This document shows, piece by piece, positions 1 through 64,000 of a stretch of 64,000 bases of DNA. The translations under genes were made by a program, and so were the position numbers. This DNA is from Xanthobacteraceae bacterium (lineage in GTDB: Bacteria > Pseudomonadota > Alphaproteobacteria > Rhizobiales > Xanthobacteraceae). The stretch spans positions 26,363-90,362 of the forward strand of contig JAQGJU010000099.1 of assembly GCA_028290465.1 (NCBI GenBank). The letters are read 5' to 3'. Each line of letters opens with the position of its first letter. Position 1 is the stretch's first letter. The notes under the pieces are model-generated. The model was not told the origin of the DNA. It did not search any database and worked only from the letters and a program-made list of their open reading frames with translations.

Positions 1-594
1 CATATTGGCTGCCGCGGAATAGCCTGTTTGGCTGGTTTGGCTGGTTTGGCTGGTTTGGCTGGCTTGGCTGGCTTGAATGGCTTGCGGCGCAGGCCCGTGC
101 GGAGGCCGTCGACTGACGCCATGGATGTCATTGATCAGCTGGACGTTGTCCGCATCGATCGTGATCGTCGGCGAGACAATGCCCGATAGCAGTGGCGGCA
201 GTTCTGATGCCGGCAGTTCGTGCCGCACCGGAAGGAAGCGGCATTGATCATTAAGCTTGCGAACCAGGCCAGCATCCATCTCCTGATTAACCCAGGGCTT
301 TTTAATTGATCGCGGACTCAGCAGAGCAAGAAAATTAGTGCAGCCACCTATGCCTTCATCGATTTTCTGCCGCAAGCTGTCACCGGCCGAGACGCACCAT
401 TTGTCCCACCACACCTCAATGCCGGCGCGCTCCAACGTTTCAGCGAGCCGGCGGGCGATCTCAACGTCGTCGGATGTATAGCCGAGAAAGACGCGAGGAC
501 GGGCTTCAGTCGCTGGGCTGCCTTGCTCCACTTCACCTCCCAATCGTTTGTTGATCAGTGCTATCGAGATTGCGAGGATCAAGTGATTTCCCAT
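1..594 (-). CDS. TIR-domain protein, partial (C-terminus lies beyond base 1)
   Basis: The reading frame is open from an ATG at 594-592 to the window edge, 198 codons. Residues about 34-125 form a TIR domain: a strand VFLGYTSDD, then VWWDKW (61-66), and WVNQE with Glu105 in the place of the TIR NADase glutamate. Residues 171-192 form a repetitive Ser-Gln-Ala/Thr linker encoded by the 9-bp tandem repeats, and an unknown C-terminal part follows outside the window. TIR domains of bacterial defence proteins cleave NAD+ or make ADP-ribose signals; whether this one does is inferred. It diverges from the adjacent kinase/TIR-TGT/QueC operon, so it may be part of the same defence module or a separate one. 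The start could also be a downstream GTG near 556. Confidence 0.8.
   Translation of the reverse strand, partial: MGNHLILAISIALINKRLGGEVEQGSPATEARPRVFLGYTSDDVEIARRLAETLERAGIEVWWDKWCVSAGDSLRQKIDEGIGGCTNFLALLSPRSIKKPWVNQEMDAGLVRKLNDQCRFLPVRHELPASELPPLLSGIVSPTITIDADNVQLINDIHGVSRRPPHGPAPQAIQASQASQTSQTSQTSQTGYSAAANM
25..75. repeat. 9-bp tandem repeat inside the TIR gene
   Basis: About six units of a 9-bp motif (ggctggttt, drifting to ggctggctt) lie in frame in the TIR gene and encode Ser-Gln-Thr / Ser-Gln-Ala on the minus strand. The unit length keeps the frame, so copy-number change would lengthen or shorten a linker without breaking the protein. Confidence 0.9.
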
Positions 595-841
595 CTATCG
601 AGAACGTGATCATCAAGTAACCTCGCCGCTGCGAATCGGGCTTTATAAAACAACCTGATGGACCCGGACGGTAGCGCATACTGCGCTTGCGCGGCCGGAC
701 CGCTAAAGGCCCGATAAGGCTGAGCTTAGCAGCTATAAGCGCTTCAACTATTTCGGAGAACTACTCGATTCTCCAATAAGTCTAGGATATGGTATCATAT
801 TCCGAGATCCGAATTGGATCAGCGGCGACTGCGGTAGACAC
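595..841. promoter_or_regulatory. Divergent promoter region with two inverted repeats
   Basis: The 247-bp gap between the divergent TIR gene and the defence operon has no credible gene. It contains an inverted repeat ggagaa/ttctcc (755-760 and 769-774) and a perfect 5-4-5 palindrome atatg-gtat-catat (787-800), both within 90 bp of the operon start. They are placed where an operator or core promoter would be. No regulator gene is adjacent, and no clear sigma-70 boxes were identified. Confidence 0.4.
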
Positions 842-1987
842 ATGATTGTTGCTGGCGGCTGCTATAGGGAGCTTTGCGAACATCCCTATTGGAACGAGAC
901 GTTCGGATCGGGCGGAAGAGCGGCAGCAGCGATCGCCTCATACTCGAACGAGGTACGCCTCCAAACCTATTTTCGATCAGCCAATCATTTTGACCTCTAT
1001 ACGTTACAGGTTCATGGCGTCACCGTCGAAGCAGCACCCAGAGATCAGGATATAACCTTCGCGTATCTCCACCCCCTGGGCGAGCCTCACCGTCTTCCGC
1101 AATCCATCGTTATGTGCGACGACATTCGAGCAGCAGGACGTTCTGTACTGCGGTTCGGGTTTGTTGAGGGGGGAGCGATAGTGGACGCTGGACAAGCTGT
1201 CTACGACCCTCAGAGCGCGACACCAGCGCTTTTTAGCGCCAACGGTTCACGCGCCGACCGCCTCGCCATTGTCCTAAATCAGGCGGAGCTCCAGGTGCTC
1301 AGCCGATGCTCAGACATGACCGATGCCGCGCAGCGTCTATTGCGCGATGAACGAGCCGAGGCGATCATCGTCAAGTGCGGCGCAAGAGGGGCCTGGGTTT
1401 ACGAGACGGCGAGCGAGCCGCAGTTCGTCCCCGCTTTCCGCAGCAAGCGCGTATTCAAGATAGGTACAGGCGATGTCTTTAGCGGAATTTTCGCCTATCA
1501 TTGGTGCGAGAGAAGAGAGAACGCTCTTCAAGCTGCCATCGCTGCATCGCAGGCCGCGGCCTTCTATGCCGAAACGAGAAGCTTGAAGATCGCCATCCGC
1601 GACCGCGAACCTGTACGTTCATCGAAGGGGCGGGTTTCTGTCGTTTCATTCGGAGATACTCTTCCAGACCGCTGGCTGCGCGAGGAAGCCCGCTCAGCCC
1701 TGATAGGCATGGGAGCCGAATTGGTGGAGCAGCCATCGAGCCCATTAAATGCTGATGCGGTAATCGACAGTTTTCTGATCTTAGCAGACGGGAATGCGCG
1801 ATCTTCTCTAAAATTCATTCGACAGGCAAGATCGGCCGGCGTGCCTACTGTTGTGTATAAGGAAAAGGGACGACTTCCCACCTCCGAAAGTGCGGAAAGC
1901 TTCTACAGCAACGATTTTTCAACGGCCATTTATAACGCATTGTGGGCGGCGCCGCCGCGACCCGGACAGTACGCCCCCCAAACCTAA
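842..1987 (+). CDS. PfkB-family kinase fused to nucleoside deoxyribosyltransferase-like domain
   Basis: The protein has 381 residues. Residues about 1-255 look like a PfkB/ribokinase-fold protein: the diagnostic KIGTGDVFSGIFAY block lies at 206-219, with GTGD (208-211) holding the catalytic-base Asp211, preceded by the VKCGARGAW strand-turn typical of the family. Residues about 262-375 form a second Rossmann-like domain (W..EAR..L..MGAE, then ILADGNARS) resembling nucleoside 2-deoxyribosyltransferases. Both domains handle sugar-base compounds, so a nucleoside or modified base is a plausible substrate; that is inference. The gene is first in the operon, and its end may overlap the next gene by 46 nt. 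No strong ribosome-binding site precedes the ATG. Confidence 0.75.
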   Translation: MIVAGGCYRELCEHPYWNETFGSGGRAAAAIASYSNEVRLQTYFRSANHFDLYTLQVHGVTVEAAPRDQDITFAYLHPLGEPHRLPQSIVMCDDIRAAGRSVLRFGFVEGGAIVDAGQAVYDPQSATPALFSANGSRADRLAIVLNQAELQVLSRCSDMTDAAQRLLRDERAEAIIVKCGARGAWVYETASEPQFVPAFRSKRVFKIGTGDVFSGIFAYHWCERRENALQAAIAASQAAAFYAETRSLKIAIRDREPVRSSKGRVSVVSFGDTLPDRWLREEARSALIGMGAELVEQPSSPLNADAVIDSFLILADGNARSSLKFIRQARSAGVPTVVYKEKGRLPTSESAESFYSNDFSTAIYNALWAAPPRPGQYAPQT

Positions 1988-2001
1988 TCGCTGAGGACCC
2001 A

Positions 2002-3420
2002 TTGGCCGACGTCTGTATCTTGTACGCAAGAAATGATGCCCGAAAGCAAGCAAAGAAACTTGCTGAGCTTATAGGGCTGCGTTGGTCTGTCTGGTGGGAT
2101 GCAAAGATCGACGTGGGCGACTACCGACGCGAAATTCGCAAGCAACTTTCCCTCGCTGGCTGCGTAGTTCCAATTTGGTCAGCGTCAGCAGAATTTAGTG
2201 AAGTACTGCACGATGAGCTTAACATTGCGGCTAAACAAGGCACGCCGATTGTTCCAGTACGAATTCACGAAGTAACTGCTCCGCTGGGCTTCGGTACCCG
2301 GCAGATGACGGATGCGATCGGATGGACAGGTGAGACCTCTTCGCCAGACGTGCTTGAGCATGTGGACCGAATTGCACGAACCTTGGAGGCACGCAAAACT
2401 GAGGTCGTGCGGCAGCCCGCCTTAGCGCTCGGGACCGGCCTTGCGCTTCCTTCGCTGTTTTTCTCAGTCTCATCTTTTGAAACGCGCATATCACCGGGTT
2501 CGGCGGTCGATGCCTTGAACCTTTTTGGTGCTCGGACGGTTCTGATTTCCGCCTATGATTTCGATCGAGACCGCGCTCCACCTCGAGGGCTTCTGCCCGC
2601 CGTTAGGGAGATGCGCTCTCGCGGCACGACTGTATTGTTGGATTCGGGAAATTATGAAAAAGCGAGACGGACCGACCATAAGTGGACGCTAAAGAAGTAT
2701 CACGAGATGCTGGAGCGTGTGCCCCATGACGCCGCATTTTGCTTCGATGACGTCGCTCCTCCTAAGAATCCCACCCAGGCAATAAGCGAGGTACTAAAGG
2801 CGACAGCGCGAGATCAAAGAAGAACCAAGCAGCCGATCATTCCCGTAGTCCATCTTGCGCGTGACCGCTCTGGCAATTACAAAAGCGATATGGCGCCCGA
2901 GATGATGAAACAGGTCGCGAAAGAAGCTAGACCCGTTCTGCTTGCAATTCCCGAGCGCGAGCTGGGATCAGGAATCTTCGAGCGCGTGGCAACCATGCAA
3001 AAAATTCGGAAGGCCCTGAACGGCCTATACTACTACCAGCCGGTGCATATTCTAGGCACTGGCAATCCTGCCAGTATCGCACTCCTCGCAGCGGCGGGAG
3101 CTGATACATTCGACGGATTGGAGTGGTGTCGATACGTAGCAGACGGCGAGACAAAGACGCTTCATCATTTTCAGCTGTATGAATTATTCAAATGGCAGGA
3201 CTCCTTGGCTTCCTCACCTGTTACGCGGGAAGCACTAATTGATCCCGATGCACGTTATGCAGCTCGCACAGTATTTCATAATCTCGACTTTTATACTCGC
3301 TGGATCGACGAGTTGCGACTTGCCCTGCGCGATGACAAGAGATTGGTAGAATTTATGACGGGGCTTCTTCCGAAGAACACGATGCCGCTCGCACGGCAGG
3401 CGCTTCCGGGGGTACTGTAA
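2002..3420 (+). CDS. TIR domain fused to tRNA-guanine transglycosylase-like domain
   Basis: From the TTG at 2002, which has GAGGA five bases upstream, the protein has 472 residues and the TIR strand starts at once. An ATG at 1942 would add 20 residues overlapping the kinase gene. Residues 3-90 are a TIR_2-like domain (SVWWD at 29-33, Glu72 in the candidate catalytic position). Residues about 150-470 resemble TGT/DpdA enzymes: LDSGNY (213-218) matches the LDSGGFQ site, and GTGNP plus DTFDGLEWCR (368-377) matches the nucleophile region with Asp371. The CxCxxC zinc motif of housekeeping TGT is absent. TGT enzymes exchange guanine for a deazaguanine base. The stop overlaps the next start (TAATG), which implies coupling. 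A role in immunity is inferred from neighbours. Confidence 0.8.
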   Translation: MADVCILYARNDARKQAKKLAELIGLRWSVWWDAKIDVGDYRREIRKQLSLAGCVVPIWSASAEFSEVLHDELNIAAKQGTPIVPVRIHEVTAPLGFGTRQMTDAIGWTGETSSPDVLEHVDRIARTLEARKTEVVRQPALALGTGLALPSLFFSVSSFETRISPGSAVDALNLFGARTVLISAYDFDRDRAPPRGLLPAVREMRSRGTTVLLDSGNYEKARRTDHKWTLKKYHEMLERVPHDAAFCFDDVAPPKNPTQAISEVLKATARDQRRTKQPIIPVVHLARDRSGNYKSDMAPEMMKQVAKEARPVLLAIPERELGSGIFERVATMQKIRKALNGLYYYQPVHILGTGNPASIALLAAAGADTFDGLEWCRYVADGETKTLHHFQLYELFKWQDSLASSPVTREALIDPDARYAARTVFHNLDFYTRWIDELRLALRDDKRLVEFMTGLLPKNTMPLARQALPGVL

Positions 3421-4133
3421 TGGAGCCCACGTTTGATCGCATACAAGCAGCGGTCGCAGCTATTTATCCGGAGATTGAAAAGGCCGCGATGGCAAGTCCG
3501 GCACAGCTTTGCGAGGAGGAGCTTTGGCATGAGCTGGCGTGCTGTATTTTAAGCAGCCAGGTGCCGTATCCATTGGCCCAAGCGGCCGCGGACCGCATCA
3601 GGGGCCATCGAGTCTTGGTGCCGCTTCACGAATTCGAGCCTGGAGGTTGCGAACGTGCGCTCCAATCGCTTTTGCGCGGCACGTTCTTCGTAGAAGGTCG
3701 AGAGCGACGCTATAGGTTTCCAAACTCTAAAGCGCGGCAGATATCCGGAACCAGATTGAACGTCTTGCAGAGTTTCGGCACGCTTACAGCGGCACTGTTG
3801 GAATTCGACAATGCCGAAACCGCGAGAAAGTGGTTTGTGAAGAACGCCCCAGGATTAGGGCCCAAGCAGGCCAGCATGTTTCTCCGTAACTGTCGCGGAG
3901 CTTATGATCTGGCCATAATTGACCGGCACGTCCTGACTTACATGCACATTGCAGGCCTTCGACCAAGTGGCACGCTCGTGCCGGCAAGATATGCTGGATA
4001 TCTGGAGTACGAGCTGATTCTGAGATCCCACTCTCACGCCAAAGGATATATGCTCGGTTTGTTTGATTACGCAGTGTGGATCGTGATGCGCGTTGTCGCT
4101 CGGCAGAAAGTCGTTGAAGGTCATAGGACATGA
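3420..4133 (+). CDS. HhH-GPD N-glycosylase/DNA lyase-like protein (OGG-like, Cap11-type)
   Basis: The protein has 237 residues. LWHELACCILSSQVPY (35-50) matches the substrate-pocket helix of OGG-type glycosylases. The helix-hairpin-helix APGLGPKQAS (143-152) carries the candidate Schiff-base Lys149, and AIIDRHV (165-171) supplies the catalytic Asp168. The family excises damaged or modified bases and can cleave the abasic strand. It overlaps both neighbours by 1-4 nt (TAATG at its start, ATGA at its end), so it is part of one coupled operon with the TGT-like and QueC-like genes. This trio is the accessory set known from type IV CBASS. The actual substrate is not visible from sequence. Confidence 0.8.
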   Translation: MEPTFDRIQAAVAAIYPEIEKAAMASPAQLCEEELWHELACCILSSQVPYPLAQAAADRIRGHRVLVPLHEFEPGGCERALQSLLRGTFFVEGRERRYRFPNSKARQISGTRLNVLQSFGTLTAALLEFDNAETARKWFVKNAPGLGPKQASMFLRNCRGAYDLAIIDRHVLTYMHIAGLRPSGTLVPARYAGYLEYELILRSHSHAKGYMLGLFDYAVWIVMRVVARQKVVEGHRT

Positions 4134-4717
4134 GTATTGTTACTCTTGTTTCGGGAGGGCTTGACTCGACCCTCGTCGCGCTCCTCGCAAAGGAAACGGG
4201 TAACATTCAATACCCGCTCTTCATAGATTATGGTCAGCGCGCAACACAGCGGGAGCTTGAAGCGTGCCAGCGAGCAATGACACTCCTAGAGTTGCCGGCT
4301 CCGCACATTGCAGAATTGAGCGGGTTTGGACGCTTAATAAAGTCGGGTCTAACGGACCGCAGCCTCCGCGTCAGAGAAGATGCCTACACGCCGGGACGTA
4401 ATATGCTGTTCCTATTAACGGCCGCAGCCTACGCTGAACGGGTTGGCGCGGATGCAGTAGCCATCGGCTTACTCCATGATGAGGCGGCCATATTTGATGA
4501 CCAAACGTCGGAATTTCTAGCTGCGGCAGCAGAGTTGTTGCGGATGGCGGTGGGCCAACCACTTAACATTATTGCGCCGTTGAAGGGGTTCCACAAGAAG
4601 GACGTTGTCGAACTGGCGAAGCAGAAGAATCTGACCGGCACATACTCGTGTCATCTGGGCGAGAATGTTCCTTGCGGTCAATGCATCGCGTGTCTCGAAT
4701 ATCGATTCGGAGATTAA
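4130..4717 (+). CDS. QueC-like 7-deazaguanine synthase (Cap9-type)
   Basis: The protein has 195 residues, slightly shorter than housekeeping QueC (about 220-230). It has the N-type ATP pyrophosphatase loop SGGLDS (8-13), the TPGRNMLFL block (88-95) and four zinc cysteines, Cys174, 182, 185 and 188 (CHLGENVPCGQCIAC). QueC converts 7-carboxy-7-deazaguanine to preQ0 using ATP and ammonia. Queuosine housekeeping genes (queD, queE, folE) are not nearby, and the partners are TIR, TGT-like and OGG-like proteins, so an immune role as in type IV CBASS Cap9 is more likely than tRNA queuosine synthesis. The ATG overlaps the upstream stop (ATGA). Confidence 0.85.
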   Translation: MSIVTLVSGGLDSTLVALLAKETGNIQYPLFIDYGQRATQRELEACQRAMTLLELPAPHIAELSGFGRLIKSGLTDRSLRVREDAYTPGRNMLFLLTAAAYAERVGADAVAIGLLHDEAAIFDDQTSEFLAAAAELLRMAVGQPLNIIAPLKGFHKKDVVELAKQKNLTGTYSCHLGENVPCGQCIACLEYRFGD

Positions 4718-4721
4718 CCTC

Positions 4722-5195
4722 ATGGGTGGAAACAGCGGCGGTGGTGGCGTTAGTCGCAATACTCTTGGGAATCTCAGGAATCTGGAGGAGAAGGCCAAAC
4801 AGGCTCTCGATCCTAATAGAAAAAATGTCTTCATTAGCTTTGCGTATGAAGACCTCGACGAAGTCAATTTGCTGAGGGGCCAAGCCAAGAACGATCGGCT
4901 CGATCTTGAATTCAACGACCGTTCCGTCCAGGAGCCGTACGAAAGCGAACGGGCGGACTACATCAGAAGTCGGCTCGCCGATCGTATCAAGCAGGCCTCT
5001 ACAACGGTAGTCTACCTGACCGATGACGCGGTCTCCAGCCGTTGGGTGAAGTGGGAGGTTGAGAAAAGTCTCGAGCTGGGTAAGCGTGTAATTGCCACGC
5101 ATTCGAAAAGAGGAGCCCCGCAGGTCGTCCCAGACTGGATAACAAAGAACAACATCAAGATCGTCGCTTGGAACAGGCTCGCCGACGAGCTGTGA
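4722..5195 (+). CDS. ThsB-like TIR protein with glycine-rich N-terminus
   Basis: The ATG at 4722 has GGAG nine bases upstream and gives 157 residues; an in-frame ATG at 4665 would lie inside queC and is unlikely. The N-terminus is MGGNSGGGGVSRN, flexible and starting Gly-Gly. Residues 34-125 are a MTH538/DUF1863-type TIR fold: VFISFAYED (36-44), EFNDRSVQEPY (63-73), and SRWVKWEVE (106-114) with Glu112 in the usual catalytic position. This is the type seen in Thoeris ThsB, which senses phage and makes a cyclic ADP-ribose signal. The gene ends the operon, and no ThsA effector follows. A role as sensor/signal synthase replacing a CD-NTase is inferred. Confidence 0.8.
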   Translation: MGGNSGGGGVSRNTLGNLRNLEEKAKQALDPNRKNVFISFAYEDLDEVNLLRGQAKNDRLDLEFNDRSVQEPYESERADYIRSRLADRIKQASTTVVYLTDDAVSSRWVKWEVEKSLELGKRVIATHSKRGAPQVVPDWITKNNIKIVAWNRLADEL

Positions 5196-5424
5196 AGTGT
5201 CGCATCCGTATGACGGGAGGGAAAGATATAGGTAGAGTTAAATTGGATTCCGGAGTGCTAGTCGATAAGTTGAAGGCTTGCTCGCACGTGACGAGTGCTG
5301 CCCACGCATATTCCTTAATGACGGTCTTGTTCATATCGAAATTCTATTACTGATAAGGCGATTTCTGCCGCCGCTCCCCTCCGTCGAGCCTGTAACTGCT
5401 CCCGCGGCTTGGTTGCTGCGCACT
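5196..5424. other. Gap between defence operon and converging satellite genes
   Basis: 229 bp between convergent genes. I see no credible gene, tRNA or strong hairpin here. Confidence 0.5.
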
Positions 5425-7446
5425 CTACCATCGGGGTTCCTCATGGCCGCAGACCTGCCAAACCGCACCATGCGCTCTATCGTTTGAAACCTGTTCGATC
5501 CATCGCCCGCCGACAACGGTTTTTGAGAACCGCAGCAGATATCGTCCAAATCTCTTCGGTGAGAAAATTCCACCACGGCTGACGAAGTTCTCCAGCACCT
5601 CACGCAACGATTGATCCATCGCGATCCTGTTCCCGATTTCCCTGGACGTGAACGGGCCTTTCGGCATGGCCGCGATGATTTCCGCAAGTTCAATTTTCTC
5701 CGGGTCGTCGGCTCGCATAGCGTCTATATTCCCCCGGCAGTCGCCCATTCCGAGCCACATCAAGGCCGATCGCACAGTGTCAGACCAATCCTCAAAAGAC
5801 CCCATAGGAGATGCCTGACTCGGAGCGCCGGCACACAGATAAGCCCGGACGATGGTCAATGCGGCGGCGACGAGTTCGGCACGCATCCCCAATGCGAGAC
5901 CGGTCGCATTATGGTCAAAGCGGCGTTCGTCAGGCCGTTCGCACTTAGCATCGAGCCGAATACGAACGGCGCGGCGGTTCAAGTCGCCGTGGATCGACAG
6001 ATTGTTCCCGGTAGCGCAAATGAGTGCGGTGGAAGGAATGCGGACGTTCTTGGATGCGCCGAGAACGCGGACCTGAACTTCCTCCTGGGTGAGAAGCTGG
6101 CAAAGCTGATCGCTGCGGAGAATGTGCGTTATGTTGTCGATGCTGATGATCTGATCGCCGGCAAGCGCCGAAGCGCCAATCCGCTTTTCAAGTTCGGCCT
6201 CGTCCTGTGTTGGCGTGACGACTGCCGCCTTGCGGCCCGTCGCCATGATGGCGGCGATATCAACCAGAAGGCTTTTCCCGGTTCCAGCCGCAGGCGCGGT
6301 GATTGTGAACATGGGGACGGTCCGGAGGCTGGGCCGCATGACGCTGGTGATGAGCAGCGCGATAGCGGCAGACCGGTCGGCATTTTCGACGAAGGGGAAT
6401 GCATCAATCGGCTTTGCCAGCTTGTCCAGGGCATTCAATGCATCCCGTTTAGACGGACTGTCTGGCACCTGCCGCCAGGCGCGGTCGCCGACCAGAAGGA
6501 GGCCGGTGGCCGCATCGTAACCCGGCGCGCTGAGAACCGTTCCGTCGTGTCTTAGCGTCGGCGCGCTGATGACGGCCCGTAGGCGAGGTACGTTGTCCCA
6601 GCCGTGCCCCTTGTTGGCCAAGATCATACGCGCGATCTCGGCAGGGCAGTCACACGGCACAAACTTGTCTGCGCGACCGTCCCATTTCACAAATCTACGG
6701 TTGCGAGTGAGCGTTTCGACCAAGGCGACATCGGACAGGGTTGCGATAACGACCGCTCCATCTGGGCGATCGACGTTTTCGCCTTGCTTTGCAACGGTAA
6801 GAGTTCTTGCGGGCATACGATACGTGACTGCCCGCACAAGGTCATCACCGCGAGCGTAGATGCCAAGCGAAGCGTCGGAAAGAACAGCTATCGCATGGTC
6901 CACGGCTTCGTGAATCTCTCCCTTGACGACGTAGATCGGCTTGCTTGCAAGCCTGTCGCTGCCATCAGGAGCGACTGCCGACGCAACAGGGCCGGCAGGG
7001 GGTGGGGCTTTCTCTGCGGATGGCGTCAGCGGTTTCGTCTGTGACCAAGGCTTAATGATCGAACGCATAAACTGATCGATTCGAGACTTGTCCCACCCTT
7101 CGTTGACCGCGTCGGCAGCACTCCACCCGCTCGGCACGTCATCGCGCATCACATCCATCACGCGGACTGTCGCACCGATCCCGCGCAGAGCAGTCTCTAT
7201 GTCTTCTGCCATCGCCATTTGCGATGCGCTGGCATCCGGCCAAATGATCACGTTCTTGTTCGAGAGTGGCGACCAGTCAGTGTGCCTTACGCCCTGCGTT
7301 CCACCATCCCAAGCGACAACGACGCGACCAGTTGCTGCGAATAACTTATCGCGGCACTTTTCGTCCCTGACGATGATTACCTGCCGGGCATCGCCTATCG
7401 TGTCCAAGCCCACAAGGGAAGGCATCTCAATTGTATCGCAGAACAC
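5425..7446 (-). CDS. Phage/satellite TOPRIM-AAA helicase-like replication protein
   Basis: The protein has 673 residues from a GTG at 7446. Residues about 10-115 are a TOPRIM-like domain of the kind fused to primases of alphaproteobacterial phages and integrative elements. Its acidic residues are altered: the usual VEGEK glutamate is Arg (IVRDEK, 25-30) and the DxD motif reads DAS (71-73). Residues about 375-480 are an AAA/helicase domain with Walker A APAAGTGKS (384-392) and an IISIDN Walker B. The N-terminal zinc/primase part common in relatives is missing. The gene sits 9 nt after a small hypothetical gene in the same direction. Its presence with AlpA and integrase marks this as an integrative element. 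Confidence 0.75.
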   Translation of the reverse strand: MFCDTIEMPSLVGLDTIGDARQVIIVRDEKCRDKLFAATGRVVVAWDGGTQGVRHTDWSPLSNKNVIIWPDASASQMAMAEDIETALRGIGATVRVMDVMRDDVPSGWSAADAVNEGWDKSRIDQFMRSIIKPWSQTKPLTPSAEKAPPPAGPVASAVAPDGSDRLASKPIYVVKGEIHEAVDHAIAVLSDASLGIYARGDDLVRAVTYRMPARTLTVAKQGENVDRPDGAVVIATLSDVALVETLTRNRRFVKWDGRADKFVPCDCPAEIARMILANKGHGWDNVPRLRAVISAPTLRHDGTVLSAPGYDAATGLLLVGDRAWRQVPDSPSKRDALNALDKLAKPIDAFPFVENADRSAAIALLITSVMRPSLRTVPMFTITAPAAGTGKSLLVDIAAIMATGRKAAVVTPTQDEAELEKRIGASALAGDQIISIDNITHILRSDQLCQLLTQEEVQVRVLGASKNVRIPSTALICATGNNLSIHGDLNRRAVRIRLDAKCERPDERRFDHNATGLALGMRAELVAAALTIVRAYLCAGAPSQASPMGSFEDWSDTVRSALMWLGMGDCRGNIDAMRADDPEKIELAEIIAAMPKGPFTSREIGNRIAMDQSLREVLENFVSRGGIFSPKRFGRYLLRFSKTVVGGRWIEQVSNDRAHGAVWQVCGHEEPRW

Positions 7447-7455
7447 GGGGTTTGC

Positions 7456-7842
7456 TCAGATGTCGTCATCGTCGGTGGAGCCGAGGTGTTTGTGCTCAAG
7501 CTTTGCGACGTAGTCGCGAAGCCGGAACACCCACCCGGCCCATACCTCGACCTCACAGCGCCCGAATACGCCACTCCCTGGGCGGCAATGGTCATCATAG
7601 AACATCGGTCGAATATCGGTGACCGGTAACGGGCCCTCGAAAACGCGGCGAGCGAGACGGAAGTCAACCTTGCGTAACTCACTGTATTTCTTGATTAGAT
7701 TTCCGCGCTCATCGTCATTGAGCACGTCCATGCACATCAGAAGATGAACTCGTTTCGCGATCGCTTCGGCTTCTGGATGATCGAGCGCCAGGCGAATCTT
7801 GCTGCGTTCGCGCGACTTCGGCTCAGGCTGAATTGCTGGCAT
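7456..7842 (-). CDS. Hypothetical protein, satellite operon
   Basis: 128 residues, charged, with no motif I recognise; the C-terminus ends in a run of acidic residues (DDDDI). The upstream AlpA gene and the downstream helicase gene share its strand with short gaps, so it is probably an element replication or control gene. Function unknown. Confidence 0.55.
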   Translation of the reverse strand: MPAIQPEPKSRERSKIRLALDHPEAEAIAKRVHLLMCMDVLNDDERGNLIKKYSELRKVDFRLARRVFEGPLPVTDIRPMFYDDHCRPGSGVFGRCEVEVWAGWVFRLRDYVAKLEHKHLGSTDDDDI

Positions 7843-7934
7843 GTAAGTACTCTCAGATGATTCGAAGAACTATGTTGCTAAATTCGCAACTGCTAAGGAG
7901 CGATTTGGAAAACCAGCCCCCCCGGCATGACCGA

Positions 7935-8168
7935 TTAGGCGACTATTTGGCGCGCGGCCTTGGCTTTCTCGATGGCGTCAAGAATTTCGGAGCGAGGCCA
8001 TCGGCTGAACCTGCCGAGCTTCACCGGCTTCGGCATGAAGTTCAAGCTTACCCACCGCCAGAATGTGGGCTTGGAGCAGCCGAGGATTTTGCAGCACTCG
8101 TCAGCGGCTAGAAGCGGATCGGTGACAACAGTTTCGGTGATTACGGTATTTCTGGTTTCGCGAGCCAT
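7935..8168 (-). CDS. AlpA-family helix-turn-helix regulator
   Basis: 77 residues from the ATG at 8168, which has a purine-rich GAGGGGGAAAG ribosome-binding site directly upstream; a longer start at 8210 is less likely. The sequence LLAADECCKILGCSKPTFWRWV is a typical MerR-like/AlpA helix-turn-helix, followed by the KLGRFSRWPRSEIL wing. AlpA proteins regulate excision and integrase expression in P4-like satellites and similar elements. It lies upstream of the helicase gene on the same strand. No recognised binding site was identified. Confidence 0.8.
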   Translation of the reverse strand: MARETRNTVITETVVTDPLLAADECCKILGCSKPTFWRWVSLNFMPKPVKLGRFSRWPRSEILDAIEKAKAARQIVA

Positions 8169-8244
8169 CGCTTTCCCCCTCTGGAGTTCGATGGCCACCA
8201 ATACGTCCAAGATGGTTGCTGCGTTCTACACCTAAAATAGAGTA

Positions 8245-8300
8245 TTATTTCTCGTGCCGCTGGCTTGCGACCAACTTTACCACTGTCCCGCTCTTACGGT
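8245..8300 (-). pseudogene. Remnant of a second integrase 3' end
   Basis: Positions 8261-8297 match 10,975-11,011, the 3' end of the intact integrase gene, at 34 of 37 bases in the same orientation. On the minus strand it encodes KSGTVVKLVASQRHEK and a stop, the common C-terminal tail of these integrases. Only about 14 codons survive. It marks an old element boundary or a recombination scar inside the island. Confidence 0.65.
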
Positions 8301-8398
8301 GGTGAGGAGGGTTCGGAGGCAAAGGAGCCTCATGAGTGCCCCAAAAGGCCTGAAAATGCCCCAGGAGCCCATGCGGGACTCTTGTGCTAATGGTCCGT

Positions 8399-8782
8399 AT
8401 GGCCTTCAAACCGATTCCCGCCGTAAACCCCGACCACATCATTGAGGCCCACCAGAAGGTGGTTGCCGACCGGGAGAGGCTTGGCTCTTCCGATGTCACC
8501 ATCTCCTGTGTGTCTCTGTTCTCCGGCAGAATGAAACCTCAGAAGATTCTCGACATCACCCACCGGCTCTTCGCGCTAGCCAGATTCCTAGAGGAGGGCG
8601 AAGCAAAAGAATGGGTTATGGAAGAGACCGGGACGGACTACATCCTGGTCAATGAGGCCCTGTTGCGTGCGGCAGCTCGCGCGCCTCTTATGGAAGCGGA
8701 GTACATCAAGGACATGGGCTTTGAAAAGGACACGTTTCTGCCAATCGTCCTCGAAGAAGCTGAGACGGAAGGCAAGGCGTAG
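8399..8782 (+). CDS. Hypothetical protein
   Basis: 127 residues from the ATG at 8399; GTG at 8384 and ATG at 8390 are alternative starts. The protein looks helical and acidic (FALARFLEEGEAKEWVMEE), with no family I recognise. It is the only rightward gene among the leftward satellite genes and starts just beyond the integrase remnant. Function unknown. Confidence 0.5.
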   Translation: MAFKPIPAVNPDHIIEAHQKVVADRERLGSSDVTISCVSLFSGRMKPQKILDITHRLFALARFLEEGEAKEWVMEETGTDYILVNEALLRAAARAPLMEAEYIKDMGFEKDTFLPIVLEEAETEGKA

Positions 8783-8785
8783 CGG

Positions 8786-9253
8786 CTAGGTCTTACTCGG
8801 GACGCTGTCTCTGAGCTTGTCTAGAACCTTCGAACAAGCTGCCAGTATGGCGTCTTGGTTCGTTTCAGCACCATCATACGTGCTGAGACCCTTCGCCCAG
8901 GCGACAATCTCCGGACTGTCGAAATGAATCTTGGTTTTCAGGTGGCCAAACTCGTTTCTGATTTCGCGTAACAGGTCCGCGTCGTTGTGCGTCACCTCGT
9001 CGAGAAGGCCGGCCTCTTCTGCTCTCTTTATCTTAGCAGCAAGAGTTGCCAACTTGCCGCGCTTGCGAAACGCCCGGTCATCTATCTTCTTTCCATTTTG
9101 CAGCATGTGGGTCTTCAAAGCGATTTCTAGAAAACCATCTAGAAATGTTCCGAGCCGCAGCATTGTCTCGGCGTGCGTGTCTTGCACCAACTGACTAAAG
9201 TCGAGACCGTGCTCCTTCAGAATCTCAACGGCTTCACTCAAATCTCTCGGCAT
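8786..9253 (-). CDS. MltR/DUF4145-like protein
   Basis: 155 residues. The centre (DADLLREIRNEFGHLKTKIHF) is typical of MltR-type and DUF4145-like helical proteins, in which an IRNxFGH-like segment is conserved. MltR is known as a mannitol operon repressor, but most relatives, including those on mobile elements, have no known role. It converges with the preceding hypothetical gene, leaving 3 nt between the two stops. It may be related to HEPN-like folds; no catalytic motif is certain. Confidence 0.6.
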   Translation of the reverse strand: MPRDLSEAVEILKEHGLDFSQLVQDTHAETMLRLGTFLDGFLEIALKTHMLQNGKKIDDRAFRKRGKLATLAAKIKRAEEAGLLDEVTHNDADLLREIRNEFGHLKTKIHFDSPEIVAWAKGLSTYDGAETNQDAILAACSKVLDKLRDSVPSKT

Positions 9254-9412
9254 CTATCCCTCCAATAGCCGCACTTTCTCCCCCTCCTACCCTTGCATTC
9301 ATTGCCGGCGGGAGCTTAGCAATCGGCGCGATAATCGACGGACGCTGACGCTCTGTTTCGACTAGATGGCGCATCCGACGAAGTGTAAAAGGTCAAGGCA
9401 TTGAGAAGACGT

Positions 9413-10279
9413 CTAAGGTTTTGCCTTTAATCTTGCGCGCTCATTCTCAATCTCGATCTGTAGCGATTTGGACAAGTGGATATTGTCCTTTACCCATTGC
9501 CACAGTTTATCGGCATCTCCAAAGTTCGATCCCCCTTCCAAAGGATCAAAGAGGCGGCGAACCAAAACGGGATTTTGCGATGACGTAGAGTAGCTAAGGG
9601 GCGGGTGATTGTAGTTAGCAGGGGCAAAAGGATAGTTCCAATCCAAAAGCGCCTTTTGCGCTTCTTCGCTGCGGCTACTTCCCATCGTTCGTTCAAGATT
9701 TGCATGTAGGTTGTGCCAAACCTTGTTTTCTTTGCCCCGAGCCATCCGTTGTCGGCGAGACTCGTTGGGCGAGTTGGTAGCTTCCTCGCTCACAAAACGC
9801 ACTTCCAATGGCTGGCAAAGAGGTCGAACAGCGAAGACCAATTGATCGAACTTCAGGAGGTCTTCCATGTGTTGGACATAGCCGAATATTTGGTATCGGT
9901 TATCAGCCTGTCCATTTTGATAGAGACGCTTAACGAACCCCTCCGGCGTTTCTGAAAGCCAAAAATCAAGCTCGTATTGTGGCGGCTTCATGAGAGTTGT
10001 GGGCAACAACTCGGGAGCAAGCGGGCGAACCGCTGCGTACAGCTTCTCAATCTCGTGACCAAAGTTCCTCGAAGAACGTCCGTTAAGTAGCAAGGCGGCC
10101 TTCAGGTACTTTTCCAAGGAGTGAACTGCTAACCAGAAAAAATCGACATTCAAGCCGTTCTGATAACACCAGCGCGCGGCTACGTAATTGTCGTCCGCTG
10201 TGTTGATGAAAAGCTCTTGTACGATGGTGTGTTTTTCGGCGAATTGATCAGGATAGGGCTCTGTCATTTTGGCGTTCAC
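9413..10279 (-). CDS. HEPN-domain protein
   Basis: 288 residues from a GTG at 10,279 that overlaps the upstream stop (GTGA); an ATG at 10,267 is also possible. Residues about 17-130 resemble a HEPN domain (FFWLAVHSLEKYLKAALLLNG at 47-67, then H75 and helical repeats). R68 and H75 are spaced Rx6H, at the edge of the RNase HEPN spacing, so nuclease activity is possible but unproven. The second half is unrecognised. HEPN proteins are frequent in toxin and defence loci. It is coupled to two small hypothetical genes upstream. Confidence 0.6.
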   Translation of the reverse strand: MNAKMTEPYPDQFAEKHTIVQELFINTADDNYVAARWCYQNGLNVDFFWLAVHSLEKYLKAALLLNGRSSRNFGHEIEKLYAAVRPLAPELLPTTLMKPPQYELDFWLSETPEGFVKRLYQNGQADNRYQIFGYVQHMEDLLKFDQLVFAVRPLCQPLEVRFVSEEATNSPNESRRQRMARGKENKVWHNLHANLERTMGSSRSEEAQKALLDWNYPFAPANYNHPPLSYSTSSQNPVLVRRLFDPLEGGSNFGDADKLWQWVKDNIHLSKSLQIEIENERARLKAKP

Positions 10280-10638
10280 TTAATGCTGTTGATGCCGTCT
10301 GCCATGTCCTGGAGAAATTCCCGTCCTCGTTCATCAAGGCCGGTATTCGGTCGGGCAATTTCTATGAGGGTGCCCAGGATGTCCTCAAACCAATAGATGT
10401 TGTCGCCTCTCGGCATTCCGTGCGCTTGCGAGAGGTAGCGTATCGCTCGAGTGATAAGGGGAAGGTCGATATCCAGCGGTTCGGATATCCATACTTTAGC
10501 GATTTCAGCGAACCTCGAAGCTTGCGCTTGGATCTCAGCAGCATCAATCGGCTTCTGGACCCACTTCGTGGTCCTCGCCAACTCAAAACAAGCCTCCTCT
10601 AGGTCCGCCCGTTCCTTACTTGCTGTCATTGGATTCAT
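10276..10638 (-). CDS. Hypothetical protein, coupled to HEPN gene
   Basis: 120 residues, helical and acidic, with no motif I recognise. It overlaps the HEPN gene by 4 nt and the upstream small gene by 23 nt (8-14 nt if a later start is used), so the three are likely translated together. It could be a partner or antitoxin for the HEPN protein; this is only positional inference. Confidence 0.55.
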   Translation of the reverse strand: MNPMTASKERADLEEACFELARTTKWVQKPIDAAEIQAQASRFAEIAKVWISEPLDIDLPLITRAIRYLSQAHGMPRGDNIYWFEDILGTLIEIARPNTGLDERGREFLQDMADGINSIK

Positions 10639-10885
10639 CGTATTGATTGAGGAGAGCTCGTAGATCTTCGAGCGTCACACACATCTCGCACAGCTTGCGG
10701 TCGCCTTCTCCGTTGTACGTCATGACGTTGAAAAACACCGCCGTCCCCTCGTGAATCTTGGTTGCCTTGTTCTCAAACCGCAGCCAGCGGCCGGAGACGA
10801 TACAAGACACGCTGAACTTACCCCGTTGGTTGAGAATCCTCTTGTGCGTATGGACTGGGAACTGAACGATTGCGTCGTCTGTCAC
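10616..10885 (-). CDS. Hypothetical protein
   Basis: 89 residues, with no recognised family. Predicted strands (RGKFSVSCIVSGRWLRF) followed by an acidic helix at the C-terminus. It is first in a three-gene leftward unit with the 120-residue protein and the HEPN protein. Confidence 0.5.
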   Translation of the reverse strand: MTDDAIVQFPVHTHKRILNQRGKFSVSCIVSGRWLRFENKATKIHEGTAVFFNVMTYNGEGDRKLCEMCVTLEDLRALLNQYDESNDSK

Positions 10886-10964
10886 GGCAACCTCTCGATC
10901 AGAGTTGCATCATCTGTGATTTGTAAGCCGGTTTCTATCTGCACCCTCAAATCAAATAACCAAT

Positions 10965-12167
10965 TTAGGGCCGTTGGCCTGCGACCAACTTTACAACCGT
11001 CCCGCTCTTACCCGTCACGTGATCGGCCCATCGCTCCATCAACGCGCGACGCTGTTCGATGAAATCCGTCCGCCGATAAGCCCGTGTCACTTTGCTGCCG
11101 GCAACGTGCTGTAGGACTGTCTCTGCCACTTCGTGCGGCGCGTCGGTGCATTCTGCGAGCCACACACGCAGCGACGATCGGAAGCCATGTGGACGCGCGT
11201 CCAGCCCGGCCCGGCGCATAAACATGCTGAGTGTCATATCGCTGACAACGCCCTGGCGCGCGCTAGGGAATAAAAAGCCCCCACGAGCAAGCCGGTGTGC
11301 CTGTTCGATCACGGACAGCGCTTCTGTGGACAGCGGCACGCGGAAGTCTTCCGTCTGATCTTTCCGTCCTTTCATCGCTGCCGCTGGGATCGTCCACACA
11401 TCGCTGGCAATCTGATCCTCGCGGCTAAATCGGAGCGGAGCGGAGCGCACGCCTGTCAGGATCAGGAGGCGCAGAGCGAGGTGCGTCACGCTGCCATCGC
11501 TCAGGCTCGCATAGAACGCCGGAACCTCTTGCCATGCCATGGCGGGGATTTTATCGGCCTTGCTGTTGCCGGTCCCGATTAGAGCCTTAGCCTTGTCGAC
11601 AACCTGAGTGTCAACGTCGAGCCCGAGCGCAGCCGCGTGACGAACGACGAGGTTCAGCCGGTTGAGCGCCTTCCTCATCGTCTCAGGTTTCGTGTCCCGC
11701 AGCGGTCGCAGTGTGTCGCGAATATCGACCTGATCGAGGCTGGCGACCGGAACCTTTCCGAGCTTCGGAAGGACGTGCAACGTCAGCGGCGAGAACCACC
11801 GGCCCGCCGTGCCGTCGCCCTTAAGCCGCGCCTTGTAGCCTTCGAAGAAATCGTCGGCGACGTCTTTCAACATATGCAGGTTGCGGGCAGCCTCGCGCTT
11901 GATCCGCTCTCGCTCTTTGATCGGATCATGGCCGGCCCGCACAGCGGCGCGCCATTTATCCGCAGCCTCACGAGCTTCTTTCAAGCCAACGTCAGCGATC
12001 GAGCCGAGGCCCATGTGGCGCAAGCGGCCATGTACGGCCAAGCGCAACACCCAACTTCCGGCATCCTTGCTGCCCTTGAACAGCCATAGCCCGCCGCCGT
12101 CGCCATACTTGCCAGCAGGCGCCTGCCTCACCATCACCGCCGACAGTTTGCCTCGTCCGTTCACCAT
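10965..12167 (-). CDS. P4-type tyrosine integrase
   Basis: 400 residues with the layout of DUF4102-type integrases. The catalytic set is visible: Arg241 (LTGVRSAP), Lys266, His327-x-x-Arg330 (HGFR), His354 and Tyr364 (AYRRTD). It should catalyse integration into and excision from a tRNA-type att site. It lies at the right end of the element, reading inward, with a tRNA-Phe 3' fragment 149-172 bp beyond its start. The start ATG (12,167) is well placed before GRGKLSAVMVRQ. It appears intact, so the element may still be mobile if the left end is intact. Confidence 0.9.
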   Translation of the reverse strand: MVNGRGKLSAVMVRQAPAGKYGDGGGLWLFKGSKDAGSWVLRLAVHGRLRHMGLGSIADVGLKEAREAADKWRAAVRAGHDPIKERERIKREAARNLHMLKDVADDFFEGYKARLKGDGTAGRWFSPLTLHVLPKLGKVPVASLDQVDIRDTLRPLRDTKPETMRKALNRLNLVVRHAAALGLDVDTQVVDKAKALIGTGNSKADKIPAMAWQEVPAFYASLSDGSVTHLALRLLILTGVRSAPLRFSREDQIASDVWTIPAAAMKGRKDQTEDFRVPLSTEALSVIEQAHRLARGGFLFPSARQGVVSDMTLSMFMRRAGLDARPHGFRSSLRVWLAECTDAPHEVAETVLQHVAGSKVTRAYRRTDFIEQRRALMERWADHVTGKSGTVVKLVAGQRP

Positions 12168-12315
12168 TACACACCTCTTTCCACACTCAAGATTTAGATG
12201 GAATGAGAGCGAGTGACAATCGGTGTCTGCCCTGATATCGAATTATCTATTCAGATCAATGGCAACGAAGCGGCACGATTGCTGGTGAGACTAGATGATG
12301 GGTCGCGATATTGGA

Positions 12316-12339
12316 GTTAGATGCCGCCCCTGGGCACCA
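12316..12339 (+). other. Probable attR: 3' end fragment of tRNA-Phe
   Basis: The sequence from 12,324 to 12,339 (ccgcccctgggcacca) matches the T-arm/acceptor 3' end of alphaproteobacterial tRNA-Phe including CCA, and the T-loop before it reads gttagat in place of gttcgat. No 5' half of a tRNA lies upstream, so it is a fragment rather than a gene. A displaced tRNA 3' end next to an integrase start is the expected scar of integration into a tRNA. The intact tRNA-Phe should lie left of this window. The tRNA identity is from memory of the tRNA sequence. Confidence 0.65.
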
Positions 12340-12423
12340 TTACTTTGAAAAACCTTTTCGGTTCAAGAAGTTAAGCCCATTCAACGTGTTGCGCTTGCCC
12401 GACTGTGCCACAGGGGTGTGCAA

Positions 12424-13146
12424 CAATGTTGTTTCGGCTGGTCCGTTCAGTGAAGCGTTCAGGTTCTCGCAATCGCCAATTTGCCCGACGCATTCCCGCT
12501 GATGTGCGGAGCCTTGCGGTCGGCCTGAAGCTATCCGTCACCTGTCGGTGAAGATGTGCGCCGCGTGGCCAGTTCGGATCGCGTCGACTCCATCAGGTGT
12601 CGCTCGGCACGGAGTGAGCCTCACCCACAGGCAAGCGACAGCTCTGGCCGGCGAGCTCTATCGAACGTGGGCGGTCGGTGAGGAGCGCGAGCGCACAATC
12701 TCGATGGAGCATGTGCCGGGCGTCGGTTGGCAGAAAGTCGAAGCCGTGTCGTTTCAGACAGAGGAGTGGGAGCCGCCACCCGACACTGGGAGGAGGTTGG
12801 CAGCACAGGCGAAGCAAGCGACCTTGAGGAACCCTTGGGGGCGATTGTCGACCGGCTGCTGTTGGCCAAGGGCATCGGGACTGTGGATGCCGCATCGCGG
12901 AGCATGCTGCTCTTGGCATTCTGGCAAGCGCTGCGGAACGGGTTCGCCAGTCGTGCGGAATGCCGAAGGGGACTATTCGCCCGATCCGAACGCGAAACGT
13001 TTCCCGAGTGGAAGGCTCCAGCGGCTGAAGCGAAATCGGCCACTCCTAAAGTTTCCTTGAAGGGCCTCGTTGCTCATGGGTGGGTTGAGGCAAAGGCGAC
13101 AGGCCGAAAGCCCCAGTACCTATGAGAGCTACAGCAACGCTATGGC
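12424..13146 (+). pseudogene. Frameshifted site-specific integrase (DUF6538-like)
   Basis: The N-terminus starts at 12,424 (MLFRLVRSVKRSGS, then RRIPADVRSLAVGLKLSV). It then passes through a second frame (GVSLTHRQATALAGELYRTW, about 12,610-12,670) and a third (AASRSMLLLAFWQALRNGFASR, about 12,890-12,960), and returns to a final piece, STYESYSNAMA. These pieces are in the order of a rhizobial phage-type integrase N-terminal half. At least three frameshifts are needed and the catalytic domain is missing, so it is dead. It lies immediately outside the newer element's att site, so the locus is a repeated insertion target. Confidence 0.7.
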
Positions 13147-13520
13147 GGGCTTCGTACTCTTCACGTGGCCCTCGCGCGCCGAAGTGAAACTGCGCGCCTA
13201 GAATTACGACAAAGAGAGCGCAAACTACTCACGGGACGCTCTTGAGCATCTGCTGGATACGCTATCGGCCAATCCGAGTGTGAAGGAGATCAATATCCTG
13301 GCCCACTCAATGGGCAACTGGATTTGCTGCGTCCGTTTGCGAGCCAATTCGCCTCGGCTTGTGGATCGAATAGCGCGTGAGGAGCATCTCTTCGGGATTG
13401 CCGGAACGGAGATGTTGGACAACTGCGCGGCTGCCAAGTCCGCCTGCGAACACATCAACTATTTTGTCCTTGTCACCCTGCGGCGGCGGAGAACCATGCT
13501 CCGTCCGCCTCATCCATCGA
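13147..13520 (+). pseudogene. Broken DUF900-type alpha/beta hydrolase
   Basis: In frame with the preceding integrase tail, the sequence continues as GFVLFTWPSRAEVKLRA, a TAG stop at 13,198, then NYDKESANYSRDALEHLL and INILAHSMGNW with the GxSxG-like nucleophile elbow. Beyond about 13,325 the similarity is lost. Typical DUF900 esterase-like proteins are 300-400 residues, so only a fragment with an internal stop remains. The start is missing where the integrase joins it. Confidence 0.55.
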
Positions 13521-13732
13521 CAGCTCAGAGCGAGTCAAGATAATGCGATGCATAATCTTTAACCCGCTCCATGCGCTCCGTAAGCCGGCCGCCGTCCCGT
13601 CAATAATTTTTGGGAACAGATGGGACGGAGGAACGTTTGGAGACATGCGATCACGAGCCCTTTATGTGAATTGATGCACGTGGGCCAGGGTTCCATTACG
13701 TCGCCAGCGACGGGCGAAGATCGGCAGAGCTT

Positions 13733-14485
13733 ATGCATGACATAATGCATAGTGGCCTTGCGAGCACGAAACGTAAAGCGTGCAACTGGAACGTCCGACC
13801 TATTGTTTCGGAAGCCAGACCAGTAGTTGACTCGATGTACGGCTTGTCGCCGGCCGTGGACTCCACGCGTAGAATTTCCTCCTTCCGGCGCGATCAAGAA
13901 ATTTCTGCAAGATTTGATACGGCAGAACATTGGTACTGCGTCATGTCGGGTTCTGCACGAAAGTGTGCGCTCATGGCAGACGGGCGGCGTCTCATCATCG
14001 ATTTTCTGTTGCCGGGCGACTTTTTTGGTTTCGGTGCCCGGCATGAAGAGTTTTTCGCGGCCGAAGCAATTGCCGGCGGGACCGTCGTGGCACGTTACCC
14101 GCGTCGTTCCCTGGAGACGGCCGCGGATGCTAACCCGCGGATTGGGCGGGAAATTCGCGAGATCACATGCGACGCAATTTCGCGTTCGCAAGCTCGGCTG
14201 TTGATCCTCGGGCGCGTTACCGCGCTTGAAAAGGTCGGCGCGTTTCTGATCGAGATGGCCGATCGCTCGTTCGACCGCACCGACCAGACCGTCGTTCTTC
14301 CGATGTCGCGCTACGATGTCGCTGACTATCTTGCGGTTTCGGTCGAGACCGTAAGCCGGGCGTTGACAGATTTCAAGAAATGCGGCGCGATACGATGTGT
14401 GACGACCCGCCGGATTAAAATTCTGGACCGGAGCGCACTCAAGAATGGAACTTGCGGCGGTCGGGTGAGACTTCGAGTTTGTTGA
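13733..14485 (+). CDS. Crp/Fnr-family transcriptional regulator
   Basis: 250 residues. Residues about 45-125 are a cyclic-nucleotide-binding-like beta barrel (LLPGDFFGFG at 92-101). The C-terminal winged helix has LPMSRYDVADYLAVSVETVSR (189-209), whose Glu205, Ser208 and Arg209 are the FNR/FixK base-reading residues for TTGAT half sites. The N-terminal cysteine cluster of oxygen-sensing FNR is absent, so it is more like FixK-type or nitric-oxide/redox members. The start is uncertain: ATG 13,733 versus ATG 13,835. It stands at the left edge of the stress island, where three FNR-like boxes precede stress genes. Confidence 0.8.
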   Translation: MHDIMHSGLASTKRKACNWNVRPIVSEARPVVDSMYGLSPAVDSTRRISSFRRDQEISARFDTAEHWYCVMSGSARKCALMADGRRLIIDFLLPGDFFGFGARHEEFFAAEAIAGGTVVARYPRRSLETAADANPRIGREIREITCDAISRSQARLLILGRVTALEKVGAFLIEMADRSFDRTDQTVVLPMSRYDVADYLAVSVETVSRALTDFKKCGAIRCVTTRRIKILDRSALKNGTCGGRVRLRVC

Positions 14486-14519
14486 ATTTTTGGCAGGACG
14501 GCTGACCAGGACGGCTGAA

Positions 14520-14641
14520 ACGAGTAAGAGCTGGGAGCCGGGAACGCCTGCTCGCGCGGCGGCGAGCCCTTCGGCTTCAGTCTCCGCCATGCGTTCGATG
14601 TGGCCGAAACTCGAATAGTTGAGCACCAATACCTTTGCGAT
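14520..14641 (-). pseudogene. wrbA: N-terminal remnant of WrbA-like quinone oxidoreductase
   Basis: On the minus strand 14,641-14,520 reads AKVLVLNYSSFGHIERMAE, the flavodoxin-like N-terminus of NAD(P)H:quinone oxidoreductase WrbA, then drifts into a low-similarity tail with frame loss. The remaining about 160 residues are missing. Confidence 0.55.
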
Positions 14642-15033
14642 CCCCGCTCCGGCGTTGAGCGGCGTGGCGTAGGAGCAGCGGCAAGCGGCGAGTTATCAGG
14701 GCCACTCATGAGGCGGTCGCTTATAGATCGATTTTTTTGTGTCGGCATCGCTGATCGTCAATAATTCCGGAATGCGCGCATTTTTCCATTCGGATCAAAG
14801 CCAATCCCATTCAAGGCGATCCATTCAAGGCGAGGCTGATCGGTTCATTGGGGCGTCCTGCTCTTGCGCCTCACCGATCATTGAGTTGCCGTGCAATTGA
14901 TGACCGTCAAGGCGCACGGCTTTCAGTTTCGGATAGGTTTCAGCCGACGAGAGCGCCACAGAGCGCCTTTTTGCATAGATCGCGCCTAGAGATCGCGCCT
15001 TCTGTCAAAGTCGACGAAGAAGAGGAGAGGACC
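14642..15033. other. 392-bp intergenic region before the stress island
   Basis: No gene. It holds a 14-bp tandem duplication (ccattcaaggcga at 14,807-14,834) and the FNR-like box at 14,897-14,910. It is likely the promoter region of the HdeD gene. Confidence 0.5.
14897..14910. promoter_or_regulatory. FNR/FixK-like box upstream of hdeD
   Basis: TTGATGACCGTCAA matches the FNR/FixK palindrome TTGAT-N4-ATCAA at 9 of 10 positions and is followed by GGC. It lies 137 bp upstream of the HdeD start. Related motifs occur at 19,923 and 21,817. The nearby Crp/Fnr regulator is the obvious candidate binder. Confidence 0.55.
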
Positions 15034-15669
15034 GTGAGCACAACAGACACTGCCCGAGCCGGGACATCGAACATATCAGATGCAAAGACCCGCGGCCCGA
15101 ACGCGATGTTGGCCGGGAACTGGTGGCTGGTGGCGCTTCGCGGTGTGTTGGCGATCTTGATTGGCGTGATTGCATTCGCGGCCCCCGCGGCCACCATGCT
15201 GTCTTTGGTTCTGTTGTTTTCGGCCTACATGTTCGTCGACGGTGTGTTTGCCGTCATGGCGGCGGTGCGAGCATCCCGCAGCGGAGAACGCTGGGGATTG
15301 CTGACGCTGCAAGGCATCGTCAGCATCGTCGCTGGTGTGGTTGCGGTCCTTTGGCCAGGGTTGACGGTTATCGCCTACGTCCTGCTGGTGGCTGCCTGGG
15401 CCATTGTGACGGGCGTCCTCATGTTCGCTGCTGCGTTCCGGCTCAATTTTGAGCATGGGCGCTGGTGGCTTTTGCTCGGTGGCGTCGCGTCCGTGGTCTA
15501 TGGCGTGTTGCTGATCGCCGCCCCGTTGCTGGGCGCCCTGGTGCTTACCTGGTGGTTCGGCGCCTATGCGCTCGTATTCGGAGTCATGTTGCTTGTCCTG
15601 GCGTTCCGGCTGAGAGCGCAACGCGACGCGCACCCGAGCGTCACCAGCGTCGCGTCGAGCGCGGCCTAA
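15034..15669 (+). CDS. HdeD-family membrane protein
   Basis: 211 residues from the GTG at 15,034, with GAGGAGAGG just upstream; an earlier in-frame ATG at 14,848 would add an unlikely leader. Six hydrophobic segments follow NWWLVALRGVLAILIG, the pattern of HdeD/DUF308 inner-membrane proteins. HdeD supports acid resistance in enterobacteria, and copies occur in heat-resistance islands. It is first in the island and sits behind an FNR-like box. The biochemical role is not established. Confidence 0.85.
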   Translation: MSTTDTARAGTSNISDAKTRGPNAMLAGNWWLVALRGVLAILIGVIAFAAPAATMLSLVLLFSAYMFVDGVFAVMAAVRASRSGERWGLLTLQGIVSIVAGVVAVLWPGLTVIAYVLLVAAWAIVTGVLMFAAAFRLNFEHGRWWLLLGGVASVVYGVLLIAAPLLGALVLTWWFGAYALVFGVMLLVLAFRLRAQRDAHPSVTSVASSAA

Positions 15670-15722
15670 CATGGAACAAAAAACGCCAACCCCCACGAGA
15701 TCAAGCCGAAACGCCGCGAGCG

Positions 15723-16388
15723 GTGACCCGGGCCGGCTTGCACCGTTCCGACAGCGCTGCGGTGCGAGCCCAGGAGGAAAAGCTCGACGAGAGCTTGATC
15801 GAAACATTTCCGGCGAGTGATCCACCAAGTTGGATAGCAACTGGACGCATCGGCCCCCCTGAGCGCGAAATCCCAATGAAATCGCGTGGAAGCAAACGAA
15901 CGGTTCAGTTCCTCGGTCCCGGCGCGGCTGCGCCTGATTTTACGCTGCCCGTCACGCCCGACCAGAACCTGTCCCTTAGCGACCTCAAGGGAAAGCCGGT
16001 CATTCTGGCGTTCTATCCTGCGGATTGGAGCCCGGTCTGTGGCGATCAGATGACTGTTTATAATGAGGTTCTCTCCGAATTCCATAAGCACGACGCGGAG
16101 CTCTTGGGCCTGTCGGTAGATGGAGTGTGGTGTCATCAGGCCTTTGCGAAAGACCGCCGCCTGCACTTTCCGTTGCTCGCGGACTTCGAACCGAAAGGCG
16201 AGGTGGCCAGGAAATACGGCGCATACCGAAATCGGGAGGGCGTCAGCGAGCGGGCACTTTTCGTGATCGACCGGCGCGGGGTGATCTTCTGGAGCTATCT
16301 TTCTCCAATCGCGGTCAACCCTGGTGCCGACGGCATCCTCGACGCGTTGGAGAGGATGTCGAATCGCGTTGGAGGGGCAGTCGAATGA
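15723..16388 (+). CDS. AhpC/TSA-type peroxiredoxin with short N-terminal leader
   Basis: 221 residues from a GTG at 15,723; ATG 15,876 would give a 170-residue core only. The core has thioredoxin-fold strands, and the peroxidatic site is ADWSPVCGDQ (Cys55 of the core), with a second Cys in DGVWCHQAF. It should reduce peroxides with a thiol partner. The in-frame leader holds LDESLIETFPASDPPSW, a motif usually found as a separate small alphaproteobacterial protein, which favours the upstream start. The stop overlaps the next gene's ATG (ATGA), so a thioredoxin-like partner is co-translated. Confidence 0.75.
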   Translation: MTRAGLHRSDSAAVRAQEEKLDESLIETFPASDPPSWIATGRIGPPEREIPMKSRGSKRTVQFLGPGAAAPDFTLPVTPDQNLSLSDLKGKPVILAFYPADWSPVCGDQMTVYNEVLSEFHKHDAELLGLSVDGVWCHQAFAKDRRLHFPLLADFEPKGEVARKYGAYRNREGVSERALFVIDRRGVIFWSYLSPIAVNPGADGILDALERMSNRVGGAVE

Positions 16389-16933
16389 GGAGAGAGCCAA
16401 TGCTTCGCGTTCCAGTCACGCCGCATGACCATATTGCGGGCTCGCAAAACGCACCCGTCACGTTGGTCGAATACGGCGACTACGAGTGTCCGGCATGCGG
16501 TTTGGCATATCCGAATGTGCTGCGCGTGCAGGCATACTTTGATGAAAGACTGCGGTTCGTGTTCCGTCATTTCCCTCTGCAGCAGATCCATCCCAACGCC
16601 GAACCGGCAGCCGAATGCGCCGAGTTCGCCGGCGCGCATGACCGCTTCTGGGAAATGCATGAGGGCCTGTACGAAAATCAGGACCGCTTGGGGCTACCGC
16701 TATTCTTGACCCTGGCGGGGCTATTGGAACTGCCTCAGGCCGATCTGCGCAACGCGCTCGCGAGCGGCCAATACGAGCCAAAGGTGCGAGCGGACTTCGT
16801 CAGCGGCGTGCGCAGCGGGGTGAACGGTACGCCGACTTTCTTCGTCAATGGCCACCGCCATGATGGATCCTTTTCGTTCGAGGAGCTCGCGGCCGCAATT
16901 TCCGTGCGTTTGCGTGTGACCGCACCGCTCTAG
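16385..16933 (+). CDS. DsbA-like thioredoxin-fold protein
   Basis: 182 residues from ATG 16,385, which overlaps the peroxiredoxin stop; ATG 16,400 with AGGAGAG upstream is an equally good start. VEYGDYECPACGLAYPNV carries the CPAC redox pair, and GVNGTPTFFVNG is the cis-proline loop of the DsbA/Thioredoxin_4 family. There is no signal peptide, so it is probably cytoplasmic and may recycle the peroxiredoxin. Members of this family also occur fused to NhaA or in stress islands. Confidence 0.85.
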   Translation: MRREPMLRVPVTPHDHIAGSQNAPVTLVEYGDYECPACGLAYPNVLRVQAYFDERLRFVFRHFPLQQIHPNAEPAAECAEFAGAHDRFWEMHEGLYENQDRLGLPLFLTLAGLLELPQADLRNALASGQYEPKVRADFVSGVRSGVNGTPTFFVNGHRHDGSFSFEELAAAISVRLRVTAPL

Positions 16934-17035
16934 GTTGCTTACTTAGTTGTTGGATGCGGGGCACGGGTCCTGTGAACCCGTAGCGCCTCCCGCGTCAACT
17001 TCTGGACGTTTCGGGCCGCGCGGCGGTCTCGGTTT

Positions 17036-17455
17036 ATGAGCGAGCCTATGACGGCAGTAGATCCGCGAAGCTGGATGTGGGCCGAAGCCTGCGCGGTGAT
17101 AGAGCGGGCGGACCGGCTGCATCGCCAATTCTTCCGGCCAGGTTTTGTGTCGGTACAGCCGGCGAATTGGGAGCCGCCTGTCGACATGTTCGAAACCGAA
17201 GCAGGATTGCTGATCGTCGTGGCACTTCCAGGCGTGGAGCCATCCGACACCGAGATTTCGATCGAGCGGGACATTCTACGCATCGCTGGATTTCGGCGGC
17301 TCCCCCCTGTCATGAGACGCGGGGCCATTTACCGCCTGGAGATTCCGCACGGGCGCTTTGAGCGCAGCATTCGGCTGCCCGCCGGAGGTTTTGATGTTGA
17401 ACGGTCGGCACTCGCGAATGGCTGCCTCTTTCTCAGTCTCGCGAAGCTGCGCTGA
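17036..17455 (+). CDS. Small heat-shock protein, Hsp20 family
   Basis: 139 residues. The alpha-crystallin domain spans about 45-135 (PPVDMFETEAGLLIVVALPG, then a GxxFERSIRLP segment). Small Hsps hold unfolding proteins for DnaK/ClpB, which are encoded downstream. The second Hsp20 at 22,629 is clearly divergent, so they are not a recent duplication. It lies 18 nt before lon. Confidence 0.85.
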   Translation: MSEPMTAVDPRSWMWAEACAVIERADRLHRQFFRPGFVSVQPANWEPPVDMFETEAGLLIVVALPGVEPSDTEISIERDILRIAGFRRLPPVMRRGAIYRLEIPHGRFERSIRLPAGGFDVERSALANGCLFLSLAKLR

Positions 17456-17473
17456 TCTTGGGTGACACGCATC

Positions 17474-19909
<2,436 letters not shown>

Positions 19910-19922
19910 AGTTTTTGAAAAA

Positions 19923-19936
19923 TTGACAGCCGTCAT
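19923..19936. promoter_or_regulatory. FNR-like motif upstream of PRC-barrel gene
   Basis: TTGACAGCCGTCAT followed by GGC resembles the boxes at 14,897 and 21,817; it lies 127 bp before the PRC-barrel start and 14 bp after lon. The flank aaaatt is shared with the 21,817 copy. Confidence 0.45.
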
Positions 19937-20049
19937 GGCAGGAAAACGCGCGCTCCACGAATATTGATGTCTCGACCGCCTTCCGGATCGGAAGTTTCGG
20001 TTCAGAACGGGTTGTCCCCGTGAGCGATGCGCATTTCAAGGAGCTCGCC

Positions 20050-20550
20050 ATGACGTTGCTCAGTAAGATCAAACAGACGACGCGGTTAAACGCGATGACC
20101 GTTCTGGGTGTCTGGCGCCCGTTCTACAGCCACACGGCGGCCGGGCGAGCACCGGCTAAGCGGGTGTTCGCGCTTGCAGCGACGATGGTCATGCTCGGCA
20201 TGCTTCTGTGGATCTCAACCCCGCGAGTCGTGCTGTCGCAGGCCGCCGTCGGGCTTCTGAAGGTCGATGTCGCACTCGTCGACAAGGGCTACCGTCTCGG
20301 CAAGCTTATGGGTCAGACCGTGGTGAATGAGAAAAACGAGAAAATCGGCACGCTCGACGACATCGTCCTCGGCCAGGACCGTCGCATGTACGCCGTTTTG
20401 CAAGTCGGCGGCTTTCTCGGCATCGGCAGCCATCTCGTTGCCGTTCCGTATGACAGCCTGCAGATCGCCGATGCTGGAAAGAGGATCGAATTGTCCGGAG
20501 CGACGCAGGAGGAACTCAAGAAGCTGACGGAAGTCAAATACCAAACTTAA
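20050..20550 (+). CDS. PRC-barrel domain membrane-anchored protein
   Basis: 166 residues from ATG 20,050, with AAGGAG seven bases upstream. One hydrophobic segment (about 39-56, ALAATMVMLGMLLWIS) is a signal anchor. Residues 75-160 are a PRC-barrel (VDKGYRLGKLMGQTVVNEKN..IGTLDDIVLG). PRC-barrels are small protein-interaction domains; relatives sit at the envelope under stress. Probably periplasmic-facing. Confidence 0.8.
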   Translation: MTLLSKIKQTTRLNAMTVLGVWRPFYSHTAAGRAPAKRVFALAATMVMLGMLLWISTPRVVLSQAAVGLLKVDVALVDKGYRLGKLMGQTVVNEKNEKIGTLDDIVLGQDRRMYAVLQVGGFLGIGSHLVAVPYDSLQIADAGKRIELSGATQEELKKLTEVKYQT

Positions 20551-20602
20551 CGCCTCACCTGGCCAGCCCCGAGGCAAGTGTGATCCCAGAGAGGACGGCA
20601 CC

Positions 20603-20959
20603 ATGGCTAGAAAGCTTGAGAAATCGGACTGGCGCACCTATTTCGATTTTCTGTCCAAAGGACTCACCGGGAAGCGCGCCGAAATCGAAGTCGCCTCTCT
20701 CGAACTCGGCGATCAGATCGAGACGGAATATCTGCCGCTGATTGGGATCACCTACGATCCTAAGGACGACATTATCGAAGTGGCGCTCGAAGGGGTCGAT
20801 CACCTGATCCCGAACCCACGCGAGGTGTATGTGGAACAAGAAGGCATGGTGCTATCGAGCGTTGAAATCATCGACGGGACGGGCGCCAAGCAGATCATCG
20901 TTCTCAAGGATCCATTGATGTTGTCGGCCCCGCCGCAACCTGTGAAGAAGGCGGGATGA
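20603..20959 (+). CDS. DUF5335-family protein
   Basis: 118 residues matching the DUF5335 pattern (KLEKSDWRTYFDFLSKGLTG, VASLELGDQ, PLIGITYDPKDDIIEV). No biochemical role is known; members recur in stress-related gene sets. GAGAGG upstream and a 4-nt overlap with the next membrane protein gene suggest one transcript with the PRC-barrel gene. Confidence 0.8.
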   Translation: MARKLEKSDWRTYFDFLSKGLTGKRAEIEVASLELGDQIETEYLPLIGITYDPKDDIIEVALEGVDHLIPNPREVYVEQEGMVLSSVEIIDGTGAKQIIVLKDPLMLSAPPQPVKKAG

Positions 20960-21621
20960 TGCCTGGGCCGTCGGAAATCATCCTTGATCGTGCGCGTGTG
21001 CGCGAGGTTGCGGGTGTGTTCCATTCGGTCGAAACGCTCAAGGCAGCCGGCGCCGATCTGTTGCTCGCCGGCTTCGATCGCTCCGATGTAGATGTGATTG
21101 CGCCGCCGGACGAGGTGCGACGCAAGCTTGGGACTGGTTCAACCAACGTTCCGGCCGAGGAATTGGCCGATATACCAGGGGTCCCGCGCCAGCCATTTCT
21201 TGCCGAGGACGACATCAGGAACTTCAAGATCGTCGTCGCGAGCACGGTGGGTTCGCTGGCGGCGGGGCTCTCGGCGCTGTTCGTATTCCTGTCGGGCGGC
21301 ACCACGATGCAAATCGGGATGGCCGCCATATTGGTCGGGCTTGCGGCTGGCGGCGTTGGCCTCGGGACGGCGCCGCGCTTCCTCGGCCATCCAATAAGTT
21401 TCCAAGGCCTTGCCCCCTCGGCGGAGGCGCGCTCCCTCATTATGTGGGTTCGGGTCCGCTCCGACGAGCAGGAAAGCCAGGCGCGCGAGATCCTGCTGGC
21501 TCATGGAGCCGACGCCGTACGCGTGCATGAGATAGAGATCGTCAAGACGCCGGAAGACTTGCCGCTGGGGTCACTTCGACCTGACCCGTGGTTCGGAAGC
21601 GAACGTCTTGGGCAGCCGTGA
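20956..21621 (+). CDS. Two-span membrane protein of unknown function
   Basis: 221 residues. Two hydrophobic segments (about 90-112 and 117-140, glycine-rich) separate an N-terminal soluble domain (VFHSVETLKAAGADLLLAGFDRSD) from a C-terminal one (MWVRVRSDEQESQAREILLAHGAD) that looks ferredoxin-like. The pattern resembles general-stress membrane proteins, but I cannot name the family. It overlaps the DUF5335 stop. Confidence 0.65.
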   Translation: MMPGPSEIILDRARVREVAGVFHSVETLKAAGADLLLAGFDRSDVDVIAPPDEVRRKLGTGSTNVPAEELADIPGVPRQPFLAEDDIRNFKIVVASTVGSLAAGLSALFVFLSGGTTMQIGMAAILVGLAAGGVGLGTAPRFLGHPISFQGLAPSAEARSLIMWVRVRSDEQESQAREILLAHGADAVRVHEIEIVKTPEDLPLGSLRPDPWFGSERLGQP

Positions 21622-21920
21622 GGCCCGATCGGAACACGCCGAGAACCATATTGGAACGTGATCTCGGGTAGTGGGCTGAGTCGAAATAGGCTTTTGCCGT
21701 CCAGCCATATACGGCGCGCCGTCCTCCTGCAGAGGTCGCGCGCAATGAAATAACGCGGCCAAACACCTCGGTCGGTCGCTAAGGACCGTTTCGAGGCAAA
21801 AAACCTTCGGGAAAAATTGATGGCCGTCATGGCTGGTCTCTGAGAGGCTCGCCTAGAGTTTCGCCTAAAGTTTCACACGCGCCGTCGCGCCATCAAGCAC
21901 CAATTCATTCGGAGGCAACG
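21622..21920. other. Intergenic region before BON gene
   Basis: 299 bp without a credible gene. It contains the FNR-like motif at 21,817-21,830 and is the likely promoter region of the BON-Hsp20 unit. Confidence 0.5.
21817..21830. promoter_or_regulatory. FNR-like motif upstream of BON gene
   Basis: TTGATGGCCGTCAT followed by GGC, 104 bp before the BON start, is the third copy of the shared motif (see 14,897 and 19,923). The left half site is a perfect TTGAT. Confidence 0.5.
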
Positions 21921-22574
21921 ATGAAATCCGACAAGGAAATCGAACGGGATGTGAAGGAAGAGCTTGAGTGGAACCCCGATCTTGATGCGACTGACATCGC
22001 CGTGTCGGTAAAGCAGGGCGTGGTTACGTTAGCCGGGTTCGTCAAGAGCTACACCGACAAGTATGAGGCCGAGGCAGCCGCGAAGCGTGTCGCCGGCGTT
22101 GTCGGAGTGGCGAACGATATCGAGGTACGACTCCCGAGCGTCGACGAGCGGCCCGATCCCGACATCGCGCGCAATGCCGTCGCAGCGATCAAAAGCCAGC
22201 TTCCGATCTCGTCGGAGCATATCAAGGTCATCGTCAAGCATGGCTGGGTGACGCTCGAAGGCCAAGTTGAATGGCAATACCAGAAGAATACCGCCGAGAC
22301 TGCCGTGCGCCGGATCAAGGGCGTTAAGGGCGTCAGCAACATGATCACCCTCAAGCCGCGCATCGTGCCTTCCGAGATCAGGAGGAAGATTCAGGAAGCT
22401 TTCAAGCGCAATGCCGAAGTCGACGCCAATCGCATTGATGTCGAAACGGACGGCAGTGAGGTCGTCCTGAAGGGCACGGTACGGTCCTGGATCGAGCGCG
22501 AAGAAGCCGAGCGCGTCGCCTGGTCGGCGCCCGGCGTTACCAAGGTAGAAGACCGGATTGTTGTGGCGCCGTGA
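21921..22574 (+). CDS. Protein with three BON domains
   Basis: 217 residues, three BON repeats (about 1-70, 75-150, 150-217), each with a VTLxGxV strand and a conserved glycine (GVVTLAGFVKS, GWVTLEGQVEW, SEVVLKGTVRS). BON domains bind phospholipid or surface-linked targets. No signal peptide is obvious, as in many OsmY-like cytosolic BON proteins of alphaproteobacteria. CGGAGGC is a strong ribosome-binding site at its ATG. Confidence 0.9.
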   Translation: MKSDKEIERDVKEELEWNPDLDATDIAVSVKQGVVTLAGFVKSYTDKYEAEAAAKRVAGVVGVANDIEVRLPSVDERPDPDIARNAVAAIKSQLPISSEHIKVIVKHGWVTLEGQVEWQYQKNTAETAVRRIKGVKGVSNMITLKPRIVPSEIRRKIQEAFKRNAEVDANRIDVETDGSEVVLKGTVRSWIEREEAERVAWSAPGVTKVEDRIVVAP

Positions 22575-22628
22575 TGACGGGCGAGCGTCGCCAACCCGAG
22601 AGTTCGCAAGTAGCCAATGGAGACAGAT

Positions 22629-23120
22629 ATGAATCTGAGATCACTGGTTCCCTTCGGAAATGGCGGGACCCATGCGGCCCCGCCCGCAGCCATGTTCGGC
22701 TCGTTGCATCGCGAAATCGACCGCCTATTCGACGATTTCACGCGCGGCGGCCTCGGCGCGCTTGGGCCTATGGGTCAAGCCAATCTCATGCCCTCCATGG
22801 ACGTGACCGAGACCGACAAAGAGATCGAAATCACCGCCGAATTGCCGGGACTTGAGCGCAAGGACGTTGAGATTTCGCTCGAAGATAATGTCCTCATGAT
22901 CCGCGGCGAGAAGAAGGTCGAAGCCAAGGAGGAAGACAAGGACAAGAACTACCACGTGACTGAACGCAGCTATGGCGTGTTCTATCGCGTGATCCAGCTG
23001 CCTGCCGGCATAGATCCGACGAAGGTCCAGGCAACCATGTCCAAGGGTGTCCTGAAGATCTCCATTCCGAAGCCAGCAGGGGCCCATCCGACGAAGATCG
23101 AGGTCAAGGAAGCCGCTTAA
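22629..23120 (+). CDS. Small heat-shock protein, Hsp20 class A-like
   Basis: 163 residues from ATG 22,629, preceded by GGAGA; ATG 22,617 overlaps that site and is less likely. The alpha-crystallin domain covers about 55-160 (MDVTETDKEIEITAELPG, GVLKISIPKP). It has a longer N-terminal arm than the 17,036 Hsp20. It follows the BON gene by 54 bp and precedes dnaK. Confidence 0.9.
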   Translation: MNLRSLVPFGNGGTHAAPPAAMFGSLHREIDRLFDDFTRGGLGALGPMGQANLMPSMDVTETDKEIEITAELPGLERKDVEISLEDNVLMIRGEKKVEAKEEDKDKNYHVTERSYGVFYRVIQLPAGIDPTKVQATMSKGVLKISIPKPAGAHPTKIEVKEAA

Positions 23121-23184
23121 CTCCCGGCGGCGACCTTATAGGACGTGCTCCCCGGCTTCTCCTCCTCCGGCAGTACGTCGCGGC

Positions 23185-23220
23185 ATTCTTTCGCGCTGAT
23201 CCATTCTTTCGCGCTGATCG
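23185..23220. repeat. 18-bp perfect tandem duplication before dnaK
   Basis: cattctttcgcgctgatc occurs twice head to tail, ending 42 bp before the dnaK ATG. It may be a recent slip in the leader. Confidence 0.85.
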
Positions 23221-23262
23221 AGGAATAGTCCTACATCGCGCAACGGCATCAGGAGCTCCATC

Positions 23263-25176
23263 ATGACCAAAGCGATCGGGATCGATCTCGGCACGACCAA
23301 TTCCTGCGTTTCCGTGATGGAAGGCAGCAGTCCGAAGGTGATCGAGAACGCCGAAGGCGCGCGCACTACGCCCTCGATGGTGGCGTTCACAGACAGCGGA
23401 GAGGTTCTGGTCGGCCAGCCGGCGAAACGCCAGAGCATCACCAATCCGGAAAACACGATCTTCGCCATTAAGCGCCTGATCGGCCGGCGCTACGACGATC
23501 CGGTGACGCAGAAGGACAAGGGCATGGTCCCCTACAAGATCGTCGCCGGTCCCAACGGCGATGCCTGGGTCGAGGTGAAGGGCAAGAAGTACAGTCCGAG
23601 CCAGGTCAGCGCGTTCATCCTCACAAAGATGAAAGAGACCGCGGAAGCCTATTTGGGCAGCAAGGTGACGCAGGCGGTTGTCACGGTTCCAGCCTACTTC
23701 AACGACGCACAACGCCAAGCCACCAAGGATGCGGGGCAAATTGCCGGACTGGAGGTGCTGCGCATCATCAACGAGCCGACAGCAGCTGCGCTGGCATACG
23801 GGCTGGAGAAGAAGGGAACCGGCAAGATATCCGTTTATGACCTTGGCGGCGGTACCTTCGACATTTCGATTCTGGAGGTCGGCGAAGGCGTATACGAGGT
23901 GAAGGCGACGAACGGCGATACGTTCCTCGGCGGCGAAGATTTCGACATGCGCATCGTCAACTATCTCGCCGATGAATTCCAGAAGGAGCAGGGCATCGAC
24001 CTGCGCAAGGACCGCCTTGCGCTGCAGCGTCTCAAGGACGCGGCCGAGAAGGCCAAGATCGAGCTCTCGAGCGCGACGCAGACCGAGGTGAATCTGCCTT
24101 TCATCACCGCCGACCAGAATGGCCCAAAGCACCTTACTATCAAGCTTTCGCGTGCCAAGCTGGAATCTCTGGTCGACGATCTCATCCAAAGGACCGTTCC
24201 CCCGTGCAAGGCGGCGCTCAAGGATGCCGGTTTGCAGGCATCCGACATCAAGGAGGTCGTTCTGGTCGGCGGACAGACGCGCATGCCGAAGGTTCAGGAG
24301 GTCGTCCAGGGCCTGTACGGTCGCGAGCCGCATAAGGGCGTGAACCCCGACGAGGTCGTGGCGATCGGCGCTGCCGTCCAGGCCGGTGTTCTGCAAGGTG
24401 ACGTGAAGGATGTGCTGCTGCTCGACGTCACCCCGCTCTCGCTCGGACTAGAGACCTTGGGCGGCGTGATGACCAAGCTGATCGAGCGTAACACCACGAT
24501 CCCGACCAAGAAGAGTCAGACCTTCTCGACCGCGGAAGACAATCAAACGGCCGTCACTGTTCGCGTGTTCCAGGGTGAACGCGAGATGGCGGCCGACAAC
24601 AAGCTGCTCGGACAGTTCGACCTCGTCGGCATTCCGCCGGCACCGCGTGGACTTCCGCAGATCGAGGTGACATTCGACATTGATGCGAACGGCATCGTCA
24701 ACGTCTCGGCCAAGGACAAGGCAAGCGGCAAGGAACAGACGATCCGCATCCAGGCCTCCGGCGGGCTCACCGAGGCCGATATCCAGCGAATGGTCAAGGA
24801 AGCCGAAGCCCATGCGGAGGAGGACAAGCGGCGCAAGGAACTGGTCGAGGTGCGCAATCAGGCGGATGCGATCATTTACACCACCGAGAAGATCTTGAAG
24901 GAGGCCACGGCGCCTGTTCCGCCTGACATCAGGAGTGAAGTCGAACAGTCTGTGGCGGCGCTCAAGGAAGCCATCAAGGGTGAAGACGTGCAGCGCATTC
25001 ACCAGGCGACGCAGCGCGTGACGCAGGTCTCATCGCGCCTGACCGAGGCCATCAGCCACGCCTCGGCGGCGGAGAGCGCCAGTTCCAGCGCCGGTCCGGC
25101 CGGCGAAGGTGAGCCCCACGTCGTGGACGCGGAATTCGAGGACGTCAACGACCGCAGCAAACGCAAGGCCGGATAG
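23263..25176 (+). CDS. dnaK: Chaperone DnaK (Hsp70)
   Basis: 637 residues, full length. The nucleotide-binding domain opens [17 protein letters not shown], with the [12 protein letters not shown] and [14 protein letters not shown] phosphate loops, and the substrate-binding domain and EDVNDR tail follow. ATP-driven folding chaperone, working here with the GrpE and J protein encoded 2.6-3.2 kb downstream. The housekeeping pair is normally dnaK-dnaJ; this one is followed by clpB, so it is probably an extra copy dedicated to disaggregation. Confidence 0.97.
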
Positions 25177-25227
25177 CGGGGTCTGCGGCCGCAGTCCACG
25201 GGTCATGGTAACGCCTGGAGATGAGCG

Positions 25228-27813
25228 ATGCAGATCGAGAAATATACGGACCGTCTCAAATCGCTGATTCAATCTGCGCAGACGCTTGCGTTGCGCAGCG
25301 GTCACCAACAGTTCACGCCGCTGCATGTCTTGAAGGCATTGCTTGACGATGAGGACAGGCTCGCCGCCAACCTGATCGACGCTTCGGGTGCGGCGGCGGC
25401 GCTGGTCGCCCAAGCGGTCGATCGGGAACTAGCCAAGTTACCAAAAGTGGAAGGCGGCGGGGCCGGCCAGATCTATATGGCGCCGGAGACCGCGCGTCTG
25501 TTCGACCAGGCCGAGCAGTTGGCCGAAAAGGCCGGGGACTCGTTCGTCACCGTCGAGTACATGCTGCTCGCGCTTGCGCTTGCCAGCGGGCCTGCTGCGG
25601 ACGTTCTCAAGCAGTCCGGCGTGACGGCACAAAATCTCAACAAGGCGATTGCCGATATCCGGCAGGGCCGCAAGGCCGAAACGGCCTCAGCCGAAGGCAG
25701 TTACGAGGCCCTGAAGAAGTACACGCGCGATTTCACCGAAGAGGCGCGTCAGGGCAAGCTGGACCCGGTGATCGGACGTGACGAGGAAATCCGCCGCACG
25801 ATCCAAGTATTGTCGCGTCGCACCAAGAATAACCCCGTCCTGATCGGAGAACCTGGCGTCGGAAAAACCGCGATCGCCGAAGGCCTGGCGCAACGCATCG
25901 TCAATGGCGACGTGCCGGAGACCCTGAAGGATCGCCGCCTCCTGTCGCTCGATCTTGGTGCCTTGCTGGCGGGCGCAAAATATCGCGGAGACTTCGAGGA
26001 ACGGCTGAAGGCCGTGCTTGAGGAGCTCAAAGCCGCCGGCGACGTCATCCTGTTCATCGACGAACTGCATACGCTGGTTGGCGCGGGCAAGGCCGAAGGC
26101 TCAATGGATGCCTCGAATATGCTCAAACCCGCGCTCGCACGCGGCGAGTTGCATTGCGTCGGCGCGACCACGCTCGACGAGTACCGCAAGAACATCGAGA
26201 AGGACGCGGCGCTTGCCCGCCGCTTTCAGCCGGTGTTCGTCGGCGAGCCGACCGTGGAAGAAACGATTTCGATCCTGCGCGGGCTGAAGGAGAAGTACGA
26301 GCTGCATCACGGTGTCCGCATCACCGACAGCGCGATCGTTGTCGCAGCCACGCTATCGAACCGCTATATCACCGACCGGTTCCTGCCCGACAAGGCGATA
26401 GACCTGATCGACGAGGCGGCGAGCCGGCTGCGCATGGAGGTTGAATCCAAGCCCGAGGAGATCGACGAACTCGATCGCCGCATCATCCAGCTCAAGATCG
26501 AGCGCGAGGCGCTCAAGCAGGAGACGGATCAGGCCTCAAAGGACCGTCTCAAGAACCTTGAGCAGGAGCTTGCCAACCTGGAACAACGCTCGGCCGAGCT
26601 GACCGCGAAGTGGAAGGCCGAAAAGGAGAAGCTTGACGAAGTCAAACGCGTGCAGGAGCAACTCGATCAGGCGCGTAGCGAGCTCGAAATAGCCCAACGG
26701 CGCGGCGACCTGCAGCGCGCCGGCGAACTGCTCTACTCAGTCATCCCGCAGCTTGAACGTCGGCTCGCGGATGCCGCCAAGGTCGGCAGCCAGATGCTTA
26801 AGCAGGAGGTCACTGCCGAGGATGTGGCCGCAGTCGTGTCGCGCTGGACAGGCATTCCGCTCGACCGGATGATGGAGGGCGAACGCGAGAAACTGCTTCA
26901 CATCGAAGAGAAGCTGCGCGAACGCGTGGTCGGCCAGGATCACGCCATCACGGCCATCGCCGAAGCGGTGCGGCGCGCACGCGCAGGGCTGCAGGACCCC
27001 AACCGCCCCATTGGATCATTCCTGTTCCTGGGCCCGACCGGCGTTGGAAAGACTGAGCTGTGCAAGGCTCTCGCGGGCTTTCTGTTCGACGACGAGCACG
27101 CGATGGTGCGTGTCGACATGTCCGAATACATGGAGCGGCATGCGGTAGCACGACTGATCGGCGCACCGCCCGGCTATGTCGGCTATGAAGAGGGCGGCTC
27201 GCTCACCGAGGCGGTACGCCGGCGGCCATATCAGGTCATTCTGTTCGATGAAGTCGAGAAGGCACACAACGATGTCTTCAACATCCTGCTGCAGGTGCTC
27301 GACGATGGAAGGCTGACCGACGGCCAAGGACACACGGTGGATTTCCGGAACACCATCATCGTGCTCACGTCCAATCTTGGCTCCGAGTATCTTGCCGCGC
27401 TGCTCGAGGGCCAACCGGCGGAGGCTGCGCGCGATCAGGTCATGGAAGTCGTGCGCCGCTCTTTCCGGCCGGAATTCCTCAACCGGCTCGACGAGATCAT
27501 CCTGTTCAACCGGCTCGGCCGCACTGAGATGAGGCGGATCGTCGATATTCAGCTCAAGCACCTTCAACACCTGCTCGAAGACCGCAAGATAACGCTCGAG
27601 ATCGATGAACAAGCCAAAACCTGGCTTGGCAATACCGGCTACGATCCGGTGTACGGCGCGCGGCCATTGAAGCGTGTCATTCAGAAGGAATTGCAGAACC
27701 CGCTCGCCAGGATGCTGCTGTCCAGCGCGCTCAAGGATGGAGACACCGTCCAGGTTTCGGTACAGGACGGCCGGATCGCCATCAACGGCAACAAGCTCGC
27801 CGCGGCCGCTTAA
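25228..27813 (+). CDS. clpB: Disaggregase ClpB
   Basis: 861 residues. It has a Clp N domain (1-145), a first AAA with GEPGVGKT, a coiled-coil middle domain (about 400-520, rich in E/K/L heptads), a second AAA with GPTGVGKT, and the C-terminal D2-small domain. It lacks the ClpP-binding IGF loop of ClpA/X, which fits disaggregation rather than proteolysis. It pulls aggregated proteins apart together with DnaK. It lies between dnaK and grpE, 51 and 17 bp away. Confidence 0.97.
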
Positions 27814-27830
27814 CCGGATGAGGCCGAGAC

Positions 27831-28397
27831 ATGCCACAACGCATGCATAGTACCGAAGACGAGGTCGTGGCGGTTGAGGCCGTCGATCCCGGAACCCTGC
27901 TGGCCGAGAACCAATCCCTTCGCGACAGGTTGCTGCGCGCCCTGGCGGACGCCGAGAATACACGCCGGCGGGCGGAGCGTTTCGCCGACGACGCGCGGCA
28001 GTACGCCATCGCGAATTTCGCACGTGAAATGCTGAGCGTCGCCGACAATCTGCGCCGCGCGATCGCGGCCGCCGAGAGCCGCCCAGCCGGGTCCAATTCG
28101 GATGCGGGCCTGCTCGAGGGCGTGCGGTCGACCGAGCGGATGCTGATGCAGGCGCTGGAGCGCTTCGGCGTGAGTAAAATGGACGCCTTGGGCAAGCCGT
28201 TCGAACCCTCGCTGCACGAGGCCGTGATGGAGATCGACGATCCGGAGCGCCCGCCCGGAACCGTCGCCGAGGTGCTCGAGGACGGCTATACGATCTACGA
28301 TCGGCTGCTTCGTCCCGCCCGCGTCGCCGTTGTGAAACAGCGGGCGGAATCACCGTCGCTCGATGACGAAATGCAGCGGCGCAACCACCAGCCATGA
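27831..28397 (+). CDS. grpE: GrpE nucleotide-exchange factor
   Basis: 188 residues: a long N-terminal helix (ENQSLRDRLLRALADAENTRRRAER) and a C-terminal beta domain (GKPFEPSLHEAVMEIDDPE, GTVAEVLEDGYTIYDRLLRPA). It releases ADP from DnaK. It is in the same operon as clpB and dnaJ-like. Its separation from hrcA, the usual neighbour in housekeeping loci, supports an island-specific chaperone team. Confidence 0.92.
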   Translation: MPQRMHSTEDEVVAVEAVDPGTLLAENQSLRDRLLRALADAENTRRRAERFADDARQYAIANFAREMLSVADNLRRAIAAAESRPAGSNSDAGLLEGVRSTERMLMQALERFGVSKMDALGKPFEPSLHEAVMEIDDPERPPGTVAEVLEDGYTIYDRLLRPARVAVVKQRAESPSLDDEMQRRNHQP

Positions 28398-28409
28398 TCG
28401 GGTGACATT

Positions 28410-29315
28410 ATGGCTGCCGATCCATATAGCACGTTGGGCGTCAAGAAAGACGCCTCGCCGGACGAAATCCAGAAGGCCTACCGCAAACTCGCGAAAAAGC
28501 TGCATCCAGATCTCAATCCGGGCAACAAGCAGGCCGAGGAGCGGTTCAAGGATGTCGCGGCCGCCTATGACCTGCTCGGCGACCAGGACAAGCGCGGGCG
28601 CTTCGATCGCGGCGAGATCGACGCGTCGGGGCAGGAGCGGCCACGCCAGCGTTACTATCGGGATTTCGCGGATGCGGCCTCGCCATACTCAAGCGACGCC
28701 GGCTTTGCGGATTTCGCCGGCGACGACATCCTTTCGGAAATTTTCGGCCGGCAAGGCCGCGGCACTGTCCGCATGCGCGGGCCGGACGTGCATTATCGGC
28801 TTGAGCTTGATTTCCTTGACGCCATCAATGGCGGCAAACAGCAGATCACGCTCCCGGATGGTTCCACGCTCGACGTCACGATCCCACCGGGCATCTCCAA
28901 CGGCACAGTCCTGCGTCTGCGCGGCAAGGGAAGGCCGGGCATCGGTGGAGGGCCGCCGGGCGACGCGCTAGTTGAGGTCGAAGTTCGCCCGCATCCGGTG
29001 TTCCAGCGCAAGGGCGACGACATCCACGTCGAGATGCCGATCCCGCTGCGCGATGCCGTGCTCGGCGGCAAGGTGGCCGTGCCGACGCCCACCGGAACCG
29101 TCACCATGACGATTCCGAAGTGGTCCAACACCGGCACGGTGCTGCGTCTCAAGGGGCGCGGCGTGCCGCGGCCGGGCGGTGCCCGGGGAGACGAGTACGT
29201 CACGCTCAAAGTCATGCTTCCGAAGAACCGCGATCCTGAACTCGAAAAGCTGATCGCCCAATGGGCATCGACTGACGATGGCACCGGCGGCCGGCGCCAT
29301 GCCATGGGAGCATGA
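28410..29315 (+). CDS. cbpA: DnaJ-like co-chaperone, CbpA type
   Basis: 301 residues. J domain 3-70 with the HPD motif (KKLHPDLNPG), a G/F-type linker, and the two beta-barrel C-terminal domains (PDGSTLDVTIPPGI, KLPTPTG-like). It has no CxxCxGxG zinc domain, so it is a class B/CbpA protein. It stimulates DnaK ATPase. Its stop overlaps the CbpM modulator ATG (ATGA), the arrangement of cbpAM. Confidence 0.92.
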   Translation: MAADPYSTLGVKKDASPDEIQKAYRKLAKKLHPDLNPGNKQAEERFKDVAAAYDLLGDQDKRGRFDRGEIDASGQERPRQRYYRDFADAASPYSSDAGFADFAGDDILSEIFGRQGRGTVRMRGPDVHYRLELDFLDAINGGKQQITLPDGSTLDVTIPPGISNGTVLRLRGKGRPGIGGGPPGDALVEVEVRPHPVFQRKGDDIHVEMPIPLRDAVLGGKVAVPTPTGTVTMTIPKWSNTGTVLRLKGRGVPRPGGARGDEYVTLKVMLPKNRDPELEKLIAQWASTDDGTGGRRHAMGA

Positions 29316-29596
29316 CGATGGAGACGCGTGAATTCCTGATGACCGTCCATATCAGAACCGACGTCCTGGACGCCTGGATCGAAGCCGGCTGGTTGACGCC
29401 GCTGCACGACGGGGAGGGCAGTTCGTTTTCCGAGATTGACGTCGCGCGCGCGCAATTGATCCGCGACCTGCGGGACATGGGCGTGAACGACGAAGCTATT
29501 CCGATCATCCTCGATCTGATTGACCAAATGCACGGCCTGCGCCGCACGCTGCGCATGTTGCTCTCGGAGGCTGCGTCGGCCGAGAGGGCACACTGA
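29312..29596 (+). CDS. cbpM: CbpM-like J-protein modulator
   Basis: 94 residues with the MerR_2/CbpM pattern (LDAWIEAGWLTP, SEIDVARAQLIRDLRDMGVNDEAIPIILDLIDQMHGLR). CbpM binds the J domain of CbpA and restrains it. It is translationally coupled to the J-protein gene by a 4-nt overlap. Confidence 0.88.
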   Translation: MTMETREFLMTVHIRTDVLDAWIEAGWLTPLHDGEGSSFSEIDVARAQLIRDLRDMGVNDEAIPIILDLIDQMHGLRRTLRMLLSEAASAERAH

Positions 29597-29597
29597 C

Positions 29598-30338
29598 ATG
29601 TTCCCGATCCGCAACACGGTGCCGACCCGCTATCCAGCGGTGGTGACCTGGTCGCTGATCCTGGCGAACTGCTTTGTATTCTTCATCCAGCTCGGCCTGC
29701 GGCCCGGCGAACTTGAGGAATTCCTGTTCCGCTTCGCGCTTATCCCGGCGCGATACTTCTTGCCCCTGGTTTACGGCGAGGTTCCATTTACGCTGCTCGA
29801 TTATCTGCCCTTCTTCACCATGATGTTCCTGCATAGCGGCTGGCTGCATCTCATTTTCAATATCTGGATGCTGTGGCTGTTCGGTCCGACGATCGAGGAT
29901 CGGCTTGGTCACGGTGCCTATCTGGCGTTCTATGTCGTCTGCGGTATCGCGGCCGCGATCACGCATGCGGTCTTCAATGCAACCTCCCTGGTGCCGGCCC
30001 TTGGCGCCTCGGGAGCGATCGCAGGCGTGCTCGGCTGCTATGTGCGTCTCTTTCCGCTCGCACGCGTCGTCGTGCTGGTGCCGATCATCTTCATTCCGCT
30101 GTTTTTTGAGGTGCCTGCGCTGGTGTTCGTCGGCATCTGGGCCATCCTGCAAGTGTTGCAGGGCGCGGCGGAACTGCTGATGCCGTCGAACGGTGGCGGC
30201 GTCGCCTGGTGGGCCCATATCGGGGGATTCCTGGCGGGGCTGACGCTCGGTCCCGTGCTGCGACGTCCCGAGCGGACGTATCGCGCCTACTATCCCGATG
30301 AAGGCATTCTCGGCTTCGACCCCTCAGGTCGCCCATGA
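29598..30338 (+). CDS. Rhomboid-family intramembrane serine protease
   Basis: 246 residues, about six transmembrane segments. The catalytic GASGAIAG (136-143, Ser139) and His207 (WWAHIGG) are both present, along with HLIFNIWML, the oxyanion-stabilising segment. Rhomboids cut membrane proteins within the bilayer. It begins one base after the CbpM stop, so it is part of the chaperone operon, probably for membrane protein quality control. Confidence 0.9.
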   Translation: MFPIRNTVPTRYPAVVTWSLILANCFVFFIQLGLRPGELEEFLFRFALIPARYFLPLVYGEVPFTLLDYLPFFTMMFLHSGWLHLIFNIWMLWLFGPTIEDRLGHGAYLAFYVVCGIAAAITHAVFNATSLVPALGASGAIAGVLGCYVRLFPLARVVVLVPIIFIPLFFEVPALVFVGIWAILQVLQGAAELLMPSNGGGVAWWAHIGGFLAGLTLGPVLRRPERTYRAYYPDEGILGFDPSGRP

Positions 30339-30365
30339 ACCGCTGCTCACGCGAGGAGGCTCGTC

Positions 30366-31205
30366 ATGTCGGTCGGGGATTTGTTCTGGTTGTTCTTCAT
30401 TTTTTCGGCGCTTCAGCCCGTCTTGCGGCAACGCCTCAATGACGCAATGCGGGCGCGCAAGATTGCGCAGATCGAGAGCGAGCGGAAATCGCGGGTCATC
30501 CTGCTGGTGCACCGGCAAGAGACTATGAGACTCCTCGGCTTTCCGTTGGTGCGTTACATCGACATCAATGATTCGGAGGATGTTCTACGCGCGATACAAA
30601 TGACCGATGATGACGTCCCGATTGACATTATTTTGCACACGCCGGGCGGGCTTGTGCTCGCCGCGCTCCAGATTGCGCGCGCCATCCGCGAACATAACGC
30701 GAAAGTCACGGTGTTCGTGCCGCACTATGCAATGTCTGGCGGAACACTGATCTCGCTCGCCGCGAACGAGATCGTCATGTCCAAGCATGCTATCCTCGGG
30801 CCGATTGATCCGCAGCTCGGACAGTCGCCGGCGGCGTCGTTGATCAAGGTGGTCGAGCAGAAACCAATCTCCGAGATCGACGACGAAACCCTGATCAAAG
30901 CTGATGTGGGGCGAAAAGCCATCGCCCAGGTGAAGCAGGCCGCAACCGAACTGATGGCCGGGCGGCTTCCTGACGACAAAGCGAGTGCGCTGGCGGAAAA
31001 GCTTTCCACCGGAACGTGGACGCACGACTACCCGATTTTTGCTTCGATCGCGAAAGAACTTGGATTGCCGGTGAGCACCAATATGCCCAGCGGCATTCTC
31101 GAACTGATGACACTTTATCCGCAGCCCGTGCGAGCCCAGGGCGGAGGCGGCGTGGAATATCTGCCCGTGCCCCGGCAAAAGGAAGCCACGAATCCGCAAT
31201 CGTAG
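30366..31205 (+). CDS. SDH-family Clp-fold membrane serine protease
   Basis: 279 residues. An N-terminal hydrophobic anchor (LFWLFFIFSALQPV) is followed by a ClpP/SppA crotonase-like fold: HTPGGLVLAALQIARAI (91-107) and AMSGGT (122-127) with candidate nucleophile Ser124, then KHAILGPIDPQLG. This is the serine-dehydrogenase-proteinase (SDH_sah) family, which degrades membrane or signal-peptide substrates. It ends the chaperone operon, with GAGG six bases before its ATG. Confidence 0.85.
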   Translation: MSVGDLFWLFFIFSALQPVLRQRLNDAMRARKIAQIESERKSRVILLVHRQETMRLLGFPLVRYIDINDSEDVLRAIQMTDDDVPIDIILHTPGGLVLAALQIARAIREHNAKVTVFVPHYAMSGGTLISLAANEIVMSKHAILGPIDPQLGQSPAASLIKVVEQKPISEIDDETLIKADVGRKAIAQVKQAATELMAGRLPDDKASALAEKLSTGTWTHDYPIFASIAKELGLPVSTNMPSGILELMTLYPQPVRAQGGGGVEYLPVPRQKEATNPQS

Positions 31206-31282
31206 CCGTGACGCAAGTTGAGCCGGGAAGGCTCTAGATTTCTTTACTTGGTCGCAGTTCCTGCGGCGAACCGGTTCCCATC

Positions 31283-31299
31283 CCCGGATCAAGTCCGGG
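31283..31299. terminator. Hairpin after the chaperone operon
   Basis: cccgga-tcaag-tccggg forms a 6-bp GC stem with a 5-nt loop 78 bp after the protease stop. It has no T-run, so it could be a transcript-stabilising palindrome rather than an intrinsic terminator; similar palindromes are common in Hyphomicrobiales spacers. Confidence 0.4.
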
Positions 31300-31356
31300 C
31301 ACCCGGCCGTATTCAAGGAAGCTCATGAAGGCTTCTCGCCTGGGTGGTACACACGG

Positions 31357-31425
31357 GTGGTACACATGGCATTGGCAATGACGCGTCCGTGGAAGCATCC
31401 GAAGACCGGAGTCTATTGGCTGTGC
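31357..31425 (+). pseudogene. 5' end fragment of a DUF6538-type integrase, left copy
   Basis: From ATG 31,366 the sequence reads MALAMTRPWKHPKTGVYWL, the start of a DUF6538-type tyrosine integrase, for about 20 codons before it runs into the resolvase fragment on the other strand. About 63 bp match 51,946-52,008 at roughly 87 percent. A 13-bp direct duplication (gggtggtacacac) precedes it. Confidence 0.7.
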
Positions 31426-31715
31426 AAGCGCGTGTCGCTGTCCTTGATCGAGCGGAACGCAGCTTCGCGTTCGTTCACTTCGGCCAAAACGTTTAAGAGG
31501 TCGCGGGTCGAACGTGCCAAGCGATCCAGTCGAGTTACGACAAGAACATCATCGCGCCCAAGCGCATTGATGGACTGCCGAAGACGAGGACGCGACGTCT
31601 TGGCGCCACTGGCTGTTTCGGAGAAAATTCTGTCGCAGCCGGCTTCTTGAAGGATGCGGAGTTGACTATCTAGGCTCTGTCCATCTGTCGAGACTCTCGC
31701 GTAGCCAATCAACAT
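31413..31715 (-). pseudogene. Serine resolvase, truncated to its catalytic N-terminus
   Basis: 100 residues where the family has about 180-200. MLIGYARVSTDGQSLDSQL carries nucleophile Ser9, and VVTRLDRLARS is the conserved Arg segment of Tn3-type resolvases. The sequence departs from the family at about residue 85 and stops at the junction with the integrase fragment; the DNA-binding tail is absent, so it is presumably dead. Confidence 0.75.
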
Positions 31716-32454
31716 GCGTGCATTATAAGACTATGTTGTGAGACACTCAAGCTGTTGAGCTCAATGACATTTAGAGCGTCTCACTAGTTTTAAGTAGCGA
31801 GACAAATGTGTAGTGAGCGCCCTAGTGCGAAGCGGCTGAGCAGATTAGAAACGACAGTTGATGAGGCGATCTTGCTCGCCACCATCTTCGCGTTGGCGTC
31901 GGCCAGCACCCGAGCCGCACCTATCTCGGCCTGACTTGCTCCGGCACCCCGCTGCGTCAGAAAAATCCAAGCACAGCAAACGAGCTTCACGGGGAACTGG
32001 GCGCAGTGACCGCACGGACCTTTTCGCCTGCTGGCACCTGCGTGTCTCAAGTGCCGGCAGACGCGGTCATGAAGTCAAGGCGCGATGCACAAACTGCGTG
32101 CACGCTCAAAAAGCGCTTTGCCGCGGGTGGCGATCTCATCTTCGTCCCAATTGTCCTTCTTCACGAATCCCGGTCATAATCAGGACCGACTGATCCTCGA
32201 ATTCCTTCCGTTTCACGTCGAACGCCAGATTGCTGACGCCGTTGTCGAATGATTGCGTAGGGACGGGGCAGGGGGCGAAGAGCATTGGGTTGGATCGAAC
32301 ATAATACGGAGAGCGGTGTCTGCTTCAAGCGCTTCTGCCAACTTGGCCAGCTTCGGGGCGATGCGATCCCAGTCGTCCATCGGGGAGCGCCACGCTGGCC
32401 AGTTTCTTCTTCGTCAGATGCTGCGTTTTGATGGCGATGGCCTTCGGTCGATCT
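31716..32454. other. 739-bp degenerate region
   Basis: No intact gene. Short coding-like pieces on the minus strand are separated by stops: one near 31,870-31,970 (GASQAEIGAARVLADANAKM) and a restriction-like piece at 32,090-32,250. It fits decayed mobile DNA between the resolvase fragment and the transporter gene. Confidence 0.5.
32090..32250 (-). pseudogene. Possible remnant of a GmrSD/DUF1524-type restriction protein
   Basis: On the minus strand SNLAFDVKRKEFEDQSVLIM is followed, after a frameshift, by DNWDEDEIATRGKALFER, which recalls the end of DUF262/DUF1524 restriction subunits (W.E..I..R...L). The similarity is from memory and short, so this is a weak call. Confidence 0.3.
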
Positions 32455-33450
32455 CTAATCGGGAGAAATGCGCGCCTTTTGTATTACTTCGCGCCACTGC
32501 TTTGTTTCATTATCAATGAGTGCTCTCAGCTCATCTACGGACTGGCCAGTTACAGCCGCTAGGCCTTGGTCTGACAGGAGCTTGAGGTAGGCTGGTTCGC
32601 TCGATATGTCAGAGATCTGTTTTCTCAAGAACTCTATGATTGCTGGCGGCGTTTTTGCCGGAGCAACCAGCATGAACCAAGAATCCGCGTTGAATTTGTC
32701 AACGCCGAGTTCAGCCAGCGGCTTTAAGTCCGGAAGAACCGAAATCTTATCAAGCGTTGCAAGGCCGATCGGACGAACCTTTCCTGACTGAATCATGCCC
32801 AGGCCGTTCGGAATCGGCGTGAACATCATAGAAACGTGACCTGCGGCGACGTCATTGAGCGCGGCTGTTGCGCCGCGATACGGAATGTGGGTCATCGAAA
32901 TCCCCAACTCATGCTGCAACAGTTCGCCCTCGAGATGCTGCGCCGATCCCTTTCCGGCGGATGCATAGGTCAGTATTCCAGGCGACTCCTTTGCGGCCTT
33001 CACCAAATCGGCAATTGAGCGAATGGGAAGATCTGCATTAACAACCAAAACTTCCGGCGCGCGCGCAATGAGGGCGATTGGAACGAAGTCTTTGACGGGA
33101 TCGTATGGCAGGGTTTTATGGATGGATTGGTTGACGGCCAGAGTTGCGGCCGTCGCAACCAACAAGGTGTACCCATCGGGATCGGCACGCGCGACCGCGA
33201 CCGCTCCAATGATCGAAGCGGCACCGGGCCGGTTCTCAACAATGAACGTCGTTTTCAGCTTTTCTTCGAGTTTGGTTGCGATAAGCCTTGCGAACATGCT
33301 GTAGAGCCCACCGGGGGCTGACGGCGCAACGACTGTCACGATGCGGCTTGGATAATCGCCCGCTTGCGCATTGGCGCTGGACGCGCCGAGCATGCCACAC
33401 CATGCTGCTGCAATTAGTAGAACCACCTGAGACCGGACGAGAACCATCAT
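32455..33450 (-). CDS. Bug-family tripartite tricarboxylate transporter receptor
   Basis: 331 residues. A signal peptide (VVLLIAAAWCGMLGASSANAQA) is followed by a periplasmic two-lobe Bug fold: YPSRIVTVVAPSAPGG, VENRPGAASIIGAVAVARA, PDGYTLL, and HIPYRGATAALNDVAAGHV. These receptors bind carboxylates and often act alone, with the TctAB membrane pair elsewhere; none is in the window. It diverges from an AraC regulator that probably controls it. GGGAGAG precedes the ATG. Confidence 0.9.
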   Translation of the reverse strand: MMVLVRSQVVLLIAAAWCGMLGASSANAQAGDYPSRIVTVVAPSAPGGLYSMFARLIATKLEEKLKTTFIVENRPGAASIIGAVAVARADPDGYTLLVATAATLAVNQSIHKTLPYDPVKDFVPIALIARAPEVLVVNADLPIRSIADLVKAAKESPGILTYASAGKGSAQHLEGELLQHELGISMTHIPYRGATAALNDVAAGHVSMMFTPIPNGLGMIQSGKVRPIGLATLDKISVLPDLKPLAELGVDKFNADSWFMLVAPAKTPPAIIEFLRKQISDISSEPAYLKLLSDQGLAAVTGQSVDELRALIDNETKQWREVIQKARISPD

Positions 33451-33562
33451 CTCTCCCTTCGTATTCTTGCGACCGTCGTACTTGACGTCGGTGCTTTTGG
33501 AATCTGATATGAGAATGCCTCAATCGTTAGCGGAGCGCATTGTGCGTTCTGACCAAATCGAA

Positions 33563-33598
33563 CGATTTTCAGTCGTTTCTATTCGATTCCGACCGTTT
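33563..33598. promoter_or_regulatory. Direct repeats, candidate AraC operator
   Basis: cgattttcagtcgttt (33,563-33,578) and cgattccgaccgttt (33,584-33,598) are similar direct repeats 21 bp apart, two helical turns, in the gap between the divergent receptor and AraC genes. Such spacing is typical of AraC half sites. Confidence 0.4.
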
Positions 33599-33670
33599 GG
33601 GACCCGCTTACGCGCGGGGGCTTGAATAGGAATAAATGGAATAGAATCGCAAGGGCAGCGGGTGCGAATA

Positions 33671-34528
33671 ATGAACAGTCTCGCCGGTGATCCGCATGGC
33701 ATCCTTAAAGGGAGCTTCGGACGAATTTCGGTAATGTCATTGGGGCGCCCACTCGCGGCGCACGCGCATCCAGAATTCAACCTTCTCATCAAGCTATCGG
33801 GCGAAGACACGACGTTCCGGTCCGAGCGCTCGGATTTTCAGTTGAAGGAATCCGGATCGCTCTTTTTTAATCGTTGGCAGCCGCACCGGAAACTAGAAAA
33901 TAGGCGCGACGCCACACTTTTTCTATCCCTCCTGATCAATCCGAATTGGCTGGTCGCTTCGGATCGCTCCTCATGTTTGAGGATTGATAATTTATCTGCC
34001 GGCAGGACCGCCGAACTTCCTTCAGATGCGATGATATCTGCCGATCAGTTGGCGCGAATTGTCGTGAGCTCGGTGGCAACGGTAGACGGGCGAGTGGAAG
34101 CGATGATCTCCGAACTCGTGTCTTCGGTCGTATCGACGCATGCATCCGTGCAGTCAAATGCTCTTGTCATGCCAAAAGCAGTTGATGCACGCATTATGAG
34201 AGCGACAAAGCTGCTCCGCGCGTACGGACGAGAGATAAAAACCTTTGATGTGCTTGCTCGGCAGGTTGGGCTTTCCCGTTCCCGGTTTTTTCAGCAGTTC
34301 AAGAACTGTGTCGGCGCCTCTCCCCAGCAGTATATCGATTGGATAACGGTGGCTGCGGCCATCGATCTTCTTACTGAAACCAAGATTTCGCTACAGCAAC
34401 TGGCGAGCCGCGTCGGCTTCGATCAACACACCCATTTTACGCGCTTCTTCGTTCAACATACAGGCATGACCCCGCGTGCGTTTCGCAGATTGGTGAGGGT
34501 GGTTCCTGATCCTTCGCCTGCGGGTTAG
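33671..34528 (+). CDS. AraC-family regulator
   Basis: 285 residues from ATG 33,671 (GTG 33,662 is also possible). The N-terminal cupin-like sensor has AHAHPEFNLLIKLSGE, and the C-terminal double helix-turn-helix begins FDVLARQVGLSRSRFFQQFK and ends VGFDQHTHFTRFFVQHTGMTP. It is divergent from the Bug receptor and upstream of the hydrolase/LVIVD pair, so it probably controls both. A truncated paralogue lies at 37,157. Confidence 0.88.
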   Translation: MNSLAGDPHGILKGSFGRISVMSLGRPLAAHAHPEFNLLIKLSGEDTTFRSERSDFQLKESGSLFFNRWQPHRKLENRRDATLFLSLLINPNWLVASDRSSCLRIDNLSAGRTAELPSDAMISADQLARIVVSSVATVDGRVEAMISELVSSVVSTHASVQSNALVMPKAVDARIMRATKLLRAYGREIKTFDVLARQVGLSRSRFFQQFKNCVGASPQQYIDWITVAAAIDLLTETKISLQQLASRVGFDQHTHFTRFFVQHTGMTPRAFRRLVRVVPDPSPAG

Positions 34529-34634
34529 AAGGCTAATTATCGGACCATATGGTCACTTTCCATGCTCGGCCATGCTGCTTTCTTTCTCCAAAGCGGTTAG
34601 CCTCGCAATCATTGATGCTGGATGAGGAAATGTG

Positions 34635-35396
34635 ATGATTGGCCACACGCTAGTTGGATATGGCCCACACAAAGTGCTGGTCCTCCACGGCTGGTTGTCT
34701 GACTGGTCCGTATTTGGGCCGATTATTCCGTCGCTCGATGTGGATCGCTTTACATTCGCATTTATGGACTATCGCGGATATGGAAAATCAAAGCCGATTG
34801 TCGGCGATTTCACACTTGAAGAGATTTCCGCGGACGCAAATGATTTAGTCAAGACACTAGGATGGGATGATTTTTCAATCGTTGGCCATTCGATGGGCGG
34901 AGCCGCAGGATTGCGAACGGCGCTGGATACGAACAGTCGGGTTCGCGCCTTCGTGGGCGTGACACCGGTGCCTGCAAGCGGTGTCGCCTTTGACAGCCAG
35001 AGTCTTCAGCTTTTCGAAAGTGCAGCGTCGAGCCGAGACGCCCGCGAAACGATCATTGACATAACGACGGGCCAATGTCTGTCCAAGAGCTGGCTGCGTC
35101 ATATGTCGTCGACGTCGTTGGAAGTCTGTGAACCGAGTGCTTTGAGCGGCTATCTCAAGTCGTGGAGCAAGTGCTCCTTCGCCGATGCGACCAAATCTCT
35201 GGAAATGCCAATGCTGATACTCGTTGGCAGACGGGATGTCGGCGTGCCCGAAGATATGATTCGCGCGACATATTTGATGACAAATCCTCAAGCAAAGCTG
35301 CACGTAGTAGATAATGCCGGACACTATCCCATGCAGGAGACACCGGTCTATCTCGCAACTCAAATACAGTCGTTCATTGGCGAAGCGCACAAGTAA
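34635..35396 (+). CDS. Alpha/beta hydrolase
   Basis: 253 residues from ATG 34,635, with GAGGAAA upstream. The nucleophile elbow is GHSMGG; LHGW near the N-terminus forms the oxyanion loop, and AGHYPMQETP carries the catalytic His. Substrate unknown. It is paired with the LVIVD protein 14 bp downstream; together with the transporter receptor they look like a small uptake and hydrolysis unit for an ester or lactone. Confidence 0.85.
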   Translation: MIGHTLVGYGPHKVLVLHGWLSDWSVFGPIIPSLDVDRFTFAFMDYRGYGKSKPIVGDFTLEEISADANDLVKTLGWDDFSIVGHSMGGAAGLRTALDTNSRVRAFVGVTPVPASGVAFDSQSLQLFESAASSRDARETIIDITTGQCLSKSWLRHMSSTSLEVCEPSALSGYLKSWSKCSFADATKSLEMPMLILVGRRDVGVPEDMIRATYLMTNPQAKLHVVDNAGHYPMQETPVYLATQIQSFIGEAHK

Positions 35397-35410
35397 GGCC
35401 GAGGATCTAC

Positions 35411-36541
35411 ATGCCTGTCTGCAAGGGTGTTCGTGAAGTATCAACGTTTGAATGTCGGGGCGGCGGGCAAATAACGGTAGATAACGGTATTGCTTACATC
35501 GGACACATGTCGGCGCCCAGCGGAACGTCCATTGTCGATGTTCGCGATCCTGCGCGTCCGAAGATGATCGCAGCACTTGAAGTTCCGGCGGGTATTCACT
35601 CGCACAAAGTGCAGGTCAAAAATGGCATCATGATCGTGAATCATGAGATCGTGGGCGGCAGCAGTGCGCAATCTGAAGGATTGCAAGGCGGCCTTGTAAT
35701 ATATGATGTCAGCAATCCATCCGTTCCTAAGACTATCAGCCATTGGAAGTGTGACGGCACCGGCGTTCATCGTTTTACGTTCGATGGTCGTTACGCTTAC
35801 ATCTCTCCTGAGATTGCGGGCTATCACGGCAACATCGTTATGGTTCTTGATCTCTTGGACCCAACTAGACCGACTGAGGTCGGACGATGGTGGATGCCCG
35901 GTCAATGGACAGGCGGGGGCGAGAATCCTACATGGACGGGTCGTCAGCACCGATGCCATCACGCCATTAGACATGACGACCGGCTTTACGTCAGTTATTG
36001 GCATGGCGGCGGCGTCATTCTGGATTGCTCTGATCTGAGCAAGCTTACGCAAGTGTCAGCCTTCAATTGGTCGCCGCCATTTCCCTGGCCGAGACACTCG
36101 CTTGTTCCAGTACCGTTCTTGATTAACGGGCGGCGCTATCTTGTCGTCGCAGATGAAGACGTGGATCGCTTGGATCCCGAAATGGCGCCTGAACTTGCGG
36201 CCTTTATCTGGATCGTGGATGCGACAGATGAAACCCGGCCTATTCCGGTCGCCACATTCCAGGTGGAAGGGATTCACGGAAAGCGCAACCCGGATATGAC
36301 TGGGTGCCATCAGCCGGTCGAGGTCATTCGAGGCACGGAAATTCCTGTTGCCTGGTTCTCACACGGCTTACGGTTTTTTGACATCTCCAACCCGATGGCT
36401 CCCCGCGAAACCGCTCACTACATTCCTGACACTTTGGCGGGTGCAAAGCGGGTTTCCAGCAACGACGTCTTTCAGGACGATCGTGGCCTTGTCTACCTGA
36501 TTGATCGGCTCGGTGGCCTTTCGATTGTTGAACGCACATGA
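35411..36541 (+). CDS. LVIVD-repeat beta-propeller protein
   Basis: 376 residues built of LVIVD-type repeats (SIVDVRDPARPKMIAALEVP, LVIYDVSNPSVPKTISHW, MVLDLLDPTRPTEVGRW, RFFDISNPMAPRE). No signal peptide, so cytoplasmic. Many histidines (HRCHHAIRH, SYWHGGG) suggest a metal site. Relatives lie next to catabolic genes and their reaction is not established. Confidence 0.8.
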   Translation: MPVCKGVREVSTFECRGGGQITVDNGIAYIGHMSAPSGTSIVDVRDPARPKMIAALEVPAGIHSHKVQVKNGIMIVNHEIVGGSSAQSEGLQGGLVIYDVSNPSVPKTISHWKCDGTGVHRFTFDGRYAYISPEIAGYHGNIVMVLDLLDPTRPTEVGRWWMPGQWTGGGENPTWTGRQHRCHHAIRHDDRLYVSYWHGGGVILDCSDLSKLTQVSAFNWSPPFPWPRHSLVPVPFLINGRRYLVVADEDVDRLDPEMAPELAAFIWIVDATDETRPIPVATFQVEGIHGKRNPDMTGCHQPVEVIRGTEIPVAWFSHGLRFFDISNPMAPRETAHYIPDTLAGAKRVSSNDVFQDDRGLVYLIDRLGGLSIVERT

Positions 36542-36699
36542 TTTGCTCGCGGTCGTGACCTGACGGGCGTTGCTGCATCGATAGGCATTGGTCGCAGTGC
36601 GGACATGAAAGTAGAGTTGCCTACAAACGGCAGTCGCTATGAAGGTTGAGGTGCTCGACCGCGACATTCACGTCGTCAACTTTCGCGTAAGCTGCTGCC

Positions 36700-37156
36700 G
36701 GTTTCGCGGACACTGAGTTTAGGTGTCATGATGGAACCGGAGGTGGGTTATGGGACAACGCAGACGATTTGCTCGGGAGTTCAAGCTCGAGGCGGTAAAG
36801 CTGGTGCGGGATCGAGATGTGCCGGTCGCCCAGTGTCTCGTGATCAGGGCGTTCACGAGACATGCTGCGCAAATGGGTCAAGGAGTTCGCGGCTGACCCC
36901 AGCATGCGTTTCCTGATGAAGGGCAGATGAAGCCGGAGCAGCTTGAGATCGAGCGGCTGCGGCGCGAGGTGACGAAGCTCAAAGCCGAACGAGATATCCT
37001 AAAAAAGCCGCCGCCTACTTCGCGAAGGACTCGATATGAAGTTCGCCTTCGTCGCGAAGTACCGTGGGATCTGGCCGGCGGTTTAGCTATGCGAGGCGCT
37101 CGGTGTCTCGCGCAGCGGCTTCCATGCCCGGCTGACACGATCGCCCAGCGCCCGGA
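36700..37156 (+). mobile_element. IS3-family insertion sequence remnant
   Basis: A start at 36,750 reads MGQRRRFAREFKLEAVKLVRD, and another frame from 36,927 reads MKPEQLEIERLRREVTKLKAE and ERDILKK. These are the OrfA transposase helix-turn-helix and leucine-zipper of IS3 elements, with internal frameshifts. OrfB is cut off after FVAKYRGIWPA-like sequence near 37,080, and an AraC fragment follows. The left terminal repeat may include gctgccggtttcgcggacac at about 36,692. Confidence 0.75.
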
Positions 37157-37415
37157 GGTGGGTCTGTCCCGGTCTCATTTCTTTGGGCAGTTTAAGAAAT
37201 GCGTTGGCGTATCATCGCAGCATTATCTCGATGCTGTGCGTCTCGGAATTGCAGAGCGTGTTCTGATCGATTCGGTCTGTCCATTGAATGAAGTGGCAAC
37301 GGATCTGGGTTTTAGCGAGCAAACGCATTTTGCTAGATTTTTTGTCCTTCACACAGGTGTAACGCCAGGGAATTATCGCCGTAGAACTCTCATTCTTCAC
37401 AACCGATCTCCGTAG
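37157..37415 (+). pseudogene. C-terminal fragment of a second AraC regulator
   Basis: LSRSHFFGQFKKCVGVSSQH to HTGVTPGNYRR is the last about 80 residues of an AraC double helix-turn-helix, similar to but clearly distinct from the protein at 33,671. The sensor domain and first helices are missing where IS3 sequence abuts. The open frame that joins the IS3 piece to this fragment is accidental. Confidence 0.75.
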
Positions 37416-37458
37416 ACAGAAAGTCATTGCACAATTCGGTGTGAGCGGTTCGGTGCCA

Positions 37459-37482
37459 CCCCCGGAACCGGGGTTCCGGGGG
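37459..37482. terminator. GC-rich hairpin
   Basis: cccccggaac-cggg-gttccggggg is a perfect 10-bp stem with a 4-nt loop, 44 bp after the AraC fragment. No T-run follows on this strand, so it is a structured repeat or a terminator without a U-tract. Confidence 0.45.
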
Positions 37483-37610
37483 GCGGGCGGGCACGACGTC
37501 AAGCGCGGCACTCTATGGGTTCGATCTGATCAGCACGACGACTAAGCACCCGCATCGACGGTCTGGCATTCTCCACTTCGAAATCGAGCCCTGACGGGCA
37601 ATATTGACCC

Positions 37611-38090
37611 TCACTCAGCCGACGTAGTGCGCTGGGACGACGGCGAACTCTGTTCGGAAATGTCCAATGCCTGTTCCAACTGCATCAAGACCGTTTCCAG
37701 TTCAGCGACATTTTTCACACCCAGTCGTTCCGTGAGTGCGCTCTCGAAGCCGATCATGTCGGAAACGATGTCGTTGTAAGCTTTCAGACCCGCGGTTGTC
37801 AGGGTTAGCAGCTCTTCGCGCCGGTCGTCGGGATTCCTGCTCCTGGCCAGCCAGCGCCGCTTCTCGAGCGCCGCTACGGCGCGGCTCACTTTGGTCTTAT
37901 GCATCGCTGAATGTGTGCCGATGGCTTTTGCGGTGAGCTGCACAAACTGGCCAAGGGTCGAGAGGACCCGCCAGTCGGGGACCGTCATCCCATACTTTCG
38001 GCCATAGACCCCTTTCAGCTTCTGCGAGATCACAGAGCCGAGCCGGTGCAGGCGGTAAGGCAGGAACGCTTCAAGAATGAGCCGTATCAT
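37611..38090 (-). CDS. MarR-family regulator of the homogentisate genes
   Basis: 159 residues with a MarR winged helix (VQLTAKAIGTHSAMHKTKVSRAVAALEKRRWLARSRNPDDRRE). It diverges from hmgA with 62 bp between, and a perfect palindrome lies there. MarR proteins of this kind repress aromatic-catabolism genes and respond to the pathway's acid; homogentisate or a related phenylacetate is the likely signal, by inference. Confidence 0.85.
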   Translation of the reverse strand: MIRLILEAFLPYRLHRLGSVISQKLKGVYGRKYGMTVPDWRVLSTLGQFVQLTAKAIGTHSAMHKTKVSRAVAALEKRRWLARSRNPDDRREELLTLTTAGLKAYNDIVSDMIGFESALTERLGVKNVAELETVLMQLEQALDISEQSSPSSQRTTSAE

Positions 38091-38099
38091 CGGTTGATG

Positions 38100-38113
38100 G
38101 TTACATTTGTAAC
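38100..38113. promoter_or_regulatory. MarR-type operator
   Basis: gttaca-tt-tgtaac is a perfect 6-2-6 inverted repeat centred in the 62-bp gap between the marR and hmgA starts, 10 bp from the marR ATG and 40 bp from hmgA. A single site here could control both genes. Confidence 0.6.
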
Positions 38114-38152
38114 TGAAATAAGGAAGTCAACAGATCGAGATGGAGGTGTTCC

Positions 38153-39511
38153 ATGAACATCCAGAAACCCAATGATTTCAGCCCGGATCGCTCGCGATCC
38201 GGCCAAAGGACGCTGACGCGAGGCTATATGTCGGGCTTCGGCAACGGCTTTGAGACGGAGGCCTTGCCCGGGGCCCTGCCGATCGGCCGGAACTCGCCGC
38301 AGAAGTGTCCCTATGGCCTCTATGCCGAGCAGCTTTCCGGCTCGCCGTTCACGGCGCCGCGCACCACCAACGAGCGCACGTGGCTGTACCGGATCCGGCC
38401 AACCATCGCGAACTGGGGCCAGTTTGAAAAGGCGGACATCGGTCTGTGGCGGACGGCGCCGGCCCATGAGGTCGACGTGCCGATCGCGCCGATGCGCTGG
38501 TCGCCGATTCCGATCCCGGCCGCGTCGCTCAGCTTCGTCGAAGGCATCCGCACAATGACAACCGCGGGTGACGCCGGCACGCAGTCCGGCATGGGTGCGC
38601 ATCTCTACTTCGTTACCCGCTCAATGGTGGACGAATATTTCTACAACGCCGATGCCGAAATGCTGCTGGTTCCGCAGGAAGGCAACCTGCGTCTGTGGAC
38701 CGAGTTCGGCATCATCGACATCGAGCCGGGCGAAATCTCGGTAATCCCGCGCGGCGTCAAGCTTCGCGTCGAGCTGCTTGGCGGCCCGGCACGGGGCTAT
38801 GTCTGCGAAAATTATGGCGGTGCGTTCACACTGCCGGAGCGCGGACCGATCGGAGCCAATTGCCTGGCCAATCCGCGCGACTTTCTGACTCCGACGGCCG
38901 CCTATGAGGATCGCGACACGCCCTCGCTGTTGCATGTGAAATGGGGCGGGGCGCTGTGGATGACGACCATCGATCATTCACCGCTCGACGTGGTCGCGTG
39001 GCACGGCAATTACGCGCCTTACAAATACGACCTGCGCCGCTTTTCACCGGTCGGGCCGACGTTGTTCGATCATGCGGATCCGTCGATCTTCACGGTGCTG
39101 ACCTCCCCATCGGAGACCCCCGGCACGGCGAATATCGACTTCGTGATCTTCCCGGATCGCTGGCTGGTGGCGGAAAATACCTTCCGTCCGCCCTGGTACC
39201 ACATGAACGTCATGAGCGAGTTCATGGGACTGATCTACGGACAATATGACGCCAAGGCCCATGGCTTCCTGCCGGGAGGCGCGTCGCTGCACAACTGCAT
39301 GCTGCCGCATGGGCCGGACCATGAATCCTTTGAGCGGGGCAGCAATGCCGAGTTGAAGCCACACAAGCTCGAAGGCACAATGGCCTTCATGTTCGAGACG
39401 CGGTTTCCGCAGCAGGTGACCGCCTATTCGGCCGGGGTCGACCAGCTACAAAAGGAATACGGCACCTACGGCAAAAAAATTCCGAAGTATTTCGATCCGA
39501 ACAGGCCTTGA
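38153..39511 (+). CDS. hmgA: Homogentisate 1,2-dioxygenase
   Basis: 452 residues, full length. It shows the family start [20 protein letters not shown] and the iron-ligand block [14 protein letters not shown], whose His and Glu are six residues apart as in the known enzyme. It opens the homogentisate ring to 4-maleylacetoacetate in tyrosine/phenylalanine breakdown. fahA follows 10 bp downstream. Neither hydroxyphenylpyruvate dioxygenase nor maleylacetoacetate isomerase is in the window. Confidence 0.96.
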
Positions 39512-39521
39512 GGTACAGTTG

Positions 39522-40817
39522 ATGCTCGACAACACACATGATGCCGCGCGGCGGAGCTGGGTTTCGTCAGCTAACGCGCATGACGACTTTCCGATCCAGA
39601 ACCTTCCCTTGGGCATCTTCTCGCGTGCCGATGGTGCGAGGCGCGCCGGTGTTGCTATCGGCGACTTCATCCTCGACCTCACGAGGCTCGCTGAAGCCGG
39701 ACTGATCGATGCGGAAGCCGCCGACGCGGTCGTCGCGACCGGCGACGGAACGCTCAACGGACTGTTCGCTCTCGGAAACGCGCCGAGACGAAGTCTGCGC
39801 CAGCAATTGTTTGCCTTGCTCGAAGAGTCGAGCCGGGACCGTGCGCGGGTCGAGCCGCTGCTCCATGCTGCAAAAGATTGCAAATTGCATATGCCTGCGG
39901 TCATCGGCGACTACACCGATTTTTACGCCGGTATCCACCACGCTCTCAATGTGGGACGGTTATTTCGGCCGGAAAATCCGCTGCTGCCAAACTACAAATA
40001 CGTGCCGATCGGATATCACGGCCGAACCTCGTCAATCGACATTTCTGGCAAAGGAATTGTCCGTCCGAACGGTCAGCGCAAGCGACCGGATGAAATCGAT
40101 CCGACCTTCGGTCCGTGCCGAAATCTGGACTACGAGTTGGAGCTTGGATTCTGGATTGGCACCGGTAACGATTTGGGCAAGCCCATCAACATCGCCCAGG
40201 CTGCGGATCATATCGCCGGCATCTCGCTGCTGAACGATTGGTCGGCGCGCGACGTGCAGGCGTGGGAGTATCAGCCGCTGGGTCCGTTCCTGGCGAAGAA
40301 TTTCGCGACCACAATTTCACCTTGGGTGGTGACGGCAGAAGCGCTTGCTCCGTTCCGCGCCGCGCAGCTCGCGCGCCCTGACGGCGATCCGGCGCCGCTG
40401 CCGTATCTTTACGACTCCAAAGACCAAGCGGCAGGCGCGTTCGACATCCTGATGGAAGCGTTCCTGGTTCCCAGCGGGGCAGAGCAGGGCGATGCTCATC
40501 GTCTTTCGTGCGGCAGCAGTATTTCGATGTACTGGACTCCCGGACAACTCGTCGCGCACCACACCTCAGGAGGCTGCAATCTCCAGCCCGGCGATCTGTT
40601 GGGCTCGGGCACTTTGTCTGGGGAGACGCCGGATAGCCGTGGTAGTCTTCTTGAGATCACCAACGGCGGCCGCGTTCCATTTCAACTAGCCTCCGGTCAA
40701 TCTCGAGTGTTTTTGGAGGACGGTGATACGGTGATCTATCGCGGCCATTGTCGACGGGACGGATTTGCGTCCATCGGCTTTGGCGAATGCCGGGGGACTG
40801 TACTCCCGGCGCCATAA
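39522..40817 (+). CDS. fahA: Fumarylacetoacetase
   Basis: 431 residues from ATG 39,522, with GAGG upstream. It has the FAH N-terminal domain and catalytic core: DFYAGIHHALNVG, LNDWSARDVQAWEY and PLGPFLAKNFATTISPWVV. It splits fumarylacetoacetate into fumarate and acetoacetate, the last step after hmgA. Same operon as hmgA. Confidence 0.95.
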   Translation: MLDNTHDAARRSWVSSANAHDDFPIQNLPLGIFSRADGARRAGVAIGDFILDLTRLAEAGLIDAEAADAVVATGDGTLNGLFALGNAPRRSLRQQLFALLEESSRDRARVEPLLHAAKDCKLHMPAVIGDYTDFYAGIHHALNVGRLFRPENPLLPNYKYVPIGYHGRTSSIDISGKGIVRPNGQRKRPDEIDPTFGPCRNLDYELELGFWIGTGNDLGKPINIAQAADHIAGISLLNDWSARDVQAWEYQPLGPFLAKNFATTISPWVVTAEALAPFRAAQLARPDGDPAPLPYLYDSKDQAAGAFDILMEAFLVPSGAEQGDAHRLSCGSSISMYWTPGQLVAHHTSGGCNLQPGDLLGSGTLSGETPDSRGSLLEITNGGRVPFQLASGQSRVFLEDGDTVIYRGHCRRDGFASIGFGECRGTVLPAP

Positions 40818-40898
40818 GTGTCCCGAGCAACGACTAACGGGTTTGCCGGAGTTACGCTCCAGCGGCAGTGCGTGTCGCACATCGCGCCAGAGCGGGAG

Positions 40899-41987
40899 CT
40901 ATCCGGGCAACCCGGTGCCAAACCCTCCAATAAGCGTACCTGTGCGGTCATAGAGCGGAGCCACCGTGCGGTTCTGGAAGCGAACTTTCCCGTCTTTGGA
41001 CAGCAACTTGACCCGGCCGGACCAATGACCGCGTGCACAGGCCAGTTTGAATAGATTGTCTGATAACGACTGATCTCGCTTCGGTGCGTAGGTCAGGGTC
41101 GGCTTCTGGCCATACATAAAGTCTTTGCTGAAGCCGAGTTCGGCCTCCGCTGCCTTATTCCAGCCGACAATGTTGCTGGCAAGGTCGGTCACCACGACGC
41201 ATTGAACCATCTGCTCTAGAACGAAAGCGTAGTCCTTCAGCGTATCGAGCGCCGGCGACGCCGCACGCTCGCCGCACAGTTCATGATAGAGGGCAATCGT
41301 CTTTTCTTCCGGCGAAACGCCGATCTCGCGGCGCAACAAAGCCGTAAAGTCATTGAAATGCCGAATGGCCGCCGACAGCCGACCCTGCCGCACATACAAG
41401 CGCATCAGTTTACGGTGTACCGATTCGTCGAAGGGGTCGAGCTGAATCAATGAGTTTGCGATTGCGACCGCATGGTTGAGCTCGTCATCCTGACTTCTTC
41501 TAACCAGAATGCTTCCGAGGTTTTCCCGGGCAATTTCTTTCAGGCGTTCCCGTTCGACCTGCAGCCAGTCGTCGAATACCGCCTGGCCGGTTTCGTGGCC
41601 GACCAGCAGGTCCCCGGCGTAAAGCGCGTTGGCGTCTTCGGCGGCATCAAGCGTCTTCAGCCGCGTCAGGCGCTCGAAATCATGGACGTCACTGCAGACG
41701 CATTCTTTTTGGATGGCGACATGGCCGCTATCGCACAAGATCGCCGTCGCGCCCGTGGCAGCGCGTATCGCGGACAGCGCCTGCCGCAAGCTCTGCCGGG
41801 CGAGCCGATCGCTCTGGTCGCTCCATAACAGCGACGCCAAGTGGTCTCGCGTGAACCGCTTGCCAGCGTGGAGCGCCAGATAGGCAACCAGCGCCCTCGA
41901 CTTCCGTGTGGGAAGTCGGACCTCCTGGTTCAGGGCGTCCTGGATCGAGAAATCACCGAGAATGTTTACTCGCACCTTGGCCGTCAT
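40899..41987 (-). CDS. BTAD/SARP-like regulator with C-terminal PAS domain
   Basis: 362 residues from ATG 41,987, preceded by GGGAGGT. An OmpR-like winged helix (VRLPTRKSRALVAYLALHAG) comes first, then a bacterial transcriptional activation domain of helical repeats (about 90-240, FDESVHRKLMRLYVRQGR), then a PAS sensor (about 250-362, VVVTDLASNIVGWNKAAEAELG). PAS domains bind small ligands or cofactors. It diverges from the acyl-CoA ligase operon, which it likely activates. The pairing of BTAD and PAS in one protein is uncommon in catabolic loci. Confidence 0.85.
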   Translation of the reverse strand: MTAKVRVNILGDFSIQDALNQEVRLPTRKSRALVAYLALHAGKRFTRDHLASLLWSDQSDRLARQSLRQALSAIRAATGATAILCDSGHVAIQKECVCSDVHDFERLTRLKTLDAAEDANALYAGDLLVGHETGQAVFDDWLQVERERLKEIARENLGSILVRRSQDDELNHAVAIANSLIQLDPFDESVHRKLMRLYVRQGRLSAAIRHFNDFTALLRREIGVSPEEKTIALYHELCGERAASPALDTLKDYAFVLEQMVQCVVVTDLASNIVGWNKAAEAELGFSKDFMYGQKPTLTYAPKRDQSLSDNLFKLACARGHWSGRVKLLSKDGKVRFQNRTVAPLYDRTGTLIGGFGTGLPG

Positions 41988-42155
41988 AGGACCTCCCAAA
42001 CTTATTCCTTGTTGCGGAAGCTATAGCGCGTTCCGTCCACATTGCCATCTCAGGGGATATGCTGCGTTGCATTCAGGTGTGCTGTTGGTGCGGAAATACG
42101 TTAGTATAAACAACGAGTTGACGCCCGCTTCACGCTAGCGTTGTACTCCTGCATC
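41988..42155. promoter_or_regulatory. Divergent promoter region of the ligase/UbiD operon
   Basis: 168 bp between the BTAD-PAS regulator and the acyl-CoA ligase, with no gene. AT-rich tgcggaaatacgttagtataaac at about 42,089-42,111 is a plausible promoter core for the rightward operon. Confidence 0.35.
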
Positions 42156-43670
42156 ATGTTTCAGCTTTCCGACATTTTGGAACGAGCCGCCTGGCTGTTC
42201 GCTGACAAACCGGCCGTGCGCCACGGGACCGTATCGCTGACCTATGCCGAGCTTGGGAGCCGCGTTTTTCGGCTGGCAGGCGCGATGCAGGAGCTTGGCT
42301 TAAAGCCGGGCGATCGTGTCGCGGTGCTGGGCCGAAACAGCTTTCGAAATCTCGAAATACACTTGGCCTGCGCACACGCAAATCTTGTCCTTGTTCCGAT
42401 CAACATCCGGCTTGCTGCGAGCGAGGTCGACCGGATCATTCAGCTCACGCGGACGCGGCTGCTGTTTCGAGCGCTGCCGTACGAGCCGCGCGACGTACCG
42501 TGCATTCAATGGGATGATGACGACGCGCCAGCCTCCGACAACGACTATGAGCGGCTTCGGAAGCAAGGCCTTGCAATTGCAGCGCAGCCGCGCGCCTTGT
42601 CGGACATTGCCGAGATCTACTTCACCAGCGGCACGACCGGCGAGCCGAAGGGCGTCTGCCTAACCGATCAAAACCTTGTGGCGTCGGCCCTCGATGCGAT
42701 CCTGACGCTTGAGCTTTCCGCCAAATCGATATGGTTTCATGCGCCCCCGATGTTCCATTTGGTCGATGCGTTTTCGATTTGGGCACTGACGCTGGTTGGT
42801 GGCTGTCACATCACCGAACATTTCGAGCCGGCGAAATTTTGCGCCGTTGTAGAGCGCTCGAGGGTAACAGTCCTCAGTCTGCCGCCACCTCTGCTCGATA
42901 TGATCGCCAGGAGCACGGGCTTCGGCACCCACGATCTGTCTTCGCTGGACCGGATCAGCTTTGGCGGTGCGCCGATGGCGGAGCCGATCTATCGGCGGTG
43001 CGCCGCGGCATTCGGCTGTCCTTTGGTGCAGTCGTACGGGACGACGGAGACATCGGGAACCGTCTGCCAGCAGATGCCGCACGATCTTGTCGAGGGGGCG
43101 TGGCAGAACTCGATCGGTCAGCCGCTGCCACACATCAAGATCAAAGTGCTGGACGATGAGGGTAAGTCTCTTCCGGCCGGCGAAATCGGCGAGCTGGCTA
43201 TCGGCGGACCGCGCGTGATGGTTGGATATTGGGAGAACCCAAGCGCCACTGAGGCCGCCTTTCGCGATGGGCTATATCTGACTGGCGATCTCGGAATGTG
43301 CGACGAGAAGGGGCACTTTACGATTCTGGGCCGGAAGAAGGACATGATCATCTCCGGCGGAGAGAACGTCTATCCGGCCGAAGTCGAAAAGGTGCTGCTG
43401 TCGCATCCCGATGTGATTGAAGCCGCCGTGTTCGGCGCGCCTCATGAAAACTGGGGTGAACAAGTCACGGCGGTCGTGGTCCTGGCGCAAGACAGCGAGA
43501 CGACCCCTCAGGATCTCATCGCTCATTGTCGTACTTTAATCGGCGGATACAAGGTACCCAAAGCGATTTCTCTTTCGGCCGACGCTCTACCGAAGACTGG
43601 CCCGGGCAAGATCGCGAAGACCATTATTCGCGCGAAATATTTGGAGACGCATGCACATGTCGAACGATGA
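42156..43670 (+). CDS. Acyl-CoA synthetase (AMP-dependent ligase)
   Basis: 504 residues from ATG 42,156 (TTG 42,141 is less likely). The ANL-family P-loop IYFTSGTTGEPKG (154-166) is present, with YGTTETSG, YLTGDLGMCDEKG and the catalytic Lys segment LPKTGPGKIAKT. It should activate a carboxylic acid to its CoA thioester through an acyl-adenylate. It heads an operon with UbiD, transporter and hydratase genes, so the substrate is probably the imported carboxylate. Its end overlaps the next gene by 14-20 nt. Confidence 0.9.
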   Translation: MFQLSDILERAAWLFADKPAVRHGTVSLTYAELGSRVFRLAGAMQELGLKPGDRVAVLGRNSFRNLEIHLACAHANLVLVPINIRLAASEVDRIIQLTRTRLLFRALPYEPRDVPCIQWDDDDAPASDNDYERLRKQGLAIAAQPRALSDIAEIYFTSGTTGEPKGVCLTDQNLVASALDAILTLELSAKSIWFHAPPMFHLVDAFSIWALTLVGGCHITEHFEPAKFCAVVERSRVTVLSLPPPLLDMIARSTGFGTHDLSSLDRISFGGAPMAEPIYRRCAAAFGCPLVQSYGTTETSGTVCQQMPHDLVEGAWQNSIGQPLPHIKIKVLDDEGKSLPAGEIGELAIGGPRVMVGYWENPSATEAAFRDGLYLTGDLGMCDEKGHFTILGRKKDMIISGGENVYPAEVEKVLLSHPDVIEAAVFGAPHENWGEQVTAVVVLAQDSETTPQDLIAHCRTLIGGYKVPKAISLSADALPKTGPGKIAKTIIRAKYLETHAHVER

Positions 43671-45192
43671 CACGGAACGCTTCCGTCTGCGGCGCTTCAT
43701 GGAGACGCTGGTCGAGAACGGCGAGTGCCACGTCCACGACGATCCGATCGATATGATCGATGTGGCTGCGATGCTCGACGGTAATTTCAAGGCCGTCTGG
43801 TTCAAGAACGTCGGCCCGGAACGCGCGGAACTCGTCGGAAACGTCATGGGGGCGCGAAGCCGGCTTGCGTTGTCGCTTGAAACGACCCAGGCGGAATTCC
43901 CGGAAGTCCTGCGCCGCCGGTTGGCAACGCCGATTGCCCCGGTCGAGGTGTCAGCCAAGGATGCGCCGGTGCAGCAGGTCGTTCTGCGCGGCAGCGACGC
44001 CGACCTGACCAAACTGCCGGTGCATCTGCAGCACGAGCTGGATGGCGCGCCCTATATCTCGGCCAGCATCGATTTTGCCCGTGACCCGGCGACCGGATTT
44101 ACGAATATCGGGTGTCGCCGAATGATGTTGCGGGGACCGCAAACGGCTGGTGTCGATCTCAATGCCCCGAGCGATCTGCGCATGATCTACCAGTCGGCAA
44201 TCGCAAGGGGAGAGCGCCTGGAAGTGGCCTATACGGTCGGCAGCCACCCGACCGATTTTCTCGCTGGCGTTGCGTCGACGGCGCCAATCGACGAATTCCA
44301 CGTTCTGGGCGCGATTCGCGGTGCACCGGTTCCGATCGTGAAGTGCGCCACCGTCGATGTGTATGTGCCGGCGGATGCCGAATATGTGCTGGAGGGATAT
44401 CTCGACAACACCGGGCTCTCCGAGCCCGAGGGGCCGTATGGCGAATATCTCGGCTATTACGGCGAAGTAAAACGCAACCCGGTCTTCCATCTCACCGCGA
44501 TTACGCGGCGAGAAGACGCGCTATTCCAAACCGTCACGATTGGTGGGCGATACCTCGCGCGAACCGATACCGCGCAACTCGTCGCCGCCAAGACCGAGGC
44601 GACAATTTGGGATTCATTGCGCCAGGCAATCCGTAATCCGATCGCGGTCTGCTGCACGCCGTCTTGCGGCGGCATGTACAATGTCCGAGTTTCGATGCGT
44701 CAGCGCTATCCGGGCGAAGCCCGCAATGCCATTGCGGCTGTCTTCGGCTCTCTCGGCGACGTCAAGCACGTCTTCGTCGTGGATGAAGATATCGATGTGT
44801 TCTCCGATGAACAGATCGATTGGGCACTTGCCACGCGATTTCAGGCGGACCGCGATTTCGTCGTCGCGTCCGGCTTTAGGGCGGTCCCGATCGACCCCTC
44901 GCTGGTCGGCAGCCGAATCGGTGCCAAGGGCGGTTTCGACTGCACCAAGCCGGTCGGTCAGACCCGCGGTCTGGGTTACTCGCTTCCGGAACCTCCACGC
45001 TTGCCGAAAGCCGATCGCGCGTCGGTCGAGGAAAGGCTGACTGCCGGACCCGCGACGTTCCTGGAACTGATGGCTGCGACCGGGACGCGCGACGGCCGAG
45101 AACTACTCCGCACATTTGATGCACTCTACCAGGCAGGCCGCCTGGGTCGGTTGGAGAGCGGTAGCTACGTTCTAACGGGAGGAAGCAAATGA
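43657..45192 (+). CDS. UbiD-family (prenyl-FMN) decarboxylase
   Basis: 511 residues from ATG 43,657 (ATG 43,651 possible). It has the UbiD signature LSEPEGPYGEYLGYYG, where the acidic residues and Arg sites sit, plus an N-terminal FMN-binding half and DPATGFTNIGCRRMM. Relatives reversibly decarboxylate or carboxylate aromatic and alpha,beta-unsaturated acids with prenylated FMN. The UbiX prenyltransferase is not in the window and must be supplied elsewhere. Which acid is used cannot be read from sequence. Confidence 0.88.
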   Translation: MSNDDTERFRLRRFMETLVENGECHVHDDPIDMIDVAAMLDGNFKAVWFKNVGPERAELVGNVMGARSRLALSLETTQAEFPEVLRRRLATPIAPVEVSAKDAPVQQVVLRGSDADLTKLPVHLQHELDGAPYISASIDFARDPATGFTNIGCRRMMLRGPQTAGVDLNAPSDLRMIYQSAIARGERLEVAYTVGSHPTDFLAGVASTAPIDEFHVLGAIRGAPVPIVKCATVDVYVPADAEYVLEGYLDNTGLSEPEGPYGEYLGYYGEVKRNPVFHLTAITRREDALFQTVTIGGRYLARTDTAQLVAAKTEATIWDSLRQAIRNPIAVCCTPSCGGMYNVRVSMRQRYPGEARNAIAAVFGSLGDVKHVFVVDEDIDVFSDEQIDWALATRFQADRDFVVASGFRAVPIDPSLVGSRIGAKGGFDCTKPVGQTRGLGYSLPEPPRLPKADRASVEERLTAGPATFLELMAATGTRDGRELLRTFDALYQAGRLGRLESGSYVLTGGSK

Positions 45193-46316
45193 AAATAATG
45201 AAATTTGCCATACTGACTCTGCTCGCTGCTTCCACTGGTGCTGCGCATGCCGCCGATCCGTTCGTCGTCGGAATCGTGGCGCCGACGACAGGGTCGCTGA
45301 CAACCGTAGGATTGCGTCAGCTCTCCGCCGTCCAATGGTGGGAAAAGAAAGTAAACGCTGCCGGAGGCATCGTGGGCCGGCCAGTTCTGGTGGTCCATTG
45401 CAACGACGAAGGCAGCCCGGAAAAATCTGCGTCCTGCGTCCGCGATCTGATCTCGAAGGGCAGCGTTATTCTGCTCAATGCGTCCGTAACCGGTCCCATT
45501 CGCGCGGCGATGCCGTTGCTTCAGAACGGGCCGGTCATGGTGACGCCGTCGCCCAACATCGTTCCGAGCCCGGCGAGCTATGTGTTTCAGACAAGCCCCT
45601 CCGACGTCGATCTGACTAAATCGATCGCATCATTTCTCAAGCAGAACAAGCTGGATCGCTTGGCCATGCTGGCGTCGACGGACGCAAGCGGCGAGGTCGG
45701 TGTCGCCAGTGCGGCCGAGGTGTTCCCCAAAGAAGGCATCAAGTACGATCTCGCCCGCATCGATCTGCGCGCCAACGATGCGTCGATCCAACTGGCGAAC
45801 ATCGTCAAGCCCGAAGTGAAGGTGGTGTTCTCGAACTACTCCGGCGGAGGCGCGGCCGCGGTCGTCAAAAGCTACAACAATCTTAGTCTCGCTCAGCCGC
45901 TTATCGTAAGTTATGCGAACATCTCCGATGCCTTCATCAACGTCATCAAGAATGATCTGCCGACGCGGTTGCTCGGCACCGGCCTCAAGGCCGTTGCGCC
46001 CGAAATGCTCGACGACCCTGCTCGCCGAAAGCATGTCGAAGACTTCATGGCGTCCTACAAGGAGATGACGAAGGACAACGTCGATATGTTGACGTTGCTC
46101 GGCCTGACTCTCGCCGACACCGCCGACGCCGTGCTGAGGAACGTGAAGGATCCACGCGACGCGGCTTCGGTCCGGACTTATCTTGAGACGAATCCGGTTC
46201 CCAGCATTCAAATGCTGCGCTGGTCGAAGGATCGTCATGTCGGTATGACGGCCGATGATGTGTCGGTTCTGGAATACAAGAAGGGCAAGTGGGTTAAGGC
46301 AGATCCCGTTCAATGA
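45189..46316 (+). CDS. Branched-chain/aromatic acid ABC transporter binding protein
   Basis: 375 residues. Signal peptide to AHAADP, then the LivK/Leu-Ile-Val-binding fold (VGIVAPTTGSLTTVG, WWEKKVNAAGGIVGRPVLVV). It is the periplasmic binding partner of the Liv-type permeases that follow. In aromatic degraders such proteins bind aromatic acids as well as amino acids. The ATG overlaps the UbiD stop. Confidence 0.9.
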   Translation: MKIMKFAILTLLAASTGAAHAADPFVVGIVAPTTGSLTTVGLRQLSAVQWWEKKVNAAGGIVGRPVLVVHCNDEGSPEKSASCVRDLISKGSVILLNASVTGPIRAAMPLLQNGPVMVTPSPNIVPSPASYVFQTSPSDVDLTKSIASFLKQNKLDRLAMLASTDASGEVGVASAAEVFPKEGIKYDLARIDLRANDASIQLANIVKPEVKVVFSNYSGGGAAAVVKSYNNLSLAQPLIVSYANISDAFINVIKNDLPTRLLGTGLKAVAPEMLDDPARRKHVEDFMASYKEMTKDNVDMLTLLGLTLADTADAVLRNVKDPRDAASVRTYLETNPVPSIQMLRWSKDRHVGMTADDVSVLEYKKGKWVKADPVQ

Positions 46317-47179
46317 ACCCGCTGACCCAGTCCCTGATCAGCGGACTGATGTCCGGCGCCGTCTATGCTTTGCTGGCCGTTGGGCTCGTGCTGGCATTTC
46401 ACACGACGCGCGTCGTCAATCTGGCCCATGGCGAATCGTTCGCCATCGGCGGCTTGGTGGCGGCAACGTTGGCAGACGCCGGTCTGCCGGCTTACGTGTT
46501 CGCGCCTGTGGCGATCGCGGCGTCGGTTCTCTTTCTTCTGGCGGTCGAGCGCTTCCTGTTGCGGCCGCGACGGAGCTGGCCGATCGGAAACTTGATCCTG
46601 GTGACGCTGGCGGCGGCATTCCTGACCAGAGGCGTGCTTCAACTCGCCATGGGAGTCGACCCGCTGTCGTTTCCGCGAATGTTTACCGGCGCTCCGTTTC
46701 GGATCGCAGGTGGTGTGCTGCCGCCGCAAGGTCTGGCTCTGATCGTCATCGGCGTTACGACGGCGGTCGCCGTCACGCTCTTTCTGCTGTTCACGCCCTT
46801 GGGTCGAAAATTGCGCGCGGTCGCGGAGAACCCGGATGCGGCCGAATTGCTGGGCGTGAATGTCGATCGTGCGAGATCGCTGGCCTTTGGGATTGCGGGT
46901 GCGCTCGGCGGCTTGAGTGCCGTGCTGCTCGTTCCTTTGGTGTCGGTCGATTATCAGGCCGGTCTCGGCATGACCTTGCGCGGTTTCATCGCGGCTGCGC
47001 TCGGTGGCATGGCACCAGCCACGGTGATTCTGGCCGGGCTCGGGCTCGGTCTCTCCGAAGCGCTCGTGACGAATTATGCGGGCGCGTTAGCTCAGGACCC
47101 CATCGTGTTCATCGCCCTTATTGCGGTCGCGGTTTGGCAGAGCCGTAAAATCGCGTTCGGCGGTACGGGGCGCGCATGA
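46313..47179 (+). CDS. ABC transporter permease, LivH type
   Basis: 288 residues, about eight membrane segments; LAVGLVLAFHTTRVVNLAHGE is the LivH opening, and VDRARSLAFGIAGALGGLSAV is the EAA-like loop. It overlaps both neighbours by 4 nt. It pairs with the fused permease-ATPase encoded next. Confidence 0.92.
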   Translation: MNPLTQSLISGLMSGAVYALLAVGLVLAFHTTRVVNLAHGESFAIGGLVAATLADAGLPAYVFAPVAIAASVLFLLAVERFLLRPRRSWPIGNLILVTLAAAFLTRGVLQLAMGVDPLSFPRMFTGAPFRIAGGVLPPQGLALIVIGVTTAVAVTLFLLFTPLGRKLRAVAENPDAAELLGVNVDRARSLAFGIAGALGGLSAVLLVPLVSVDYQAGLGMTLRGFIAAALGGMAPATVILAGLGLGLSEALVTNYAGALAQDPIVFIALIAVAVWQSRKIAFGGTGRA

Positions 47180-48891
47180 GCAGGGCACTCTCCATTGGAG
47201 TCGCCGCGGTCACGGCCGTTCTACTCGGTGTGGCCTGGCTCGGCTGGATTCCAGGTGTGACGTCAAGCACGATTACCGCTACGGCGCTACGTGCACTCGC
47301 CTTGATGGGTCTGAATTTGATCTTCGGCGTCGTCGGCATGCTGGCGTTCGGCCAAGCTGCCTTCATGGCATTGCCGGCCTATTTCGCCGGCATCATGGAC
47401 CGGATGGGCGTGCCGCTGCTGATTGCGCTGCCGCTGGCACTGACAATGGTCGTGCTGCTCGCGAGAGCTGTTGCCGAAGTGCTGGTCCGCTTGCCGGGGG
47501 TGTATCTCGCGGTCGGTACCCTTGGGTTTGGCATGGTCGTCGAAGGATTGGCGCGGGCCTTCCCGAGTTGGACGGGCGGCGCCTCGGGGTTGGTGTTCGA
47601 GCATGGCCGCAATTTCGGCACCAATGTCTGGTGCGCGATTGCAGTGGTTTCCTTGGCGTTCGGGGTGGGCTGCTACGTTTGGTACGTCCGCGGCGCGGTG
47701 TGGCGCCGCCTCAGAGCAATCCGCCACGATGAGCTCGCGGCATCCGTGCTCGGCATCGATGTCCATCGGGAAAAGGCTAAGATATTCACCATCGGAAGCG
47801 CGTACTCCGCGGTCGGTGGCCTGCTGCTTTTCCACTACGTCGGCGTGCTGATTCCGGAAGACGCCGGCGTCGTGCGCTCGCTTGAACAAATAGGTACGCT
47901 ACTTCTGGGCGGTGCCGGGTTCCTGGTCGGCCCGATCGTCGGCGCGTTTCTGGTGGACTGGTTCTTTGTTATTTCCGGCTACGCCGCGCGCTATGAATTG
48001 GTGATCTACGGCGCAACCTTCCTGCTGGTCGTGATGTATGCGCCTCAGGGCGTATCAGGCCTGCTGTTGCGCCCCTGGAAAAGACTGGCCGGCGACAAAG
48101 CCGAGAAGGCCCCTGTAGTAGAAATCCGCCATAGCGTGGCTGCCGTGTCATCTGACAGCCGGGTCTCTGGCAGGCCCTGCCTGCTGCTTCATAATGTGAC
48201 CCAATCGTTCGGCGGCGTGCATGCGCTGGTCGATATCAGCCTGGACGTCAAAGCCGGTGAGGTGTTTACGCTTGTCGGGCCGAACGGTGCGGGCAAGACG
48301 ACGCTCTTCAATATCGTATCGGGGGTCTTGCGTCCGACCTCAGGTCGAACCTTGCTCGACGGCGTGGACATCACGGATCTTCCGGTTCATCGACGCGCCG
48401 CGCTGATCGGTCGCTCGTTTCAGACGCCGCGTCTCGTCCCGGAGTTGAGCGTCCTCGCCAACGTCGTGCTTCGTGTCGACCAACTATCGCCGAAGTTGTC
48501 GGAGCAGGCACGCCAAGCGATCGCGCTTGAGCAACTTAGGATGTTCGAGCTCGAAAATCTGTCTTATCTTTCGGTCGCTGAGGTCGGACTTGGTCAGCGC
48601 AAGCTGATCGATATTGCGAGAGCCGCCGTCGGCAATCCGCCGATCGTTTTGCTCGATGAACCGGCGGTGGGTCTGACATCGGCTGAGCTGATGCATCTCT
48701 CTGAGATGATCCGAAAGCTGAAAAGGCAGGGCTGTGCCGTCGTGATCGTCGAGCACAATATCGAGTTTGTTTCAAATATAGCCGACCGCGGCATTGTGCT
48801 CGACAGCGGCAGGGAAATCGCTCGCGGAACGGTGCGCGACATCATGGCCGAAGAGAGCGTCAAGGCGGCTTACTTTGGAGCTCTGTCGTGA
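47176..48891 (+). CDS. Fused ABC permease-ATPase (LivM-LivG)
   Basis: 571 residues. Residues about 1-310 are a LivM-like permease (LNLIFGVVGMLAFGQAAFMALPAYFAG). Residues about 335-571 are a LivG-like ATPase with Walker A GPNGAGKT (368-375) and LLDEPAVGLT. The ABC signature is unusual: LSVAEVGLGQRKLID (465-479) in place of LSYGEQRRLEIA. Fusions of these subunits occur in some alphaproteobacteria. LivF follows with a normal signature. Confidence 0.9.
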   Translation: MSRALSIGVAAVTAVLLGVAWLGWIPGVTSSTITATALRALALMGLNLIFGVVGMLAFGQAAFMALPAYFAGIMDRMGVPLLIALPLALTMVVLLARAVAEVLVRLPGVYLAVGTLGFGMVVEGLARAFPSWTGGASGLVFEHGRNFGTNVWCAIAVVSLAFGVGCYVWYVRGAVWRRLRAIRHDELAASVLGIDVHREKAKIFTIGSAYSAVGGLLLFHYVGVLIPEDAGVVRSLEQIGTLLLGGAGFLVGPIVGAFLVDWFFVISGYAARYELVIYGATFLLVVMYAPQGVSGLLLRPWKRLAGDKAEKAPVVEIRHSVAAVSSDSRVSGRPCLLLHNVTQSFGGVHALVDISLDVKAGEVFTLVGPNGAGKTTLFNIVSGVLRPTSGRTLLDGVDITDLPVHRRAALIGRSFQTPRLVPELSVLANVVLRVDQLSPKLSEQARQAIALEQLRMFELENLSYLSVAEVGLGQRKLIDIARAAVGNPPIVLLDEPAVGLTSAELMHLSEMIRKLKRQGCAVVIVEHNIEFVSNIADRGIVLDSGREIARGTVRDIMAEESVKAAYFGALS

Positions 48892-49544
48892 CGCTTTTGG
48901 AAACCAGGAACCTCAGCGGCGGCTACCGTGCGCTCACGATATTTTCCGACGTCAATCTGACGATCGAGCCGAATACGATCACCGGCATTCTCGGGCCAAA
49001 TGGCGCGGGAAAAACGACGCTTCTGAAAACACTGGCCGGTCTGCTCAAGGCCCAAAGCGGCACGATTCGGCTTGATGGCAATGATGTCATGCCGCTCTCG
49101 GCGCATGACCGAGCGCGCCACGGGATCGCGCTGGTACCGGAGGGCAGGCAGATCTTCCAGGGCCTGACGGTGAAGGAAAACCTCGGCATTCCGCGGTCGG
49201 CGTCGCGCTTCAGTGCGGTCGAATTCGACCGCCGATTCGAGGAAATTCTGACGATCTTTCCGCGTCTCCGGGAGCGCCTTGGTCAACTGGGCGGAGGGCT
49301 TAGCGGCGGCGAACAGCAGATGCTGGCGATCGGGCGCGCGCTGCTGCTCGACCCGAAGGTCTTGATGCTCGATGAGCCGACGCAAGGGCTCGCGCCCATC
49401 ATGGTCTCGCAGGTGTTGAGCTCACTTGAGGCGCTGCGCGGCCGATTCAGCATGCTGATCGTCGAGCAAAATCGCGACTTCCTCGACCGGCTATCTAATT
49501 CGAAGTTCGTGTTCCGCGGTGGGAAACTCGAACAGACAACGTAA
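48888..49544 (+). CDS. ABC transporter ATPase, LivF type
   Basis: 218 residues. Walker A GPNGAGKTT, signature GGGLSGGEQQMLAIGRAL, Walker B LMLDEPTQGLAP. It pairs with the LivG half of the fused protein and overlaps it by 4 nt. The protein is slightly short at the C-terminus, but the core is complete. Confidence 0.93.
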   Translation: MTLLETRNLSGGYRALTIFSDVNLTIEPNTITGILGPNGAGKTTLLKTLAGLLKAQSGTIRLDGNDVMPLSAHDRARHGIALVPEGRQIFQGLTVKENLGIPRSASRFSAVEFDRRFEEILTIFPRLRERLGQLGGGLSGGEQQMLAIGRALLLDPKVLMLDEPTQGLAPIMVSQVLSSLEALRGRFSMLIVEQNRDFLDRLSNSKFVFRGGKLEQTT

Positions 49545-49556
49545 CGGAGTTCGACA

Positions 49557-50420
49557 ATGAGCGACAAAGCGACAAAGACGGTGCTGCTTGACGATGAGGG
49601 TCTGCCGCTCGGCTTCCTGGGTCATGTGAGCGACTTCCAGACGATTCGTGTCGAGCGAAGCGACGATGGCATTCTGACCATCACGCTCAACCGGCCAAGC
49701 AAGCTCAACGCCTTCGACGAGCAGATGATCCGCGAGATGCGCAGCGTGATCTGGAAGTCGAATTTCGACGACAGCATCCGCGTTATCGTGATCACCGGCG
49801 AGGGCCGCGCCTTCTGTTCAGGTCGCGACATCAACGGCCTCGACTATGAGAACAACCTGGAGACCCCGGGCTACAGGGCCTATGTCCGCGCCAACCACGA
49901 GCTGTTCGACGACATCGAGGCAATCGAGAAGCCGGTCATCGCGGCTGTCAATGGCATGTGCGCCGGCGGCGGCGTCGAAATGGCAATTGCCTGCGATTTC
50001 CGCATGGCATCTACTAATGCGCAGTTCCTGCTTCCGGAAAATCAGCTCGGTGTCATTCCGGCTTCAGGCGCGTGCTCGCGCATGATTCAGATGATCGGCA
50101 TGGGTCGACTGAAGGAAATGGTCATGGCGGCGCTGCCGGTTGACGCGAATGAAGCGCACCGAATTGGACTGGTCAATCGGGTGTTCTCGGCGGAAACACT
50201 GATGGCTCAAACCATGGCCTTCGCCCGCGAGTTGTTGAAGCGCGCGCCTCAGGCAATGGGAATGGGCAAGCACGTCATCAATATGTGCCAGAATATCGAC
50301 ACGGAAACTGGGCGCCTGCTGGAGCGTCTCGGCCAGTCTGTCCTGATCCGTACCGCGGATAATAAGGAAGGCATGCAGTCGTTTCGTGAGAAACGCAGCC
50401 CGAAGTTTACCGGCAAATGA
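49557..50420 (+). CDS. Enoyl-CoA hydratase/isomerase (crotonase family)
   Basis: 287 residues. The crotonase fold is clear: EGRAFCSGRDINGLD forms the oxyanion hole, AAVNGMCAGGGVEMAIACD the second loop, and DFRMASTNAQFLLPENQLGV holds the acidic residue. It would hydrate or isomerise the CoA ester made by the ligase. A 35-residue N-terminal extension (DKATKTVLLDDEGLPLGFLG) precedes the fold. It starts 12 bp after livF. Confidence 0.9.
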   Translation: MSDKATKTVLLDDEGLPLGFLGHVSDFQTIRVERSDDGILTITLNRPSKLNAFDEQMIREMRSVIWKSNFDDSIRVIVITGEGRAFCSGRDINGLDYENNLETPGYRAYVRANHELFDDIEAIEKPVIAAVNGMCAGGGVEMAIACDFRMASTNAQFLLPENQLGVIPASGACSRMIQMIGMGRLKEMVMAALPVDANEAHRIGLVNRVFSAETLMAQTMAFARELLKRAPQAMGMGKHVINMCQNIDTETGRLLERLGQSVLIRTADNKEGMQSFREKRSPKFTGK

Positions 50421-51181
50421 AACCGCCGCTCTTTGTACAGCAGTTCGGAGATGAGGCCGGCAAGGCTCAAAAGACTCTTGTGCTCCTGCATGGCTTAGGC
50501 ATGAACGGTGACGTGTGGCAACGTCTGTTGGCACGACTCGGCGACTGGTCCGGCCGCATCATCGTGCCCGACCTCCGCGGCCACGGCCGGTCGCCTCACG
50601 CGTCGAGCTACTCGGATCAGGACCATGCTGCGGACGTGGCGGACCTGCTGCCGCGCGAAGGCGATGTCTATATACTTGGGCACTCAATGGGCGGGATGGT
50701 CGCGCTCTCTTTGACCAGCGGGAGGTTTCCGGTGGCCGTCCAAGAGGTGTTTGCCTTTGGCGTCAAGGCGGTGTGGGCCGAAGATGAACTTGGAAAAATT
50801 AAGACGCATGCGCAAGCGCCCGCGAGGCGATTCGAGAGCAGGGTCGAGGTCGCCGACCGATTCTTGAAGGTGGCTGGGCTGAATAAGTGGGTCGATGCCG
50901 ATGCGACCGTCGTGGAGGCCGGTATCTTGAGGGACGAAGCTGGATATCGATTAGCCGCAGACCCCCGCACCGCCATGGTCGCGGGTACATCGCTCGCTGA
51001 GACCTTTCACAATTCCAAGGTGCAAAAGCGGTTGGCCTGCGGAAACCTAGACCCGTTGGTGACGATCGAGCAACTCCGCGCTATCGATCCGGCGGCGATC
51101 GATCTCGGACCATATGGGCACAATATTCAAGTCGAAAATCCGGAACAACTTGTCGAGGCAGCGCCGTTTTTGCGGAACTGA
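50417..51181 (+). CDS. Alpha/beta hydrolase
   Basis: 254 residues. LHGLGMNG is the oxyanion loop, GHSMGGM the nucleophile elbow, and YGHNIQVENP the catalytic His region. It overlaps the hydratase stop by 4 nt and closes the operon. It may cleave a thioester, lactone or ring-opened diketone; the exact role is unknown. Confidence 0.85.
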   Translation: MKPPLFVQQFGDEAGKAQKTLVLLHGLGMNGDVWQRLLARLGDWSGRIIVPDLRGHGRSPHASSYSDQDHAADVADLLPREGDVYILGHSMGGMVALSLTSGRFPVAVQEVFAFGVKAVWAEDELGKIKTHAQAPARRFESRVEVADRFLKVAGLNKWVDADATVVEAGILRDEAGYRLAADPRTAMVAGTSLAETFHNSKVQKRLACGNLDPLVTIEQLRAIDPAAIDLGPYGHNIQVENPEQLVEAAPFLRN

Positions 51182-51599
51182 GCCTAGAGTGTTGGCGTGT
51201 CTTGGCCGCTGGAACGCGTCGGACCTGCATCCTATCGATCATCAGATCGAACGCGATGCGCACCAGCTTTCCACACCCATCTCATGAAGGCGCTTCTGAA
51301 TTCGATCATACTACGATTGGAGCTGCGTCAACGCTGCATTGTGCCCGTCGGCATGGCCGGTTCTGAAGGCTATCGTCATTTTATAACATTGGGCCAATAG
51401 CGTCCTGGCAACTGTTGGTGATGGATTGCCGCGGGCACCACAATACACTTCGAGGCAGAGCGTTGAGCGCCGATGTATCTGGAGCTGACCTCCAGAACGA
51501 CGTGGGCGCACGGATGTGTCATAGGACAGACGAGACCGAAGCACTTGCCACCCGTCTTGTTGTGGCAGGCGGGCTATTGATCGCCGACTATAAGCAGCT
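51182..51599. other. 418-bp non-coding stretch
   Basis: No gene or strong structure recognised; codon patterns look degraded. It lies between the catabolic operon and the HlyD remnant. Confidence 0.45.
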
Positions 51600-51794
51600 C
51601 AAGACCTCGAATAATCCGTCCCGTCACCTCGGCAGGAAGCCGCCCGGCTCGGCGACCTTCAACCAGCGCACTATCTGGTGCGCGTGGTGCCCGGCATGCC
51701 GGTCGAAGTCTTCATCCAGATCATCAGCGCACCGTGATGTCGTATTTCGTAAAGCCGCTGCGCGATCAGATCGCCAAGGCGTTTCGAGAAAGAT
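51600..51794 (+). pseudogene. Remnant of an HlyD-type secretion adaptor C-terminus
   Basis: HYLVRVVPGMPVEVFIQ in one frame and RTVMSYFVKPLRDQIAKAFRE in another, separated by a frameshift, are the last about 60 residues of a type I secretion membrane-fusion protein. The rest is missing. Confidence 0.6.
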
Positions 51795-51945
51795 AAAGCA
51801 ACTGCAGTCTTAATGGCGTTTCTATTCGAGAGCCTTCAGAACATCATTTCCCGGCGCAGGCAAGGTCGCTGAGCGCGTTGTTGAGATTTGAAATCAGAAA
51901 AGCTTTGCCTGTAGAAGGGCTTATGCACCGCCTGTGGGACACTTG

Positions 51946-52008
51946 GTGGTGCACATGACACTGGCCATGACGCGTCCGTGGAAACATCCGAAGACCGGAG
52001 TTTATTAG
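51946..52008 (+). pseudogene. 5' end fragment of a DUF6538-type integrase, right copy
   Basis: From ATG 51,955 the frame reads MTLAMTRPWKHPKTGVY, then a stop. It matches 31,357-31,419 in the same orientation. Together the two fragments bracket the 20.6-kb catabolic segment. Confidence 0.7.
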
Positions 52009-52016
52009 CCGGACGG

Positions 52017-53033
52017 CTACTGAATCTTTCGATCGGCCGCCGAAGGTAGGAACGACGAATCGAAGACGTCGACCGGTTTTGGCTTCTCGCCTTTGAACTG
52101 ATAGGTCAGCCCGATCTGATCGATAGCCTGAGCGAGGCGGCCCATGTCGACGCCACCCAGGCCGTTTGCCTTCACCTCAGACGTGATGATGTTGTCGCGC
52201 AGCGCGATCTGAAGGCGATCGAGTTCGACGTCTTTCTTGGCGACCTCGTTGCGCTTCAGCACGGACGTGATGGCATCAGCGGGATCCTTCGCGGTGTCCT
52301 TGAGCGCCTTGTTGAACGCACGCAGGAAGGCCTTTACCACCTCGGGTTTCTCGGATGCGAATTTCGGGTTCACCAGGATGGCGTTGCCATAAAGCTTCAG
52401 CCCGTAGTTCGACATCAGCAGCACGACGATGTCGTCCTGCGGAATCCCGCTGTATTTGACGTTGATGTAGCTTGAGAATGAGAAGCCGGTAATAGCATCG
52501 ACATCGCCGGCCACCAGCATTGGCTCACGCACGGGAAAGCCCACGTTCATGACGGTGACTTTGGAAGCATCGATGCCGTTCGCGGCCGTGAAAATCGGCC
52601 ACTGAGCATAGGCGCCGTCGGGCGCGGGTGCGCCGAGCTTTTTGCCTTCGAGGCTCTTGGGGTCGCTGATGCCCTTGCTTTTGCGGCCAACGATCGCAAA
52701 CGGCGGATTGTTATAAACCATGTAGACCGCCTTGAGCGGGATTGCCGGGTTCTGGTCGCGGAATTTCACCATTGAATTGATGTCGGCGAAAGCCATGTCG
52801 TAAGTGCCCGAGGCGACACGGTTGATCGGCTCGACGGAGCCACCGGATGTATCGACGGTTACGTCCAGACCCTCAGCCTTGAAGTAGCCCTTGTCGAGCG
52901 CGACCAAGAATGGCGCCTGCGTGCCTTCAAACTTCCAGTCGAGTGAAAACTTCACGGCGGTTTGGGCGTTCGCCGTAACATCGCCGGCAGCCAGAAGGGC
53001 AGCGGCGCCCAGCAACAAGTTGAGCAGTTTCAT
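52017..53033 (-). CDS. NMT1/THI5-type ABC substrate-binding protein
   Basis: 338 residues from ATG 53,033. Signal peptide (LLLGAAALLAAGDVTANAQ), then the NMT1-like fold: FSLDWKFEGTQAPFLVALDKGYF, SGTYDMAFADINSMVKF and EGKKLGAPAPDGAYAQW. Such proteins bind pyrimidine-like, riboflavin-like or sulfonate ligands. No matching permease or ATPase lies next to it. It follows the amidohydrolase genes on the same strand, with 88 bp between, so a heterocycle substrate is likely. Confidence 0.88.
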   Translation of the reverse strand: MKLLNLLLGAAALLAAGDVTANAQTAVKFSLDWKFEGTQAPFLVALDKGYFKAEGLDVTVDTSGGSVEPINRVASGTYDMAFADINSMVKFRDQNPAIPLKAVYMVYNNPPFAIVGRKSKGISDPKSLEGKKLGAPAPDGAYAQWPIFTAANGIDASKVTVMNVGFPVREPMLVAGDVDAITGFSFSSYINVKYSGIPQDDIVVLLMSNYGLKLYGNAILVNPKFASEKPEVVKAFLRAFNKALKDTAKDPADAITSVLKRNEVAKKDVELDRLQIALRDNIITSEVKANGLGGVDMGRLAQAIDQIGLTYQFKGEKPKPVDVFDSSFLPSAADRKIQ

Positions 53034-53121
53034 ATTGCTTACTCCACGTGCGTACGACGCGAGCGCCGGGACCGGCGCCTCGATGCACGTGCATGCAAGC
53101 AGCGTGCCGCTTGTGGAAGCG

Positions 53122-54474
53122 TCAGGGAGCGGTGCGCGGCAGATAGCGGCCTGATGGCGGTGCGATAATCTCGCCATCCCGGGCAACGATCCGCCCGCCT
53201 TTTATCGTAGCAACCGGCCAGCCCCGCAGCGTCTTGCCTTCGAACGGTGAGAAATCCGACATGCCACGCAGCTCCGCGGGCCGCACAACTCGTTCGAGAT
53301 CGTGATCGACTACGACTAGATCGGCGTCCGAGCCGGGTGCAATCGTGCCCTTGTGGGGATAGAGACCATAGGTTTGCGCCGGCTTGCGGGTCGCCATGTC
53401 GACGAGCCGTTCCAGCGGAATCCCTTGCAGGCGGCCGTGGTGCAGCAGCACGGGCAGGTGCGTGCCGAGCGACGGATGACCGGGACGCGCGCCGTGCAGT
53501 CCGCCTTGCGGATTCTTCGATGCCCGCCGCCGCGACGTGTTGTCGGTACCGACGGTATCGAGCGTGCCGTCGCGCACGGCCTGCCACAGTGCCGCACGAT
53601 GCTCGGGGCTGCGCACCGGCGGCACCATCTTGGCAAGGAAGCCGTTGACGTCGTCGCTGGAGATGCCGAGGAACGGCGTGATCGTTTCAGCCGTCAACCA
53701 TGTGCCGTCGGCGCGAGCGAGCTTGACGGCCGCGATGCCTTGTTGGCTCGACACATGTACAACATAGAGATGCACGCCCGCGACCTTGGCCAGATATGCG
53801 GCGGTGCGGATCGCCAGCGCCTCGGCATCAGCCGGATGTGCGCTTTCCCAATCGGCGAGGGTGCCTTGCGGTTTGTTGACGGTAAGCTCCGCGCGCGCCC
53901 GCGCGACCAAATACCCAGTTTCGCAATGCACGCAGGCGACCGCGTCCGCGCCAATCGACGCTACGTTTTGAAAGCCCCGCAGCAGCACGTCGTCACTGAC
54001 GGATTTGACGATGCCCGGCATGCCGGACATGTAGAATTTGTACGAGCGGATGCCGTATTCGCGTGTGTAGCCCGGGATTTCGTCGATCTGCTGATCGGTA
54101 AATAGCTGCGGATGGAAGATCGAATCGACGTAGGCGCGCTGGTCCATCGCCGCGCGAAAGGACGGCAGATGCTTGAAATAGGAGTCTTCCAGGCTCCGGA
54201 TAAAGATGCCAATGGTGGTGACGCCGCCGAGCACCGCAGCGCGCGTCTCGCTTTCGGCTTCTTCCTCGAACGACATCTCGTTGCCGATGTGGACGTGTGG
54301 ATCGAAGATGCCGGGCAGCACGATCTTGCCGGAGGCGTCATAGACCTCATCGCCGACAAGATTTTTGCCGAGCGCGACAATTTTTCCGTCGGCCATGGCG
54401 ACGTCGGCGGCAACGCTGCCAATGCCGGGGATGACCAGCGTTCCGTTGCGCACCACAAGGTCATGCTTGGTCAT
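53122..54474 (-). CDS. Dihydropyrimidinase/allantoinase-like amidohydrolase
   Basis: 450 residues. Metal ligands are visible: HVH at His60 and His62 (GIFDPHVHIG), the lysine likely carbamylated at Lys146 (IRSYKFYMSG), then HVSSQQG and GTDNTSRRR. This is the cyclic amide hydrolase type (dihydroorotase, hydantoinase, allantoinase). The exact ring is unknown; neighbours with ureidoglycolate lyase suggest a purine- or hydantoin-like compound. It overlaps the next gene by 4 nt. Confidence 0.88.
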   Translation of the reverse strand: MTKHDLVVRNGTLVIPGIGSVAADVAMADGKIVALGKNLVGDEVYDASGKIVLPGIFDPHVHIGNEMSFEEEAESETRAAVLGGVTTIGIFIRSLEDSYFKHLPSFRAAMDQRAYVDSIFHPQLFTDQQIDEIPGYTREYGIRSYKFYMSGMPGIVKSVSDDVLLRGFQNVASIGADAVACVHCETGYLVARARAELTVNKPQGTLADWESAHPADAEALAIRTAAYLAKVAGVHLYVVHVSSQQGIAAVKLARADGTWLTAETITPFLGISSDDVNGFLAKMVPPVRSPEHRAALWQAVRDGTLDTVGTDNTSRRRASKNPQGGLHGARPGHPSLGTHLPVLLHHGRLQGIPLERLVDMATRKPAQTYGLYPHKGTIAPGSDADLVVVDHDLERVVRPAELRGMSDFSPFEGKTLRGWPVATIKGGRIVARDGEIIAPPSGRYLPRTAP

Positions 54475-55934
54475 CGTGCGTCCTGCACTGTCATTCGCTT
54501 CGAGAAATCGATGCCAGTGGCCCGCTTGGCCTGTGCCAGCATACGGCAGGCGGCGGCGTTAAGGTCGGCCGCGATCCTTCCTTCGTCCAGGCCGACCAAT
54601 TGCCGGTTTTCTACGCGGACCTCGCCGTTGACGATGGTGAGCCAGGCCCGCGTCTCGGTGCCGGCGAACAGCAAGGCGCCCAGCGGATCGGCGACCGCGC
54701 CGGCGCAATCTAGCCCGTCGACGCGAAAGGCCGCGACGTCCGCCGCCATGCCGGGCGCGAGACGGCCGATCTCCGGACGGTCGAGCGCGGCCGCGCCGCC
54801 AACAGTGGCGATCTCAAGTGCGGCCTCGGGCGTGAGCCAAAGCGCCGGCGGTTCGGCGACGCGATGGAGCAGTGTAGCAAGCCGCAGGTCATTGAGCAGG
54901 TTGCCCTGATCGTTGCTGGCAGCGCCGTCGACGCCGAGCCCAAGCTTCAACCCCGCTTGGCGGAAAGATCCGATCGGCGCCACGCCGAAGCCCAGCCGCA
55001 CGATGGTGCGCGGGCAATGCGCGACACCGGCCCCAGTCCGCACCAACGTGGCGATATCGGAAGGTTGAAGCCTTGTCCCATGTGCGAGCCACGTGCCGGG
55101 CCGCAGCCAGCCGCTGCGTTCCAGAAATTGGATCGGTGCGTCGGGCGCGGCCTTGGTGTCTTCGTCGGGGCGCGGATGAAAATGCGTATGCAGGCCGCAG
55201 CCGCAGCCATGCGCCATGTCGGCAAGGCGTGTCATCAGTGCAGGGCGTGTATACGTGACGCCGGTCGGCCCGAGCGCCACGCGCGACATCGAAAACGCCG
55301 CGTCGTCGTGATAGCAATCGATGGCGTGTTCGAGCCGCTTGCAGAGCACCGCTTCGTCCTGATCCATCAGCGTGCGTACGCGGCCACCCATCACCGCACC
55401 CAGCCGCTCTTCGAGATCGCCTTCCAGCGTCGGCATGCAGCCGCGATGAAAATGAAAGCGGATGCCGGTTTCACCGACCGCTTGCATCAGCGCGGCAGCC
55501 AACGCACCGTCATCCTGCGGCAAAAGATAAGCGCAATCGGCCGTGGTCGTGCAGCCGGACAGCAGCAATTCGGCCGAAGCCGCGCGCCCTGCGGCATACA
55601 GCATCGCCGGATCGAGTTCAGCCCATAGCGGGTAGCTGACGAAAAGCCATTCCAGCGGCGATGCCGACATGGCGGCCGGCACTGCGCGCGTCAGATGCTG
55701 GAAGAAGTGATGATGCGCATTGATTAGTCCGGGCGTGACGACGCAACCGGCACAGTTGATCTCCCGCACCGGCGTGGGATCGACCGTCCAGAATTCGGGT
55801 GCGCCTTCGGCTTCGGAGCCGACATGAACGATGCGATGGCCGGCGAGCAGCAACAGCGCATCGGGAATCGAAGGAACGGTGGCGGGCCCTGGATAAAGGC
55901 GTGTGATACGGCGCAGCGCGATACGGACGGTCAT
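54471..55934 (-). CDS. TRZ/ATZ-type amidohydrolase (deaminase-like)
   Basis: 487 residues. NAHHHFFQHLTRA holds the metal HxH, HTHFHPRP the second metal His, AHGTRL a third, and LGVDGAASNDQGNL the catalytic Asp, as in 8-oxoguanine deaminase, guanine deaminase and atrazine chlorohydrolase relatives. It should deaminate or dehalogenate a ring. It is in an operon with the preceding cyclic amidohydrolase and lies 2 bp from the MocR gene. Confidence 0.88.
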   Translation of the reverse strand: MTVRIALRRITRLYPGPATVPSIPDALLLLAGHRIVHVGSEAEGAPEFWTVDPTPVREINCAGCVVTPGLINAHHHFFQHLTRAVPAAMSASPLEWLFVSYPLWAELDPAMLYAAGRAASAELLLSGCTTTADCAYLLPQDDGALAAALMQAVGETGIRFHFHRGCMPTLEGDLEERLGAVMGGRVRTLMDQDEAVLCKRLEHAIDCYHDDAAFSMSRVALGPTGVTYTRPALMTRLADMAHGCGCGLHTHFHPRPDEDTKAAPDAPIQFLERSGWLRPGTWLAHGTRLQPSDIATLVRTGAGVAHCPRTIVRLGFGVAPIGSFRQAGLKLGLGVDGAASNDQGNLLNDLRLATLLHRVAEPPALWLTPEAALEIATVGGAAALDRPEIGRLAPGMAADVAAFRVDGLDCAGAVADPLGALLFAGTETRAWLTIVNGEVRVENRQLVGLDEGRIAADLNAAACRMLAQAKRATGIDFSKRMTVQDAR

Positions 55935-55936
55935 GG

Positions 55937-57436
55937 CTATACGACCGCCGACGACAGGCTGCGTTCCGGCGACACCACATTGCGCAGCACATGGGCCAGG
56001 CGGCTCGCGCCCTCCTCGTAATCCTTTGGGTCGGTGAGGCCAAACGCAATACGCAGCGCGCTCGGCCGTTCAGGCCGGAAACTGAAACTGTCCGCGACCG
56101 CAAAGGCGACGCCGCGGCGCACCGCGTTGAAATACACCTCGCGCGCATTGATTTCGCCGGGCAATTCGAGCCACAGATTGAGCCCGCCGTCCGGCAGCGA
56201 AAGATGGCCATAGGAGCTGAGCGCGCCGGTCAGGATCGCGTAGAGCTTCTCCTGCCGCGCGCCATACCCGGCGCACAGGCGCCTGAGGTAGCCAAGCCAA
56301 TCGGTGCGCCGCAGATAGTCGGCGAGCGCGCCTTGCAGCAAGGCCGGAGATTGCAGGTCGGTGGTGGCCTTGATCTCGAGGCATGCGTTCAAATCGCCGC
56401 GCGGCGGCAGCAGGAAGCCGAGGCGCACGCCGGGGATGAATGTCTTGCCGAAGCCGCGCGTGTAATAGACGACCTCGTCGCCGCCGGGCAGCGCGCGCAA
56501 CGGCGGCAGCGCCACGCCACGGAAGCGCAGTTCGGGGCCTGGATCGTCTTCCAAAATCGGCACGCCGCTCTCATGTGCCAAGGCCACCAAGCCGCGACGC
56601 TGGTTGAGCGGAACGCTGTGTCCGGTCGGATTTTGGAACGTCGGATTGATGATGATGAGCCGCGGACTATGCTTGCGGATCGCCTCGGCAACCTCGTCGA
56701 GGTCGAAGCCGTTCGCGCCGAAACGCAAAGGAATCGGTACCGCGCCAGCCGCGCGGACCACATTGATGGCGCCGAAATAGGCCGGCTGTTCCAGGATCAC
56801 GCGATCGCCGCGCGCCAGCAAATGGCGGGCTACGATGTCCATGCCTTGCTGACCGCCCGAAGTGACCATCAGATTGTCGGCGCGAGTCGTGATGCCGTGC
56901 TGGGCCAGGAACGGCAGCAGCGCTTCGCGTAGTTCCTCGCGACCGGCCGGCGGATCGTAGCGGAAATATTCAGCGGCCCCGCGCGATAGCGAATCCTGCA
57001 GGCATTGCGCGAACGCGGCTGCATCCGACATCTCGACCGAGGGATAATTGCCAGTGAAGGCGATCACGCCCGGTGCGCGCGCCAGTTCGAACAAGCGGCT
57101 GCTGATGCCGCCTGGATCTAGGGTGAGGTCGTCGGCGGCAGGCGCGCGTCCGTTGGCTGGAGCGCGTCCAGGCCGGCTGACAAAGGAGCCGCTGCCCGCC
57201 CGCGCGATGATGAAGCCGCGCTCGGCAAGTTCGCGATAGGCGCGTGCAACGGTCATCGGATTGATCGACCGTTCCTTGGCCAATTGACGCACGGTCGGCA
57301 ATCGCGCGCCATCCTTCAACTTGCCGGCCGCGATCTTGGCGGCGAATTCGTCACGGATGCGCGCGTAAATCGGGGCGTTGTCGCCGGTCTCGGCGGCGGC
57401 GTTGGCCCGCGGGCGGTTCTGACGTTTGCGAGCCAT
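55937..57436 (-). CDS. MocR/GntR-aminotransferase regulator
   Basis: 499 residues. An N-terminal GntR winged helix (LPTVRQLAKERSINPMTVARAYRELAERGFI) is followed by a class I aminotransferase fold with the PLP lysine in YYTRGFGKTFIPGVRLGF and NPTFQNPTGHSVPLNQR. MocR regulators use PLP as a ligand-sensing cofactor. It is divergent from the permease operon and starts in the shared region with ATACAA repeats, so it probably controls both sides. Confidence 0.92.
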   Translation of the reverse strand: MARKRQNRPRANAAAETGDNAPIYARIRDEFAAKIAAGKLKDGARLPTVRQLAKERSINPMTVARAYRELAERGFIIARAGSGSFVSRPGRAPANGRAPAADDLTLDPGGISSRLFELARAPGVIAFTGNYPSVEMSDAAAFAQCLQDSLSRGAAEYFRYDPPAGREELREALLPFLAQHGITTRADNLMVTSGGQQGMDIVARHLLARGDRVILEQPAYFGAINVVRAAGAVPIPLRFGANGFDLDEVAEAIRKHSPRLIIINPTFQNPTGHSVPLNQRRGLVALAHESGVPILEDDPGPELRFRGVALPPLRALPGGDEVVYYTRGFGKTFIPGVRLGFLLPPRGDLNACLEIKATTDLQSPALLQGALADYLRRTDWLGYLRRLCAGYGARQEKLYAILTGALSSYGHLSLPDGGLNLWLELPGEINAREVYFNAVRRGVAFAVADSFSFRPERPSALRIAFGLTDPKDYEEGASRLAHVLRNVVSPERSLSSAVV

Positions 57437-57706
57437 TTAAAATCCGACGCAGCCGGCCGTCCCTGATTGTATCGGTCAATTAATAATACAAATTAGCGGT
57501 GTCGCCAAGTGTTTCACTGATCGTCCTGCCGGCAAAGGCGTCTACGCGTTGCTGAAAACTTCAGCCAATGTTGCCGAAAATATCGGCTCTCTACCGGGTG
57601 ATTTCAGGCAGGTCGGCGAATGTCGTGGAAATGCATTGCTCCTTCTCTGGCATGAATCTTGATACAAGTGCACCGACAGACACATTTAGGAAATTGTAGT
57701 AATACA
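57437..57706. promoter_or_regulatory. Divergent region with ATACAA/TTGTAT repeats
   Basis: 270 bp with no gene. The hexamer ATACAA occurs on the plus strand at 57,486, 57,663 (as gatacaag, five of six bases) and 57,702, and as TTGTAT at 57,467. TTGTA-GTAA-TACAA at 57,694-57,707 is a palindrome touching the permease ATG. These are candidate MocR sites; repeats near a MocR start are typical. Confidence 0.45.
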
Positions 57707-58360
57707 ATGGACTTTCAGCTCGACATCTTCCTGGCCGCGCTACCGTCGCTGCTGCGTGGCGCGAAGGTTTCCGCCGGTCTGGCGCTGGTGTCGATTTTGC
57801 TGGGCTTCGTCATCGGCATTATCGGCGGCGTCTGCCGCATCTCGCGCAATCCGGTGCTGCGCTACGGCGCGCTTGGTTATGTCACGGTGATGCGCTGCGT
57901 GCCGCTGCTGGTCACGCTGATGTTCCTCTATTACGGCCTGCCGTCGGCCGGCATCCTGCTGGAGCCTTACACCGTCGCGATCCTCGCGCTGTCGGCGGTG
58001 AACGGCGCTTACGTTACTGAGATCATCCGAGCCGGCATCCTGTCGATCGATCTCGGCCAGATGCGCGCCGCGCGTTCGCTTGGCATGTCCTATTCGCAGG
58101 CCATGCGCCGCATCATCCTGCCGCAGGCGGTGCGCCGCGTGCTGCCGCCGATTACTAACGAGTCGCTGACGCTGGTGAAGAACACGGCGCTGGTCTCGAC
58201 CATCACCATCTCCGATCTGTTGCGCTCCGGCCTCGAGGTGATGACCTGGAAGGCCAACACCTTCAGCCCCTTCGCCGGCGTGGCGCTGATCTATATTTTG
58301 ATGACCTTGCCGCTGGTCTGGCTGAACAGCGCGCTTGAAACAAGGTACCGGATCCGATGA
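57707..58360 (+). CDS. Amino-acid-type ABC transporter permease
   Basis: 217 residues from ATG 57,707 (a longer TTG-like start at 57,659 is unlikely). HisM/GlnP-type membrane fold with LGQMRAARSLGMSYSQAMRRIILPQAVRRVLPP, the EAA loop. It works with the ATPase at 59,700 and binding protein at 60,604. Only one permease gene is present, so it may form a homodimer. It overlaps the amidohydrolase ATG. Confidence 0.92.
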   Translation: MDFQLDIFLAALPSLLRGAKVSAGLALVSILLGFVIGIIGGVCRISRNPVLRYGALGYVTVMRCVPLLVTLMFLYYGLPSAGILLEPYTVAILALSAVNGAYVTEIIRAGILSIDLGQMRAARSLGMSYSQAMRRIILPQAVRRVLPPITNESLTLVKNTALVSTITISDLLRSGLEVMTWKANTFSPFAGVALIYILMTLPLVWLNSALETRYRIR

Positions 58361-59703
58361 CGTCGGTGCCCGCCGATCTGCTCGTTACCAACGTGACCAT
58401 TGCCGCGCCGTCGACCGGATGGGTGCCCACGGCCGGCTGGCTTGCCTGCCGCGACGGCCGCATTACCGGATTCGGCAGGATCGGCGACATCGCGCCGCGC
58501 GCCGTCAAGGCCATCGACGGCGAAGGCGGCCTTGTGTTGCCGGGCCTGCGCAACGGGCACACCCATGGCAGCGAAATTCTGGCGCGTGGCGTGGCCGACG
58601 GCCTTGAGCTTGCCGACTGGCTGGCCGAGGTGTGGCCGCGTCTCGATGCGCTGACGCCGGAACAGATGGCGATTGCCGTGCGCTTCGGCGCGCTGTTGTC
58701 GATCCGCTGCGGCATCACGTCCATGGTCGATCACATGCGCCGCAATCCGATGTCCGACGAGGTCATCGAGGCGGCGGCGGCGGCTTACGAATCCGTCGGG
58801 ATGCGGGCGCTGATTTCCGTCATGGTGCGCGACCGTGCCGGCGCCAATCATCGGTCGGTCGGGGCGGGGCATCTGGGCGCACCCGAGCCGGCGCATCGCC
58901 AGCTGGCGCGCATTGCCGCGGCCGCGCAAAGGCTCGCGTCGGATCGCATCGGCATCGGCGTCGGGCCGTCGGCATCGGTGCGATGTACCGACGAGATGCT
59001 GTCAGGTGTTGCATCGCTGTCGCGGGACAGCGGCCTGCCGATTCATGTGCATGCGGCGGAATCGGCCGCCGAGGTCGCCGACGAGCGGCGCGATTTCGGC
59101 ATGACATCGTTCGAACGTATGGAGCGTCTCGGCATGCTGGGCCGGCGCACCGCCTGTGCGCACTGCGTGTGGCTGGAGCCGCGGGACATCGAAATCCTGG
59201 CCGGCACCGGCAGCGTCGTCGTGCACAATCCGGTTTCCAATCTGCGGCTCAAATCGGGCATTGCCGACCTGCCGGGCCTGCGGGCCGGAGGCGTCGAGGT
59301 TGCGATCGGCACCGACGGCGCCGCCAGCAATGACGGCGTCGATGTCTGGGAGGCGCTGAAATTCGCCGCGCTGCTGCCGCGCCGGAATGCCGGCACCGCG
59401 GCCATGCCGGGGAGTATCGCGTTGCTCGACATGGTGACGACCAGCGGCGCCGCGGCACTCGGCGGCCGTGGCGTTCCTTTCGAGGTCGGATCGCCGGCTG
59501 ACTTCTGCCTTTATCCGGCGGCCGAGGCGCCGATCGGCAATGATGACAGCTTTGCTGCCGCGCTGGTGCTGTCCGTTCCGCGCCGGCCGTCGCACGTCGT
59601 GATCGGTGGCGCGCTCGTTCTGGAACAGGGCGCCTTCCTGCATGTCGACGAGGCCGAGACCGCTCGGCAGGCAAGACATCTCGCCCGGGAGTTGATGGCA
59701 TGA
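58357..59703 (+). CDS. Amidohydrolase (cytosine/guanine deaminase-like)
   Basis: 448 residues. [13 protein letters not shown] has the metal Hx[16 protein letters not shown] a further His, AHCVWLEP a third, and [16 protein letters not shown] the catalytic Asp. It lies between the permease and the ATPase genes of an ABC importer, overlapping both by 4 nt, so it almost certainly acts on the imported compound. Distinct from the 54,471 enzyme. Confidence 0.88.
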
Positions 59704-60518
59704 CCGGCGCATTGGCGTCTTCGGCCGACATGCCGGTGGTCATTCGCCGACTCTGGAAGAGCTTCGGCAGCAACGAAGTGCTGAAAGGCATCTCGTTGTC
59801 AGTCGAGCGCGGCGAGGTGGTCGCCATCATTGGTCCGAGCGGCTCGGGCAAGAGCACGCTGCTTCAGTGTATCAATTTCATGGAGCCATTCGACGAGGGC
59901 GACGTACTCATCGACGGCCGGCCCATCGGACTGATTCATAGCACCGGCGGCATCCGCAGGCGCATGTCGGAAAGGGATCTCAACAAGCTGCGCCGCGAGA
60001 TCGGCATCGTCTTCCAGCAGTATAATCTCTTTCCGCACCTCACCGTGCTGGCCAATATAATCGAGGCGCCGGTGCATGTGCTGGGCCTGCCGCGCGCCGA
60101 AGCGATCGAGCGTGCCCGCTTTCAACTCCGGAAAGTCGGCCTTCACGGCAAAGAAGATGCCTTTCCCGGTGAATTGTCTGGCGGCCAGCAACAGCGCGTC
60201 GCCATCGCGCGGGCGCTGGCGATGCAGCCCAAAGTGATGCTGTTCGACGAGGTCACGTCTGCGCTTGATCCCGAACTGGTCGGCGAGGTGCTGGCCTCCA
60301 TGCGGCTTCTGGCCGAAGAAGGCATGACGATGATCGTCGTCACGCACGAGATGGCCTTCGCCCGCGAGGTCGCCGACCGCGTCATCTTCATGGACGGCGG
60401 CATGATTGTCGAATCCGGCGATCCCAGGGAGTTCTTCTCCAACCCTCAGCACGAACGCAGCAAGGCGTTTCTCAAGCGCCTGCTGTCGCACGGAGATGAC
60501 ACGCAAGATGCGGCCTAG
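59700..60518 (+). CDS. Amino-acid-type ABC transporter ATPase
   Basis: 272 residues. Walker [11 protein letters not shown]-loop [13 protein letters not shown], signature [17 protein letters not shown], Walker [15 protein letters not shown]. HisP/GlnQ family. It energises the permease at 57,707. Confidence 0.95.
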
Positions 60519-60603
60519 GGAGCAAGCAGAATCGACTTTTCAACGTTGCCCGAAAGCCGCCACTGCCAATTGACCTTCCCAGTTCATCGAGGAGAGCCAT
60601 GCC

Positions 60604-61377
60604 ATGAAGATGTTTACCCGCAGACATGCGATCGCCGGACTCGTTGCCCTGACCGCGTTCGGCACGCCCGGACTCGCCGCGGCCGCCGACACGCTGGCCA
60701 CCATCAAGGAAAAAGGCGTGATGACCGCCGGCAACAGCGCCTCCTATCCGCCGTTCGAGTTCATGGCGGACGGCAAGCTCACCGGCTTCGACGTCGATCT
60801 GGCCAACGAACTAGGCAAGCGCATGGGCGTGCGGGTCGAATTTACCATCGTCGACTTCAAGGGCATCGTGGCGGCTCTGGTCGCCAAGCGCACCGACATC
60901 TTGATCTCGGCGATCACGAAGACGCCGGAGCGGGCGCAGCAGATCGCGTTCTCCGAGCCTTATTACAATGCCGGCATCGGCGCCGCTGTCCTCAAGAACA
61001 GCGGAATCAGTAAGCCGGAAGACCTCAAGGGCAAGACCGTCGGCCTACAGATCGGATCGAGCGGCGAGCGTTTCGCCAAGACCGAACTGAAAGACTACAT
61101 CGGCAACGCCAAGCTGTACGACGACTTCGTTCTGGCGGTGAACGACCTCAAGAACAAGCGGGTCGATGCGGTGATCAATCCGTTGCCGACGCTGCGCTAC
61201 AACACCAAAAACCAGGCCGACATCACGGTAACTGAGACCTGGAACCAGAGCGAGGTCGGCATCAATACCCGAAAGGAAGACATCGAACTGATGGCCGAGA
61301 TCAACAAGCATCTGACCGCCATGAAGGCTGACGGCTTCCTCGCGTCGCTCGACAAGAAATGGTTCGGCGCGAGCTGA
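60604..61377 (+). CDS. Amino-acid-type ABC substrate-binding protein
   Basis: 257 residues. Signal peptide (RRHAIAGLVALTAFGTPGLAAA), then the SBP_bac_3 fold: NSASYPPFEFMADGKLTGFDVDLA and DLKGKTVGLQIGSSGE. The ligand is not visible, but the operon links it to amidohydrolase substrates. GAGGAGAG precedes the ATG. Confidence 0.93.
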   Translation: MKMFTRRHAIAGLVALTAFGTPGLAAAADTLATIKEKGVMTAGNSASYPPFEFMADGKLTGFDVDLANELGKRMGVRVEFTIVDFKGIVAALVAKRTDILISAITKTPERAQQIAFSEPYYNAGIGAAVLKNSGISKPEDLKGKTVGLQIGSSGERFAKTELKDYIGNAKLYDDFVLAVNDLKNKRVDAVINPLPTLRYNTKNQADITVTETWNQSEVGINTRKEDIELMAEINKHLTAMKADGFLASLDKKWFGAS

Positions 61378-61449
61378 CGCTGGTTCTGGGCAGCCGGCGC
61401 TCATCTGCGGCGACGGCTGCCCAGACATCCTGGAATTGGAGTTTCGTCA

Positions 61450-62895
61450 ATGTCTGAGAACACCGAGGGACTGTCGGCTTTGGCCGCGCGCGTGCGCACT
61501 GAGCTGGATATGCTCGCTTATCCGGCGGCGCCCTGGGTGAAGCCGCGCGATCACGTCAACGGCGATCCCGTGCTCGACGTCCTGATCGTCGGCGGCGGAC
61601 AATCGGGCCTCACGGTCGCCAACGGTCTCATGCGCGAGGGCGTCACCAACATCCTGTGCCTCGACCGCAACCCGGCTGGCTACGAGGGTCCGTGGGAGAC
61701 TTTCGCCCGCATGGGTACTCTGCGCACGCCCAAATTCCTGGTTGGCACCGAGCTTGGATTTCCCTCGCTGTCGATCCAGAGCTATTACGTTGCGCGCTGG
61801 GGCCAGGAGGCGTGGGACGCCATTGATCGCGTCCCGCGGACGCATTGGATGGAGTACCTGCGTTGGTATCGGGCCGTGCTCGGCCTGCCGGTACAGAACG
61901 ACACCACGGTGCTGTCGATCGGGCGGGCGCAGGACGGCGCCATTGCCGTCGAGGCCGAGGTCAAGGGCCGGCCCGAGCGCTTTTATGCGCGGCGTATCGT
62001 CCTCGCGACTGGCTATGATGGCTGCGGCGAATGGCGCATCCCGGCGGAGATCTCGTCCGTGGTCGCGCCGGAGCGTGTGTTCCACTCCAACGGCCCGGTC
62101 GATTTCGCGCGGATGCGCGGTAAGCGTGTCGGCGTCCTCGGCCATGGCGCCTCGAGTTTTGACAATGCGGCGCGCGCCCTGTCCGAAGGCGCCCAGAGCG
62201 TCGACCTGTGTTTCCGCCGCGCCAGGCTGCCGCTCGTCAATCCGCATCGCTGGATCGAGTTCGTCGGCTTCCTCAAGCACTTCCCCGACCTGAGCGACCG
62301 AACCCGCTGGCAGGTCAACGTCCACTTCAAGAGAATGGACCAGCCGCCGGCGCGTTGGGGCTTCGCTGCGGCGCATTCTTACGACCGCTTCACCATGCAT
62401 CCGGGTTCGCCATGGCTAAAGCTGGAGCAAAAAATGGACGGCAGCATCGAGGTCGAGACGCCGAAGGGCAGGATGACGTTCGACTATCTCATCTGCGCCA
62501 CCGGCTCGGCGCTCGACTTCGGCCTGCGGCCGGAACTGGCGCTGTTCCGTGACGAGATCCTGCCGTGGCGCGACGTGTTCACGCCGCAGCCCGAGGAAGC
62601 GCATCCGACCTTGGGCTTCTTCCCGTATCTGGGCTCGTATTACGAGTTCAAGTCGCGGGCTGGCGGCGACGAGGAGACTCTGCGGCGCATCTTCGCCTTC
62701 AACTTCTCGGCGATCGTATCGATGGGCCCGCATTCGACATCCGTCAGCGGGCACAAATATTCGGTGCCGCGGGTGCTGCGTGGACTGACGCGGTCGATCA
62801 TGCTGGAGCAGGAGCCGGCGCTGGTTCCCGATCTGACGGCCTATGACGAGAGCGACCTAGACATGCCGCAGGCCCTTGCCACGGCAGCCGAATGA
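61450..62895 (+). CDS. Flavin-containing monooxygenase-like protein
   Basis: 481 residues. FAD site VLIVGGGQSGLTVANGL, NADPH-type site VGVLGHGASSFDNAARAL, and an aromatic-rich middle (WMEYLRWYR). It resembles FMO/Baeyer-Villiger-like oxygenases (TrkA-type flavin proteins). It could hydroxylate or oxygenate the ring before amide cleavage. It is 72 bp after the binding protein in the same direction. Confidence 0.85.
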   Translation: MSENTEGLSALAARVRTELDMLAYPAAPWVKPRDHVNGDPVLDVLIVGGGQSGLTVANGLMREGVTNILCLDRNPAGYEGPWETFARMGTLRTPKFLVGTELGFPSLSIQSYYVARWGQEAWDAIDRVPRTHWMEYLRWYRAVLGLPVQNDTTVLSIGRAQDGAIAVEAEVKGRPERFYARRIVLATGYDGCGEWRIPAEISSVVAPERVFHSNGPVDFARMRGKRVGVLGHGASSFDNAARALSEGAQSVDLCFRRARLPLVNPHRWIEFVGFLKHFPDLSDRTRWQVNVHFKRMDQPPARWGFAAAHSYDRFTMHPGSPWLKLEQKMDGSIEVETPKGRMTFDYLICATGSALDFGLRPELALFRDEILPWRDVFTPQPEEAHPTLGFFPYLGSYYEFKSRAGGDEETLRRIFAFNFSAIVSMGPHSTSVSGHKYSVPRVLRGLTRSIMLEQEPALVPDLTAYDESDLDMPQALATAAE

Positions 62896-62922
62896 ACACA
62901 GTTTAACAAGGAGAAGAACATC

Positions 62923-63459
62923 ATGCACGCATCCGATAGCGACATCGCCAAGACCGATGCTACGGTCCGACCGATCGCCGTCACCCGTCTCACCTCCGAA
63001 TCCTTCGCGCCGTTCGGGACGGTGATCGCCCCGATCGAAGACGGGGTCATGTTCGGACCCAACGATGCGCAACTTGATTTCACGCGCGGCACGCCGCGCT
63101 TCTACATCATGCGCCTGCCGCGAAAGGGGCTGCTGGTCAAGCAGATCACGCGCCATCGCGACGTGACGCAATGCCTCGCGTCGGTCGGCGGCAAGCCCTG
63201 GTTTATCGCCGTGGCGCCGCCCTTGAAGCTCGACGACCCGAAAGCCGAGCCGGCGTTGGCGGACATCAAGGCGTTCAAAATTCCCGGCGACGTGGCCATC
63301 AAACTGCATCGGGGCTCGTGGCATGCCGGCCCGTTTTTCGAAGACGAGGAAATCAGTTTCTTCAATCTTGAGCTTGCCAATACCAATGAGGTCGACCACC
63401 AGAACTGCTATCTGGATCAGAAATACGGCACAGTGCTTGAGTTTGCCGAATCTGCGTGA
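62923..63459 (+). CDS. Ureidoglycolate lyase
   Basis: 178 residues of the AllA cupin family: LTSESFAPFGTVIAP, QITRHRDVTQCLASVGGKPWF, KLHRGSWHAGPFF and FFNLELANTNEVDHQNC. It splits ureidoglycolate to glyoxylate and urea at the end of purine/allantoin breakdown. It is the strongest hint that the cluster degrades a ureide-forming heterocycle. Function on a related ureido acid is possible. Confidence 0.85.
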   Translation: MHASDSDIAKTDATVRPIAVTRLTSESFAPFGTVIAPIEDGVMFGPNDAQLDFTRGTPRFYIMRLPRKGLLVKQITRHRDVTQCLASVGGKPWFIAVAPPLKLDDPKAEPALADIKAFKIPGDVAIKLHRGSWHAGPFFEDEEISFFNLELANTNEVDHQNCYLDQKYGTVLEFAESA

Positions 63460-63593
63460 GTCAAGGCAACTGCAAGCGCGTAGGGGTGATAGGCCATGAC
63501 CATCCGGTACCCGGACCGGCCGGCCATTCCGGATGAGCTTCACGCACTTATGGCGGCCCGCGGCTGCGCGGCCATATCGAACCCTGGCAAGTC

Positions 63594-64000
63594 TCAATGC
63601 CCCTCTTTGCTCTCGCGGGCGTATTGCACCAGCGCCAGGAAGCGATACAGGCCATGCACGAACTTGCCGTAAGGCATGGTGAAGAATAGCGCAAAGACGA
63701 CGCCGAGATGGACGGCCAGCGTGACGCCCATCGCCGGCGTCGCGCGCAGTACGAGCAATAGAAGACCGGTGGCACCGGTCAGCAGCAGCATGACGATAAA
63801 GGCGACATCCATGCCGAAGCGGCTCTCGTCGAGCAGTTCCGGCGCGCGCTTGAACTTGGCGGCGAGCAGGCCGATCGGACCGACGACAAGACCGATGCCG
63901 CCGACCGTACCGAGCACCACCGGCAGGTCCCACCACGGAAAGGGCGCCTCGCGGGCCAGCAGATAGTGATAGAGGGTCGCCACCGTGGTCGAGGCGAAGC
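63594..64000 (-). CDS. tcuB: TcuB-like membrane oxidoreductase subunit, partial
   Basis: The visible frame begins before base 64,000 and ends at 63,594. FASTTVATLYHYLL, LPVVLGTVGGIGLVVGPIGLL and MPYGKFVHGLYRFLALVQYA are the last transmembrane half of TcuB/CitB, a haem- and iron-sulfur-linked partner of the tricarballylate dehydrogenase. The 5' part is outside the window. A different partner flavoprotein may be used here. Confidence 0.8.
   Translation of the reverse strand, partial: FASTTVATLYHYLLAREAPFPWWDLPVVLGTVGGIGLVVGPIGLLAAKFKRAPELLDESRFGMDVAFIVMLLLTGATGLLLLVLRATPAMGVTLAVHLGVVFALFFTMPYGKFVHGLYRFLALVQYARESKEGH

Follow-up and report, generated by a model that had tools for sequence, protein, structure and literature searches.

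The question raised by this locus is which partner protein its QueC-like and TGT-like enzymes serve, given that the operon carries relatives of the type IV CBASS proteins Cap9 and Cap10 and ends with a ThsB-like TIR protein. Positions 842-5195 of the window, that is, of the whole stretch of 64,000 nucleotides analysed here, form a single tight unit in which genes for a PfkB-like kinase, a TIR-TGT fusion, an OGG-HhH protein, a QueC-like enzyme and a ThsB-like TIR follow one another (Table 1), in agreement with the coupled five-gene operon proposed in a preliminary description of this DNA; a search for a strong ribosome-site pattern found none. Judged from its sequence and from comparison with related loci, the operon is probably an anti-phage system in which the TIR stands in the place of the CD-NTase, the QueC-like enzyme would couple a 7-deazaguanine to the N-terminal glycine of the TIR, and the TGT-like protein would bind the resulting tail.

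Table 1. Features of the operon, numbered from the first letter of the window.
Feature	Position	Strand	Details
PfkB/ribokinase-family protein with C-terminal Rossmann-like domain	842..1987	+	381 aa; Pfam PfkB 2.4e-10
TIR-TGT fusion: TIR N-terminal, Cap10-like tRNA-guanine transglycosylase-family domain C-terminal	2002..3420	+	472 aa; TTG start
OGG-type HhH DNA glycosylase-like protein	3420..4133	+	237 aa; Pfam Ogg-HhH 3.4e-20
QueC-like, Cap9-like enzyme	4130..4717	+	195 aa; Pfam QueC 1.9e-38
ThsB-like TIR with Met-Gly-Gly tail, predicted deazaguanylation substrate	4722..5195	+	157 aa; Pfam ThsB_TIR 4.9e-20
Glycine-rich N-terminal tail of the last TIR, ahead of the TIR core	4722..4826	+	MGGNSGGGG..., 35 residues; predicted acceptor: glycine 2

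What the sequences show directly is the order of the genes, motifs of the Cap9 and Cap10 types and a conserved Met-Gly-Gly tail on the TIR; no cyclase was found with them. Specifically, the profile for SMODS-type CD-NTases (PF18144) detected none in the left flank (the stretch C32:1-8400, L003, aside) or in the whole of the window's own genome; a CD-NTase to the left of base 1 was therefore not found, which supports the earlier view that there is no CD-NTase alongside and that a TIR sits where the cyclase should be. Among 50 genomes the same profile gave 10 places above the cut-off, in 8 genomes, and the 10 stretches around these matches (8.3 to 16 kb) contained no QueC, TGT, OGG or TIR by profile. 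A match in genome G028 was considered as a CD-NTase for the operon of L052 and rejected, since the match is located 1 kb into a contig of 184,282 bases and the operon near 32 kb of an equally long contig, too far apart for one operon; when four CD-NTase loci were compared by shared 60-mers, they showed no overlap. It is likely that the last TIR has taken over from the CD-NTase as the protein that is deazaguanylated.

The assignment of this protein as a ThsB-like TIR, already made in the preliminary description, is confirmed by Pfam (Table 1) together with a PADLOC ThsB match, and its N-terminus is a new point beyond that description. The gene was re-annotated with its start at 4722, so that the protein begins MGGNSGGGG, and it was followed through a survey of 81 loci with a relative of the last TIR (at least 80 public loci and the window). 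A start codon followed by Gly-Gly is present in 80 of the 81 listed loci (78 ATG, one GTG and one TTG, codons checked), the sole exception being L082, a disrupted gene; before this codon check, a simpler rule had set the tail start further downstream in L020, L043 and L064 and had given no start for L040, L042, L046, L059, L065 and L082. The tails measure about 30 to 39 residues, apart from one that a later rule read as 17 residues. As a control, a Met-Gly-Gly start was found in 0 of 43 other TIR rows of the same loci; of the three rows that the pattern flagged, two represent the same flank protein, in which a Leu-Gly-Gly lies internally, and the third is a fragment of the disrupted L082 gene. 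A catalytic-type Glu of the last TIR is kept in 81 of 81 listed loci and aligns with a Glu of ThsB 6lhy; this TIR may produce an ADP-ribose-type signal.

A ThsB-like TIR with a catalytic-type Glu is also what Thoeris possesses, and the Pfam and PADLOC matches just given, as well as a second, full-length ThsB in the left flank, would suit a Thoeris system in which this TIR makes a cyclic ADP-ribose signal, a neighbour is ThsA-like and the QueC set is unrelated. This is nevertheless a very improbable explanation: QueC adjoins the last TIR in 79 of the 81 listed loci, the other TIRs of these loci lack the tail, and PADLOC returned no ThsA-type match for six proteins of the operon and its edges or for nine nearby ones (six to the left of the operon, three to the right). 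Unlike its Thoeris counterpart, the operon TIR has the extra tail and QueC, TGT and OGG partners.

The tail finds its closest parallel in type IV CBASS. Five such loci served as comparators. The PADLOC TGT model yielded none among 398 genomes of the window's own phylum, one among 198 from the phylum to which G042 belongs, three among 199 from the phylum to which G028 belongs and none among 199 from the phylum to which G025 belongs; a plasmid supplied one more. G130 was discarded as falsely positive, having a weak TGT and lacking QueC. Their cyclases start with MGG in four of five cases and with MGGSGGGFF in three, the N-termini being MGGSGGGFFSNSDI in L104, MGGSGGGFFGGSS in L126 and L127, MGGGGGGGG in L122 and MSGGGWYY in L128, the last of which indicates that the CBASS tail varies. 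A TIR tail such as MGGGSGGGLFSSDIKSL (L055, L062) resembles them. According to the available part of a published study, the N-terminal glycine of the cyclase is deazaguanylated by the QueC-family Cap9, MGGS and MGTS motifs occur, NDG is carried on the N-terminal glycine and a G2D change abolishes defence (PMC13279940). As the TIR shares the cyclases' kind of Met-Gly-Gly tail, the prediction is that attachment of a modified guanine base to its first glycine activates it. Earlier the response had been ascribed to the base-modifying set; the evidence instead favours a set acting on the TIR itself, because the TIR has the Cap9-type tail and Cap10, the TGT-family protein of CBASS, reportedly binds that tail once modified.

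The likeness to type IV CBASS extends to a QueC-like enzyme with the Cap9 motif, a Cap10-like TGT, a Met-Gly-Gly-tailed partner protein and, in many relatives, a two-transmembrane protein beside the operon. The differences are that the operon is without a CD-NTase and its tailed partner is a TIR, that the order is TGT-OGG-QueC-TIR here and Cap9-Cap10-CdnD-2TM in the five CBASS loci, that the TGT is often fused to a second TIR, that a PfkB-like kinase gene lies upstream of TGT in 34 of the 81 listed loci, and that the QueC has Gln for Cys. Of the Cap9-11 trio initially recognized in the operon, the kinship of QueC (Cap9 motif) and TGT (Cap10 match) is supported, and the OGG label is loose, no OGG gene having been detected by profile in the five CBASS loci.

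Among solved structures the QueC-like protein matches QueC 2pg3 (2.1e-15) and Cap9 9nto (2.8e-12), being nearer to the canonical 2pg3, and in the window it carries SGGLDS, YGQ(x)5E, RN and four-Cys zinc motifs. With L053 left out, its ORF having given no SGGxDS match, the SGGxDS, RN and four-Cys motifs are present in 78 of 78 TIR-system QueC proteins, as is the Cap9 variant Y/FxQ(x)5E, which also occurs in 5 of 5 CBASS proteins; four of five canonical QueC proteins read YxQxHxxE. In a tree the TIR-system QueC proteins form a separate group, apart from Cap9. All 78 have Gln at the position of the Cys that Cap9 shares with canonical QueC (Y-x-D-C), and 77 have Phe for Tyr, from which it follows that the coupled base or the chemistry may differ.

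The Cys-to-Gln exchange bears on an alternative in which QueC adds a group other than 7-deazaguanine to the TIR tail, or the tail is a mere docking peptide for QueC, in a manner of working like that of qatABCD. The PF01242 family is QueD, which is required for CDG, and a PF01242 search found no QueD in the window's own genome; one QueE query against the same genome gave no match, an empty outcome that is uninformative, and on these two results the supply of CDG in this host is unproven. The host does have a canonical QueC and Tgt of its own; its canonical QueC lies on the minus strand, and three plus-strand ORFs in that neighbourhood (L088) gave no family. Overall, a PF01242 protein is present in 42 of 50 hosts and missing in 8, the window's host among the latter. 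The qatABCD system likewise combines a QueC-family enzyme with a partner that has a glycine motif at its N-terminus, MGTS in the case of QatB, and in the available part of PMC13279940 the base pocket of QatC is also altered and its product is given as unknown. In contrast to qatABCD, no operon gene matches the QatA, QatB or QatD families (Pfam, PADLOC), scores with the QatC models are no higher than 14 and 18 bits, and this short protein (195 aa), like other TIR-system QueC proteins, keeps the deazaguanine-reading Asp and one aromatic residue of the base pocket, where QatC has Thr. Taken with the PF01242 proteins of most hosts, these residues make the addition of another group, or a docking role, fairly unlikely.

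Turning to the TIR-TGT fusion, the best solved match of its TGT domain is Cap10 9ntn (E 8.1e-14), against 5e-6 for an archaeosine TGT, and the single PADLOC match of the protein is, with E values up to 1 allowed, a model named TGT, which we take to be the CBASS one. E72 of the TIR and D214 and D371 of the TGT domain are invariant (22 of 22 aligned), and among relatives the TGT is often fused to a second TIR. With matches below 200 bits (L044, L077) left out of the class count, DSGxYE is found in 75 of 76 TGT domains, and it is present in four of five Cap10 proteins, the host's own Tgt reading DSGGFQ; conservation is lower for FDGLxWxR (45 of the 76) and for [EDK][KR]ELG (53). The OGG protein retains a Lys and an Asp, presumably the HhH-GPD-type glycosylase residues, in 76 of 76 aligned sequences, a count that leaves out L070, whose one match is below 100 bits.

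Such conservation in the OGG and TGT proteins would fit enzymes that, together with QueC, make and exchange 7-deazaguanine in DNA or tRNA, the usual job of the QueC and TGT families, with the TIRs as independent effectors or sensors of the modification; Dpd and phage 7-deazaguanine DNA modification also employ QueC- and TGT-family proteins. The TGT domain here is Cap10-like, and none of the PADLOC matches in the operon bears a Dpd name. Action on nucleic acid is, however, improbable here: the QueC has the Cap9 variant motif, the TGT domain is closer to Cap10 than to archaeosine TGT and has the TGT model, presumably the CBASS one, as its sole PADLOC match, and the Met-Gly-Gly tail of the TIR would be left without an account.

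The first gene of the operon had been read as a PfkB-NDT-like fusion. Its PfkB part holds, with a Pfam match (Table 1), a ribokinase fold in the AlphaFold model (pLDDT 91.9) and a GTGD motif whose G208, G210 and D211 are invariant (25 of 25 aligned). The NDT part was not confirmed by Pfam, which gives no family for the C-terminal half, or by Foldseek, whose best match has E 2.4e-3; a second look brought up many generic Rossmann-like folds. The NDT label comes from one plasmid annotation.

Co-occurrence of the remaining genes in homologues has been borne out by the survey, in which TGT, OGG, QueC and TIR are adjacent, in that order and on the same strand, in 74 of the 81 listed loci; the raw number of loci with TGT, OGG and QueC was 75, including L044, whose TGT match is a TIR protein, and the true count is 74. 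OGG is missing from L056 and L065, and L070 has no TGT and only a weak OGG piece; L055 and L077 start inside the TIR at a contig start, and L040 and L044 are cut at a contig start. SLATT is found in 48 of the 81 listed loci, directly upstream of TGT in 21 (L042 being a weak match), and was not found in positions 1-20000 of the window or in L002. The record titles of the at least 80 public loci include Bradyrhizobium, Pseudomonas, Nitrospira, Clostridiales, Bacteroidia and an archaeal bin.

Following published work on type IV CBASS and qatABCD, the deazaguanylation of the TIR would proceed by removal of its Met, followed by acylation of glycine 2 by QueC at the expense of CDG and ATP; the modified N-terminus would then be the docking site of the TGT-like protein. 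Going further, docking may place the TGT-fused TIR beside the ThsB-like TIR and so give a NAD-cleaving TIR assembly upon infection, the response being either the product of this assembly or NAD loss. In relatives without the fusion, the SLATT two-transmembrane protein that many have directly upstream could be the effector answering the nucleotide signal of the TIR. The kinase and the glycosylase, whose roles are the least certain, might tune or process this signal.

No description of a QueC-linked TIR was found in the literature searched, although an earlier mention is still possible, and the available part of PMC10952713 assigns QueC only to qatABCD and CBASS type IV. On balance, we lean towards the view that the TIR took the seat of the CD-NTase, with a deazaguanine on its first glycine, a TIR-fused Cap10-like reader that docks there, and paired TIRs that cleave NAD to give a signal for a SLATT pore or killing. 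If true, deazaguanylation would be a general, portable licence tag of immune enzymes and not a peculiarity of CBASS. Reports of nucleobase-protein conjugation have so far concerned CBASS cyclases, with QatB as a suspected further case, and this operon would offer a testable case of such conjugation as a modular control layer attachable to unrelated signalling enzymes, in a widespread family of which at least 80 public loci are available for work. One shared tag, for which the exact residue can be named, would then connect the TIR/NAD branch of bacterial immunity with the one based on cyclic nucleotides.

The preliminary description had proposed a coupled operon of five genes, and ORF reading together with Pfam and PADLOC bore this out (table), the last gene encoding a TIR protein whose start was re-placed four bases from the QueC stop, giving a product that reads MGGNSGGGG.... 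About 30 to 39 residues precede the TIR core in this last TIR, and a start codon followed by Gly-Gly is found in 80 of 81 loci (78 ATG, one GTG, one TTG), the one exception being the disrupted locus L082. An exact MGG start was also read in 114 of 120 homologues (120 of the 1444 found), with the same tail behind another start in five more (P0124, P0125, P0186, P0209 and P0210), while the start of P0213 is not readable in the 32 residues printed. None of 43 other TIR rows from the same loci, used as a control, begins with Met-Gly-Gly; of the three rows flagged, two represent the same flank protein, whose Leu-Gly-Gly is internal, and the third is the L082 gene fragment. A QueC-linked TIR with such a tail was not found described in the literature searched, a search outside which the key Science paper lies. 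In a scan of viral contigs (87 pattern matches), the sole confirmed relative of the tailed TIR was in an IMG/VR contig of 82,665 bases.

Features of the operon and its flanks (window coordinates, except those prefixed L002, the stretch flanking the operon on the left)
Feature	Coordinates	Strand	Evidence
Operon, five genes head to tail	842-5195	+	ORF reading, Pfam, PADLOC
Gene 1, PfkB-family kinase-like protein		+	Pfam/PADLOC
C-terminal domain of gene 1 product	1595-1984		Rossmann-like fold of undecided family
Gene 2, TIR domain fused to TGT domain	start most likely TTG 2002 (re-placed)	+	Pfam/PADLOC
Gene 3, OGG-type HhH protein		+	Pfam/PADLOC
Gene 4, QueC-like protein		+	Pfam/PADLOC
Gene 5, ThsB-like TIR	start ATG 4722	+	Pfam/PADLOC
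348-aa protein, N-terminal TIR	L002:17548-18594 (its start is window 1-594)	-	
Full-length ThsB	L002:16713-17225	-	PADLOC 2.8e-58
Patatin with TPR-S, defence-like	L002:5410-8568	+	
DUF4062-AAA protein, defence-like	L002:13589-16486	-	
PRK07078-like protein	5425-7446	-	
Integrase-like protein	10965-12167	-	1.8e-29

The locus set was obtained by scanning a genome collection with the last-TIR alignment, which gave 80 of 85 confirmed loci and, with the window, 81; the six-frame ORFs of all 81 were screened with profiles built up from the window's own proteins. The survey of homologous loci for a shared gene order, suggested in the preliminary description, showed TGT-OGG-QueC-TIR adjacent on one strand in 74 of 81 loci and the kinase gene in 34. 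QueC was found in 79; in the two remaining loci the contig itself begins within the TIR. Of 398 genomes sampled evenly from the phylum, five matched the TIR profile and six the PADLOC TGT model, including all of these five; the four TIR-positive genomes besides the window's own carry TGT, OGG, QueC and TIR, and the sixth PADLOC-TGT genome gave a weak match without QueC.

Passages of PMC11996544 and PMC13279940 report that, in type IV CBASS, the QueC-family protein Cap9 attaches CDG to the glycine at the N-terminus of the CD-NTase (NDG), that the TGT-family protein Cap10 binds the modified N-terminus, and that defence requires this modification; the latter source also describes an MGGS motif on CD-NTases and MGTS on QatB, with defence blocked by G2D. 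In five type IV CBASS comparison loci (the Pseudanabaena plasmid L104, which has an annotated CBASS oligonucleotide cyclase, and L122, L126, L127 and L128) the order QueC-TGT-cyclase-2TM is constant, and by our own reading the cyclases start MGGSGGGFFSNSDI, MGGGGGGGG, MGGSGGGFFGGSS (twice) and MSGGGWYY. The last-TIR tails MGGGSGGGLFSSDIKSL (L055, L062) and MGGSGGGFKRQDSQ (L065) are of the same kind.

The signature Y/FxQ(x)5E, given for Cap9 in PMC13329287, beside YxQxHxxE for canonical QueC, is present in 78/78 TIR-system QueC proteins and 5/5 CBASS proteins, and YxQxHxxE in four of five canonical proteins, the fifth, archaeal, having the other of the two forms. In the base pocket, by contrast, Cap9 and canonical QueC have Cys after the Asp, whereas TIR-system QueC has Gln there (78/78), with Phe for Tyr in 77/78 and the Asp kept in all; for the window's protein the match to canonical QueC 2pg3 is slightly stronger than that to Cap9 9nto. 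A 30-row tree, built from 20 of the 78 proteins of the TIR system with five CBASS and five canonical ones, sets each group apart by a single branch (support 100/98, 98/95 and 98/92); given its unknown root and the program's long-branch warning, it does not show that TIR-system QueC is akin to Cap9 rather than to canonical QueC. Among solved structures the TGT domain matches Cap10 best (8.1e-14), then archaeosine TGT (5e-6). DSGxYE is found in 75/76 TIR-system TGTs and 4/5 Cap10 proteins, the host's own Tgt having DSGGFQ; FDGLxWxR is kept in 45/76 and [EDK][KR]ELG in 53/76.

The claimed lack of a CD-NTase held for PF18144, the one model used, which had no match in the whole 5.5-Mb assembly, where the window takes up positions 26363-90362 of its contig. 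Across 50 operon-bearing genomes (that of the window plus 49 of the remaining 80) it scored above cut-off in eight, at 10 places, and the stretches fetched around these contained no operon genes. PF01242 (QueD family) is present in 42 of these 50 hosts and was not found in the window's own genome, which does have canonical QueC and Tgt; where the precursor would come from is thus the least secure point for the window itself.

Over the 76 loci with a strong TGT match, 34 have the kinase (TIR-TGT fused as one ORF in 33, TGT split in two in L010), 10 have the fusion without kinase, and 32 have neither, with TGT alone by profile; these last take in L006, whose TGT is cut at a contig start, and L031 and L035, in which an unfused TIR gene immediately precedes TGT. 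The two-transmembrane SLATT gene is present in 48/81 loci, directly upstream of TGT in 20 of the 32 TGT-alone loci and neighbouring the operon in 20 of the 34 kinase loci (L009 weakly); it was not found in window 1-20000 or in L002. Beside kinase-type operons it pairs, under a 300-base rule, with a second ThsB-type TIR without the glycine tail (MGLPRTFVGFSSTD... in several) in L010, L011, L015, L016, L028 and others, up to 14 loci, two being doubtful (L009 a weak pair, L082 a fragment only). A divergent pair lies just left of the window's operon, with no ThsA match among the proteins scanned near its ThsB, and the patatin and DUF4062-AAA proteins farther left had no PADLOC match. The integrase-like and PRK07078-like proteins adjoining the operon suggest an integrated mobile element.

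Genes, order, motifs and tail are seen directly; by analogy with published relatives, removal of Met would expose glycine 2 of the last TIR, QueC would conjugate this glycine and the TGT domain would bind the modified N-terminus. A TGT carrying its own TIR would, we infer, bring two TIRs together in reading the tail. Passages of PMC7159879 describe cleavage of NAD by TIR enzymes. The catalytic-type Glu is kept in 81/81 last TIRs, and E72 is invariant in 22 aligned TIR-TGT fusions. The protein with the ribokinase fold retains the Asp of GTGD and might, at a guess, phosphorylate a product of the ribose type. In the OGG-like protein Lys and Asp are kept in 76/76, and release or proofreading of the base by this protein is likewise a guess. 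Where SLATT is present, it would act as the effector. The operon is type IV CBASS-like in its predicted mode of action but is not a member of that class, since the defining CD-NTase was searched for with PF18144 and not found. TIR enzymes work as assemblies, and the output here would be either a signal derived from NAD or a loss of NAD, or the two together.
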